From contig JAJEKV010000020.1 of assembly GCA_021234155.1 (NCBI GenBank), positions 1,909,275 through 1,973,274 on the forward strand: 64,000 nucleotides of DNA. Direction: 5' to 3'. This stretch comes from Isoetes taiwanensis (Eukaryota > Streptophyta > Lycopodiopsida > Isoetales > Isoetaceae). The notes beneath the pieces were generated by a model. That model saw nothing but the letters and a program-made list of their open reading frames with translations, ran no database searches and was not told the DNA's origin. Below are positions 1-64,000 of this stretch, piece after piece. How positions within the stretch are numbered: the stretch's first letter is position 1; each line of letters begins with the position of its first letter. Both the position numbers and the translations under genes were made by a program.

Positions 1-240
1 CAGACGCCCTCGGCTTAACCCTCGTTCGGGTTCGGTTGGCGAACCCGGTGGTAGCGCCACCTCGGCGCCACGTCAACATAAGGGGTTCGCCTGGGCGAAT
101 CCGTGGGGTTCGCTTGGGCGAACCCGCTTGGCGGTTTGACCCAATTTCGGGAGCCAATAAAGCGGGCGGTTAAGGTAGGGTCCCCTTCGTTGGTGCACTT
201 AACAGAAACTCGTTGCCCACCATTCACAAGGAGCCCAAAA
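1..240. repeat. GC-rich block with short palindromes
   Basis: This block is much richer in G+C than the AT-rich DNA that follows. It holds two adjacent near-copies of a dyad of the form GGTTCGC-YTGG-GCGAACC at about 89-107 and 110-127, and GGTTCGG/GCGAACC words at 28-48. No convincing reading frame crosses it. It is probably the end of a repeat that begins outside the window. I do not recognise the family. Confidence 0.4.
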
Positions 241-2803
241 ATGAACTATTATATTAAACTAGTATCAAACTACCTAAAAACCATGATATATGTGGTTTTT
301 TATGCATGAAATTATTTGATAGAAGAAAACCACATGCCATAGTGGTTTGTTGCCACTATATTGATTTATGACATGGTTATCGATGTTGGTTATTGAAACT
401 AGAATGGATTCTTAAAGATAGATTGGTTTATGAGACAGTTTCATGCATGTAACACTAGTTTATTAAAACTAGTAATATTTTGACAATGTTTATTAATATT
501 TTGACAAGTTTATTATACCCAATATTCATCAATGTTCAATGTATGTGACATGGATTTAAGACATTTAAGCTCATTGGGCATATGTTTTATGGGTGCTCAA
601 GCTTTATATATGACGTGGTCCCTTTTCTTCCCCTTTTTTTTTTTTTTTTGTTTTGGGGAAGGTTGGTTGGGGGGGGGTGTGGTGAAGCTATAGGTGTTGT
701 GCGTATGGTAATCACATGTTTTATGAACTTGCGCGAGAAGTCGTATTATATATCATTATGGTCTATATTAAGATGTATTATTGTTCGTCGATGATTGAGG
801 TTAATTGCTTAGTTCACTTGATCGATGCCTTATAGGTCTCAAGTTCAAGTCCTCGTGTAGACATGCAATATAAAGTGATTGGGGGCCAGACCATAAATAA
901 ATCTTAGTGTAGTGGTGTGTGCGTCTCTAGACATGTTGATCTCCAGGTCAATTGTTGCAATATAAAGTGAATGGGCAAAAGAAACAGCAAGAGGCTTGAG
1001 TGTCGCCCAGTTCGAAAAGATCTGCTTATAGCACTGTGGCCATTTTCAGAAGCCTTGTCTGTGCTGTGGTGAGAGTAAATAGCAGCTGAAGTTGCTTTCT
1101 TTCTGTTCATTACATGCTGCATATTGTTCTTATATAGTTGTGTTTTATATTTTTCATTTGCATGGATGGCAGGCTCGGGGACATTTCTGCCAGGTGAAGC
1201 ATTATGATTTCTACTAGGTGAAACATTTTTGTAATTCAAGTATGTTATTGTAATTCAAGTGTATCGATCTCTATGGAAGATGTGCTCTTGTTAAGTTCAA
1301 TGGCAGCTTGTAAAAAAGTCCAGAGTTGTATTCGACTCTTTGTTCCACATTTTTGTTCTTGTAATTCAATTACGTTCTTGTTTTTATTCAATGTATGTTA
1401 TGGAGGACGAGCTTCTGTTATGAAAACACTCTAGGCAATTCGTGTATTATTGAATCTATGATTGACTGTATCATTCACTTGGGACCATGGCCTTGAAACC
1501 TTAGGCTGATGTGGATATTGGGTTTTGACCCCATCTTCAATTTGACCCTACGCCCAAGATTGAAGGATATGGTATATTCTCTAGTATATTCCCTGGTCCA
1601 GACGAAACGAGTATAAGGATGGAACAAGAATATTCTTAATAATGGAGAAATATTATTGCAATGTATAATATAGACCTAACCCTAAGTTATCTTATTTTTC
1701 AATCGACAGCAAAAAGCGATCGGATTTGTTGAAGGCACCGAGATGGAGGAGAGGCCGTGCAAAGCAGAGCAAGTCATTGAGTTATAATAGGCAGCGCTTG
1801 AGATGGAGCATGTATTCGATTGGTCTCTTTTTTACTTATGGTCTCTAGGTTCTTATAGATGATGATATTTCCTGTCAGGCTCAGATTATCATAGAAGCAC
1901 TTCAATGCAAGGAATGTTCCATGGATCTTGAGTGGTGTCGCAAGAAGGTACAAGGTAGATATGTCTGCTACTAGTTTTAAGTATTATATAAGACGTGTTT
2001 TGTGGTGTAATATTGCTTTTTAACTGAATGAGAACTGTTGTGGAAACCCACTATGTGTGATACTAATTTTGTAGTGCAATATGAATTTTCGGACTGAATC
2101 GAAACTGTTGAGAACATCCACTGTATATTGATACCAATTTGTGCTGTAATATGGATTGGTGGCCCTCAAATTATAGGATTTAAATTTAGTGTAAAGAAGA
2201 CATAATTTTAACAAAATTATCTTTACATAGGTGTAATTTTTGACAAATATTTTTTGAGGTGTATATGAAAGTAAATATATACGCTAATGTATTGGCATAT
2301 ATCAAAGTCGCTTTTTTTTTCCTTCTTCGTGACAATAAAAGGAAAAAGGGGGGCAAACATTTTAACGACTTTAAATTTTAAGGGGAAAGAAAATGAGGGA
2401 AATTCTATAACGTGCTATTTTTCGGCATTCTTTCATCTGATCTCTTGGCTAGGGCGAACTACTGAGGCTATGGCGCCAGAACCTTGGCGATCTTGGCGAA
2501 CTTCCGGAAAGCCCTGGCTGAACCTTAAGGTAGTAGATCATTTGGTCTTCATTCCTCTTCGCATTTATTTTTGCTTCAGCCGCTGAGTCTTCTGGTTTTT
2601 GTATACAGATTTGCGATGGAGCTTCCCTTTGACATCTTCAGAGCCACAGCGGCATGTGCCATCTTAGATTTAGAGAGATGATTTTGGTAGCTAAATCACT
2701 TCTGAAAAAATGTCGGAAGGGGTTCTGCCTTTATGCATTTCGGATTTTGCTGGCCAGTTGCTTGTGGTAGCGATTCTATCCTGAACTTTGGTGTTAATGT
2801 TAA
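241..2803. other. AT-rich stretch with no supported gene
   Basis: I see no gene here. The stretch contains homopolymer tracts (a long T run near 630-650 and a G run near 668-677). Short ORFs on both strands lack domain signal. A possible tRNA-derived SINE lies near 795-960 and is listed separately. Around 2471-2530 there is a short reading frame ending at a GT donor-like site, but it is too short to name. Confidence 0.5.
795..960 (+). mobile_element. possible tRNA-derived SINE head
   Basis: A box-like TTGCTTAGTTC (about 806-816) is followed some 30 bases later by a B box-like AGTTCAAGTCC (about 842-852). This is the spacing of an RNA polymerase III internal promoter, as in tRNA-derived SINEs. 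No clear tail or target duplication is visible, and the sequence does not fold convincingly as a tRNA. This is a weak call. Confidence 0.22.
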
Positions 2804-2902
2804 CGGGTTCTTGATCTTTTGGCATGCATGCTTGGATTCTCTGATGATGATAAGCATCGAATATGTCTGGCCCAGAAAAGCTCGAGGAAGGGAGTAGTTG
2901 CC
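2804..2902 (+). pseudogene. golgin (GRIP-related, GC3/GC4-like) exon fragment
   Basis: One frame reads R-V-L-D-L-L-A-C-M-L-G-F-S-D-D-D-K-H-R, then I-C-L-A-Q-K and K-G-V-V. From memory this matches the pattern near the C-terminus of plant golgin candidates 3/4: a D-V-L-D-L-M...-L-G-F-S-E-E-D-K-Q-R-I-G-x-A-Q-Q...-K-G-V-V motif before the ARF-binding GRAB region. Only about 33 residues are recognisable. The expected downstream G-L-P-G-R segment is absent, and the frame runs into unrelated residues and a stop. It lies upstream of plus-strand Helitron 3-prime ends, so it may be captured exon sequence. It is certainly not a functional gene here. Confidence 0.42.
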
Positions 2903-3044
2903 ATGACGTTTTGCTGGTGGCAAACACGGGTACCCATTCTGTGCAAGTAGATAACCAGGTAACCATGATCTGCCGTTATTTCATTTTTTAAGGGATTAAT
3001 ATATACTGTGCCAGCGTGCTATGGCCCGGATTCCTATGGTTTTA

Positions 3045-3640
3045 CTAAGGTTTGGTTAACTGCATTACAGTAGGTGATGGTGCCATTGGTAAAATTTGCA
3101 TGCTGATCTCCAATAACAACGTTTCCAACGACGGGGGTCCCAATGCTGATCTGTATATAGCATTCTGCAAGTCGACGGGGGTCCCCAGCTGTCTCAATCT
3201 ATCCCACAACTTATCCCGAGGCACTGTGTCAAAAGCCTTTGCGAAATCCACAAAGCAACAGTATAGGTTCTGGCGTTGATTCCGGCTATCCTCTATGAGT
3301 GTTCGCAGAGTGAAGATATGGTCAATAGTAGAATGCCGGGAGTAGAAGCCTGCCTGCGTAAGAGCCCGCACTTCTCCATCCTCTCGCCCAAAGTGTCGGG
3401 CCGCCGCTCAAGAATCCCAAAGAAGCAACTTGGCAAAGACAGAACTGACCATAATGGTACGATAGTTGGCTAGGCTGTGGGGGTCCCCTGCTTTGTATAT
3501 GGGCACAACTCTACTGGTAGTCCAGTGCGAGGGGAAGCCTTCTCAAGATTTAGGAAACAACCTCAACAATTCATAGAAATGGCCACTTGCATTCTACAAG
3601 TTCCCAAAATGATGCAAGGGCCCGGGAGTTTACGCAAATG
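3045..3640 (-). pseudogene. LINE reverse transcriptase fragment
   Basis: The minus-strand frame 3371-3045 carries A-G-F-x-x-x-x-S-T-I-D-H-I-F-T-L-R, then C-F-V-D-F-A-K-A-F-D-T-V-P-R. The latter is the FVDFxKAFD motif (RT motif A, first catalytic Asp) of non-LTR retrotransposons. Upstream on the same strand (about 3640-3372), other frames give W-x-x-S-x-V-V-P-I-Y-K and N-Y-R-T-I-M-V, the standard preceding blocks, so at least one frame break separates them. After the A-I-Y-R segment the frame decays. It is a dead internal piece of a LINE. Pieces of similar elements lie at 48.1-49.15 kb and 56.9-57.3 kb. Confidence 0.8.
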
Positions 3641-3675
3641 CACAAAGTCCCAGCATTTATAGGTTCCCAAATCAA

Positions 3676-3744
3676 GCCCAGCAACATTAGGCATCGTTAC
3701 TAGTATTCTAATCATGCCCAGTAACGCTGGGCACCGTTACTAGT
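3676..3744 (+). mobile_element. two Helitron 3-prime termini in tandem
   Basis: The second terminus is canonical. GCCCAG and CTGGGC form a hairpin with loop TAACG (3717-3733), followed by ACCGTTA and then CTAG with a T after it, as expected for a Helitron inserted at an A/T site. About 55 bp upstream a degenerate copy (GCCCAGCAACATTAGGC, then ATCGTTACTAGT) has the same layout. Two stacked ends suggest one insertion beside another, or end duplication. I could not place the matching 5-prime TC end. Confidence 0.7.
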
Positions 3745-4612
3745 ATTAAATAAATTCTTCTTTTATTTTAAGCTACATGTATTGATTATGCTTAAAAAAA
3801 AATTCAGGAGAAGCAAGCAACGCCTTCAAAAGCTTTTCTGCTTGTTTCCCTCTCATTCCAAAGAGTTTTCACTTTTCTAAAACTTGTGAAATCATCCAAA
3901 CGAGCAGTTCATGTTCCCTCTTCATGCAAGCAAAAACTTCATGCTAGTTAGCAGATTTTAAATTGTCAACATTTTTCTACAGTTTAAACCATGTGCATTC
4001 CATAATCCAAACCTAAGTGCAAATCCTTGGCATGGAGTTGCTTTTCCTATTTTTGTCTTTAAGCCAAACACATCCTGCTTGTATATAAGCATGTTTGCCT
4101 TTTTCTTTGAGTTCTTTCACTTTTTCAAGGAGAACACGAAGCTTAGATTATTGTTGTTGGTGTCAAATCATCATTCAGCCAAATGTTTTTAACTTTTAGC
4201 AGGAGGTATGGATGAAGCGAGGCCAAAAATCCAACTCTGCACGTCCAAAGAGGGTGAGTCAGGGCCTAAGATCAGGCTGAAATGCATAGTTCAGGCAGGT
4301 GATAATTCGTATTTTGTCTTGAAGACGAGATGACATAACGTATGTGGTATTGAACTTTGACATCCAAGAGTGAAAACTATATAGCATTGGTTTAAAATAC
4401 ACTCTTATTCAGGGATGGAACTATATAATGTTGGTATAAAATGCATTAAGGAACAACCACTTGGACAAAGATGTACTAATAAAAAATGAATCAATTATCA
4501 TATGCGGTGAGGCAAATGCTAAGGATCTCACATGCAACAAGATGAAAATGTTATTGTGCTGCTGCAAAACACTCCATGTATATATCTCATTTGTTCCTCA
4601 TGATTAATAGAG
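3745..4612. other. non-coding spacer between Helitron ends
   Basis: No gene is supported. The sequence is AT-rich with no recognisable protein in any frame. Confidence 0.5.
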
Positions 4613-4644
4613 ACTAGTAATGGTGCCCAGCGTTGCTGGGCATA

Positions 4645-4712
4645 AGTTGGGAAACTGTTGGTTTGAACTGTTGGCTTAAGTTGGGAAACTGTTGGTTTGA
4701 ACTGTTGGCTTG
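4645..4712. repeat. short tandem duplication (about 36-bp unit)
   Basis: The words TTGGGAAACTGTTGG and TTTGAACTGTTGGCTT occur twice in direct tandem beside the Helitron hairpin. This is probably a local replication slip. No function is suggested. Confidence 0.7.
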
Positions 4713-6301
4713 AGATTTCCACTTCGTACGATGTTAATTCTTTTGCATTCACTGGCTTTGGGGGCATTTATAAACTCAAAATAATAGTAATGGTTTCTTG
4801 CTTCAAATTCAAGGTACCATATAATTTCCTATTATATTGCTAAACAAATTTTCCTGACTGTGGATGTGACATCCAAGTTTATACATATTTGAGACAATGA
4901 AAAGCAATGGTATCCGACACCATGATCTCATTGAGATAAAATCTCTCAATCTCGGTTACTTGTCTAAAGCATGTGCACTCTCTGATAAAGTCGACATGCC
5001 ATAGAAGATTCGTGGAATTATCAAGTCCACATGTAGATTCTATGCCATATTGGCTACATGTAGTGAAAAGTCTGCGTGCCCTAGACCATTCATAAAATTA
5101 TAAGTCCACATTTGGTGCTATGCCATGCTGCTCCTGAAAAAATGGTTGTATGCAATGGAAAAAGGGAGAGAGAGCATTAGTTATCATGCTTAACTTATTA
5201 AGGCTGAAATCTTGGCTGTGTAATTTCTAAACTAATAATTTTTGCAATTTCTTCATCTTCTCACACTTTCGTTTGACGAAAGCCCAATATGCATGTAGGA
5301 ACTTTTGTAGGTTGATCATTGTCTACATATGTTGATTTTGCTCATATGAATTGCTAAGTACATAATGAAGATGGCGTTACTTTTATCACATTCCTTCAAA
5401 AATTAGGTTCAAGTTTCCTCAGGATGTTCACACAAAAAAGAAATTATTGAAAAAAACACGTATCGAATCGGCCCATAGTCGCTTTGGAAGGTGTTTGCAC
5501 CTATTGTTCATCTTTATAAAGAAGTTAACAAAATGTTGAGAATCATTAAAGTTCAAGGAAATACATTTCTGATAAGTTAATACAATAGGAAGGACCATAA
5601 GAATCTGTTGCAAAGATGCGCAGAATTTTATTTTCTAGGATTTATAAACCACAATGCTCATATTTTTTCACTTTATGGAAAAGAGCAACAAACAGATTAA
5701 CCATCAAAAGAAAGTTGCATATTCTTACTTGAATACCTGCAGGAAATTATTTCATCCATTCTGGCGCATGCAATGCACAAAAAGCAAAAGACATTTATCT
5801 GATGCAACCTTGCCCATAAAGCTGGAACTGCCATAACCCAGTCCGACGTCAAATCCAGAAAACTTAACCTAAGAATATATGCTCAATGTATGATATATAA
5901 CAGTCAGCAGCAAATTAGGTCTAAAACTCTACCATTCTTCGAGTTCTCAATTTAGAAGAAACTTTCTGAGCCGATTCATCATTGTGAGCAGCTTTCTGAT
6001 CTGAGATATAGAAAAATAAGAAACTTATAGTTTGAAAGAAAAGAAGCTACCATATCGTACCTGTGGAGAGACTATTTTGGGAATGGTTGCCATAGCCAAA
6101 TGGCTTTGACAATCTAGATAAGGGATACCCTTAAGAAATCAATGGCAGGATGGCTGGCCATGTTCTCTTAGTCAAGATTTGCAGATATGCCAAGGCCCCA
6201 AAATGACTGGTAGTTCAGATTTTTGGGGGCTTACTTGAAACTGGAACCTAATATCAGTTAAGCCTGTATATGGTCAAAACAGCATGAATGGAATTTCAAA
6301 A

Positions 6302-6796
6302 TTAAGAATACTGGTAATTTAAGCATATCAGTTTAAAAGTCACCCTGAACATTGGGCATTGCAAAATGGCTGAAACTATTGACTGGAACAATGCTGCATT
6401 TAAATACCATGCTTTATCCAGCTCCAGCTGCTTCATGTTTTCCCCCCTCTCTGTTGTGCTAGATCTGCTTTCATGTCTCTGCCTTCTCCCCCCACCTCCA
6501 CCATCAGATTCCTTAGCTTCCTTGCTCAAATGCTCTTTTTTATCTGCATCCTTCTTGCCTTTTCCGTCAGGCCTCTCTGCTTTAACATCTGCCTTCAACT
6601 CTGCCTTAACCTCAGACCCAACAGCAAGAGCACTTTTATCTGCTTTAGTCTTAAACATTTTCCTCATATCATAAGCATCCTCACTATCTGCATAATATTT
6701 AGCCTCCATATCATTAATTCTGTACCCCAAGGTCTTAGTGTACAAATGAAATGCAGCACGGTTGCTTTTTCTCACATGAAGAGATACATACTCAGC
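6302..6796 (-). pseudogene. NAA10: N-alpha-acetyltransferase NAA10 C-terminal exon fragment
   Basis: The frame starts with [16 protein letters not shown], followed by [11 protein letters not shown] and [15 protein letters not shown]. This is the end of the GNAT domain of NAA10/ARD1, the catalytic subunit of the NatA complex that acetylates nascent N-termini. A lysine/glutamate-rich tail typical of plant NAA10 follows. The acetyl-CoA-binding RxxGxG/A segment and the whole N-terminal half are missing. Homology stops abruptly before the A-E-Y codons without a clean acceptor AG (the plus-strand sequence there is CTCAGCCCCAAAAG). It sits inside a putative Helitron on the same strand, so I read it as a captured, non-functional exon rather than the host gene. 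Confidence 0.75.
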
Positions 6797-7009
6797 CCCA
6801 AAAGGTGGTGGCATTGTTATTCATTAATTACCTCGTATTAGAATGTCATATGTTCAAAGGCTGGTTTTTCAGCACTACTCCTACAAAATAAAGAAATGAT
6901 AGGCTCAGATAAAGAAATTTAAGCTAAAAGGAAATGCAAAGATTTATGGTAGATATGCTTCCTTCAACTGGGATATTAACTATGCTATTAAGAGCCAAGT
7001 GCCATACCT

Positions 7010-7640
7010 CTAGCATATCTCGAAAACTTGCCCATCTGACACATTGTCCATGTTGATGGCGCAAAGTACCATCGACTCTGCCTGCAATCAAAATCAAAAT
7101 AAGGGTCAACTTAATCGACTTTGCCATAACTCAAAGTGATCTGGAAAGCTTGCAAAGATCCGCTATTACAGTCCGTTTCAAGCCCAAAGAGGAAAGATTT
7201 ATACCTGTAACAGAACTTGCATGGCACTGGAGCGGAATGCATCTGTAGTCAGATTATTATTGGCCAACATCAATTGCCAGGGCAACCATAACCAGAGTTT
7301 CAACCATCAACATCCTTTTGCTGGCAACACAATGGCATCCTTTTTTCATCAAAACTTACCAAGGCTCATTGCATAGATTGTATTGGATGGTAACCTCTTG
7401 GACAAACCTCTGCTGTCGAAATGCATTCTGCTGTTGTTTCCCCAATTCGTTTCTCTCTTATTCGGATTATAGGCACAAATCGCAAATGTTTGTCGGGAAA
7501 TGTTTGACTGCATAACCTGACCATGCAAGGATTGTGGGTCGAAAGCAAATCGAGGTTTCCATGATTCTGGTGGGTCCTTAAATGCCTCTGCAGTTGAGTA
7601 AAACACAGGTGCATTTGTGAGGTTAAGCTCCCCAAATCCT
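7010..7640 (-). pseudogene. unrecognised captured exon chain
   Basis: Three exon-like segments follow each other on the minus strand. The first (about 7635-7535) reads F-Y-S-T-A-E-A-F-K-D-P-P-E-S-W-K-P-R-F-A and ends at a CAG/GTTATG donor. The second (about 7270-7205) reads L-A-N-N-N-L-T-T-D-A-F-R-S-S-A-M-Q and ends at a CAG/GTATAA donor. The third (7082-7010) follows a TTTGATTGCAG acceptor, continues in phase with A-E-S-M-V-L-C-A-I-N-M-D-N, and ends in TAG. The in-phase junction and clean splice sites suggest the last exons of a real gene. I do not recognise the protein. The chain lies in the same putative Helitron as the NAA10 fragment. Confidence 0.35.
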
Positions 7641-8130
7641 CTCCAGATTTTTTACTTTATTTCGAAGCCAACCTTCTATTTGCCACCAACCTCATCTACC
7701 CTTTAACCAAACCGGATCAGTGTATGAGTGACGAACTCCAGGGCAAGCTAAGTTGGCCATCATTTCTGAACTGGAAGCCCAAGATCATCTCCCAACATCC
7801 CAAAATGATCAGTAAAAAGCAAGCCACATTTCCAGCAGCATCTGCATCTATATAATCTAGATCAAACTGCATCTCCAGTACTGCAGCTCGAAGGTGCTAC
7901 TGCCGCCCTAGCTCGAAGGTGCCCTCGCTAACCCTAGCCAAAAAAACCTAGAATCTTACGTGGCATCATCTCTTCCATTGATTTCATCAAATCTGGGCCG
8001 TCAAAAGTTTTAGGGTTTTATGCACGACATACACTAAAACTTTATAATAAAGGATACTTGCCATTGTTATATAAGAAAAATATGTATGTTGTTATTACCG
8101 ATAGGAATTTAACATTTATATAAGGTAGAA

Positions 8131-9537
8131 TCTATATAAATATCATATAAATAACTAAGAGAACTTTGTTAGTCCAACATGCTTTTTTTCGTATCCACTG
8201 AAATTGCAGTATTCATTTGGCCGCGTGATACAAGTCTATAGGATTTTGTTTAATTCTCTCTCATTCTTTCTATCAGTCCAGTTTCAGTGACTGGCAGTTG
8301 AATGATGATTCTATATCTTGCATGATTCTATCTCATTTAAACAAGAAATATTGTTGAAGAGGAGGATAACCCTTCTCTCGAGTGAATGATGGCAAATAAC
8401 CCTTAAGGCCAACAGGCCGAGAGGGTTATTGCCATGATCCACGAGAGAGGAGTGTTGACCTCCCTTAAATCTAAGTCCAAGTAGATTCTACCCCTAGTCT
8501 TTTGGAAAATTTGCCTATAGATCCTCTATTTCTGCAAAAGCCTCAAAGGCAAATGCTAGAAACAACAAATGCTCTGCCACTACTTCAATCTCTAAGAGAA
8601 TCTCTAGTTGTTTTAGCAAAAAAAAAGAAATCAAACCTCAAAACACATGAATTATTTTTGCCTCTGTAGGTCCTCTACTTTTGCAAAGCCCCCCAATGCA
8701 AACAACAAATGCTCCAACTCGAGCAAGAAATGCTAGGTCCAAGGAGGTTCTGCCCTACTCCAATCATTCAGAGGATCTCACAGCTCTTATAGTAAAGATT
8801 CTTCAAATTTATAAGCGCCTTAATTTGCTTTTTGCTTTTGCCTCTATAGATCTGGAAAACCCCCCAACACAAATGCTAGATTCGAGCTCATGTGAAGGAA
8901 GAAAGCGAAGTTTTCTATGGTTTCAAGCTTATGTGAGGGAAGGAAGCGAAGATTCATTAGGCTATGGTGGCAAAGAAGCTACAGCGGCTCTCTTACCAAG
9001 GAATATTTGGTAGGTTAAATCGTTGGAATATACCCAAAAGGCAAATATTTGGGACTTTATGGCAAATAACCTACTGAAATCCCGACTGTGGAGAACTTCC
9101 TGACTATGAGGACTGAGGTTTAAAGGTTATTAATCTATTGGCTAAAACTAGTTTATTTCATGTTTTGAAAGATATGGGCATTTGTGTCGAAATTGTTTGA
9201 ATTTCCCATCTTTCCTATGAAGCACATCAGTCTATCATAGAAATTCTTTTGAAGTTGTCCATTCTCTACTCCTGTTTTGGGCTTTTTGCCTTTGTATCAT
9301 CTTTGCTTCATGGACATTGAAACTTTATTCTATTCTATAAGGGTTTCACACAGAAATTCTTTTGAGGTTGTCCATTCTCTACTGCTGTTTTGGGCTTTTT
9401 GCCTTTGTATCAGCTTTGCTTCATGGACATTGAAACTTTATTCTATTCTATAAGGGTTTCACACAATGTACATTTATAAACACAAGCATGTACATTAGGC
9501 CCCAACTCATGCACAACAACGCTGGCACACGTTTACT
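8131..9537 (+). mobile_element. possible short Helitron (plus strand)
   Basis: A degenerate 3-prime end is visible at about 9509-9537: AACAACGCTGGCACACG, then TTTA, CTAG and T. It resembles the termini at 3.7 and 4.6 kb. A possible 5-prime end is TCTATATAAATATCAT at 8131, preceded by A. Between them is non-coding DNA with a 113-bp tandem duplication. The 5-prime end is a guess. Confidence 0.3.
9239..9464. repeat. 113-bp tandem duplication (two copies)
   Basis: The unit starting AGAAATTCTTTTGA runs from 9239 to 9351 and again from 9352 to 9464 with only a few substitutions (for example AAGTTG/AGGTTG and CTCCTG/CTGCTG). It is a recent direct duplication with no coding content that I can see. 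Confidence 0.85.
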
Positions 9538-10062
9538 AGTAGTCAATATATTTATTAAAATATGATAATGTTTTGTGAACCATGTGTATATATGCATCTA
9601 TCTATCCATCCGTATATCTATCATTTACCATGTGTGTATATATATTTTTCTATCGATATCATGCTAATGCATTTGTGACTGGTTGCATGTGATGCTGAAA
9701 TATTGGCCCCAAACCATGACCTTTTGAGCTATTATAACTGTGTGACAGGTAAACTTACAGCAGCAGCGAATTGTCTTTAAACTATAAAACTATAGGATGT
9801 GTTTTCGAAACAGGATTCTAGATTGCCAAGAACACTGCAATGCTTAACACATCATTCCTTTAAGAGAGCGGTTGCAGTTGCTTTAACATTGCATATATTA
9901 TATAATTATACCTCAAAATACACAACATATGTTTGCTAGCTTTACATGGCGCAAACAATGCTCGATTCAAACGTGTTCGAGTGTCCATAAACATTAAAAA
10001 CTATCGCATTTTTCTATTCTAAATTGACAAAGACAAGCCAAAGTGATCTATTCAAGCATTCG

Positions 10063-11204
10063 TTACATAAGCCGCTTTGGATTTGCAGAACTGGAGAACG
10101 CTCTCTGTTTCTGTTTTTGAAGTCTCATGTCCTTCATAGCTTCCTGCATACCTGAACGCCAAGTTACGTAATAATATCAATGTATGCTTGTGATTAAAGT
10201 ACATCTAAAATATGAGAGAGGACACTGACCAGTTAAATGAGGGAATCGAGCTGCTCCTGTTTTTAACAGAAATTCCATAGCCAACTTTTCATCCATGCAT
10301 TCGATGCTTGTATAATATGCTGGTTTTTTAGAGGAGAAAAACCGGCTGCTAACGATTAGAATGTCAATATCTTTCAAACCAGCCTTGAGCATTTCATGAA
10401 GGAAGTTTTTCTTCACTTTATTACGAAATTCAGCTGCAGCCTCCGTGATGGTTATATCCTTCTCAAGAGCTAAAATTTGGAGGTGCAAATCTGCTTTCGA
10501 TCGGATGAATACAACTGGTTTATTAGCTTCCTGGGTTTGTTTTGCAATTTGAAGGTCGATCTCCAGTATGCGATCTCCAGTAACGATAAAAACAGCATCG
10601 AAAGCATAAAGCGCCTTATCTTCGTAGTATGTTGATACTGGATGGTCTATGGTGCCTGCGCCAGGCAGATCCCAGATTATCAACTTAGGAATATTTGGAT
10701 GTGGAAACGGCTTTGAAACAGAAGTGCATTCCACCAGATCTACTTTTGCTGCTCCTGCTCATAATAATCCAGAAAAAAAAAAACAAAGGGTTACGTATGA
10801 CAGGATTATAACTTAGTTTTAAAGGCATTACGATTTATCAGAGCATCACCTTCTAACCCCAGAAACGCATTGACCAGAGAAGATTTGCCTACCCCAGCCT
10901 GCCCTGCTACAGCATAGTTGAATTGGTTAACATTATCTATGCCTAATTTTTTTATGTTGGCTTCGCGCTCTTTTGCTAGTTCCTGTAATCTCTGTTTCTC
11001 CTTTTTCAGTGCATCCATTGCAGCTTCTGATTTTAAGTTGTCCAGTTCATCCCTTAACTTCAAAATCTCAGCCTCCGTCTTCTGTTGCCGGGCTTTCAGA
11101 TCGTCGGAGGCTTCCGTTTCAGGCTGACGACTGAAGAATTGAAATATATTTTCAATAAGAACGGCTCCGCCAGCGCCCACTGCCAGTGCGATATAATTTC
11201 CCAT
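10063..11204 (-). CDS. IRG-like (immunity-related, p47-type) GTPase, three exons
   Basis: Exons are 11204-10850, 10754-10230 and 10151-10063 (stop TAA). Introns are 95 and 78 bp with GT/AG ends (AG/GTGATG donor, GAGCAG acceptor; TG/GTCAGT donor, GTTCAG acceptor), and phases join cleanly into 322 codons. Residues 101-108 are the P-loop G-Q-A-G-V-G-K-S, 147-150 the G3 motif D-L-P-G within I-W-D-L-P-G-A-G-T, and 204-207 the G4-type S-K-A-D within F-I-R-S-K-A-D. This pattern (WDLPG, then R-[ST]-K-x-D) is characteristic of interferon-inducible/IRG GTPases. Residues 1-24 are M-G-N followed by an apolar segment, suggesting N-myristoylation or membrane anchoring, and 35-85 look like a charged coiled coil. 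Compared with vertebrate IRGs (about 400 residues) the C-terminal helical part is short. The frame has no stop or frameshift, so the gene looks functional. A role in membranes or defence is inference. Confidence 0.82.
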
Positions 11205-11510
11205 CTAATAACTAAAACTTCTCTGCTCGCTAAGCTTCTCTGCCTGCACCTTTTAACCTCAAATTCCTAATTAATTCTCCCGCCTTAGGATTTTCTGAGA
11301 GCTTCACTTTATCTCCCTATGCCCAAAGCCGGATGCGAATCATCAATGTGAATTATATTTGCATTTATGACAGGCAGCTTCTCCAACGATTCAGCTCAGC
11401 CCCTAAAATTCAAGTAACGGATAAAAAGTTGGGTTAGGGGAGGGTGACCAGGTAAGACGCATATCCCGTTTTCGGACGGTGACAAAACCGGTCGACAAGT
11501 GTTTGTGAAG

Positions 11511-11622
11511 GAGAAATTTCACTCACCTTGAAATTTCAGAAGGAAATTTCCAGCTGACCTGGCGGCGCCACCACGTCAGCTCGAAATTTCCTTCTGAAAT
11601 TTCAACGGTGAGTGAAATTCTC
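11511..11622. repeat. long foldback inverted repeat upstream of the IRG-like gene
   Basis: Two 48-base arms (11511-11558 and 11575-11622) are near-perfect reverse complements, sharing words such as GAAATTTCAGAAGG / CCTTCTGAAATTTC and CAGCTGAC / GTCAGCT, around a 16-base GC-rich loop containing GGCGGCGCC. It starts about 307 bp upstream of the GTPase ATG. It could be a foldback element, a cruciform or hairpin-RNA source, or part of the promoter. Sequence alone does not decide. Confidence 0.85.
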
Positions 11623-14289
11623 CGACGAAATTTTATCTATCTTAAAATTTAGCCCGTTCTTGAGCTGATGTAGCCAAATTTAGAGTTCGAGCAGCCAAAT
11701 TTCTGATACAATCTCTGTCTATGGCTGCCAGAAGAAGCCCTGGTTCTGTCTATGGCAGCTAGTGGAAGCCCTGGTTCTGGTATAGATCACAACTGCACTG
11801 TAAGCAATGCCTATGGAGTATGGCCAAATCGAAGTCTGTGTAGAACAGCTGAAGTTGCATACCTTAAAATCGAAGCAAAGATTGAGTTGCATCCTCAAAA
11901 CCGAAGCAGGTATTGCTTACAGAGTGAAGATTGTTTCCGGCGTTTGCATCCTGGCTTCTATCCCTGGCTTGCATGAAACGGAGATGAAGAAGCAGGGACT
12001 ATGCAGAAACAGAGTAAAAGGCGGCGAAGCAGGAATTGTGCAGAAACACTAGAAGGAGGCGCCGCCCAAAAACGCCGCCACTTCAACAGAAAATTTCGTT
12101 TGATAAAATCTTGTCGAAATCGGGCGAAATTTTAAGGTAGTTAAAATTTCGGGTTTCCTTATACTTTCACCAGAGATTCTGACACTAGAATCTGTGAAGC
12201 ACCATTATTGAAACAGAAAGTCTAATTGTCCTATTCTCTTCCTCGGGGTTTGCATTACCCTTAGAAGTATATACCTACGATGCACTTACGTATACATGAA
12301 ATTAATTAATTTATTTTTTTTTACAAGGACCCTGAAGGTCGTACACCTATCCTTGGAAGGAATTACATCCTTACCACGGTTTAGTTAAGATCTTAAATAA
12401 GCATTACCCTGGAATCTTGCATAATTCTTGACTCCTTTAATGCATACAGTTAAGTTAACTATCTTAAGGTAATATTCCCACGTTAACATTATAGTAATAT
12501 TGGATATATTAGTTCCAATAGTATTACATTTAACTGATGGTTCTGATAACTTCAAGGCCTTTAAAATATACCTTCATACTATTATCGAGACCATAATTAT
12601 AATCTAGAAAATACTGTCGTTGATTTCTCACTCAATGCAAAATGCCTAGATTCTTTATATACAATATGGTTGCATCAGCGGTAAGATATGAAGGAACCAA
12701 TATGGGGAAATACCATAAAGATAATAATGACAAAATAGAAGCCAGAACCTGATCAAAGGCCTCTATTGCTCTTTTTTGTTCAGCGACGGAGTTGTTGTGT
12801 CTCCGTGGAGGCTGTTTGCTACCTTGAATTTCTTCAACCTATCTCATAGCACCACTTCAAAACCATGAACGATCGCTTGCACACACTATAAAACTGCAGA
12901 GTTATAAACACATCTCACAAACTTCATAGTCCTTGAAAAACAAACTCAGTTGCGAAGACATGAAACAATCCTTGCATTCTGCAAACCTACATCAGAACAA
13001 TGCAATCAACCATAAACTTAATCATGGAAAGGTTGTTATTGCCATCTGCCATGTTCATCTATCTCTAAGAAGCTTCGTAAAAAAATTGGGCACAACCAGA
13101 AAAGAAACTATCATGTAGATTGCAAATTAAGGCTTGAGAGTTTACCTCAAACATGCGAATATCAGGTCTACAATGGATGTGGTGAAAGCCCGTTCAAATT
13201 TTTCCTTTTTTGGGTCAAAATTAACCAAGTTACGTTGTCTTTGCTGTAATGTTCTATGAATCTGATCCTCTTTGACGAATCATGATTGTATATTCCAAGT
13301 TAGAATCTAAATGTTCTTGTGGAGACGGGATCCTCTATGCGAGATTGGCATGTGCACTGATAAATCAGCTGCTGGAAGTGTCACAACCATAGAATCTTCT
13401 GAAACTAAAGGTAGAAATGTGGAAGATCTGTCACTGGAGTTTCTAATATTATATCTAAAGCAGCAAGATTTAAATAGTCAGAATAAATATATAAATATCT
13501 ATTATACCTTATTTTTTAGATTATCTTACAACTAAAATTTGTCAATAAACTTGATAATGAGCCTCTCGGGTCAGATGTACCCATGATGCCACACAAAGAA
13601 ATATGTTTTTTATTATAAGTATTACTTAATGACATGCTCATTGCAACTACTGCAATTGCTGATGTAGCAGCTTCTACCTCTGCTTTGAACTCCACTCTCA
13701 TATCATGAAAGCATTATCATTTTTTTGCCTCTTCATTCTTAGTTAATGTAGCTTGCTTCTTTCTATGATCAAGTGATCCACAGATTGAGGCTAGTTAACT
13801 GGAGATACAAATGCTGCCAATGTAACTGCACCCATACCATGCCAAATGAAATCTCAATATACATTATTTCAGCACAGCATGGTGACCATAGCTTGGTAGT
13901 GACTCAGACTTTGATGCCAATATATGAAAAGATGTTCGAAATACCCCTCCATTTTGGCACATAAATTTTCAGCTTCTATTGTTGCAGATATTGCTACTTA
14001 CAGACACCTTCTGAAGTAGCAAGAAAACATATATATGCAGCTCCTCTAAGAGATTTTGTGAGAATCATGATGTCCAGATGTTCCAAATGTGACTGACGTG
14101 TTCCAGATACAGCAATAATTGTGAAACTATAAATCCATGGTATGTCGATTTTCACAATGGCATTGCCCAAAATGATAGGGTATGCATGAAAAACCCCATA
14201 ACAAAACTTAAACTCACCCAAAGGTGCCATAAAACCCCTATGTTCTTGGCAGAGATGAACGTTAAAAAAAGGCTCCTAGAAAAGCATGG
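11623..14289. other. intergenic DNA without supported genes
   Basis: No gene is supported. Near 11718-11780 a segment encoding S-P-G-S is duplicated (GAAGCCCTGGTTCTG occurs twice). Other ORFs here have no domain signal, and composition is AT-rich from 12.3 kb on. Element A begins at its end. Confidence 0.5.
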
Positions 14290-14294
14290 TCGAT

Positions 14295-15952
14295 GTGACG
14301 TTTCAAGTATTTATACGGTATACGTATAAATATATTGACACGTCACCCAGTATAGATACGCCACCATGGGGTATGGTAACCTAGGGGGTTGACCTAAAAG
14401 GGATTAAATTAGCTATGATCATTAAGGATAATAACCTATAATTAAGGAATTAATAATTAAAAAGGATAATTAAGCTAATTATGGTTTGGGAAGGCGCCAC
14501 CTGGCCAAACTCGATTGGCCAGCATAGTGAATGCTACTTTGATCCATTAAGGTGGATCACCACCCCCATATCAACCATAATTGACCAAGAGGAGTTGAGC
14601 GCCTACTTACCTTTGCCAAGCTGAGCGCCACCTTTACCCAGCTGAGCGCCACCCTTGCCTAGTACTTGTACCTGTGTAACCAGAGCTGAGCATCGAGTCC
14701 CAGAAGGATGGAGGCACCAAACGACCAAACGATAACGGGTCCAGCAGGAATACAGGTGGGTGGTTGTGTAGCTTGGGAATTCTATGGTAGCGCCCTGTTG
14801 GGCACTTGTTGTGTTGTTTTGTCTGTTCTCTCTGTGTTTTACTCGTAGGAACTAACCCTTGATTGTAAAGGTAAGTTCTCTTTATATTCTGATTCTTGTT
14901 TTGCTCTCAAAGGATGGATTGATAGTTCTTTGCATAGTCTTACTCTGGAAATGGGGGAACTAAGGGGGGTAGAGACCTCTGAGCTCATGTACGCTAGTAT
15001 GCTCCTAGATAGAGCCCTGTAATATTCCCATTAGATGCGGCCTGTGTACAAGAGACCACCGGGTCGTAGATGCTATGGTCTGGCTTAGCACCAGAGAAGG
15101 GACACAGTGGTGAAGTGGGGGTGGGGTCTTGCACGAACATAAAAGGCTCCTGAGACTCCTACAGTGGGCTAGGCCTGATAGCCGGTCACGTAGAGGGCCG
15201 GGTATGGGTTTGACACTCCCTGGGTGTAGAGGTGTGATCCGTATGGAGCATCTTGCACTTTGAGTAGATTTAGGGTGAGTAAGTTGGGTACAGATGCGGG
15301 GGTCGCTGATGCGGCATGTATTCTCTAGCTCACCCATGGAAGCACTGTGATCCTGGAAGGGGACGCTTCCCCGACCTGCCTCATCGGACCGGGGCGTCAT
15401 GAACCCTGGAGTAGACTCAAAAGGGTGATACCTTGAGTTTGTGTCTCCGAAAGGCTATAGCGAAGCCATAGCGTGGATCGACCCATCTGCAAAGTGTGCA
15501 TAGGAGGGGCGGATGGAGTGGACAACCCTAGCCGATGTTCTATGCCAGCCAACGCCATGCCAAGACTCGGTCTGCTGATCTCTTGAGGCCCAGCCGTCAG
15601 TCGATCCTCACTGGAGTCTGAGCCGGGGTAGACCCTGTGGTTTGGGGTGTTTTCTTAGTTTTAGATGCATATTCTTTGCCATTGGTATTTGGATGGATGC
15701 GCCACTCTTCGTGGTGGTTATTTATATATATAATTTATGCTGTGTGCTAACCCTTGTATTCATGCTTCCGCGACGTAGGAGCCCATCGAAGGCGTGGGCC
15801 GAATGACACCTCCGTGCCCTTCACTCGAGCATCTCTACGTAGATGGCCCGGGTCAGACGGAGGGCCCTGCTCATGGCGAGATGGTCGCCATGGGAGGGGA
15901 AAGTCCCCGTATGTATACGGCTGGGGGTCGTATATATTCAGGGAGCGTCACA
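14295..15952 (+). repeat. element A 5-prime LTR
   Basis: It is 1,658 bp, starts TGTGACGTTTCAAG and ends GGGAGCGTCACA, and matches 31145-32825 over its whole length. Several blocks (near 15045, 15366 and 15495-15645) also recur in diverged form in the LTR of element C. ORFs read across it on either strand recur in both LTRs and are chance frames. Confidence 0.95.
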
Positions 15953-15953
15953 G

Positions 15954-15966
15954 TGGTATCAGAGCC
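15954..15966 (+). promoter_or_regulatory. element A primer-binding site (initiator tRNA-Met)
   Basis: TGGTATCAGAGCC lies one base after the LTR end. It is complementary to the 3-prime end of plant initiator tRNA-Met, the usual primer for Ty3/gypsy and Copia minus-strand synthesis. Confidence 0.92.
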
Positions 15967-15968
15967 GT

Positions 15969-15988
15969 GATTTCGGTTACTCGAAATC
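15969..15988 (+). other. post-PBS hairpin of element A
   Basis: GATTTCG (15969-15975) pairs with CGAAATC (15982-15988) around a six-base loop, and AGCACTGACC follows. Element C has a hairpin at the same place with a different but still complementary stem, followed by the same AGCACTGACC-type word. This argues for a conserved RNA structure in the leader. Confidence 0.6.
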
Positions 15989-16469
15989 ATAGCACTGACC
16001 AAACCCTAACTCGCTAGTTCGGTAGTCAGGAGAGAAAGTTTAAGCTAGAGTGATTGTTTGGCTCTCTGATGTTTGGTTTTGTGCTAGGTTAAGGTAATAG
16101 AATGTAAGTTCTTAGGAAGTTTAGGGCGACTGGAAGACCCAAGTTTGGAAGAGCTATAACTTTTTGTAGGAAGCTCGGATGAAGGCAAAAATGGCTTCAA
16201 TGGATCGGGCACCTCCCAAATACCCCAGGGGGCATGTCTCCCGAGGTCAAAAAGACAACAGGCTGCCGAAAAATCGAAAGGGGCGCTGCTGTCCTCGGAG
16301 GTGTTTATTTTGAAAAGTTAAGGCCGTATAAGTAACGCAGCGCCCCATACGGTCGCGCGTATTTTTATACGCGCCCGTTTTAAATTTTTTTTTTTTTAAA
16401 AAAAAATAAGCCTCTAGCGCCCTAGCGCCCTAGCGCCCTCTAAGCCCTAGCGCCCTTGCCTACCCTTCA
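15989..16469 (+). other. element A 5-prime leader, first part
   Basis: Non-coding leader. It has a T/A homopolymer block near 16383-16409 and tandem AGCGCCCT units at about 16414-16456. It resumes after the nested element at 21980 and leads into ORF1 at 22044. Confidence 0.6.
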
Positions 16470-16474
16470 ACGCC

Positions 16475-18144
16475 TGTGACGGGCCTGGCCAGTTAACCTT
16501 TATGGTAACTGGAGATCCCATCAATCTCGACCATTGGATCTACTTAAGCTTAAAAACTTAAGAAATTAACTCATGCATCTGCAACAATAACACTTAGGTA
16601 AAGAATTTAATCTTTGTACATATTCTAAGGTTCCAAACATGTACTTGCCCATTACTCAGCAATATCCCCGCACACTATGAATGATCTTAATAATTGTAAC
16701 TTCAAGCCCATATATAATAATAATAATAGTAATAATAATCAAGTTTATTGAATAGCAATCCACACACTTCCACTCTCGCCTTTCCGAAGCTTGGCTACTT
16801 TCCGGAGCATCTCACACCTCTGCTTACACCATCAACCACGGGGTTAGTCACATGGACTAAGTGGGGATCGGGGATCTAGGATATATCTTAAAACAATCAC
16901 CACAAAGCCTTAACTTAGAACAATAACTTAGCCTTACCGTAGCCCTCGCCCACCGCAACCCAGGTTACTTAGTCCAACAAGCATAATCACAATGCATAAT
17001 TACACCAAGCATGACCATTGCAACTTAATTCCAACATTAAAAACACATATACAATAACCAAGCTCATAGCATCAACATTGCAACCAATATTCCTCTGGTC
17101 CGAGCAAGGTCAACTCCTACCGATCGGGCCGCGGACATAGAGGCGGGGTAACCACGTGTACACACACCCATCCACGCCAAGCGCCCAAAGATTGGAGGAC
17201 CACTTATCCGTGCATGACGTTGTACCATATGGTACCAACGCCCGATGTTCAAATAATACCATAGCACTGCAATAACCATGAGTCTAGACCATCGCACCTA
17301 GACTCGCCCCGAGGTCTATATCAAAGAATTATACTACACATAGATCACAATACTATGAATTCCACCCAATATCAATTAGGCACATTTCCATATCAAATTT
17401 ACCTTAGAAATTCCATAATTTACACCTCATGCAACAAAGGAAATCCTCATATAAACATTACTATCTCTACCATGCAACATGCAATGCCCTGCTTAAGCAA
17501 AATACAACCTTCACTAATATCTTATTACTTTTAACTAGATCAACTTCCTTCAAATTACTACTTATAACCTTAATGACGGTGGCTTCCATAACCCCTTAAC
17601 TAGTTTATTGAATTGGTTAATATGCTCGCTATCCATTAACCATGCATGCCTATTCTATTCTATTCATGACCATGCTCATATGATTTAACTCCAAGTTTAT
17701 ACTACGTTCAAAGCAATCATTATTAAATCAACACAGCTATACAAACACTAGAAAACCCCGGTGTAAGGCTTGATCCCCACTGGAATCCCGCTTTGCTTCC
17801 TCTCAGGCTCCCAAAGAACGCCTCCCGGATCTCTCTGCAGACACAACTCGCTCCTTCAACAATCCATCTGCAATCTATCTCCTTCCGAATGCTTCACCAT
17901 CACATAAAAGACTTCTTTCCCCATGGAAAACTCCTTCCCCCTAAGAAATCAAGAATAATATTGTTGCACTTATATAACCTAGCAATGCCCTTGCATGCAT
18001 GCATGCATACACTGCATGCATGGACACATTGCATGCATGTATTCCTAGCACATAATCATTTATTTTACCTTGAAAATGCACTCTTATATAATGGCAACGT
18101 TACTTACATCTCAATGTTGGTGCTAGGTTGCTAGGTCCGTTCTG
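16475..18144 (-). repeat. element N 3-prime LTR (minus orientation)
   Basis: It is about 1,670 bp and nearly identical to 20311-21979. The outermost three bases at its internal edge read CTG where the other copy has ACA. Mismatches with the other copy cluster at GC-rich spots. It contains TAA-rich and GCATGCATGC microsatellites. Confidence 0.9.
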
Positions 18145-20296
18145 ATCTCTCCTCCAAAAATTCAACCCATGTCCTCATGGGTGCATCTTAGAGCACTCAT
18201 GAAAAATCTAGTTTGTATCTCCCTTTGTGACATCTTCATTGGAACAAACTCAACCATTGATCTAAATTTTTTTTTTATAGTCTGCCTCCTTAATTACTCG
18301 GGTCTCTTCCCTTTATGCTTTCACATCTTAATCCTCAATTCAACATACTCCCAAATGAATACAATTTTGTCCCTTAGAACTGACCCATCCTTGTCAAACA
18401 CAATTGCTTAGCCTTCCAATCCAAGATGATGCATCTCCAAACTTGAAAATTCAAAGCTAGCTTCATACAAGTAATTTAAGCTAAAGGAAAGATACATATT
18501 AGATAGCTCCAATGCACGACCCTTCTAACTTTCAATTTAACATACCGCCAAGTCTAGAACTAACTCAAATATTATGAGTATACTACATATCCAATTCAAT
18601 ATAATAAACATAATGCGCTTTAACGAACTTTTCATAAAGAAGGTAATGCCCATAGAAAAAAAAACCCACCATTCCAAAGAGATACTCAGGTCGAACTAGA
18701 TATGTAATCTCTTGAGACTTCTTGGGTGGCCAAATCCAAAAAGTAACAAGCAAAATACATAATCAAGTCCCCATGCGGGTATCTTATAACTAGGTATGCT
18801 TAAGTTGATACAAGGGATCCCATAAGAATTATAACCCATGGTACGTAGAATTCCTCTGAGTTCATCCAATGACATTGAAGTATCCTAGGCTATACACTTG
18901 GCCTCTATATTTAGCCTACTTCCATACATATTACCCCATCACACTTTGGTTAGTCTTTCAACAAGATTTTATAGGCATCAATTGTCAGTTAATTTCGATG
19001 AAGCTCTTACTTCATGTATTTCGTTCACAACTTCAATCCTTTGATCAGTATCCTTAATCAAGTAATGCAATCACCATCCCTCCATTAATTTACAATCACT
19101 TCTAGCATGCCAAATAATTACAATACATGGAAGCACCATTACTAGATGTACTTACAACTCTTCTATTACGTTCTAAGATTTTCAAAAAATGGCACTTCCC
19201 CATGTCTATACATTCCCCTCTGCCTTTATCTCATGTCCGGGCCTTATCGACAACTCTTTCGCTCAATTTCATGGTTCACCTACTACCACGATTAAATATG
19301 TTATTCCTCTATTCATCGTCTTCTTCTTCCTTATCCATAAGATAGATAACATTGTTCAATCTTGGCCAATCAATTCTTCAATCTGCCATAATTTAAGTGT
19401 ATATCATTCTCTAAATATAAATCGTAACCCGACCACTTTGTTCCATTAAAAGCTTTCTTATACTTCAAGAAGTTTTTTTCAAGGCCAAGAACTTTTTCAA
19501 GGCTATCACCGACTATTCTAGCCATAACCCTAAGGCCAACAACTTTATAGACCTCAAGTAGGACCATGATGTAATCATGACATTTCCTTCTACGTCACAC
19601 ATCCGCTATTTACACATGAGCTTCAATCGACTATCACGCCAATCTTATTTTATAAGCATATCTAAGCATTCTCAAAACTTGTCTTACAACCACCGTGTTT
19701 GTAACCTTATCCCACCATAGCCCAGAATGCTATCAACTTAGCAACTTATTGTTATTTCACCACTTGGATAGCAATATATAGATGCTTTGGTTTTCTCAAT
19801 TTTTAGCTTCAAAAGGATGCACCTAACATCACATCAAGAATCTTATTCACCCGATGGTGAGATGAACCTTCCCCTGAATATCATAGGCATTATATATCAT
19901 GCAATTTGCTTATTCTAAATTTTCTTGCCACCGTGAGTATGCTACTACGAGATCACATCTACATTATAAGAAGTGGTTACCAAAGTGAAACGCAAATACC
20001 GTAACTTAATCTCCCTCAAGCATCACTTCCATGCTATGCGCACATTGGCAACCCTAAATCAAAGTTAGCCCCTTGATGAAGTACATTTTTCTAGCTTATC
20101 TGCTTTGCAGGATAGAAAATCAACCAAGATTATAGAAATTCCATGTAATCAATTTCACATACCTTCATAAAACAATTTGTCACGCCTCCTCTAAGGCCAT
20201 CATCTCCACATATATTCAATTGAATACTATTAGCATAATCCAACAACCTCAACTTGAATCTAGACTTCGTTATCATACATCCAAGGATCCAACTAT
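18145..20296 (-). other. element N internal region, non-coding
   Basis: No gag, protease, RT or integrase motif is visible on either strand. ORFs here are short and unsupported. This is the signature of a large non-autonomous derivative. Confidence 0.7.
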
Positions 20297-20308
20297 GCTC
20301 TGATACCA
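20297..20308 (-). promoter_or_regulatory. element N primer-binding site
   Basis: The minus strand reads TGGTATCAGAGC directly after the LTR end CGTCACA plus two bases. This is the same initiator tRNA-Met primer site as in elements A and C, and it fixes the orientation of the nested element. Confidence 0.88.
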
Positions 20309-20310
20309 AC

Positions 20311-21979
20311 TGTGACGGGCCTGGCCAGTTAACCTTTATGGTAACTGGAGATCCCATCAATCTCGACCATTGGATCTACTTAAGCTTAAAAACTTAAGAA
20401 ATTAACTCATGCATCTGCAACAATAACACTTAGGTAAAGAATTTAATCTTTGTACATATTCTAAGGTTCCAAACATGTACTTGCCCATTACTCAGCAATA
20501 TCCCCGCACACTATGAATGATCTTAATAATTGTAACTTCAAGCCCATATATAATAATAATAATAGTAATAATAATCAAGTTTATTGAATAGCAATCCACA
20601 CACTTCCACTCTCGCCTTTCCGAAGCTTGGCTACTTTCCGGAGCATCTCACACCTCTGCTTACACCATCAACCACCTGGGTTAGTCACATGGACTAAGTG
20701 GGGATCGGGATCTAGGATATATCTTAAAACAATCACCACAAAGCCTTAACTTAGAACAATAACTTAGCCTTACCGTAGCCTCGCCCCTGCAACCTAGGTT
20801 ACTTAGTCCAACAAGCATAATCACAATGCATAATTACACCAAGCATGACCATTGCAACTTAATTCCAACATTAAAAACACATATACAATAACCAAGCAAT
20901 CATAGCATCAACATTGCAACCAATATTCCTCTGGGTCTGAGCAAGGTCAACTCGGCTGATCAGGCCAGTGACATAGAGGCGGGGTAACCACGTGTGTACA
21001 CACCCATCCACGCTGCGTCCAGCATTGGAGGACCACTTAACTGTGCATGACGTTGTACCATATGGTACCAACGCCCGATGTTCAAATAATACCATAGCAC
21101 TGTGCAATAACCGCGAGTCTAGACCATCGCACCTAGACTCCGGCCCCAGAGGTCTATATCAAAGAATTATACTACACATAGATCACAATACTATGAATTC
21201 CACCCAATATCAATTAGGCACATTTCCATATCAAATTTACCTTAGAAATTCCATAATTTACACCTCATGCAACAAAGGAAATCCTCATATAAACATTACT
21301 ATCTCTACCATGCAACATGCAATGCCCGGTGCTTAAGCAAAATACAACCTTCACTAATATCTTATTACTTTTAACTAGATCAACTTCCTTCAAATTACTA
21401 CTTATAACCTTAATGACGGTGGCTTCCATAACCCTGCTAACTAGTTTATTGAATTGGTTAATATGCTCGCTATCCATTAACCATGCATGCCTATTCTATT
21501 CTATTCATGACCATGCTCATATGATTTAACTCCAAGTTTATACTACGTTCAAAGCAATCATTATTAAATCAACACAGCTATACAAACACTAGAAAACCCC
21601 AGGTGTAAGGCTTGATCCCCACCTGGAATCCCGCTTGCTTCCTCTGTGCTCCCAGCAACGCTCCCAGATCTCTGCACACAACTCGCTCCTTCAACAATCC
21701 ATCTGCAATCTATCTCCTTCCGAATGCTTCACCATCACATAAAAGACTTCTTTCCCCATGGAAAACTCCTTCCCCCCAAGAAATCAAGAATAATATTGTT
21801 GCACTTATATAACCTAGCAATGCCCTTGCATGCATGCATGCATACACTGCATGCATGGACACATTGCATGCATGTATTCCTAGCACATAATCATTTATTT
21901 TACCTTGAAAATGCACTCTTATATAATGGCAACGTTACTTACATCTCAATGTTGGTGCTAGGTTGCTAGGTCCGTTACA
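20311..21979 (-). repeat. element N 5-prime LTR (minus orientation)
   Basis: It is 1,669 bp. On the minus strand it starts TGTAACGGACC and ends CCGTCACA. It pairs with 16475-18144. Confidence 0.9.
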
Positions 21980-22043
21980 ACGCCGCCCATCCCAGTTTGA
22001 GCGCCCTACCTTTTCTCTCTTGCTGTTCCTTGCCAGTGCGACC

Positions 22044-23380
22044 ATGCCGCGTTTCAAACTTACTGTGGACCTGAAGAAGATGAACGAGTTCCAACTGTTT
22101 AGCGCGCTAGTCGACCATCTTGCAGACGACAGCCCTACAGTTGATACCGTTCTTGATCTCTTCGTGAAGCACTTCATTGAGGGTCGAAGAATTCCTTACC
22201 CTATCTTCCACTTCAATGAGCGCTTCCTTATGAAGTTGAACGAGGCAGGTGAGGCCTACACCCTTGTGGAGCAGCCTGACCGTGCATGGGCCGTGGTTAA
22301 GTTCTATCCCTCAGCAGGACCAGATGAGGACCCCGCCGAGCTTATCCGGAATGAGGCTCAAAGGATCATGCACCTTGCCAGGGTGGAAGACTTGCAGCAA
22401 ATAGCTAGTGCCCCACCAGAAGCACGGAAGAACCGCTTCTACTACCTGGGTAAGGGCTGGGTACTTATGTACCAAGATTGTTATAATCTCCCTACCTTCT
22501 CTTGGAATGAAGACCTCAACAGCTTCATTTTTGAGAACGTCCCGCCTAGTTTTGACCAAGCCCGCATGGACCTCGTGCAAGATGATATGCGAGCACGGCC
22601 GGACATGTACCACACGGAGACAAAGAAGCCCGGGCTGCTGAGAGAGAGAGGCTTCGCAAGGAAGAGGAGGATGGCCAAAGTCAGCAGAGCGGGAACCAAC
22701 AGGTGGATCAGCAGGACGACCAGCAGAATCCAGATGTTGATCAGCAGCAGAACCCGGATGTTGGACAACAGCAGGATCAAGCTGTGGGTTAGAACGCTGA
22801 CCCCCAGGGAGACCAAAACATGGGGGATAATGTGGACCAACCGGGAGCTTCGAGCGGCCCTAAGAATAGGAAGGCAACGGAGTGGGGTAACCGGACGTTG
22901 AAGAGAAAGAGTACCAAACCCGTGAAGAGTGGGGTGAACTATAAGACCCAACTGCAGAAGGATGCCACTATAGCCAAGAAGACATCGGCTCAGAGACGGG
23001 AGCAGATCGTTCAGCGGGCACAACATCCAACAACCGGCGGAAAATCCATTCCGTCGCTCAAGGCAACCCTCAAGCCACGGAAGCCCCACAGATTTCGACC
23101 GGGCACAGTAGCACTTCGGGAGATACGTAAGTATCAGAAGTCTACTGAGCCATTGATTCGTCGGCTTTCCTTCCAACGGCTTGTACGGGAAATTGCCCAG
23201 GAATTTAAAACCGATTTGAGGTTCCAAGCCTTTGCAATCCTCGCACTCCAGGAGGCTGCCGAGGCTTACCTCATCGAGATTTTGAGCGACGCCAACCTTT
23301 GCACCATACACGCAAAGAGGGTCACCATCATGCCCAAGGACCTCCAGCTAGCACGATGGATCCGAGGGGAGTTCCGGTGA
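22044..23380 (+). pseudogene. element A ORF1: novel domain, Q/D-rich linker and histone H3 core
   Basis: The ATG at 22044 opens a frame of about 190 residues with no family I recognise. At about 22620 the frame shifts. The downstream frame continues with a charged helix, a Q/D/N-rich linker and a TAG at 22790, then reopens (ATG 22820) to the stop at 23380. From 23081 it encodes [37 protein letters not shown], then [12 protein letters not shown] and Q-L-A-R: a complete histone H3 fold (alphaN to alpha3), about four fifths identical to plant H3 by eye. Loop 1 is of canonical length, so it is not CENH3-like. The N-terminal H3 tail is replaced by a basic region that still has R-K-S-T and T-G-G-K words. 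I infer it was one protein of about 445 residues, now broken unless the lesions are sequence errors. Confidence 0.88.
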
Positions 23381-23623
23381 CTAGGCGATCGTTTTTTTTT
23401 CCGTTGTAAAATTTTTGTAACTTATCTATGTACTATTCCCATTTTTTGGGTTGTGAATATAAAAATATCTTTTTAAATGTAAATCATTAATTAAATAATA
23501 AATTTTAATAATAATTTTGGGAAACGTGCCAAAAAGTATAAAACCCCTTTTTGGCCATTAGGGTTTCATTTTCCTTTCTTGCTTTCAGCGCCTCCTTTCT
23601 CCTCCTTTGCGCCTTCACCCCTC
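23381..23623 (+). other. spacer between ORF1 and ORF2 with promoter-like words
   Basis: After the ORF1 stop comes an AT-rich tract with AATAAT/AATATAAA words like a 3-prime UTR. Then AGTATAAAACC lies at about 23535, followed by GGGTTTCATTTTCC and ORF2. This could be a separate polyadenylation and TATA-type start region, suggesting ORF2 has its own transcript. The call rests on word similarity only. Confidence 0.3.
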
Positions 23624-25014
23624 ATGGCTCGCCCAACCTTGCAGCAGTGGTATATGGACGGAGAGCATTGGGATCCTGCGGTTCCCTTTGATCTTCTTCA
23701 CCCCTACCTGCTCCAACAGGTAGATCTTATTTCTAACATGCAGGCACATCCGGATTACGCCGCCTTTCTTCAGTTTTACTGTGAAGAGATTGTACCTGCA
23801 TGTGTTTACAATGATGATGATGCGCAGCTCTATCTTGACTTCCACACCCTGCACCAGATGTTAGGGGGTGATGAGCATGCCCGGAATGTCGTCAAGGGCA
23901 TAAGGAGGCGGGGGACAGACCTCCCTATTGTTACAATAGATTGGGAAACTTGTTTTGAGGCCCGATTTGCACTGGCCATCATCATGGACGAGTACATTGA
24001 GGACGAGGAGATAGCTGCTGAGCATTCCTCGACGCCTGTACCTTCTGACCCGGAAGACGACGAAGTCGTCGACGAGCAGGATTTTGTAAGGTGGAAGGAA
24101 CTTGCCACTGAAGCCCCTGCCAGCCGACAGAAAGCCCTCAAGCTCGAAGGGCTAAACCTTCTTCCTACAGTACTCTTGAATAACCAAGAGTACCTGATTT
24201 TTGAGAACATTATGTGGGTCTACCGCGTCATTACTGGGATCCGCCGCAAAAAGATAGAGGTCCTCTATGACCTTGCTGAGAGTATTGCCAAGATGACTTC
24301 ATTGACTTTACCACACCGGTTGTGAATCCCTCACCAGTCGAGCACTTATTGGTATATCAGCCCGAAGAACAAGAGCCCGTTGAGACTCTTTTGTCACTTC
24401 GGCAGTTCTTATTGAGTGACACACCACAGCCTCCAGAGGAGCACTTTGCAGCTCAGACGCGGCCCCATCTCGCAGACCCGCCCTTGCAAATCACCATGGG
24501 AGAGGTGGATCAGGACGAGGAAGATCTTTGGGACACCAAGGTCAGCCTTAGGGATGACAAGGAAGACGAAGAGGAGGAGAAGATCCCCGTGAACTTGGAA
24601 AAGGAAGCGGAGACCTCCAGAGATCCTCAGATTAGGGCAATGGGCAACCATGTGCCCCGGTTCTTTCTCTCAGCCTTTCGGCAAGGAGAGGTGTTGTTCT
24701 TCTCCAAGAACCTAGGGCCTTCTTCTGCAACTTCTTGGTGGGTGCTCCGAGTCATATCCACTTCAGCGGGCCATAAGAAGATTGATTATCACGCCACCAC
24801 TATTACTTTGGTCCGTAGGGATTTGGCTATAGCAGCATTGGGGGATGTGGCGGGCTGCACTAATATGCGCCTCCTTGTGGCGGCACCTTTGGCCACTTGC
24901 TTGCCACCGGAGGCAGCATCTCGAGCCGCCCTCTCCGCTAGCCCCAGTACCACTTTGATGCGTTATCGTCCACCTCCTCAACCTATGGACGAAGAGGAGG
25001 GACCTAGTTCCTAG
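23624..25014 (+). pseudogene. element A ORF2: acidic accessory protein, function unknown
   Basis: The ATG at 23624 begins M-A-R-P-T-L-Q-Q-W. The first frame ends at 24325, but the natural continuation (D-D-F-I-D-F-T-T-P-V) is in the frame that runs to 25014, so a 1-nt type shift lies near 24290-24300. There are two acidic stretches (near 23970-24075 and 24500-24610). I recognise no family. Near its end, 24790-24849 reads H-A-T-T-I-T-L-V-R-R-D-L-A-I-A, which lines up with the loop2/alpha3 of H3 ([15 protein letters not shown]). The preceding residues match only loosely. A second, degenerate histone fold is possible but unproven. It lies between the H3 ORF and gag. Confidence 0.55.
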
Positions 25015-25235
25015 ATAATTGTATTATACATTTTGCATTGAGAGTAGTTGGGAAGTTTTGGTTGGCAATTTCTTTAGCCATTTTGTAAGTTATGATGGTC
25101 ATCCTCTTATTAATTGGGACTATTGTATTAATGAATATAATCAAAATTGTTTTCTTCCATGATGGGTTCTTCTATCTATTGGAATTGAGGGTATAACAAA
25201 ATTGTTCGAGGTTCTATATTCACTTCTATCGTCTT

Positions 25236-25697
25236 GCAGAAGAGACACTCGAGGAGTACGAAGAGAGGATTACCGATCAAATAAGGAGGGATGATCCCGG
25301 GCCGCCCGACCAGGATTATGGCCAAAGATATGGCGAGTACCCGGAATGGGACGAAGGTTACGAGATGGAACCCGCGCCACCAGGGGAGCCCTATGATCCA
25401 GCCAAGGGGATGGAGGTAGTTAACATCCTCAGAGAACGGGCCTTCGACGACCTGAAATAGACCCTTCGCCGCACATGGGACTATTGAGATATGTCCAGGC
25501 ACGAAGCTTTCGAGGATGCCAACGACCACTTGTGGCAAATCTTCTATGCGTTAAGGAGGCTTTTCAATCTCCTTATTATTAGCCCCACATGGGACTACCA
25601 ACCTGTTATCGTCCAGGCCTGGGCATGTTACAAGCTCGTCAGAGCTGTACGTGAAAGTGTTCGCTACTCAATCCTGTACCCTTTCGCGAACCCCTAG
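25236..25697 (+). pseudogene. element A ORF3: small acidic accessory ORF with in-frame stops
   Basis: In one frame an acidic, proline-rich segment (E-E-T-L-E-E-Y-E-E-R to E-R-A-F-D-D-L-K) is followed by TAG at about 25458 and TGA at about 25485. The frame then continues from ATG 25491 with an amphipathic W-Q-I-F-Y-A-L-R-R-L-F segment up to 25697. CACATGGGACTA occurs on both sides (25472 and 25589). I recognise no domain. Preceding and following AT-rich spacers resemble UTRs, as with ORF1 and ORF2. Confidence 0.4.
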
Positions 25698-25919
25698 GTC
25701 CAGACCCCTCAGTTCTGTTTTGCTATGTTTCAGTATGACTAAGGAAGTGCCCATGTATAAGATCCACCTGTGTATTATATAACCTTAAGTTGATAACTAC
25801 CTTTTGTGTGAAGTTCTTCAATGTAACAGTTATTTGACTCATAATTAAAATCTTTCCTTTCGTTTTTTTATTTACTCTTTCTTTGGTACTACCCAAAACG
25901 ATCTTGTTTGTAAAACTTG
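25698..25919 (+). other. spacer between ORF3 and gag
   Basis: AT-rich, non-coding, with AATTAAAAT-like words. No gene is visible. Confidence 0.4.
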
Positions 25920-27257
25920 ATGTTGCTGTTGCTCAATATAGACGGTGCACGCAACGCCGCCTGGCAGACACCCTCAAATGCCAGTAGATTAACACCAGAA
26001 CAGGAACTGATGTTAATAAAAAGACAGTTAGGCGGGTTACAGGCTTATGTGTTGCATGCCAACCCACCACAGCATGTACAAGAAGACGGACCGGAGTTAC
26101 CTCCGCTACCGCCTAGTCCACCTACACAGCAGCCGTCCCCACCTGAAACTAGCCCTATACCTACACAGAGGAGGCCCCATTCTAAACGTCGTCGGAGTTC
26201 CTCTAGGGACAGTGTCACCTCCTCACAATCAGCCACTTCTGTGTCTTCTGAATCGTCGGTATCATCCGGTGACCATGCAAAGCGCCGGGACAAGGAGTAC
26301 CGCAAGACGGTTGATACAGCCATAACTAGTATATGGAAGAATAGGAAACTGGCCCAGTTTGATGGGAAATCTAGAGGCGGATTGAATGCCGAGTCCTGGT
26401 TGGACGAAATGAAGGAATTTAGGAAGTCCTATGGCATGACAGAAAAGGATACAGGGAAGGTTGCCACCACCAACCTTACAGGAGCTGCCCGTATTTGGTG
26501 GAAGGGCTATGCTAGAGCCAAGCATCTGGATAGAAGCAGGTGCAAGTTTAAGAAGTTTGCTAAAGCTTTTAAGTCGCATTATGTGCCTCGTGCGCATAAA
26601 TGCCAGCAAATTCAGACCTTTTACAGGTTAGAGAAGAAGGGTATGTCGGTTCAGGCTTACACGGATGAGTTTATGCGCTTGAGACTGTATGTACCAGGTA
26701 TGAATGAAAAGAGGGCAGTGGAAGGCTATATTGAAGGATTGGCCCCATCAATCAAACGAATGGTTAAGGCCATAGACCCGAAATCAGTGGCAGAGGCGGA
26801 GGCTAAAGCATTGAGCCTCGAGGAGGACACACCAAGGAACCAGTATCAGCGTCCTGCTCCTTATTCGCAGCCACGGCCGTCCACACCTTACAAACCCCGC
26901 TCGCCAAGTCCGGGGCCCTCTCAGCAGAACTCTTATGGCCGCCAGGAAAGGAAAGTCACCTTCAGCACGCTCGATAAACAGAACAATGTCGATAAGGAAG
27001 TTCGGAACCTCTTACAGTCTATTCCTAAAGAGGCCCGAGAACAGCTCCGCCGAGATAAGGCATGCTACAGGTGTATGCGGCCCGGGCACTTCATGCAGAA
27101 TTGTCCTTATGTCACGCAGACTGCCCAGCTGGCCATGGCCGACCTCGATTGGGACGATCTTGAGTCAACACTACCTGTCGAGGAGGACGCTCCCGAGTAT
27201 ATTCACGGTGCGTCTCATATCCTTGCAGCTATAGAAACCGGCAATGCTGAAAGTTAG
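25920..27257 (+). CDS. gag: element A gag polyprotein
   Basis: The ATG at 25920 opens 445 codons. The order is an N-terminal leader, a proline/serine-rich and S-R-rich segment, a retrotransposon gag domain (W-L-D-E-M-K-E-F, then A-A-R-I-W-W-K-G-Y and Y-T-D-E-F-M-R-L), a proline-rich stretch, and one zinc knuckle C-Y-R-C-M-R-P-G-H-F-M-Q-N-C (CX2CX4HX4C). It is the capsid/nucleocapsid precursor that packages element RNA. It ends in a single TAG, after which pol continues in the same frame. That could be readthrough or a point mutation in an originally fused gag-pol. The gag frame itself is intact. Confidence 0.9.
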   Translation: MLLLLNIDGARNAAWQTPSNASRLTPEQELMLIKRQLGGLQAYVLHANPPQHVQEDGPELPPLPPSPPTQQPSPPETSPIPTQRRPHSKRRRSSSRDSVTSSQSATSVSSESSVSSGDHAKRRDKEYRKTVDTAITSIWKNRKLAQFDGKSRGGLNAESWLDEMKEFRKSYGMTEKDTGKVATTNLTGAARIWWKGYARAKHLDRSRCKFKKFAKAFKSHYVPRAHKCQQIQTFYRLEKKGMSVQAYTDEFMRLRLYVPGMNEKRAVEGYIEGLAPSIKRMVKAIDPKSVAEAEAKALSLEEDTPRNQYQRPAPYSQPRPSTPYKPRSPSPGPSQQNSYGRQERKVTFSTLDKQNNVDKEVRNLLQSIPKEAREQLRRDKACYRCMRPGHFMQNCPYVTQTAQLAMADLDWDDLESTLPVEEDAPEYIHGASHILAAIETGNAES

Positions 27258-30200
27258 CCTGCTGTCATTTCCACCATAGGTCAAGTAGACAGTAAGCCTT
27301 TTGTAATTCTTATGGATACGGGAAGTACCCATAATTTTGCTTCTCCTAGAATGGCCCAGGTCTTACAGCTGGAAACCTTGAGGTCCCGACCGAGGCCTGT
27401 CACTCTAGCCAGTGGTAGGGTCAGACATACTCATGGCCGTCGCATCAATCTTAAGATGCAGTTGTCAGGTGCACCAGTTGTTATGGGTGCCGAGTTGATG
27501 GATGTTGGCAAATACGACCTCATTGTTGGTATGGAATTCTTGGCATCTGCAAAGGCCAACATAGACTGCGAGAAACGGGAAGTTACCTTCAACGCAGCTA
27601 ATGGAGCCCGTGTAACTATAAAAGGTGAACCATTCAAACCTATCATGCAGTCTATGTCCATCAGACAGTTAGATAAAGTTATACGCAAGGAAAAGCTCCT
27701 CTGCGTCCTCAGACTTGCCTCCATTGAGTCAGATAATAAGCAGAACCGTATGAGTCCCCCAGAGTTGGCAGAGCTTAAGAAGCAGCTTCAGGAGTTATTA
27801 AACCTAGGTTTCATTCGACCTAGTGTTTCGCCTTTTGGCGCTCCTATTCTTTTTGTTAAGAAAAAATATGGCTCCTTGAGGATGTGTATTGATTATCGGC
27901 AACTCAACAAGCATACCATCAAGAATCGCTATGCTTTGCCTAGAGCAGATGATCTAATGGATCAGTTGCAAGGGGCCAAGTATTTCTCAAAGATTGATCT
28001 ACGCTCCGGATACCATCCGATAAGGATTAAAGAGGAGGACATCCATAAATCTGCTTTTCGCACTAGGTATGGGCATTATGAGTTTACAGTTATGCCTTTT
28101 GGATTAACTAATGCCCCAGCAACTTTCATGCGACTAATGAATGATGTCTTCCGACAATACCTGGATGATTTTGTTGTCATTTTTTTTTACGACATTCTTA
28201 TCTATAGTAAGACCCTAGAGGAGCATGAGAAAAATCTTAGAATGGCCCTACAAAAGCTAAGACGTCATCAGCTCTTTGCCAAGTTCTCTAAGTGCAAGTT
28301 TGCCACTCCGAAGGTTGATTATTTGGGCCATGTCATCTCGGCAGAGGGAATTGCTACAGACCCAGCAAAGATAGAGGCCGTAAGGGAATGGCCTATTCCA
28401 GGAAATGTTTTCGAGGTCCGAAGTTTCCTGGGCTTAGCGGGATATTACCGGAAATTTGTAAAGGATTTTGCAAGGATTGCAGCACCCCTTACAAATCTTA
28501 CAAAGCATGAGAAGGTGAAGGATTGGATGGAGCACTGGAATGCAAAGGTTCAGGGAAGTTTCCAGCAGCTTAAAGATGCCTTAACGTCAGTACCAGTTCT
28601 CACATTGCCTGACCCTGAGAAGGATAAACTAGTGGCGACAGATGCCAGTAAGATTGCCACCGGTGGAGTCCTAATGCAGGAGGGGAGAGTTATTGCCTAT
28701 GATTCAAAGAAAATGAATGAAAACGGAGCAACGATACCCTACCCATGACCAGGAATTGTTAGCCATTATCCGTGCCCTGCGGATATGGAGACACTACCTT
28801 CTTGGTAGAAGATTCCAGTTAGATACAGATCATCAAAGTCTCCGTTATTTATCCACCCAGCCGAATCTCAACCTCCGTCAGAGGAGATGAATGGAATTTC
28901 TGGAGGAATATGATTTTGAGATTATGTATAAGCCTGGCAAGCACAATGTGGTTGCGGATGCATTGTCACGCCATCCCTTGGTAACGCGAACCCATTGTAA
29001 TGCAATTTCTACACTCACCAGTGAGTTTGGGAAGCAGATAGAATGGACCTTGGCCACGGATCCCGAGTTCTGTGAAGTTTGGGATAGTTTGGCTAAGGAA
29101 GCTCGCACAGATAAGGAGCGTGAAGCTTTCTGTTCGTATAAGAAAGAGGGCAACTTGTTATATTACAAAGACAAGTTGTGTGTAACTGAGACTTCGGGAG
29201 TGCGTAAGCTAATCCTCCACGACACGCACAACAGCCCTATAGCTGGCCATGCAGGGTTTATGAAGACCTACTTTAAGATTCGCTCCAGCTATTTCTGGCC
29301 TTCGATGAAAAAGGACATTGCCAGATACATTAAGCAGTGTCAGGTGTGTCAGCAAACCAAAGCTGAGCAGTTAAGGATTCCAGGCGAGTTGCAACCTCTG
29401 GATGTGCCCAACGCCAAATGGGAAGTGATAACCATGGATTTCATTGTGGCCCTTCCACGTACTCTCCGTGGATATGATGCCTTAATGGTAGTGGTCGACA
29501 AATTGTCCAAAATGGCGCATTTCTTGCCATGTCGTACCACAGATACAGCCTTTGATACTGCTCTGCTTTTTGCCAAGGAGATCTTCAGGTTACACGGAAT
29601 GCCACGAGTTATTATATCCGACAGGGATCCCAAATTTGTAAGTGCATTCTGGAAAGATTTCTTTGCCAGGTCATCCAGACCAAGCTTGCTATGAGTACAG
29701 CGTATCATCCTCAAACAGATGGTCAGACAGAACGTACCAATCGCATTATAGAGGATATGCTGCGAAGTTATGTGTGGAGTAAGCAATCACAATGGGCTGA
29801 CTATATTTATCTGGTCGAGTTCGCCTACAACAGCATGAAGCAGGAGTCTTCCAGAATGTCTCCCTTTATGATAAATTATGGCTACCAATGTCTAACTCCA
29901 GATACATGGCACAACCCCGTTTCGAAAGTGGAGGTTTCTCAACAACTCCTCCTGGAGATGCAAGCTCTGGTCGAAGAAGTTCGTGGTTACTTGTTAGCTG
30001 CACGCAGTCGTCAAAAGAGTGTAGCCGATAAGCACAGAACCCCACGCGTTTTCCAGGTGGGTGAATCAGTTTGGCTTAAGATTAAGGTCAAACAAGCCAA
30101 GCTTAAGATTGGCAACTGCAAGAAGTTGGCACCCAAATGGGCGGGACCGTTCAAAATTATTGAGCGTGTTGGAGAACAGGCATATCGCTTGGATTTGCCG

Positions 30201-30566
30201 CCCCGCTTGAAGATCCACAAGGTCTTTCACGTGAGTCTTCTGAAACAACACACCCCTGATCCAGAGGAGGTTTTGGATACCCCAACCCTCCTAGAAATGA
30301 CAGAGGAGCAGCTGGAAATAGTGCCTGAAGCTCTTCTTGATCGTGCTTATAAACAAACCAGAAGGACTCAAATGTTGCAATACTTGGTTAAGTGGAAGCA
30401 CTTACCAGTTGAGGATGCTACTTGGGTGATGAAGATAGACCTTGACAAGCACTATCCGGACTTCATGCGGGAATCTCAAGGCCGCACCATCAACGATGCT
30501 ATCAACCCCGCAGCCGGCGGTAAGCTTGAAAGCTTGATTGCCAAGAGTAGCGCTCCACAGGGGTAG
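27258..30566 (+). pseudogene. pol: element A pol: protease, RT, RNase H, integrase, chromodomain
   Basis: In order: protease with D-T-G-S-T-H-N-F at 27315; RT from about 27770 with M-C-I-D-Y-R-Q-L-N and [10 protein letters not shown]; RNase H with A-T-D-A-S at about 28638; integrase with an H-H-C-C zinc finger (C-Q-V-C at about 29341) and catalytic Asp, Asp and Glu in T-M-D-F, S-D-R-D-P-K-F and Q-T-E-R; then a C-terminal chromodomain. Lesions: the RT F-x-D-D box reads F-F-Y-D-I-L, losing one catalytic Asp; a frame shift at about 28720-28740; a TGA at 28888 (W expected); a frame shift at about 29668-29690. It is therefore dead as read. The family reverse-transcribes and integrates the element. 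Confidence 0.93.
30339..30465 (+). other. chromodomain at the end of element A integrase
   Basis: The frame reads Q-Y-L-V-K-W-K-H-L-P-V-E-D-A-T-W-V and then an amphipathic helix to H-Y-P-D-F. This is the core of the chromovirus chromodomain, with both tryptophans of the fold. In this family chromodomains can bind methylated H3 tails and steer integration to heterochromatin. Here it occurs in the same element as an H3 core ORF. Confidence 0.88.
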
Positions 30567-31144
30567 ATGCATCGTAAATCATAATAGTCACCGATGATGA
30601 GATCACCTTGGTGTTCTCTAGGAAGTGGTATACTGTCAATGTTGACATCACCACGACATAGTTGATAGGCCGCGCTCATTTCGGCTATAATGGGAACTTC
30701 ACCATTCCCTATGCTGCAGTGAATTGCAAACCATAGACATGATAGGTTCCCAGGTAGATAGCGTTTTCTTTTATTTATTATAAGGGGGTGGTCCCTTCAA
30801 CCACAATCTAATTATATATACTGATATGCTGACATGTGCAGGCCAGTGAGTAGTACGTGACCTGCCCATGTTAGAGGGTTGCTGATGGCCCGAACTTTTC
30901 AGTTTTATTTTATCTACACGTCTTGTTTTGTTATTACTCTAATGTTGATATTGGACCTCGGTCCTTGAATTTCTTGATTATGATAATCATGTGAAATGCA
31001 CCTCGGTGCTTAAACTGTTTTAAACTTTAAAGTTTTTAATATATTACCTTCGGAAATAAGGAATTATCTTCCTTCATAATGTGATTTCCTATATTTGTAT
31101 CTAACCCAATGCTGAGGACAGCATTAATTCTAAGGAGGGGAGAC
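30567..31144 (+). other. element A 3-prime non-coding region and polypurine tract
   Basis: No gene is visible. It ends with AGGAGGGGAGA (31133-31143), a purine tract right before the 3-prime LTR, which would prime plus-strand synthesis. Confidence 0.8.
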
Positions 31145-32825
31145 TGTGACGTTCCAAGTATTTATACGGTATACGTATAAATATATTGACACGTCACCCA
31201 GTATAGATACGCCACCATGGGGTATGGTAACCTAGGGGGTTGACCTAAAAGGGATTAAATTAGCTATGCTAATTTAACCATTAAGGATAATAACCTATAA
31301 TTAAGGAATTAATAATTAAAAAGGATAATTAAGCTAATTATAGTTTGGGAAGGCGCCACCTGGCCAAACTCGATTGGCCAGCATGGTGAATGCTACTTTG
31401 ATCCATTAAGGTGGATCACCACCCCCATATCAACCATAATTGACCAAGAGGAGCTGAGCGCCTACTTACCTTTGCCAAGCTGAGCGCCACCTTTACCCAG
31501 CTGAGCGCCACCCTTGCCTAGTATTTGTACCTGTGTAACCAGAGCTGAGCATCGAGTCCCAGAAGGATGGAGGCACCAAACGATAACGGGTCCAGCAGGA
31601 ATACAGGTGGGTGGTTAGTGTAGCTTGGGAATTCTAGGGTAGCGCCCCCGTTGGGCACTTGTTGTGTTGTTTTGTCTGTTCTCTCTGTGTTTTACTCGTA
31701 GGAACTAACCCTTGATTGTAAAGGTAAGTTCTCTTTATATTCTGATTCTGGTTTTGCTCTCAAAGGATAGATTGATAGTTCTTTGCATAGTCTGATAGTT
31801 CTTTGCATAGTCTTACTCTGGAAATGGGGGAACTAAGGGGGGTAGAGACCTATGAGCTCATGTACGCTAGTATGCTCCTAGATAGAACCCTGTAATATTC
31901 CCATTAGATGCGGCCTGTGTACAAGAGACCACCGGGTCGTAGTTGCTATGGTCTGGCTTAGCACCAGAGAAGGGACACAGTGGTGAAGTGGGGGTGGGGT
32001 CTTGCACGAACATAAAAGGCTCCTGAGACTCCTACAGTGGGCTAGGCCTGATAGCCGGTCACGTAGAGGGCCAGGTATGGGTTTGACACTCCCTGGGTGT
32101 AGAGGTGTGATCCGTATGGAGCATCTTGCACTTTGAGTAGATTTAGGGTGAGTAAGTTGGGTACGGATGCGGGGGTCGCTGATGCGGCACGTATTCTCTA
32201 GCTCACCCATGGAACCACTGTGATCCTGGAAGGGGACGCTTCCCCGACCTGCCTCATCGGACCGGGGCGTCATGAACCCTGGAGTAGACTCAAAAGGGTG
32301 ATACCTTGAGTTTGCGTCTCCGGAAGGCTATAGCGAAGCCATAGCGTGGATCGATCCATCTGCAAAGTGTGCACAGGAGGGGCGGATGGAGTGGACAACC
32401 CTAGTCGATGTTCTATGCCAGCCAACGCCATGCCAAGACTCGGTCTGCTGATCTCTTGAGGCCCAGCCGTCAGGCGATCCTCACTGGAGTCTGAGCCGGG
32501 GTAGACCCTGTGGTTTGGGGTGTTTTCTTAGTTTTAGATGCATATTCTTTGCCGTTGGTATTTGGATGGATGCGCCACCCCTCGTGGTGGTTATTTATAT
32601 ATATAATTTATGTTGTGTCCTAACCCTTGTATTCATGCTTCTGCGACGTAGGAGCCCATCGAAGGCGTGGGCCGAATGACACCTCTGTGCCCTTCACTCG
32701 AGCATCTCTACGTAGATGGCCCAGGTCAGACGGAGGGCCCTGCTCATGGCGAGATGGTTGCCATGGGAGGGGAAAGTCCCCGTATGTATACGGCCAGGGG
32801 TCGTATATATTCAGGGAGCGTCACA
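31145..32825 (+). repeat. element A 3-prime LTR
   Basis: It is 1,681 bp, starts TGTGACGTTCCAAG and ends GCGTCACA, and is highly similar to the 5-prime copy. Differences include a small insertion near 31275 and a 24-bp tandem repeat of the TTCTTTGCATAGTCT segment near 31780-31815. Confidence 0.95.
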
Positions 32826-32830
32826 GTCGA

Positions 32831-33446
32831 TGCGGATTAAAAGCTGTTATAGTTGTGTTTAGGTTTTAGATTCCCTTCCCTTGCACGTTTTCTCAAAATG
32901 TGTTGCTTGCAAAGCCATGCTCTGGATGATCGGACAAAAGCCTCCACACAGATGTCACACGAGATAAAAGCCTATAGAAAATCCTCTCATCAGTTCGGCA
33001 CAATAAAATCATGTGCAAAATATGAGGCTTAGGATATAATCAACAATTTGTTTCACGCATCCAACTGATAGAAATTGAAACCAAGATCAAAACTTGCAGG
33101 CCTCATATCTTAGAAACCCTACGATGGAGTCGTCACAACTTTGCAATGCAAGAACATCTGGAGTTTGTGACCCCTTCTCTGAAGCAACGATCCCAAGGAT
33201 CGCAATAGCGGATCCCAACGATCCCAAGGATCCCAAGGCCCCAACATACAATCTGGGGCATATGATGGACAAATCCAACAACTGAGATACTATAATCGAA
33301 ACGAAAGGTGCCCAAAGGCCCAACATATGATCTGGGGCATATATGATGGACAAATCCAACAACTGAGATAGTCCAGGGTGATTGACTTTGATAAATTTTG
33401 TTTGACCATTTAACATTGTCAGGAGTGGCATGACCATGTCTGTGTG
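32831..33446. repeat. spacer between elements A and B with short duplications
   Basis: No gene is visible. An approximately 55-bp unit containing TCTGGGGCATATGATGGACA occurs twice (33239-33291 and 33315-33371), and GATCCCAAGGATC words repeat near 33188-33238. Confidence 0.6.
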
Positions 33447-33451
33447 GTTAG

Positions 33452-35662
33452 TGTTGCCCATTTCTGGCAACATGGACCAGCATCTATGTATCAAAACCTT
33501 TGTTTCATCTATATTTCCTCTAAGGAAAAGTTTCAGGCTATTGTAATCCCATTAGAGTTTGGAAGACATTTGACCAAGTTTGGAAGACATTGGGGATCTC
33601 CTTTTATAGCCTAATCTTTCCCTTGAGATAAAACACCTTCTAGACACATTCCCATTTGTTTAACATTTTCCTTTGATTTGAAGATCAGGCAAAGGCTATA
33701 GCAAGTTTATCAAGGAAGCACAAGATTTTTTACCAAAGCTCAACCTTTTGCTTGAGTTGCATTAGTAGTTTGAAGTCACACACATGAGGATGCCATCTTG
33801 GAAGTGAAATGTGCTCTTATTCTAGCCTTGAAGTTTGGAAGACCCTTATAGAAGTTTGGAAGACCCTTAGGCTTTGAGCAAACGTATTTTCACTATGAGG
33901 TATGATTTGAGCATTAGAGACAATCTGAGATGAAATCAAGTGCTACAGAGGTACCCATCTTGTCTTCATTCCATATCCACCTTTTTATGCCCTATGAACC
34001 TTTTATAACCTTTCTTTCACCCTTTTTTCCACTTTTGAGACTTTTTCCCATCTTTTTCCCATGACTTTTTCACCATCCCTATGTTGCAATATTCATTGAC
34101 CATGGGTCAAAATGGACAAAAATTCAAATGTTTCAGTTTGACTTGAAAACCTTCTAGATGTAAAGCTTGGCAAAAAAGAGATAACTTGGCCTTTTTAAAT
34201 TTGAAAAAAACCCTTGGGAAGGCCTTCAAAATTGGATTCTTGGGATGCGTGCCAAAAAAATAAAAAAACCTATTCTAGCCTATCTACCCTATGTATTTCC
34301 ACCTCACCCCCCCATTTCCATCTCATTTCCACGTGGCGGCCAGGGGGGGCGGTTACACCGGCTGGGTCCCCCCCTCTGCGTGGCACGCACTGATTAATAG
34401 TTGAGTCGAGCACTTTTCCTTATATACCGAGCCTCCGGAACCACTCCCTGTGGGATATATCATCCTTAAGAATTTTCGATGAACCCTAAGAAATAGAGGA
34501 ACCTGCTAAATCCGGCCAATTCGTGCCATAATTTGATTGAATCCCGCCAATTTTCTCCCGAAATCAGCTCCTGAACCTTTTCCGAGATCTCAGTGATCCT
34601 CTGTGGCACTTGATTTGATAGAAATTGCTCAATTTGGGCCTTAAATCACTCGGCCGAGCTAGTTTTGTGAAAAAAACAGTTCTTAAACCAGCATTCCAGA
34701 TCAAATCGGGACGCCCCTCAGAGATATACCTCTGTGATTTTGGCGCACTGAATATTTTGATATCATTTTGCTCTGCTCTGCTCAGATTCCAGCTCTACTT
34801 CGTTCGAGATTGAAGTCCCGGTTCGTTGTGACCTGTTCAGCATCGAAGCACCTCGATTGCAAACTTAAATAATCATTCCATATTACTTCATTGGTATTTT
34901 TGAAGCCCTCGAAAGACTCATACAGTCTTGAAATTGCTCTCAAGCATTATTACTCAAGCATTATTATTTTCGAAACTTTGGTAATACCCTGTTGACATTA
35001 TCAACTTTCTGTACCACATTAAACAAGACCAAAAACACTTACTCAGAGATTATATCTTCTTCAGATAGTTGTATTTCATCCTTATAGGAATCCTAGAAAC
35101 CTATACATTCGGAGAAAACATATAAAAAGATTTCTTTTCATAACTGTTACAGAGTTTGTTCTTTTCTTGAGGTTTTGTTTACTTACAGGAAAACTAAAAC
35201 ATCCTTTTGCTATTCAAACCTTTTGCACGTGATCTAGAGGCTATTTTGAAGTTGTCTGCACAGATCCCAACCCAAAATTTCCCATCAAACTCCATCTGCA
35301 AAATTTGGCTCTCTGTTTTGGCACTGGCCAACTTTTTGACCTGCCTTTGACCTCGATTTTCTTGACCCTCCCTTATTCAAATCAAGTCAAATCTTCTCCA
35401 CCATTTTCCTCTGCTTGTTGACCACTTATAACACCAATCAGATCTTCAAAATCTCTCAAGGTGTGTCTACAAGTTCAGTTTTTGCTCTGACAGTTTTTTC
35501 AGTTTCAGGGACTCTAGTGATTTTGAAAAAACTAGCACTTCAAAAATGAATTTTCTGGTTTCATATGACAAGGATTGATCACCCTAAGTGATCTGGAGGT
35601 TCTAACCATTCTGTTTAAGATTCCTTTGAGGTTAGGCTAAAATTCCAGGTTTTAGGCTAACA
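33452..35662 (+). repeat. element B 5-prime LTR
   Basis: It is 2,211 bp. It lacks a 97-bp segment that the 3-prime LTR has at 43254-43350. A TTATATACC word near 34429 could be its TATA box. A short ORF at 34625-34813 recurs in the other LTR and is not a gene. Confidence 0.93.
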
Positions 35663-35665
35663 TTT

Positions 35666-35681
35666 TGGAGGTTCTACCGAG
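35666..35681 (+). promoter_or_regulatory. element B primer-binding site
   Basis: TGGAGGTTCTACCGAG lies three bases after the LTR. It starts with TGG, complementary to a tRNA CCA end, but differs from the tRNA-Met site of A, N and C. I cannot name the tRNA with confidence. Confidence 0.55.
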
Positions 35682-35705
35682 ATTTTCACCTGGAAATTGA
35701 ACTCC

Positions 35706-36865
35706 ATGGCACCAAGAAAGACTGGCCGAGCCTCACGAAAGCAACCCGAGGTAACAGTCAACCAGATCTAGTAGGGGTAAGCATGAAAGTGGCTACCAGT
35801 TCCACAGCAAATGTTACAAATGTTTCTGCTTTTCCTTTTCCTCCACAAGCTCCTTACCAATTTGAGCTCACTATACCTGTTTCTTCCCCTTGTTATGATT
35901 CTTCCATGAATGCTAACCATTTCTTGAAGAATTTTGAAGAATATTATGAGGAGCATGGAAAGAAGAAAGGTACCAGGTTTGCTGAGTTTATCAAATGCAT
36001 GAAAGGTGATGAGGCCAGATCCCCGTTGGATTTCGAACCGGTCGATAGGTACTAAGTGGGATGAATTGGAACAAAGGTTTCATCAAGGTTTGGTAAGACT
36101 ACTTCACCCCGGGACCTTGTTTTTGAGCTCAATTCCTTTTCTATTAAATCTGGTGAAAGTGTGAAACAAGATGTGGAAAGATTTAACTCTTATTTGCTTT
36201 GGTGTATAATAGGAACCATGTTTCCCACCCAACTTTGCATCCGGTTGCTTCCTTTATCGAGGTCCGATGTCCAGGGCCTAAGATTTATAGAAAGTTATTA
36301 AAACTTCAAAAGTTTGGTGAGCTAGATTCAATCCATAAGACATTTGTAAAGGCTGTAGATTTAGTAGAAATGCTAAGCTATCTCACCTCGATGATGAAAT
36401 CGAGATCCATTCTACCCTCCTCATCATCATGATAATCGAGCACGAGTCACACTATGCTAATGCCGCCCCGTATGCGATTCGGAAGGAAAAGAAGAAGCCA
36501 AAAGTCAAGAGCTAGACCCTCAGGTTTCAGAAATGAAATCTGAGATAAGTAAGGTATCTGAAGCTCTCTTAGAAGTTACCAAACAACTCATGGAGTTAAA
36601 AAATAGTAATAATGCTCCTTCTTCTAGCTCTGCCATACCTGAATGCACAAACTGTGGTAAACCCTATCATAGGGCTGAAAATTGCTTTGCAAGATCTTGT
36701 CCTAAATGCCACAAAAGGGGCCATTTTGGTAGAGAATGTCCTGTTTGTTCTTTTTGCAAAGAGATAGGTCATGAAGAGAAGTTCTGCAGTGTCAAGAATT
36801 ACCTTGCAAAGCAAGAAAAAGGTAAACAGGTGTCCAATATTAGTTTTATTGAGACTTGTGCGTAA
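35706..36865 (+). pseudogene. gag: element B gag remnant with three zinc knuckles
   Basis: The start ATG at 35706 is followed by a stop after 21 codons. A longer frame (35783-36055) includes N-F-E-E-Y-Y-E-E-H-G. The end (36533-36865) carries a coiled-coil-like S-E-I-S-K-V-S-E segment and three consecutive CX2CX4HX4C knuckles (C-T-N-C...C, C-P-K-C...C, C-S-F-C...C). At least three frame breaks separate the pieces. Capsid/nucleocapsid in origin, non-functional. Confidence 0.82.
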
Positions 36866-37171
36866 GAACAAGAAGAACAAGATGTTATGGTTGTGCAAAC
36901 ACGTGCTAGGCTCCATTCGTGTACATCTGCAAGTTTCGTCCCCACCAAGTGTAGCTCCTAAGGTAACATTTCAGCCAAATCCTCGGGATGTAGCTCCTCC
37001 CCTGCTCAAAGGTATAAAATGTAAAAGATTCCGAGCTTGATGAATTTGAATTGCTTATGAAAAACTCCAAGGTTACTTGTAGACTTACTAACTTTATTAA
37101 GGATTGCACCATCATACAGGGGAAAAGCTCATCAAGAATACCCAAAATGTCGAAGAAATTGCTGCGTAAAC

Positions 37172-37468
37172 TTGCAACAACATTTCTCAGAGCCTTACCC
37201 GAAAGCACATAATCAAGATCCGGGTGCTTTTATTTGTAGTGCTACTATAGGTACCTCCCATTTAGATAAGGTTTTGTTGGATGGAGGTTCCTCCCTAAAT
37301 GTCATGCCTTATCATGTTATGAAGACACTGAATCTCAAAGTAGAAGACAACACTTCTATTGTTCTAAAATCCTTTTCCAATGCTAAGGTAGTACCAAAGG
37401 GAGTGGTGAGAAATGTGTCTGCATTATCTGGGGGGAATCATTGTCTTAGCTACATTTGTGGTTGTTGA
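37172..37468 (+). pseudogene. element B aspartic protease remnant
   Basis: The frame contains V-L-L-D-G-G-S-S-L-N-V-M-P. This is the D-[ST]-G-[ST]-type catalytic loop in the D-G-G-S-S form common in plant Tat-like gypsy elements, followed by T-L-N-L. It is cut by a stop at 37468 inside the fold. Confidence 0.75.
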
Positions 37469-37764
37469 CTTTGAGAATATTAATCATGCTAACATTTATG
37501 ATTTATTATTGGGAAGAAGGTGGATGAAAACAAAGAGATGCTAGGCCTATATGGTCCGAAGGTATTTGCACTATTTCAAATGGAGCAACTTCCATTAAAC
37601 CGTAAACCAAACTGACCCTACTCGCTAACATTAGATTCATAGATGTGGATATTTTGCGTGAAGAAGAGTTAGGAGTTTACGGTTTAGGTCTAGATGTTGA
37701 TATAAATGCGTAAGTTATCAACTTTGCTCATGTAGAGTTCCCCGATCCAAAAGAAAACAAGGCC

Positions 37765-38190
37765 TACCTTTGGTTTGATGGAGGTATGTCTAAGAAATTA
37801 GGGATTGCTTCTTCCTCACGCTATTCTCAAGGGATGCATCTTTAAGTCGATGACTAAGATAGGGAGAATTCATCCTAATATTTCTTCTAATGCAGCAGAA
37901 TATAGGGCCCTCATTGCAGGCCTACAGAAAGCAAGGTTCATGAATATCTCCCATATTGTTATCTATGGAGACTCACAACTTGTTTGCAAAACAGATTTTG
38001 GGAGAATACCAAACAAAACATCAAGATATGGAGGATCTGAACACACAAGCTCGAGAATTGCTAACTTTTTTTTGATCATTGGGAAATTTATCATATTCCA
38101 AGGTCTAAAAACTTTGAGGCTGATTCTTTGTGCAGAAAACACTCTTAGAGCATCTCTCTCGAGGGAGCTATCAAGGAAGATGTCCTAGAT
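37765..38190 (+). pseudogene. element B extra (archaeal-type) RNase H domain
   Basis: Pieces read W-F-D-G-G-M-S-K-K, A-A-E-Y-R-A-L-I-A-G-L-Q, Y-G-D-S-Q-L-V and N-F-E-A-D-S-L-C. These supply the four acidic residues of a type I RNase H of the kind acquired by Tat-lineage elements. Here the domain lies before the RT (which begins near 38330), whereas a second, RT-linked RNase H follows at 39.4 kb. Frame breaks occur throughout. Confidence 0.65.
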
Positions 38191-38219
38191 GAAGATGAAC
38201 TCTCTCGGTTTCATCCTAT

Positions 38220-39640
38220 CTTGACCATCAACCTAGCACAAGAGGAATCACACAAAGAACTTGAAGTACACAAAGGAGGTATGTCCAGGACTTTGCAAAT
38301 GGGAGATCTATATGATGAAGATTGCAAAGGTAAAATGATTAAGTACTTTGAAGATTGGGTGGATGTTTTTGCATGGGAATATTCAGAATTGAAAGGGGTT
38401 GATAGGAGCATTTGTGAGTTTGAGATAAAAGTTCGTGAAGATACTAAACCCGTCATGCGAGAGGTTGAGAAGAATTAATTCCTCACTTTTAGATCTTATC
38501 AAGCGGAATTATTCAAAATGCAGGGTCAGTTTGATAGTTGACATTGTGAACCCTTCTTGGGTTTCTTGTATTGTTCCAGTTCTAAAAAAAGAATGGTTCT
38601 CTAAGAATATGTGTGGATTATAGAGATCTAAATAAAGCTACTCACAAAGATTGTTACCCTTTGCCTTTTTGGAAGAAATACTTTATGCAAGTTGGTCGGC
38701 AAGTCTATGTACTCATTTTTGGATGGTTTCTCTGGTTTTAATCAGATTAGCATCAAAATGGAAGATCACCAAAGACATCCTTCATTACTCCATGGGGAAC
38801 TTATGCAATGAAAAGGATGCCTTTTGGCTTAATGAATGCTCCTGCTACATTTCGTAGAGAGCTATGGATCTTGCTTTTGCAAACATGACTCCCCGAAAGC
38901 AATTCGAGTTTTATCTTGATGATTTATGCTTAGGTACTGGTACAAGTGATCATATTTCGAGCTAACAAGGATATTTATATTGTGCGCACAACCGAGTTAA
39001 TCTAAACCCAAAGAAGTGCATCTTTTTGGCATCCAAAGGCCAGCTCTTAGGCCATGAGGTTTTACGCTAAAAGGCCTTCAAGTAGTGAAGAGAAGATCAT
39101 AGCTTTAAAAAGCTTCAAACACCCGGACAATTAAAGAAGTCAAGGGATTTATGGGAATGACCTCTTTCTTAAGAGTGTATGTGCCTAATTTCTCTCACCT
39201 TATTAGTCCTATCTCTAAGTTGACTAGAGTAGGCCAAGTTAGTAAAAGAGAAAGTAAATATAGGCCTGTTTGTTTGGACTGATGAGTGTGAAAAAGCTTT
39301 TTGTAGATCATAGAGGCTATTTGCCATTCTACACTTTTAAAAACTCCAGACCTTTCATTACCATTTAAAGTTTACATAACTATCACTAAAAAGGCTCTTT
39401 GGAGTTGCCATTTTGCGGGATAGACACCCTATTGCTTTTGCAAGCAAACAATGGTCTCAAACTGAAGAGAAGTATGCTAAGATAGAAAGGAGTGCTTTGC
39501 TCTCTCATCTTTTTGATCGAGAGACAGGGGTCATCTTTTACAAAAATCCCAAGCCACTATCTACATGCAAACAGAAACCCATGCCCTTTTTGTATGGTAA
39601 GAAATTAGAAAAACCTAAACTTCATAGGTGGGCTTGTAGG
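38220..39640 (+). pseudogene. pol: element B reverse transcriptase and RNase H remnant
   Basis: D-V-F-A-W-E-Y-S-E-L-K-G-V-D at about 38365 is the usual connector before gypsy [27 protein letters not shown] and F-Y-L-D-D-L-C (YxDD-type box, about 38910) occur in different frames. RNase H follows with I-A-F-A-S-K-Q-W-S-Q-T-E-E-K-Y-A at 39430. At least six frame shifts or stops are present. Dead. Confidence 0.82.
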
Positions 39641-39829
39641 CTTCAATCTTATGATTTAAAGGTAAAGGTTATTCATGTATTGAACAACCCGAGTTTATAC
39701 TTGCCTCACGCCTACTTTGAACATGAGGAGTTGATACAAGAAGAAGAAATGACTAACCTTGTTGTAAATGAACAGACTTGTCAACTATACCAGCTCAAGG
39801 TTGGCAACAACCTATTAGGAGGTTCCTTC

Positions 39830-41098
39830 AATGTCGGGAGATACCTTCCGAATTTTCAAAAGCCAAGCTTACAAGTTTAAGTTAAAATGTTTGACTTACT
39901 CCTTGGTTGGTGACATCTTGTGCAAGGTAAATAGGGATGGTGTACTCTTAAGATGTGTTGATGAAGATGAAGCTGCCTGGTACTTGCTAAAAATCACAAA
40001 GGTGTTTGTGGTGGTCATTTTGCAGCGTGATACACAACCGCCAAGAAAATATTGAGGTCTCAGTTATTTCGGCCTCATTTATTTAAAGATTGTTATGATA
40101 TTATAAAGACTTGTCATCAATGCCAGATCTTTGGCAAAAGAATCTTGCATCCTGCTCCTCTTACAGGAATTGTCTCCCCTGGTCCATTTCAAGTTTGGGG
40201 ATTGGACTATGTTGGCCCTATCAATCCCCCATCCTCCCAAAGATGAATACATTGTTGTGGCTACAGATCTGTTCACTAAGTGGTCGAGCAAAGACCCTTG
40301 AGGAAAGCAAATGCCCATACTACAGCTAGATTTTTGCATGAGAATATTTGCTCTAGGTTTGGCATTCCCTTTAAAATTTTGACTGATAGAGGCTCTACTT
40401 TTATTAATGAGGTGATTAATTTTCTTGTTTCAAGCCTCAAGATCAAGCATGTGAAAAGCTCAGCCTATTATCCTCAAGGTAATGGCCAAGCTGAGTCTAC
40501 TAACAAAGTGCTTAAGGGTATTTTGCAGAAAACTGTTTGCCAAAACCAAAGGGATTGGCATTTGAAATTATATGATGCTCTTTGGGCTCATAGAATTACT
40601 TCTAAAGCAGCTACTAATGCTTCACCTTTCAGTTTGGTATATGGAGTAGAGGCTGTCATTCCAGTCGAGTTAGAGATACCTTCTTTAAGGATGGCACTCA
40701 AGCTTGAGTTGGAATTTTCTGAAGCCTTGAAGCACAGGTATGAAGTTCTGTTAAAATTAGATGAAGAAAGGTTTGTTGCAGAGAATTACAACTTGCTGAA
40801 GAAGGCTAAGAGTGCAGCAGCTTTCAAGGCTACTCACAAATTACAAGACAAGTTTGCACCTATGGAATTAGTTTTAAAGTGGAATGCTACAGATGAAGGA
40901 AAGCTTTCAAAGTTTGAAAATCCCTGGGAAGGTCCCTATCAGATTTTAGGAGATGCTGGCTGCTCATCTTATAGGTTGGCTGATCTTGGTACAGGATTAG
41001 AGCTGCCAAATCCCATTAATATTCAACACCTTAAAAGATATTGGCCTCAAAGATGCCCGCTTGAGCCTCTTCACTTCTCAGATAAGCATTTGATCTAG
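39830..41098 (+). pseudogene. element B integrase
   Basis: C-H-Q-C (about 40111) is the end of the zinc finger. W-G-L-D-Y-V-G-P, L-T-D-R-G-S-T-F and Q-A-E-S-T-N-K carry the D, D and E of the catalytic core. The last 272 codons (40280-41098) are open and end with a non-chromodomain C-terminus (I-N-I-Q-H-L-K-R-Y). One break separates the first Asp from the rest. Confidence 0.85.
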
Positions 41099-41674
41099 CT
41101 TAGAATAGGTTAGTTTATAATTTCAAAGTTGAGGTTTTAATATTTCTTTTGATTAGCATATTTCCTTTGAGGTTTAATAGTTTGTTTCTTTTAGGCTGCA
41201 GGGATGTGTCCACAGGAGATAAGACTTTGATTATTACCTACTAATGAGTTCTATGTTGTCATGACAGGACCATTTGTTAAAACATTTCATCCGTCTTCTA
41301 AACTGGCCTATTCTTCATAAGACCTTGCTTCTCCATTGGAGTTTTAGAGTGCTATCCATATATAAGTTTCCACATCTTGCTTGGCACTCATGCTAACCTT
41401 GATTTACTGTCATATGCAAGTTCATTCTTTTCTCCTCCATTTTCATCTGCCTATAAGTTGCCTTACATCCCATTTCAGCCTTCTATCCTTTTATTTTCAT
41501 TCCCTACAATGCTCTGCACCACATTTCCACCACAGCAGAGTTCATCTCACACTCATACCACTCACTTTCATTATTCTACATCATTCTGTCACCTGCACCA
41601 GTATTTGAAGATCCTCAGTCTAAATTTACATCTGTTAGGCTGAGGGGACCAGCCTATTCTTTCCTTTGAGGAGA
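41099..41674 (+). other. element B 3-prime region and purine tract
   Basis: Non-coding. TTTGAGGAGA ends at 41674, right before the 3-prime LTR, and can serve as the plus-strand primer. Confidence 0.65.
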
Positions 41675-43992
41675 TGTTGCCCATTTCTGGCAACATGGAC
41701 CAGCATCTATGTATCAAAACCTTTGTTTCATCTATATTTCCTCTAAGGAAAAGTTTCAGGCTATTGTAATCCCATTAGAGTTTGGAAGACATTTGACCAA
41801 GTTTGGAAGACATTGGGGATCTCCTTTTATAGCCTAATCTTTCCCTTGAGGTAAAACACCTTCTAGACACATTCCCATTTGTTTAACATTTTCCTTTGAT
41901 TTGAAGATCAGGCAAAGGCTATAGCAAGTTTATCAAGGAAGCACAAGATTTTTTACCAAAGCTCAACCTTATGAAGATTGCTTGAGTTGCATTAGTAGTT
42001 TGAAGTCACACACATGAGGATGCCATCTTGGAAGTGAAATGTGCTCTTATTCTAGCCTTGAAGTTTGGAAGACCCTTATAGAAGTTTGGAAGACCCTTAG
42101 GCTTTGAGCAAACGTATTTTCACTATGAGGTATGATTTGAGCATTAGAGACAATCTGAGATGAAATCAAGTGCTACAGAGGTACCCATCTTGTCTTCATT
42201 CCATATCCACCTTTTTATGTCCTATGAACCTTTTATAACCTTTCTTTCACCCTTTTTTCCACTTTTGAGACCTTTTCCCATCTTTTTCCCATGACTTTTT
42301 CACCATCCCTATGTTGCAATATTCATTGACCATGGGTCAAAATGGACAAAAATTCAAATGTTTCAGTTTGACTTGAAAACCTTCTAGATGTAAAGCTTGG
42401 CAAAAAAGAGATAACTTGGCCTTTTTAAATTTGAAAAAAACCCTTGGGAAGGCCTTCAAAATTGGATTCTTGGGATGCGTGCCAAAAAAATAAAAAAACC
42501 TATTCTAGCCTATCTACCCTATGTATTTCCACCTCACCCCCCCATTTCCATCTCATTTCCACGTGGCAGCAGGGCGTGGGGGCCAGACACGGGCTGGGTG
42601 TCCCCTCTGCGTGGCACGCACAGTTAATAGTTGAGTCAGCACTTTTCCTTATATACCTGAGCCTCCAGAACCACTCCGGCCTGTGGGATATATCATCCTT
42701 AAGAATTTTCGATGAACCCTAAGAAATAGGGGAACCTGCTAAATCCGGCCAATTCGTGCCATAATTTGATTGAATCCCGCCAATTTTCTCCCGAAATCAG
42801 CTCCTGAACCTTTTCCGAGACCTCGGTGATCCTCTGTGGCACTTGATTTGATAGAAATTGCTCAATTTGGGCCTTAAATCACTCGGCCGAGCTAGTTTTG
42901 TGAAAAAAACAGTTCTTAAACCAGCATTCCAGATCAAATCGGGACGCCCCTCAGAGATATACCTCTGTGATTTTGGCGCACTGAATATTTTGATATCATT
43001 TTGCTCTGCTCTGCTCAGATTCCAGCTCTACTTCGTTCGAGATTGAAGTCCCGGTTCGTTGTGACCTGTTCAGCATCGAAGCACCTCGATTGCAAACTTA
43101 AATAATCATTCCATATTACTTCATTGGTATTTTTGAAGCCCTCGAAAGACTCATACAGTCTTGAAATTGCTCTCAAGCATTATTACTCAAGCATTATTAT
43201 TTTCGAAACTTTGGTAATACCCTGTTGACATTATCAACTTTCTGTACCACATTGCTATAATGCATAGTCTTTGCCTGAAAAATCGTTTTCATCATTGTAC
43301 ATCCATTTTTTGTAATTCTGCATTGCTCTTTTAAAAAAGCAAAAAACCAAAAACAAGACCAAAAACACTTACTCAGAGATTATATCTTCTTCAGATAGTT
43401 GTATTTCATCCTTATAGGAATCCTAGAAACCTATACATTCGGAGAAAACATATAAAAAGATTTCTTTTCATAATCATTCTGAGTTTGTTCTTTTCTTGAG
43501 GTTTTGTTTACTTTTACGGAAAACTAAAACATCCTTTTGCTATTCAAACCTTTTGCACGTGATCTAGAGGCTATTTTGAAGTTGTCTGCACAGATCCCAA
43601 CCCAAAATTTCCCATCAAACTCCATCTGCAAAATTTGGCTCTCTGTTTTGGCACTGGCCAACTTTTTGACCTGCCTTTGACCTCGCTTTTCTTGACCCTC
43701 CCTTATTCAAATCAAGTCAAATCTTCTCCACCATTTTCCTCTGCTTGTTGACCACTTATAACACCAATCAGATCTTCAAAATCTCTCAAGGTGTGTCTGC
43801 AAGTTCAGTTTTTGCTCTGACAGTTTTTTCAGTTTCAAGGACTCTAGTGATTTTGAAAAAACTAGCACTTCAAAAATGAATTTTCTGGTTTCATATGACA
43901 AGGATTGATCACCCTAAGTGATCTGGAGGTTCTAACCATTCTGTTTAAGATTCCTTTGAGGTTAGGCTAAAATTCCAGGTTTTAGGCTAACA
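41675..43992 (+). repeat. element B 3-prime LTR
   Basis: It is 2,318 bp, nearly identical to 33452-35662 except for a 97-bp segment absent there and a mismatch cluster in a GC-rich patch near 42560-42680. Confidence 0.93.
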
Positions 43993-43997
43993 GTTAG

Positions 43998-45220
43998 CCA
44001 CAAGTCCTCAAGGATGAACACTACACACTTCTGACGCGTATACATTTTGATGACAATGAAAAATTATCTGATATTACGTCTAATGATATGCTTTTGAATT
44101 CATTCTTTTACAATATACATAGAATGTATTTGACTTGCTAAAGAAGAACTTCTAGTTTCTTATTTCTAGAAGTTGTTCGTTAGGATTCTAGCAGGCAAAT
44201 ACTTTCACTTAAGTACATATGTTGCAAGAGCAATTTATGCTCTTCAGAATACTATCATGTTCTTCTTAGATGAGTATTGCTGACAAAAATAAAAAACCAG
44301 GCATGTACTATTGCTGGGATTGTTATGTAGAATCGCGTCATGCAGTGCCCTGATATAAATGCATTGAGCAGCAGCAATCTATTTGTTACAAGAATTTACA
44401 TTCATTTGAGCAGTTGCATAAAATTTCTCCTCTTATTCTCTTAGTTGAATTTGGCTAGAAGGGCAAGAGGCACAATGAGTAATCAGTGATAAAAATTCCA
44501 AGGTAACTTTTGGCCCTTGCCTTGATACCGTTTTCACGCTAACAGGGTAGTGGTTGGCTGCAGGTACGGGATTTTCTTCCCATTGTTCCCGTTGCTTTTG
44601 TAGTTGGATTTGGCTAGAATAATGATGGAGATCTTGCTCACTTTTTTGCTGAAGCTTGTCACTAAGAAGTTCACATTGACAAAGGCATTACATAAACGGG
44701 CCTTGTAGGATATTATCATTTTAGCTTTGCTTTTTAGCAAAATTATGTGACTAGGAAAGATCAAACTTGTAATTAAATACTATTTGCTACATTAGTCTAT
44801 GACAAAATGATGCTTATTGGATAAATGCTTATTGCAAAAGATCTATGATCAATACATGCTGAAATGCTTAAATATTGACGAGATATTAATGATAAGAAAA
44901 GTATTTTTGCTGAAATTTTATGATTCTAGTATTACTTTATGGATGAAAAAATGCTATATTGGCTGAAAGTACAAGAATGAACAAGTAAAAATAGGTAAAG
45001 GGATACTATGCCAGAAATGAGAATGATAATATTGCCAAGGGATTGACCGAGGCAGATGTCTGATCTAGGTTTACTAGTTCAGGCCAGCTTTTTTTTTCTT
45101 TAACTTAAAGATTTTATGACCAATGGCTACAATGGACTATATGTTGGCGATGTGGATCTTTATTATCAAATTAATATAGTAGCGGAATGCGTTGGATTGA
45201 ACGCAACTTTCTCTTTCTTT
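43998..45220. other. intergenic DNA, no supported gene
   Basis: AT-rich. No frame shows a recognisable protein. Confidence 0.5.
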
Positions 45221-46295
45221 ATTCTAGAATGGGGCTCGCATGAAACCAACAAAACCGCCTAGGCTTCTCATTCATCTCAGCAGATTTTCTACAATGGTGG
45301 ATAGTGGGTAGTCGCACACATGCAACTACCCATGAAAAATAAAGGGAATATCCAATTATATAATTTGGACCCCATAAAATACAATGCTAATAGATGTTTG
45401 GCTGGTGTACCTGTCGAAAGCTCATCACCGGGATTAAAATACAATGCTAATAGATGTTTGGCTGTACCTTTCGGGTTTTCGAGGAAAAACCCTAGTGATA
45501 AGCCTTCGGCAAGGGGCTTGGACAAACGTAAGGCAGAGAAATCGCTCCCAAAACCCACGAATGGAGAAGTCGAACCGCTCGCCAACCTGTACCTGCACAT
45601 CACCAACACAAAAAAACGTGACAAAACAAACCTCCCAGAATGGAGGGGCTGATCACGCGTGCCACACGACAATAAAACAAAAACCTCTTCAAATAGAGGG
45701 GCTGGTCACGCGTGCCAGGCGACAAATACAATAAACAAAGAAGGGGGGAGGGTGGGTTCAAAGAAAAGAGAATAAGGTAATCGAGAGAGAGAGGAAAGCG
45801 CCCGATGAGACGTTGATGCAGAACCGCGCCTAAAATAGCGAACTCCCAACCAGAGAAGGCATGCGCCGCATGCATGCATGCATGCAAGACATGCATGCTC
45901 GCCCCATTCTAGAATGGCGATCCGATGTCTCAGATCGATGGGATTCTAGAATGGGGCTCGCATGAAACCAACAAAACTGCCCGAATACCAAAGGACTTCT
46001 TTAACAAAACTGGGATCGAGAACGAAGGTCACAGGATGAAGGCTAAAGAAGAGTCAAAGCCGAGAAAGGACATGCCACAGCAGGAAAGAAACGCCAAATT
46101 GGCCAAACCAAGCAGGGAGAAGCCCCTCCCCTGCCTGGATTCAAAGAAAAGAGAATAAGGTACTGCTGAGAGAGAAAAGGAAGCGCCGGTGAGACGTTGA
46201 TGCAGAACCACGCCTAAAATAGCGAACTCCCAACCAGAGAAGGCATGCGTCGCATGCATGCATGCAAGACATGCATGCTCGCCCCATTCTAGAAT
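45221..46295. mobile_element. terminal-inverted-repeat element in two copies
   Basis: Copy 1 is 45221-45915 and copy 2 is 45943-46295. Each starts ATTCTAGAATGGGGCTCGCA and ends with its near reverse complement (GCTCGCCCCATTCTAGAAT). Both are followed by the same 27-29 bases containing the hairpin CGATCCGA-TGTC-TCGGATCG (in copy 1 CTCAGATCG). The final ~190 bp of both copies (from about 45756 and 46137) are almost the same, including CGCATGCATGCATG. No transposase is visible, so it is MITE-like. The shared flank means that one copy probably arose by local tandem duplication. Within copy 1 the segment AAATACAATGCTAATAGATG is also repeated (45377 and 45437). Confidence 0.7.
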
Positions 46296-48043
46296 GGCGA
46301 TCCGATGTCTCGGATCGATGGGATTAAAGTAGTTTTTTTTATGTGACATGTCCCGTAATAACAATTTCTTTAGGGCGGCATCAATGGAGAAGGGAGCTCT
46401 GCCACATGCAATTTGTCTTCATCTTTTGGCATTTAGAGATCATGTTCTTGAGGTGGCTATAGCAAGAACAGTGTCCATGACAGTGTCTGTGAGTGTTGAG
46501 CACTTTGATGATGCTCAACTTTGCATAAGTAGATGTTCAATTCTTCGTATTTTGTCATGAGATGTTTTAGCAGGCTTGCCTTTCTAAGGTAGAAACTTTG
46601 CTTGCTGCAATTGTAGTCTATCCACCTAGACAGCCACCCAGGCCATATTAATTCCATGCCGTTGGATCTATATAATTTTGCATCAAAGGCTAAGAAAAAT
46701 AAAAAAAAAATTCCAAGAAATCTCTTTGCCTTCTTTGACCACACACTTTTTGTTGTACTTCCCTTCCAAATTATTTTTCATTTCATCTGAGAACCAAAGT
46801 TTCTCCCTCTTCCTCTCTTTCCATTCTCAAAGAATTCTCAAAAAGGAAACTTGTTTTCTATTTTGGTAGAGAGAGACAGGAGCATTGTCTTAGAGCTGAA
46901 ATTTTATGAGTTTGCACAATTGCTTTTCCACCAGAATCAATTGGGTTTTTGAACATCATTTTGCACTTTATAATTTTGAGGAGTAGTTGTTTCATATTTT
47001 TAAGATAGATAGATATTGTTTTGAGAAGCTGTTGTTGTACTTTGTTGCATGCATAGGATGATTGTGCAAAGGATTTACAGTTCTTATTGAAAGTTACTAG
47101 AAGAAGTACAGATGTGCCTTCCTTATGCTTTGATGCCATACATGCTCCATGTTTCAGGTAAATACATTGTTTCGATTAGAATCACAACGGTTTTTGCTTA
47201 TTCAAGTTTCTGCTTGCTGCCGATTGTTAGGTCAAGCAGGAAAAAAATTTCCAGTAACAGGTGGGTTTGTGCCATTTGCAATGTGAAGCTTTTTTTGCTT
47301 ATCTCTTGCTCTATGTCTTGATAATTTACCTATCTGCCCCTCCCACCCTTTGCCCTAAGCTTGCCATGCTGCTAGTTTTTTTTTTAAATATGAATAAGGA
47401 GATGGCTAATGTACTTGAGTTGTTTTTTTTGCCTGCTACTACAAAAGTAGGATAAAAATGGCAAAGAAGAGGAGAACATTATGCTCCATCTTTTCTGTTC
47501 CATTGATATCTTATTTTTGTACTAGTCACATAATATTCATATACAATATGATTTAGGCAGGTTTTTAACCTTTGTGTGGATTTCATTTTTGAATCATAGC
47601 GTATTCGAAATTTCATGTCTTTTTATACCAATTGTATTTTGAATATAGGGTTCCCAACATAGGGTCTAGATTTGATGATTATGATCATCTTGTAGGATAT
47701 CCCTTTAGAGCAAGTGGTCGAGATATATGCATACATCGTGTAAATTCAGTGCCCATTAATGGTGGGTAATTTTCTAGGAACACAATAGATGCAAATATCT
47801 ACTCTCTTGTTTTATACTTGTGAAGCATCTAAGTCATTTTCATCTTGCAATATTTCGTCCATTACGTGTATTATAGGATGACAATATAGAGCAACTCTAT
47901 GTGATGATAAGTTGCATATGGCCAATCTCAAAGATGAGGGCAATGGTTTCTGGAGTCCCCATTATTATAGACTAATGTTGGTCATACTTGAACCTGACTT
48001 AATTGTGGCGGGTTTAAGGTCCTAGCCAAGCCCATGCCCCGAA
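46296..48043. other. intergenic DNA, no supported gene
   Basis: AT-rich with short unsupported ORFs on both strands. Confidence 0.5.
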
Positions 48044-49243
48044 GGGCTAAATATCTACTTTTGTTCATCAATATAAAAGGCTACCTATGAAATGATGGAA
48101 TATAATAGAATAGAATAGATTTTTTATCGTCCACGGAGACCAATTGGCCTATGGGACCCAAACAAAAAGAGAGCAGCAAGCGTATTACTGTCAGGAGTAA
48201 AAAACCCCTGCCCCGAAGGGTTTTCGAGGGTTACAACAATTGGGTACGCTGTACAATTGTATAGGACAATTCAATACTGTCTCGGAGGACACAATTGAGT
48301 CCATGTATCTATAACCTCTTAGAGGTATGACCCCAACAAGTCACGGACGCCGTATTCAATAACTCATGCAGCGGTTGGCCAGGCACTACCAACTGAACAT
48401 ACCACGCTCGGATATGGGCAAACGCTGGGTAGATCTGGAGGGCATGACATTCATCTTCAATGGCGACCTGGTGGCAACACTGACATAGCCTCTCCTTCCG
48501 TGCTTCCCGAGTCCAACATCCTATCTCAATGCGGAGACGAAGTGCACCTGTGCGAATCGAAGCTATAAGTTTGCGTTTCTTCATGGGCAAATGGGTGTAC
48601 AAGTACTAGTGTGGGCCTCTCTTGAGCCTAGGATTGACTTGCTGTTGATAGTGTGCCATCTTAACATGCGTCAGAGCATCTGCATCTCGGAGCGTACGAA
48701 TGAAAGTAGCATCTAGGTACAGTTTTAGTGCATTGTGATCCTTTTTTGTCCGTACCTGTATGCATCTATTTGCCTGTACGTCCCAACTTGAGAACCACTA
48801 AGCTTGCCTGTCCATCTAGCAGGCTTTGCGGCGTTGGGGACCCATAAAAAAGCAAGGTTGGGCAAACGTGTATCACCCATAGCGACCACCTTCTGGAAGT
48901 AAATAATATGGCGTTCCAATGCAGCCCTTTGAAGGGGTAGAAAACCTGTCTCCTGGAGAAGGATCTGGTATGGAACGGTGGATTTTACTCCAAGAGCTCG
49001 TGCCAAGAAGGCTTTCTCCACCTGCTCGAGATTATTCCAAGTGGTGAGGGATATCACTGGACCCCACACTTCTGCCCCATACAGGAGGACCGGCTCGACC
49101 AAGGTCCTAAACAGGTGTGACTGGTGGCCCCAGGCATACAACTCATGGAACAACCCATCCCTTGTCGCATGAAAATGAGAACTTACAACTACCCGAGGGC
49201 TAAATATCTACTTTTGTTCATCGATATAAAAGGTTACCTATGA
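48044..49243 (-). mobile_element. 5-prime-truncated LINE insertion flanked by 47-bp direct repeats
   Basis: The 47-bp sequence starting GGGCTAAATATCTACTTTTG occurs at 48044-48090 and 49197-49243 with about three mismatches and brackets a minus-strand LINE end. Minus-strand frame 49153-48725 carries L-F-R-T-L-V-E-P-V-L-L-Y-G-A-E-V-W-G, the standard motif after the LINE RT. After a frame break, 48602-48309 holds C-Q-C-C...H, the C-terminal zinc-finger region. The minus strand ends in a TTCTATTCTATT tail near 48110. A neighbouring ~100-bp tandem duplication (49147-49296) complicates the flank. Confidence 0.75.
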
Positions 49244-49299
49244 GGGATGGAACAACCCATTCCTTGTCGTATCAAATTAGAACTTACAACTACCCAGAT

Positions 49300-49931
49300 G
49301 CACATTGCCCTACTTGGATGTGGTAGGCTAACATTTTGACAGCCATTTTTGGGACCCACTGCCGATCAGACCCACGTGATCTTTTGGTCATAATCATTTA
49401 CAACATTATTATTAAGACACATTAGTCGAATCTGCCTCATGTGTAAAAGACATTATAACTCCCATGATCAATGTCCTTATGTTGATGTTCCGAATCTTTG
49501 GCATGGTATGGAATCCCTGTTCAATTATCTCGTGTACTGGGCTATCTTGTAGCTAGACATGGGCAAGATTGAGATTTGAGGGTTATTTTGTCTTGCATTT
49601 TTCCTCTGCCTGTAGAGTGCGAATCAAAGCACCTGAATTGGGACCTATGGGACCCTTAGAGGGGTGCAATAAAGCATATCACATGCATATCTATCCACAA
49701 TGTATTGTTGAGTGTCGAAAAAAGAACATTTTTTTTTCAATGCAAGTACTGAATGCAATGTTCAAATGCTAAAAAATTATAGAATAATATTGCTCAACAT
49801 CATGTAAAATGATGGCATGCTAACTTCGTATATTCCTCACAAACCTTGTTTACATCCCTAATTCTCGTGTCTTTCTATTATATATCGTCTTCTTCTGTCT
49901 CTATTCAGAGGCTTGCGCCACAGAAATAATT
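49300..49931 (+). promoter_or_regulatory. upstream region and leader of the bHLH gene
   Basis: No gene is visible. TATTATATATCG near 49877 may be a TATA box. A pyrimidine-rich stretch follows and leads into the leader that carries the upstream ORF. Confidence 0.35.
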
Positions 49932-50135
49932 ATGGGAACCGCATCGAATCCTGGAGATCCAAATCTGATAGAGATTACTGAAGACCATTCCATTCTTTGT
50001 TTTCATGGTTTTCAGGTTAGTTCCGTTTTCATCTTCATTGTTTTCTGATTTAAACTCTAGCAGTATCCGGTAACCTTGTGTGATTTATGCAAAAAGGCGA
50101 GATATTTCTGTCAGCTAATGAAACCCATTACGTAG
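49932..50135 (+). CDS. conserved peptide upstream ORF of the SAC51-type bHLH (spliced)
   Basis: Exon 49932-50015 (28 codons, M-G-T-A-S-N-P-G-D to C-F-H-G-F-Q) ends at CAG/GTTAGT. A second exon from 50097, after AAAAAG, continues in phase with A-R-Y-F-C-Q-L-M-K-P-I-T and TAG at 50133-50135. As I recall it, the conserved upstream peptide of Arabidopsis SAC51-family mRNAs ends A-E-Y-F-R-Q-L-L-K-P-V-T, so eight of the last twelve residues agree and the stop is in the same place. In SAC51 this peptide represses translation of the main ORF, and thermospermine relieves it. The N-terminal part is diverged and shorter (40 versus about 53 residues). Preserved control here is inference. Confidence 0.75.
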
Positions 50136-50426
50136 TTCTGTCTGGCGAGAAAGAATTTTATACAGGTGCCATTTTCAATTTCTCTTGTTCTGGATGTTCT
50201 GTGTTTTTGATTCGTGTTTTTCTACGTAGGCCATTCTATAGAACCACTTTCGGTAGGAAAGGGAAAGCACCAACGGCTTTTTGAAGGGAAAACTATACTG
50301 CAAGGCATCAGTAGCAACATTACATCATAAAGTGGAGATTCTTTGCTTCAATAAGCAACAGGGCTATGGCCATGCGGTAGGAGATATTCTGAAATTGTAG
50401 AAACAGTTTTTTTCATTTGCCTCAGG

Positions 50427-51359
50427 ATGTTCAAGGGCCTACAAACCGAACTGACTCCCAGCCATGATCAAAATATGGACTGCTTACATCTCTGCTGTCA
50501 ACAAGTGCAAGCCATGACGAATATGCAAGGGATGCTTTCTGATGCATGTCAGCGCACATCTGTCGCATACAACAGAGCTACAAATGATGGAAGAGACATG
50601 GTGCACTTAAGTCTTTTAAATGAAGTGTCTGTTTTTCAGAATCCATCTGCACGTAAAGGACAGAATTTTGAAGAGCTTGGCATTGCATATGCTCAACATC
50701 AGATAATAAATCCAACATATGCATCTTTATGGTACTATGATGTCCAGCATGAGTGGCCATTGGAAGTGCATGCTAAATCTTCTCCAAATATTTGCATTCC
50801 ATCTATGGCATGTGATGCAGTTCTGGTTCCATCTGCTGAATCTTGTACAAGCTTTCAGGAGGACAGCCAAGAGCTTGAAGCCCTCCTGAGCTCTGATGAA
50901 GATGAGGAAGATAGCACAGGACATTCTTATAGTCCCGAACGTTTTACGGGTCCATCCGAAGGATCGTGTAGCAGCCACAGGAGCATCCAGGACCACTTGG
51001 AAATGACTCTAGGGGATGAAGTAGTTAATGAAGAACAAACAAGGGTTGGGAAAGAAGAGTATGAAGTAAATTCTTGTTTTGGTGTTACTGCGCAGCCCCC
51101 TGATTCTGGTGTCAGAAAATTACAGCCTATCAAACAATCCTCGATGACCCGTTGTGCACCATTGATGAGAACCAGATGCAAGAGAACTTGGAGGAAGAGG
51201 AGGGTCAGGAGATCTGTGCAGCTGCTCAAGGAAGTTATCCCAGGAGCTGAATTTATGGACACCTTAATGGTCTTAGAGAAGACCATTAACTATTTGAAAG
51301 CACTACAGGTGAGAGCTAAAGAACTTGAGATCAACTCATCTGACCTCTATATGATATGA
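50427..51359 (+). CDS. SAC51: SAC51-like bHLH transcription factor
   Basis: The 310-codon frame starts at an ATG one base after an acceptor (TTTGCCTCAG), so the whole main ORF is in one exon and the leader is spliced. Residues 149-162 are acidic (E-L-E-A-L-L-S-S-D-E-D-E-E-D), a hallmark of the SAC51/bHLH143-145 group. Residues 251-300 form the bHLH: C-K-R-T-W-R-K-R-R-V-R-R, then V-Q-L-L-K-E-V-I-P-G, a loop, and L-E-K-T-I-N-Y-L-K-A-L. The basic region lacks the Glu of E-x-x-R-R, so E-box binding is doubtful. Family members act as dimer partners in the LHW/thermospermine circuit for xylem development and are controlled by an upstream peptide, present here. The frame is intact and the gene is probably functional. 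Confidence 0.9.
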   Translation: MFKGLQTELTPSHDQNMDCLHLCCQQVQAMTNMQGMLSDACQRTSVAYNRATNDGRDMVHLSLLNEVSVFQNPSARKGQNFEELGIAYAQHQIINPTYASLWYYDVQHEWPLEVHAKSSPNICIPSMACDAVLVPSAESCTSFQEDSQELEALLSSDEDEEDSTGHSYSPERFTGPSEGSCSSHRSIQDHLEMTLGDEVVNEEQTRVGKEEYEVNSCFGVTAQPPDSGVRKLQPIKQSSMTRCAPLMRTRCKRTWRKRRVRRSVQLLKEVIPGAEFMDTLMVLEKTINYLKALQVRAKELEINSSDLYMI

Positions 51360-51360
51360 T

Positions 51361-53108
51361 GATATGATCTGATCTGATCTGGGAGGACACTAATATCAGT
51401 TTGATCCAGCAATATTTATTAAAAAAAAAATCTTTAGTATTTCAGACCACTCCCTTCAAATGGATACTGATCTTTGTTCCTGATTGTGCCATAATTTTTT
51501 TACTACCTCTTCCAATGAAAGCATATGTTTTGGAATAAGCACACAAGTTAATGGACCATACGTCATAAGGGTCATAACCTTTTAATGGACCATACGTCAT
51601 AAGGGTCCTTTTTAATTGAAGGCTATCTCTTTTATTACGGCTTGCACCTAATTATATCATCACTTGACCATTTAATTTCACGTTTCATTATATATCTTTG
51701 AACCACTGATATGATTCAAGAGTGTTCTTACAAGATGTTGTTGCCAATTTGAAGCATCCTTCAAACCTTACAATTGCAAATGAAAGCCTATAGTTATATT
51801 TGGTTCAATGATAGTGGTATATCATTGAATGCCCTGATTTTAATTGGTTCATCATAAGTTTGCTTGAATCTAGGGTCATGATTTTTGCCTTTCTAAGTTC
51901 AGTGGAAATGGCACTTTCTTATTTGTCCAATTGTCAATATCGATGGGAAATTTATGCGGCACATCGAGCGGCACCAAACTGAAAAAATTAACTTTTTTTA
52001 TTTCTCATGATTCCAAGTGTTCTATTATTGCAAACACTAACCACACTAACAATTGTGTCTGTCTTATCAAGACTTACACTACAAACTTCCCTATCAGGGC
52101 AATGACTAGTGATGGATACTTATCACACATCCTGGAGAGATGGTACAATTAGCCTTCCAATGGTAGTGCTCACTATGCATTTTCTTATAAGGAAGAAGTT
52201 TGCTATATATTCTATGCTATTGGGTTATGCTATTGGTTTTATATATTCTATTTTCTTTAGGCAATAGGATATTGAGCTAACTATTTGTTGTTGTTGTAGA
52301 GAGATAGAGGGTAGCAATGGTTGCATTCTGCATGAAGTTGTCTTTTATGTACCTCGATTCATATCATCAAAGCAACGAACCAAAGCTCTCATTGTATATA
52401 TTCATAGCGCCTATAATTTTAGGATTTGAGACCTTGTCATCCGTTATTGCTTTTATTTGTCTAAATTTAACCAAGCAATTCCAATTCTTAGTCCATGCAA
52501 TAGCTAATGGCATGACTCTAAATTTTTGTGTAATGAACCCAAATACCTATGAAATGCAGGGTATTTGAGCTCATGTTAGTTCTTCTCCATGGAACATATT
52601 GCATGTTAGTTGTTTATCAAGATTATTAGGAATTCCCCAGAGCGTGTAAATATATCATCTGCCAACATTTGGAGTGAGATACTTTTGAATGTAGACAAGT
52701 ATTTAAGGTGGTGGAAGTCTGCAAATTATCAATGGCCAGATAAATTGTCTTGGCAAAATCGGTATTATGCATCCTTGAAGTTATACTCCATGGGATGCGT
52801 TTGCATGCTCCTTAAGCATTTTGCAGTAGGTTTTCTTCATCGATTCATAGTCGTGGGTGTTTTTAGGTACTTTGTAAACTTAGACATAATGTGAAGTCAA
52901 TGACTTGAATCACATTATTGCTAGTCCTGTACGTCCAGGTATAGGACTATTCTTGAAGACCACGGAGCAGGGCAGGAATAAAGCACCAGGTCAAGCATCG
53001 GGTAGTGCCAAAGGTCCAAATAGAGGGCTGTCTTGCAGGTGATCCCGAACCCAGACCCTAAACATTGTCGCCGTTGTCGGGTCTTAGTTCTTTTTCTCAC
53101 TCATCAAG
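51361..53108. other. intergenic DNA, no supported gene
   Basis: AT-rich. A word AATGGACCATACGTCATAAGG is duplicated in tandem (51551 and 51586). From about 52920 the composition shifts toward that of element D and may be its leader, but I found no LTR or primer site. Confidence 0.5.
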
Positions 53109-54881
53109 ATGTATGCTCGCACTTTCACTCCTGAGGAACTTCTTAGCCAAACTGCTGCTCGCCTGGAACGCCACCAGCGCCGTGAAGCTGCTCGTAAAAT
53201 GTATGATCCAGACTATGACATTGAAGGAGGCTGTATCCGCTCACGTGCTTAGTCGGCGCCGCCCACCCCTCATGTTAGTTCTTGCCCTGGATCTTCCCCT
53301 GTGTGCAAGCACTGCTCTCAACCATAGTCGCCTCATCATACACCGGTACAGCCTACTCCTCGTTTCTTTCAAACTCCAGACAGCACTTATATTCATATTC
53401 CTTCTGGCCACACTCCTCTGCCTTCGCAACCGTCTTCTTTTCCACATGGTTTATCTTATCCTCATGTTTCCTTTGGCCCGCCTCATGTTCATGAATTTCT
53501 GCCTTCACCTTCATTTCAGCACTCGGTTCCTGTGTACAACATTACCGATCTCAAGTTAAATGAGGATGGCACCCAAGGCGCCTTGCCCACGAATGCCACT
53601 CTCTCGAGACCACCAGGTTTCATGGCCCCAATGCCACCGCCTTGCTCCCAGCCCATGGTTGTACCCCACGGCTATGTTCCCACATATGCTCCATTGTTGT
53701 ACACACATGTTCCGCCCCTGTCACCTATTCAAAATCTGAAGCTCACATACAACGATTTTTGGCAACACTAAGGGGAAGCCTTTAGATCAAAGTGCCCAAG
53801 CACATATGGAGGAATTTGAGGCTTTGGCTATTCTCAATGGCCACGCTCAACCTCAACTCAAGTTTCACATCTTTTCCACTACGCTGCGCGGAGCCCCTCA
53901 TCAATGGCTGATGGCCAACAAAAGTCATTGGAAACAAAATTGGCAGGAGATGAAGACTGCCTTTCTCTCTCACTATGGCACCACGGACGATGATCAGCAG
54001 TTTCTGAAGCAGCTGAATGATTTCAAACGAGCCTCAAAATACTTATCAGGTCCAGGCTCCTCCGGCAGGTGTCCCTCTGTCTTCATATCTTGAGTATGTT
54101 GACCCGTGGGGTGACATGACTCTTGATCAGGACCACGCGGTTGCCACTCTCCTGGATCCTTATCTGGCTCCCTGTAACAGGATCCAGCGTGTTGATGTTT
54201 TTTCCGACGACGACACTTCTCATGATACTGTTAATGTTGCTGCCGCCATGCAGCGACCACTGCTGGATGCTTCTCAGCAGCCTCTCTTCTTCACCACGCA
54301 AAGTGTTGAACCACCCGTCGTGTTCCAACCTCCGGCTCACACCATCACGGACACGGAGAGGTCGTTGATCTTGGAGATAACCAACCTGTCCAGTTGGCTG
54401 CAAATCTTCCACCACCTTATAAAGCTCGAGCTATTAGCCTCTTCAAGAAATTCAAGCATATCTTTGCGTGGAGCTACAAAGACTTAAGAGGTATCAAAAA
54501 AGAATTGGGGGAACTAACCATTCCTACCAAACCGGATGCATGTCCGATCTAGCAACGACAGTACAGGCTCAACCCCAATTATCGTGACCGTGTCAAGGCC
54601 GAAACTGATAAACTTCTTGCTGCTGGCTTGATCTATGAAGTCAAACATTCTGAGTGGGTGAGCCCGATTGTCATTGCTCTCAAGCACAATGGAAAAATCA
54701 GAGTTTGCGTGGACTATCAAAAATTAAATCAGGCCACGGAAAGGGATCATTTGCCCCTATCCTTCACAGATCAGGTTCTTGAAGAGGTAGCTGGCCATGA
54801 AATGTACTCATTCATGGATGGCTTTTTGGGTATAATCAAATCTCGATTAAAGCCAAGGATCAACTGAAAACAACTTTCATC

Positions 54882-56171
54882 ATGCCCTGGGGCACTTTCG
54901 CCTATAAAGTGGTACCTTTTGGCTTATCCAATTCTCCATCCACTTTTCAACGCATCAGACTCTTTGTTTTTCAAGATTATATAAAAGACAATGCCTTTCT
55001 TCAAATTTTTCAGGATGACATTTCTGCATACAGCTCCATGGATGAGCATCTTGACAAATTGGAACTTGTTTTCCAAAAATGTGATAAATCAAGCATTATT
55101 TTAAATCCTGAAAAGTGCACCTTCTGTGTCACTTTGGGTGTCCTTCTTGACCATGTCGTCAGCAAAGAAGGTATCACCACAGATCCTGCAAAGATTAGTT
55201 GTGTGCTCAAAGCAAATGCACCTTCTAATATTAAGGAGACACGCTCATTTTTGGGCAAAGTTAATTATTATGCAACCTTCATTCCAGGACTTGCTGCCAT
55301 AGCAGATCCCATTCATAAACTCACGGGTGATGAATCCGCTTGGGCTTGGAATTCCCAGGCGGATGCAGCATTTCAGAAACTGAAGGTACTCCTGACTCAA
55401 GCTCCAGTCCTTGTTCCACCTCAATGGGACAAACCTTTCCATGTTCATGTTGATGTCTCTGCCTTTGCAATTGGTGTTGTTCTCTCTCAAGAATCTGGTT
55501 CTCACACGGATAAGCCCATTCGCTATGCTAGCAGAAAGCTTCATCCTGCTGAGCGTAATTATTCTGCCACGGAACGAAAGGCTCTTGGTCTCATCTTTTG
55601 TGTCCAAAGATTCCATCATTATTTGTTGGGAAGCAAAATCAAATTCTTTGTTGATCATCAAGCTCTTCTTTACCTGATTAACAAAGCCACGCCCACGGGA
55701 TGTATTGCCCGTTGGGTACTGCTTCTACAAGAATTTGCTCCCTTCGAGATCATTCACAAAGCTGGTAAGTCACATGTTGTGCCCGACTATCTTTCACACA
55801 TCCACACGGACGACCCGTCCACGGGTGTTTCAGATGTCTTTCCAGACGCACAACTCTTTTTGGTCACGGCCACACCCCACTGGTTTCATGACTATCAGCA
55901 ATATCTCCTCACTGGTGCCTTGCCGTCAGAAGACCCCACACTCCCTCCTAAGAAGCTCCGGTCACGTCGTCAGCAGTTCCTTAGAGAAGTCTGTGACTAC
56001 ATCATGGTCGCGGGACATCTCTACAAGCGTGGCAAGGACATGGTTTTACATCGGTGTGTTCTTCCTCATAAGGTGCCAGAAATTGTTTGCCAAGTCCATG
56101 AAGGCCTTGGTGGAGGACACTTCAGTGGTGATACCACGGGCCGCAAGATTCTTCTTGCTGGTTACTTTTGA
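54882..56171 (+). pseudogene. pol: element D RT palm to integrase zinc finger (open segment)
   Basis: The 429-codon open segment contains V-P-F-G-L-S-N-S-P-S-T-F, F-Q-D-D-I-S-A-Y-S (catalytic doublet), S-F-L-G-K-V-N-Y-Y, RNase H with H-V-D-V-S-A-F-A-I-G and H-P-A-E-R-N-Y-S-A-T-E, and the H-x-H half of the integrase finger (V-H-E-G-L-G-G-G-H). It is unusually long for such a broken element. It starts and ends at frame breaks. Confidence 0.88.
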
Positions 56172-56756
56172 CCCACGTTCTTCAAGGATGCCCACGCTCA
56201 AGCATGCAACTGTAACACTTGTCAGCGTGTGGGCTGACCCACGGCCCGTGACGCTCTTCCTCTCACGCCAGTCGCCACGCCATTACCCTTCAGCAAATGG
56301 GGGATGGATTTGTTGGCCCAATGGATCCACCTGCGCGGCACACCCGTGCCCGCTATATCTTGGTTCTCACATATTATAGCCACCAAGAGGGCGGAGGCCT
56401 GTGCACTTTCGGACAATACTGCTGCCAGCACGGTTAAGGTTCTTTATACACATGTCATCACGCATTTTGGCTATCCAACAGAGCTTGTCAGCAATCGTGG
56501 TATTCATTTTGTCAATCATACCATCAAAGAATTGACGGATTATTTGCACATTCACCATAGGAAGAATACACCCTACTATCTACAGGATAATGGACTTGCG
56601 GAAAGTACAAATAAGACACTTATCAACATTTTGAAGAAAATCTGTGATGCTTCTCGGACAGATTGGCAGGAAAAGTTACCTACTGTTCTGTGGGATTACA
56701 ACACGAGTTTCAAAATTGCTACAGGGCAAACACCCTTCAAATTAGTCTATGGCTAG
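56172..56756 (+). pseudogene. element D integrase core, catalytic Asp lost
   Basis: C-N-T-C-Q-R (about 56205) completes the zinc finger. G-M-D-L-L-A holds the first Asp. The second motif reads V-S-N-R-G-I-H-F, with Asn where the family has Asp. L-A-E-S-T-N-K-T-L holds the Glu. The frame ends in TAG at 56754, after K-L-V-Y-G. Confidence 0.8.
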
Positions 56757-56849
56757 GAAGCTCTCATGCCTTTTGAATATGTTCTTTCATCACTTCATTT
56801 CCAACTGGCTAAGATAGCTGCTTACAAATGCAAAGGCATGTCTTTTGTT

Positions 56850-57330
56850 GCTCAATAGTTATGGGTTGTCTTCTGAGCTTAGTCCCTGTAGAAGGCAATG
56901 ACACCCATCGCAACAACGCTCAACATCCTAATGACAACAAATTACATCGACCACATACTAGCAGATTCACAGCTGATGTCGTCAGGACATCCTCTATCTT
57001 CAATAGACGAGAGCAGACGACGCGCCCATCTTTGAGACGCGTACAAGTGCCTGTTCAACAGCAACGCATGCGGTACAACCACACTCTACAAGGGCGGAGC
57101 CCTCAGTGATAGCCATCCTCGCCGCGTTCCGAGACCGCACCACGGGAACTGTCGTGCACACGGCAAATATATATAGGCACCATGGCAGGAACATGCAGCA
57201 ATTCCTCGACAATATCAGTGTGATTGCCGAGAGTTCAACATCGCAATCCACACTCGGAGCCAACGCCACAATGAAAGCCGCCAGGACTGTCCTCATGGGA
57301 TATTTCAACGTAGATGCCCTGCGACAAAAC
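56850..57330 (+). pseudogene. LINE endonuclease (EEP) domain fragment
   Basis: The best frame (57106-57330) reads V-V-H-T-A-N-I-Y-R-H-H-G-R-N-M, F-L-D-N-I and A-R-T-V-L-M-G-Y-F-N-V-D-A-L-R. This is the V-x-x-G-D-F-N-x-D core of the exonuclease/endonuclease/phosphatase domain that nicks target DNA in LINEs, with Tyr in place of the Asp. It is cut exactly at 57330 by the LTR of element C. The upstream ~230 bases appear to be the same element with broken frames. Confidence 0.6.
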
Positions 57331-58910
57331 TGTGACGTTCCAGCATAATATACGCTCCTAATACGTATATTATACTGCCACGTCACACGTACATGTCATA
57401 GATGACATGTACTTGAGAGCCGAAGAACGTTGCACCTAGGGGCCAAGAGTGCACCTAGGGGGGCAACCTCGAATGTTGTGCATGTTAATAAAACATACAC
57501 AACAAAAACCCCCTTGAACCCCATTTTCCAAATGGCATGAACCCATTTGGCCAAATGGTTAACCTAACCTAAAAAGGGTCTATATAAGGGCTAAAACCCT
57601 AAACCCTAGCTCTCTTTTCAATTTCGCATTTAGGGTTTTCTAGAGCTTCCTTCCCATCCTCGCATTTAGGGTTCTCTTGGGCCATTTCGGCCAAGGCAGG
57701 ACTCCAATCCGCATTGCTGAGCTCCGAAAAGCCGGATTTGCCCAACAGATTACCGATTCGCAGCCATCTCCAGCAAGATCAAGATCATGGACGCCTTCCG
57801 AGGATCAGCGGCGGGTCAAGGAGCAGGTATCTAGTTGTTCTATTGTGCAAATCCATCTTTGGGCATGGCAATAGGCCGATTTGGTGTGTTAGATCAACTC
57901 TAAAAGCCTTATAGATCCCGAGGCCCCCTAACTAAGGAATCTAACTCTGTTGTGTAGATAATTTCAGTTCCATGATGTTGGATGTATTTCATTCTGTGAC
58001 TTCCATGTCTTGGGAAGGGGGGTAGAGACTTAAAGTTGTGTAGAAAATGATCCTAGTTAGCACCAGTAGTTCCCAATTACTGCGGCCCGTGCACAGGAGC
58101 CCGCCTGGTTGTGGGTGGAGGGATCCGACCGGCTGACAAGGAAGAACATGTCCCTACACAGACTGACCCCTCTGGTGTGTAAGGCCTACCGGGGGTCTCT
58201 GCAGGCTAGGCTTAATGGCTTGTCGCTGCGTGTGGGCAAGGCATGAGCTCGACACTCGTGGGGTGATGCGTCACCTTCCAGTGAGTTGAAGTCGAATAAG
58301 AGCAGTGGCTCTCTAACCGCCTGTGAAGGGCATGGTTGCTTCTGGAGGGGAGGAGACTTCCCTCCTGCCTCATCGGGGCTGGGGAGATGCAACCGAGTAG
58401 TAGTAGCCCCTCTGGCTATTCACCCGGCAGGCTACGGTTAGGTCCCAAAGCTTCTCAACCTACTCTGCAAAGTGTGTACGGAGGGGCGGATGGTGTGGAC
58501 TACCCTCAGCCATGTTCTATGCCAGCCAAATCCATTGCCATGAATTCTGTCTGCAATGACCTCTGGAGGCCCAAGCCGTCAGTCATCCCCCTTGAGTCTG
58601 AGCCTTGGGTAGGACTCCCCCTTTCAGTTATTGTTTATGTTGATGTTGTTATCTCTTGTGATGTTGACGCTATGTTCACCCTACGAGGTGGTTGTATTTA
58701 TGTATGTTGTTAGTTTGTGCTCATGTTTGTTTATTCGCGCTTCCGCAGATAGGTCGACCCGATGGAAGACGGGTGAATGACACATCCACTCTTCCCTTGC
58801 TGGCTCATTCCACTGGGAGTGGAGTCAGGTGGATGGCCCCCGGTCTGCCTGCCGGGGAAGGCTCCTCCTTCAGATACGATGTGTGCATCGTATAGGGAGT
58901 AGACGTCACA
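57331..58910 (+). repeat. element C 5-prime LTR
   Basis: It is 1,580 bp, from TGTGACGTTCCAGC to GACGTCACA. Blocks shared with element A LTRs include GCAAAGTGTG...GGAGGGGCGGATGG and TGTTCTATGCCAGCCAA. A TATATAAGG box at about 57581 is followed by a telobox-like AAAACCCTAAACCCTAG (57594-57610), typical of plant promoter starts. Confidence 0.88.
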
Positions 58911-58911
58911 G

Positions 58912-58923
58912 TGGTATCAGAGC
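58912..58923 (+). promoter_or_regulatory. element C primer-binding site (initiator tRNA-Met)
   Basis: TGGTATCAGAGC lies one base after the LTR end CGTCACA, the same arrangement as in element A. Confidence 0.92.
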
Positions 58924-58925
58924 AT

Positions 58926-58945
58926 GATCTTGGTAGACCAAGATC
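58926..58945 (+). other. post-PBS hairpin of element C
   Basis: GATCTTGG (58926-58933) pairs perfectly with CCAAGATC (58938-58945) around loop TAGA, then GAGCACTGACC follows. The position and the trailing word match element A, while the stem bases differ and still pair. Confidence 0.65.
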
Positions 58946-59120
58946 GAGCACTGACCATTTTCCCTAGGACTAACAGTAGACTTCCAGTCTTGGGAACAAC
59001 ATCCCAAGCAAGAACCTCGAAAATTGGGAAAAAATTTTCTCAATTGTAGTGTAGTGGTAAGGCAATGCTAGCAATAGAGATAAATTTTAGATTTAGACAA
59101 ACTTAAATTCGCCAAAAATA

Positions 59121-59416
59121 AGGAACCCCTCACAGAGTGCGCCCAGGCCACTTAGGATTCTAGTCCTAACTGTCTCTCGCGCACTGTGTGAGTGGTTGGC
59201 CCAACTAGACCCAGTTAGATGCATAATTGAGCTAATCAAATGAGGTAATTCGGCTTAATGCTTAAGTTCTAGCTAGTTTTGCATGTTAAAACACTAATAA
59301 AACCCTTGTAAATCGAAAAATGGGACCCAAAAAGAGGCAACCCCTCACAGAGTGCGTCCAGGCCACTTAGGACCATATTCCTAACTAGTTCTCGCGCACT
59401 GTGTGAGTGGTAGGCA
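59121..59416 (+). repeat. duplicated two-stem hairpin in the element C leader
   Basis: Two ~80-bp copies (about 59121-59203 and 59335-59416) each fold as an outer stem CTCACAGAGTGCG with CGCACTGTGTGAG (12 of 13 pairs; 59129-59141/59180-59192 and 59344-59356/59395-59407) enclosing an inner stem TTAGGA/TCCTAA (59152-59157/59164-59169 and 59367-59372/59379-59384). The copies differ mostly in the loops, while the stems are kept. Confidence 0.75.
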
Positions 59417-59630
59417 CTTTCTGGCTGATTAAATCCAATGTTCTCCTCATATCTTCACTAATGCCCTAGATTTTTTTCCCCCATATGGAATTGCAGGTCC
59501 AAACCCTAAATCTTCCCTTCCTATAAATAGAAAGTTAGGGTTCCCATTTTGTCGCCAGCACCCCCGGAGAACAGCTCGCCCAAGAAAACGATCTTCAGGC
59601 GCCAGAGCTCAAAATTCGTCAAACAAAGAC

Positions 59631-60755
59631 ATGGCTCGAACGAAGCAGACCGCCCGCAAGGTTGTGCCTGATGGATACGTGAGCGCCCAAGAGCAGGCCG
59701 TTCGACAGAAGGCCCGACCATGATGCCGAAGAGGCAGGTAGATCAACCTAATCCTAATGCCGAAGAGGAGGAACAGGTAGATCAACCTAATCCTAACGCC
59801 GAAGAGGAGGAACAGGTGAATCAGCCTAACCCTAATACCGAAGAAGGAAGAACAGCCTAAGATCTCGAGGCATCGGAGGAGGTCAAAGTTGATATGGACG
59901 CGGCCGAGGAGTTGAAGAGGGAGCTGGAGAGAGAAATTTTCGGAGACGGCACTAACACAGAGCAAGCGCACAAGAAAGGAAAGAGAAAAAGGGAGGAAGG
60001 CGAGAAGAAGAAAACCAAGGAGGAGCGCAGCAAAGAAAAGGAGGAGCGGCGCAAGAAGAAAGAAGAAAAGAAACAGAGGAAGGAGGAAAAGAAGAAGCGC
60101 AGGGAAGAGCGGGAGAGAGTGAGAGCGGAGAAGGGGAAGGATCCAGAGCGACCGGCAGGGAAACCGAAAAAGAAGAAGACTCCGGCCAAGGGAGTAACGA
60201 TCCAGGAGCCAGACCCGGAGAAACCACCATCCTCATCCGACACAGAGTCGGATAGGGAAGCTAGAAGACCCGACCCCACCGGAGGCTCCGACCCCCTCAA
60301 ACACAAATACGGAGGAGGAGGACGCTAGTAGCAAGCGCACCCCATACCCTAGGTGGCCGCCAAGCATCCCAAATGACAATACAAAGAAGCCGAAACCACA
60401 AAGGGAGTCCTACGCGCTCAAGCAAGACCTCAAGTACCGGAAGGAGCTGAAAGAGTATAATTCGTTCATGAAAATGTACGAAGAATACTCTAAGTATTAC
60501 GAGGAGCATAAGGTGACTTTTGTGGAAGGAGGTCGGCCGACGAAGAAGAACACGCTCAAACCGCCACCTGAGAAACCAGAGCCACCGAAGAAACCAATGA
60601 AGAGACATGTGGACTCCAAGTTTTCGAGAGCGGCCAAGGAGATCAGGCATTTTCAGCAGAGCTACGGCTTCCTCATCCCTAGAGCGTCCTTTGCACGACT
60701 CACAAGGGAAATTTCAGTTGGATACCGACCACCAAAGCCTCTAATACATTTCTAG
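59631..60755 (+). pseudogene. element C ORF1: histone H3 tail, acidic repeats, K/E helix, partial H3 fold
   Basis: The ATG at 59631 opens M-A-R-T-K-Q-T-A-R-K-V-V-P: after Met removal this is exactly H3 residues 1-9, including K4 and K9. This frame stops at 59723. In the next frame, units of V-D-Q-P-N-P-N-A-E-E-E-E-Q repeat (39-bp units at 59738, 59777 and a degenerate one at 59816). From 59894 a very long K/E/R-rich stretch follows (single-helix or coiled-coil like, also nuclear-localisation-like). After a shift near 60300, the last frame (60303-60755) ends with A-A-K-E-I-R-H-F-Q-Q-S and L-I-P-R-A-S-F-A-R-L-T-R-E-I, matching H3 alphaN/alpha1 (A-L-R-E-I-R...[14 protein letters not shown]). The fold is then cut off by a join to RNase H sequence. 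Broken as read. Likely nuclear, chromatin-directed by inference. Confidence 0.82.
59738..59852 (+). repeat. 39-bp tandem repeats in element C ORF1
   Basis: Three units start at 59738, 59777 and 59816. The first two are almost identical and each encodes a 13-residue acidic motif. The third is diverged. Confidence 0.85.
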
Positions 60756-60800
60756 GCTACCACCCCTCAATTTGAGGTAAACCAATGTCTTTCTAGCATT
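60705..60800 (+). pseudogene. RNase H segment joined to the H3 ORF
   Basis: In another frame the DNA just after the H3-like helix reads F-Q-L-D-T-D-H-Q-S-L and then P-L-N-L-R, equivalent to element A positions 28813-28880 (F-Q-L-D-T-D-H-Q-S-L-R-Y). A deletion has therefore removed the rest of ORF1, other accessory ORFs, gag and most of pol. Sequence beyond about 60800 is not recognisable. Confidence 0.7.
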
Positions 60801-61765
60801 TATTGAAACGGCATGAAATCTTAAACTTGAATGCGGTTACATAAAGCTCAAACGAGTGGAGAATAGAGAGAAGGTTGTTATGAGAAGGAGGACTGACGAC
60901 GAATTGAACGCTCCTCCCCTCCAATGGTAAGGTTCATTTCAACCTTCTAAAGTTCCCAATCAATTTACCCTTGCAAAGGAAGTGCTTAAGATTTTAGATG
61001 GCTACGAACCCCTCCCGTCATCTAGGACTTTGCATACTACAAGTATATTCCTTAAAATCTCCCGTGAATGTGATCAATTTCCCCACTGCAAAAGTAGTAT
61101 CCTTCTGTTTCAAAAGTGTCCTATCCTCTGGAACAAAGGTTAAATTTGAATGATGCAATAATTTTTTCGAATGGTAACTTTTAAACTTGCTTTTCAAAAG
61201 CATTCAATTGAATGCTAAACTCTTCGATTGACATTCAATCCGGACATATATAAAACAACTAAAAAGTTGTTGAAAAATAAATATTTATATAATATTGTCA
61301 AATAGAACGTTTATAAAATATTTATTTTAACGAGATAACTTTTGTTTGTAACATATCTTTGAAATGAAATCTTAAAATATATAAATATAACGGTATAACA
61401 CATGTATTATAACTAGTCTATGTGCTAATCATATATACAGTAAATGAAACTGGTAACTTGCATTTTTGTGTTAAACTTAAGAATGATTAAGAAATTTATT
61501 TATGTATTTGGAATATTATTACATTATCAGTAATAAGTTTATCTATTTTATATACAAGTTTTTCTTATAGAATTTACATTTATCATTTGTCATTTTTGAA
61601 GATAAAGGTAACAATCAAAATTTTGAATTGCAATTTGTCAATTTTTTCCGTCATAGTTATTGAGTAGTAAACTTGTCATTACCTTATTAACAAGAAGTTG
61701 GATTTCTATCATAAAATTGTTAAAACTCATCTCATTAGTTTGACATTTACTTTATAACTTACTAG
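60801..61765. other. intergenic DNA, no supported gene
   Basis: Strongly AT-rich, without a supported reading frame. Confidence 0.5.
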
Positions 61766-61791
61766 AAAAAGTGCCCAGCATTGTTGGGCAT
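61766..61791 (-). mobile_element. Helitron 3-prime terminus (minus strand)
   Basis: On the minus strand GCCCAACAATGCTGGGC forms a hairpin, followed by ACTTTTT, CTAG and T. This is the same layout and hairpin family as the ends at 3.7, 4.6 and 9.5 kb. The element would extend to higher coordinates; its 5-prime end was not placed. Confidence 0.6.
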
Positions 61792-63126
61792 TTCGTGAGG
61801 CATAAATTCAAAAACTTGTACATATATCATACTCACATCATATATTAAAAAACTTGTACATATATCATGCTCACATCAAACATGGCAATGTTGTCGTGTA
61901 TAAGTTGAAAGCACATAGAATGATGCTTTCTCTTGATAATTTTGTATAGTGTACTCGTACTATTTGCCCACAAGATGTCGAGTTAAAAATAACAATTCTC
62001 TTCCTCTAACCCAACAGAGAGTAGATGGAGATCAAATTCCCTCCTCAAGGAAAACGATTCAGCAAATGTTGAGAGGTCTAGAGGAACCGCATAGCAAGCA
62101 AAATGTGGTCCATTATATACACTTTAATATACAGTACTCTGTTGCATTTGGTAGGAAATTGGAAGTAAGGAACAACGCGATTAGGTTACTTGCAAATCAT
62201 GTGCAAGATGGCTGAGAAAAGTTCTTTGTGATAAAGGAGGATTGCTTTTACTTTACATGCACCAGCAGTAAGTCTGTATAGAATGTTGCAGCATTATATT
62301 TTTATCAGTTATAGTGCTTCCCAATTAGTTTAACTTTATGATGTAGCTCAATGAAGGCAAAAGTAATAACCTTTGTTCAGTATACCACTCTATTTGGTTG
62401 CTTGATAGAACACCCAAAATTTTCTTATGTGATTAAATGTCAACCATCGCATAAGTAGAAACTCGGCAGAATAATAACTTCTAAGCCTAGGACTTGATAC
62501 AATCTGAATCATTATTGATATGTACCACTCTTAAAAGCATTTATTGTTCCTTCTCTTAACCTTTTGTGCAAGAATTTATTTGTGACAGATACATAGCCTA
62601 AATCACCTTTTTTTATCCACCATCTGAGACATTCAGTTGGGAAATCATTCAAACTAATGTTGGCGTCTTATAGATTGGTTGTATATATCAGGTGGCTGGC
62701 TATGGGGAGGAAATGCAAGGAAGACTGACCATACCATTCCCCAAACCTGCCGTATTGCTAGTTTTTCTTTTTTCTGAGGGGGGAGGACATGGATCTCTAT
62801 TATTAACAAAAATAGAGGCACAATACACAATGCAAAGACAGGAATAAAACTCTATCCTAGTGGACAAGCTGACCTAAATATGCATAAACACTTATCTATG
62901 CAAAAGAAGAACATTGTAAATAAGTATGCCAAATTGTCTTTGGATTGCCCCTAGGGGGGCAAGCCCTTATCCATGTGGGTTTATAGCACATTTCAAGTAT
63001 CAGTATATGCCAAGAATATACCAATGACTGCTCCAAACTTATTATAGGGTGTAAACTGGCGGTGGCCGCTGTTGTTGGGCAGCCATTTGGAAACCGGCTA
63101 ACCGTTGCTTGGTCCTCCTAAGGACA
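61792..63126. other. intergenic or Helitron-internal DNA, no supported gene
   Basis: AT-rich. A 33-bp word (AACTTGTACATATATCAT...) is duplicated in tandem at 61813-61880. No protein is recognised. Confidence 0.45.
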
Positions 63127-63946
63127 ATGGCCGTGTCTATCTTTCTACCCACAACAAGCAAGGCATGCTTTAAACCTTCTATACGTTGTTCACAAGGAAA
63201 GGAAAGATGGGAGAAATAGTTCCGGCAGTGATAGTGGGCGCCGATAGAATAGGACAAGCTCTTGCACAAATGGGCAATGGCAAAAACGTAATTGTGAAAA
63301 GAGGAGAGCCAATACCTAGCAATTCTCAAGGACCATTTTTGTGTGTACTAGAAATGATGGCCTAAATGGAGTAATTGATGCCACTCCTCCTGCTCATAGG
63401 GATGGTATACTTGCTACCCAGCAATGCAACTAGTTGTATGTTGTGCTGTGAATTAGGTCCTGATAAGGCAGTGCAGATTTGGTGTTTTTTCAGAACGGAA
63501 TACTTGAGCCTTGGCTCCTTAGTTGTGACCTTGCAGCTGTTACCCACGTTCTTGTGTATTTTGTCGTTGCCAAACTTGGACAGGCCCCTCTTGATGGTAG
63601 GACTGATTTGAATCCCGAAGGCCTTACCATGGCTTCTGGCAAACGGGCTCCTTCAATTGCTGATAGATTGCATTTTGCAGGTATGTCTTGCAAGGTATTT
63701 GTGCTTTACGTTTGCTTTCTTTCCTGTTGTTTTCCTTGTACATCCTTTTGCAAATTATGGTTGTTTGTGTAATGGCAATAGGTTCTTGATGAAAAAGAGT
63801 TTGTAAAACTCTTATTGAAGAAGCTTATATTGATTTCAGCTCTTATGCTCGTTGGCACAAGACATGGTATTTCAGTAGGAGAAGTGGAGCAAAAGTATAA
63901 AACTGAGGTCAGACAAATGCAGATAGAAAAGAAGAAATTGATTTAA
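63127..63946 (+). CDS. chloroplast-type NAD(P)-binding Rossmann protein, three exons, two frame breaks
   Basis: Exons are 63127-63404, 63477-63694 and 63782-63946. Splice sites are G/GTATAC..GTGCAG and CAAG/GTATTT..CAATAG, and they join in phase. The start M-A-V-S-I-F-L-P-T-T-S-K looks like a plastid transit peptide. V-I-V-G-A-D-R-I-G-Q-A-L-A is the Rossmann dinucleotide loop with D where G-x-G is usual. V-C-T-R-N-D-G-L-N, L-V-F-F-Q-N-G-I-L-E-P-W, N-P-E-G-L-T and L-V-G-T-R-H-G-I-S-V-G-E-V-E match a conserved plant protein of unknown function that I know only as a Rossmann-like family. One base seems to be missing near 63206 and another in the T run at 63335-63340. Either these are sequence errors or this is a young pseudogene. 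Translation might also start at 63207. Confidence 0.72.
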
Positions 63947-64000
63947 GATTTCCCACCCCATGTCAGCTTGGTAAAATAGTAAAATTAGTACAAAGTGTCA

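Follow-up and report, generated by a model that had tools for sequence, protein, structure and literature searches.

The balance of the evidence leans towards a histone H3-derived gene, carried by a large Ty3/gypsy family of chromodomain retrotransposons in Isoetes taiwanensis, that makes a tail-replaced H3 variant acting on chromatin. That the H3 reading frame is a gene of the element, held by selection, is close to certain as judged from its many copies. The gene lies in E1, a complete Ty3/gypsy chromodomain element at positions 14294-32825 of the window, by which we mean the whole stretch of 64,000 nucleotides that was analysed. The features of E1, with the strand given after the coordinates, are as follows.

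14289-14293, no strand: 5′ target-site duplication GTCGA; joining the flanks gives the empty site
14294-15952, +: 5′ LTR of E1, with TG...CA ends, pairing with the 3′ LTR
15954-15965, +: primer binding site TGGTATCAGAGC, adjoining the 5′ LTR
16475-21979, -: nested LTR element of another family, outside E1 proper, in the E1 leader between the 5′ LTR and ORF A
22044-22901, +: ORF A, predicted N-terminal domain of the H3-bearing protein, of no known family; its frame is continuous with that of H3 in 5 of 30 copies
22610-22819, +: Q/D/N-rich, charged linker that shares the H3 frame; the window's copy has a single TAG in it, at 22790-22792
22820-23080, +: basic, lysine-rich segment in place of the H3 tail (first 87 residues of the H3 ORF)
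23081-23377, +: histone H3 core (H3 residues 37-135, alphaN to alpha3), from PF00125 and identity to H3.1/H3.3
23624-24325, +: ORF C, no family assigned, optional in the family; not found in 5 of 30 copies, where gag comes soon after H3
24322-25014, +: ORF D, no family assigned, overlapping ORF C in another frame
25917-27257, +: gag (Ty3_capsid and Retrotrans_gag, from Pfam)
27312-30566, +: pol (protease, RT, RNase H and integrase, from Pfam), in several frames in the window's copy
30321-30467, +: chromodomain, type II-like
31132-31144, +: polypurine tract AAGGAGGGGAGAC, from the sequence
31145-32825, +: 3′ LTR of E1, pairing with the 5′ LTR
32826-32830, no strand: 3′ target-site duplication GTCGA, matching the 5′ one

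The original prediction had placed the H3 frame in a Ty3/gypsy element with clear 5-bp target duplications, and E1 has the TG...CA LTR pair, the primer binding site TGGTATCAGAGC (which we take to be of the tRNA-Met type), the polypurine tract, the 5-bp GTCGA duplication and the PR-RT-RH-IN order of that class, as well as the chromodomain at the C-terminus of the integrase (PF00385, E 2.7e-8) that marks a chromovirus. The predicted position of the H3 frame between LTR and gag was also correct, with the amendment that a nested element lies upstream of ORF A and that ORFs C and D come before gag. The two LTRs of E1 differ by 34 substitutions (27 transitions and 7 transversions) in 1651 aligned sites, for a K2P distance of 0.021. 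Positions 1 and 3 of the chromodomain cage are I and L, as read by eye from printed alignments to Chd1-type chromodomains and with the cage positions placed by the HP1 sequence and numbering; by this reading the first and third of the three cage aromatics of a type I (H3K9me-binding) chromodomain are missing from E1. ORF C encodes 233 aa in the window, but the open frames that contain it elsewhere reach 589 aa (best 150 copies of 4249 candidates), and because many of these frames are about 460-510 aa long, ORFs C and D are probably one gene in which D continues C. No match was found for ORF C in the PDB, for ORFs A, C, D or the H3 piece of the second element described below in NCBIfam, or in Rfam for the 64-kb window. 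The nested element is bounded by its own duplication, ACGCC, at 16470-16474 and 21980-21984, its LTR pair has a K2P of 0.033, a reverse-complement primer binding site adjoins its LTR at 20311, and its LTR has no match to the E1 LTR and leader. It consists of 1.67-kb LTRs with about 2.2 kb between them and probably represents a non-autonomous family, because no listed ORF there exceeds 113 aa.

The open frame at 22820-23380 encodes 186 aa, and its residues 88-186 (23081-23377) form the full H3 core. This agrees with the prediction of an H3 fold in this frame that starts at 23081 and runs from alphaN to alpha3. A Pfam search with the translated frame gave PF00125 at E 9e-41 and 139.4 bits, against a curated cut-off of 26.4, and the top PDB match was histone H3.3 (E 9e-49). 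All 99 core residues align without an indel to both plant H3.1 and H3.3, with 80 of 99 identical to each; a chance likeness to H3 was considered and rejected. The description of the frame as a near-complete H3 core therefore stands for the core itself, while H3 residues 1-36 are replaced and the full gene is longer, starting with ORF A at 22044. CENH3 has a longer loop 1 and a CENP-A-type core. Loop 1 of the E1 core is of canonical length, indicating that this H3 is not CENH3-like, and among 176 PDB rows the best 60 all belong to H3 types that are not CENP-A; CENH3 identity was rejected on the lack of any indel and on these rows, as had been predicted. The segment that replaces residues 1-36 shows no significant similarity to an H3 tail, since 1080 of 3000 shuffles scored equally high, and the canonical tail (ARTKQTARKSTGGK..., with K4, K9 and K27) is absent from E1. 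Three core residues of the window's copy (S66, T111 and W129) are private or rare within the family, position 66 being P in 48 of 52 copies, position 129 R in 48 of 52 and position 111 A in 28 of 30.

The H3 core appears to be one part of a longer protein. From about 22620 on, the true continuation of ORF A is in the H3 frame, and the window's copy is broken upstream of H3 by a frame change near 22620 and by the TAG at 22790-22792. Because a single frame of about 450 aa runs from the ORF A start (M[PS]RFKL) to the end of H3 in 5 of the 30 copies that were fetched, the encoded protein is predicted to be a fusion of an element-specific N-terminal domain (about 190 aa), the linker, the basic segment and the H3 core. 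ORF A itself had no match in Pfam, the PDB or the protein database (0 matches from 342 candidates). Its start, MPRFKLT, resembles MARTKQT in the pattern MxRxKxT with 4 of 12 identities, which was not counted as evidence.

Whether the H3 sequence is shared by the family was addressed in the plant's own genome, where a search with the H3 ORF (1,658,258,908 bases in 1110 contigs) gave 8801 candidates at a loose first look, a candidate count and not a copy number, of which the best 150 were scored. All 150 match the H3 ORF at 76-100% identity, and every match begins at or before residue 30, within the element-specific tail. Of the 30 copies fetched, 22 have the N-terminal domain of ORF A in the 1.5 kb before H3. 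After H3, 24 have all or part of ORF C and 29 have either ORF C or gag, the exception being L025, with neither within the fetched stretch. In five of the 30 (L014, L018, L027, L029 and L030), gag follows H3 without ORF C, and because these five occupy three places in a midpoint-rooted H3 tree, ORFs C and D were probably lost more than once; since H3 was the basis on which the copies were picked, little follows from this for the retention of H3 itself. ORF A was not found in L022, L023 and L024, and in the first two of these a piece of ORF C, HTLHQMLGGDE, is joined in frame to linker and H3; we read the three as a rearranged subfamily. Similar results were obtained at the bottom of the list, where ORF A was present in 9 and ORF C in 9 of the ten copies fetched from the 11 lowest-scoring of the 150 matches. 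Many copies carry frameshifts or stops in the H3-bearing gene.

The ends of ten copies, hand-chosen as high-ranking or long-framed, were also fetched. A 5′ LTR is present in the stretch for nine, and both LTRs are full in five (one 3′ LTR being in two pieces). These five have K2P distances of 0.020-0.051 between their LTRs and are flanked by target-site duplications, perfect in four (CAATC, GGTCC, TTGAT and GTGGC) and matching at 4 of 5 bases in the fifth (ACTGC/ACCGC), indicating that H3 moved with the element in independent insertions. In the remaining five the 3′ LTR is partial or missing within the stretch, hence no duplication could be assigned. An ascertainment by ORF C, in which the best 150 of 4249 candidates were scored and the top 37 inspected (E1 included), found H3 upstream of ORF C in 36 of 37 copies, or 35 of 36 without the query copy. 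Coordinate overlap with the H3 matches, done by hand, accounted for 24 of the 37, and the sequence of the 1.1 kb upstream for 12 of the other 13, some of which carry H3 in pieces (L070 at only 43% identity; L071 only as residues 119-186); L073, the thirteenth, has no recognisable H3 in its 1.1 kb upstream. The original prediction had named two outcomes that would speak against an element gene, namely other copies lacking H3 and a processed pseudogene with insertion boundaries of its own. Neither was observed, and H3 as a gene of the element is strongly supported.

Selection on the gene was examined across copies. The core gave a pairwise dN/dS (Nei-Gojobori type) of 0.105, the basic segment 0.177, ORF A 0.167 and ORF C 0.206, the H3 values being biased because the copies were picked by protein similarity; gag gave 0.52, a loose comparison from 6 copies and only 10 pairs. 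Less prone to this bias is a comparison of changes found in single copies, mostly post-insertion, with changes common to at least 3 copies, which were passed on by replication. In the core of the top 30 copies, singletons comprised 28 synonymous and 50 nonsynonymous changes (1 stop) and shared changes 40 and 7 (Fisher P 5e-8). In the 12 copies ascertained by ORF C and outside the H3 list, singletons comprised 42 and 90 (7 stops) and shared changes 32 and 7 (P 3e-8); in the ten low-ranking copies the counts were 34 and 26 for singletons and 48 and 7 for shared changes. Most singletons of this last set are synonymous, as would follow from the presence of old differences among them, and singletons are not a pure neutral class. 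For all 52 copies the core gave 30 and 125 (7 stops) against 118 and 26 (1 stop). The same direction was seen for ORF A (79 and 238 against 147 and 82), the basic segment (26 and 47 against 60 and 35) and ORF C (87 and 190 against 70 and 29). Copies are related by descent and not independent, so that the P values serve as indications only, but every set tested points the same way. Since shared changes are mostly synonymous and singletons mostly replacements, purifying selection most likely kept the H3 core and ORF A while the lineage replicated, before insertion. The case rests on this multi-copy test and not on a neutral simulation of the window's copy alone, which was weak (chance of no stop 0.32; conservative changes P 0.04).

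A characteristic set of residues is fixed or nearly fixed in the core. C110, H113, F87, E102 and S105 are identical in 52 of 52 copies, K56, K79, K115 and K122 are kept in 49-51 of 52, and P60, R64, A86, A107, F134 and R135 are found in 47-51 of 52. The E1 family, as represented by these copies, thus has its own constant set of differences from canonical H3. Compared with host-type H3.1 and H3.3, it shares the full core at 80 of 99 identical residues and without indels, but the tail is replaced, the core is fused behind a domain of about 190 aa and a linker, and changes at 60, 64, 86, 87, 102, 105, 107, 134 and 135 are family-wide.

A second, truncated element in the window, E2, is related to E1 but distinct and also contains H3 sequence.

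57331-58910, +: LTR of E2, the only E2 LTR in the window
58912-58923, +: primer binding site of E2, from the sequence
59631-59720, +: first ORF of E2, starting MARTKQTARK, which is canonical H3 residues 1-9 after M
59735-59855, +: 3.1 tandem copies of the 39-bp unit QVDQPNPNAEEEE within the E2 linker, encoding acidic repeats
60591-60728, +: diverged H3 alphaN/alpha1 piece of E2 (PF00125, E 6.1e-6, 26.9 bits against the cut-off of 26.4)

The E2 LTR matches that of E1 over 153 bp at 83.7% (E 6e-33), and a further 56 bp match at 78.6% across the LTR end, primer binding site and leader, while the E1 LTR and leader have no match to two other LTR families of the window. With no gag or pol seen, E2 is classed by its LTR. 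Its copy has stops and frame changes and ends at about 60719. The tail is limited to H3 residues 1-9, short of a canonical tail, and a K/E-rich stretch in another frame follows the acidic repeats. The linkers of E1 and E2 show a likeness that is no more than suggestive, its score being reached by 186 and 316 of 5000 shuffles. The H3 piece is 43% identical to E1 H3 over 46 aa, and its PDB matches are weak, the top two rows being fission-yeast CENP-A at E 0.006-0.007; the piece is too short and weak to be placed among H3 types, CENH3 included. Among the 1618 six-frame segments of at least 25 aa in the window, the H3 sequences of E1 and E2 are the only two that match the H3 profile at E 1 or below. 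Because two families hold H3 sequence at the same place, an old capture is suggested, though two captures are possible. A TATA-like box and a telo-box-like TTAGGGTT were seen by eye before both ORF C of E1 (23540-23624) and the H3-tail ORF of E2 (59522-59631), as if these two frames had internal promoters of their own.

A degenerate Ty3/gypsy gag-pol of another family (53740-56771), 40% identical over 244 aa to E1 pol, lies directly upstream of E2, and a further LTR element at 33452-43995 has LTRs of 2.2-2.3 kb (K2P 0.016) and a broken pol. Pieces of an interferon-inducible (IIGP) type GTPase gene occur on the minus strand at 10177-11204 (PF05049, E 5e-20), in what is a plant-like genome; a 114-bp hairpin with 91% self-complementarity lies at 11510-11623; and a SAC51-type bHLH match falls below its Pfam cut-off.

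What purifying selection establishes is the importance of the protein to the element, and no more than that; its role is more open to interpretation. The roles put forward in the original prediction, namely loading element chromatin with H3, changing silencing marks and marking targets, are candidates. The mechanism we favour, plausible but held at somewhat under an even chance, is that the H3 core of the fusion pairs with host H4 and enters nucleosomes, so that the tail-replaced variant would bring the element's own domain onto chromatin, with newly made element DNA or the sites of insertion as the most likely places of deposition. Nucleosomes without K4, K9 and K27 would be poor substrates for silencing that is based on the H3 tail, and fusion nucleosomes could hold element proteins on chromatin. 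Against this mechanism, P60, R64, A86, F87, E102 and S105 differ from host-type H3 in nearly every copy, and these departures may alter H4 pairing or incorporation. The E1 and E2 families need not use H3 alike, because E2 keeps the tail tip (K4 and K9) while its core piece has diverged.

Three other uses of the protein by the element were considered, each of them unlikely in our view. The protein might act as a decoy that binds H4 or the H3 chaperones (CAF-1, ASF1 and HIRA) and builds no nucleosomes, weakening silencing of the element; in the E2 form of this reading a free ARTKQTARK tail would be offered to H3 methylases and readers. The nine exact tail-tip residues that E2 retains beside a diverged core piece would fit such a role, as would the fixed or nearly fixed changes of the E1 family at 86, 87, 102 and 105, presumably near the end of alpha2. 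E1, however, is without the tail tip and most of its core is conserved, including K56, K79, K115 and K122, lysines that a chaperone decoy would not obviously need. We give a similarly low weight to H3-fusion nucleosomes as a targeting beacon or tether recognised by the integrase and chromodomain of the element, with the N-terminal domain and not the tail as the signal. The E1 chromodomain lacks the H3K9me cage, ORF A is under purifying selection, and the available part of PMC6317226 names no identified binding partner for type II chromodomains, all of which suit a tether, but 8 of 30 copies, possibly broken or non-autonomous ones, showed no ORF A domain in the 1.5 kb that precede H3. Also improbable, to about the same degree, is a selfish histone variant, by which the element would wrap its own DNA or insertion sites in tail-replaced H3 nucleosomes that host silencing through the H3 tail could not mark, and in which the type II chromodomain would read the H3 fusion, or the ARTKQTARK of E2, in place of host H3K9me.

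Readings in which the H3 sequence is of no use to the element fare much worse. A piece of host H3 captured long ago and retained by linkage as a passenger would be consistent with the stops and frameshifts of many copies and with the break upstream of H3 in the window's copy, but synonymous changes predominate among the shared ones throughout the sets tested, and H3 sequence recurs at the same place in a second family, making this reading very improbable. A processed host H3 pseudogene inserted by chance in the window's copy, for which similarity to H3 and nothing beyond it speaks, was rejected with near certainty, as the best 150 of 8801 candidates share the element tail, 36 of 37 copies ascertained by ORF C have H3, no poly(A) tract was seen by eye in the 260 bases 3′ of the H3 stop, no separate insertion boundaries were seen, and LTRs and target-site duplications surround H3 in independent insertions.

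E1 and its H3 can be set beside known systems. E1 shares with the plant chromoviruses (Tekay, Reina, Galadriel, CRM, Tcn1 and Chlamyvir) its LTRs, tRNA-Met-type primer binding site, gag-PR-RT-RH-IN order, chromodomain and 5-bp target-site duplication, but adds ORFs before gag, one of which ends in an H3 core. CENH3/CENP-A likewise joins an H3-type core to a foreign N-terminus, but the E1 core is without insertion. In the available part of PMC6317226 the extra ORFs of chromoviruses are said to diverge strongly from one another, and no mention is made of a histone ORF. Type II chromodomains are described in the available parts of PMC6317226 and PMC3350952 as lacking cage aromatics and as having no identified binding partner, and the E1 chromodomain is like them in missing two cage aromatics (by eye). 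Retrosat2, a large LTR element of rice and its relatives, has like E1 an extra ORF (ORF0) upstream of gag-pol, but in the accessible sections of PMC3485330 a faster evolution is reported for ORF0 than for ORF1, in contrast to the strong conservation of the H3 core in E1; this comparison is by description, and the main text of that paper has 0 occurrences of "histone". The word also has 0 occurrences in the available part of PMC6431247. Orchid Gypsy elements with an AlkB-type m6A demethylase resemble E1 in carrying a captured host domain, plausibly for evading host control, but theirs is an RNA demethylase and that of E1 a histone (available part of PMC9289625). The same source, as far as its available text goes, screened 121 angiosperm genomes and reports 15 extra domains at its threshold, and none of those named there is a histone. 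No histone-encoding retrotransposon was found among the best-ranked open-licence PMC literature matches. A protein-database search with P0001 matched mostly proteins with H3 in tandem (best 120 of 8000 candidates scored), and no relatives of the element were among the matches listed in the protein-database searches; gag gave 0 matches from 6204 candidates, and no relative was confirmed among viral contigs.

Extra ORFs in LTR elements are often unidentifiable, and here one of them can be recognised as an almost intact core histone that selection has maintained in a high-copy family, beside a chromatin-reading domain in the same element. Element copies may also be included in histone counts of plant genomes. 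The H3 fusion is a candidate partner for type II chromodomains (available part of PMC6317226), and if the selfish-variant reading were true it would answer what these domains bind. The finding suggests that a transposon can act on host chromatin by supplying a subunit of the nucleosome, which is directly testable.
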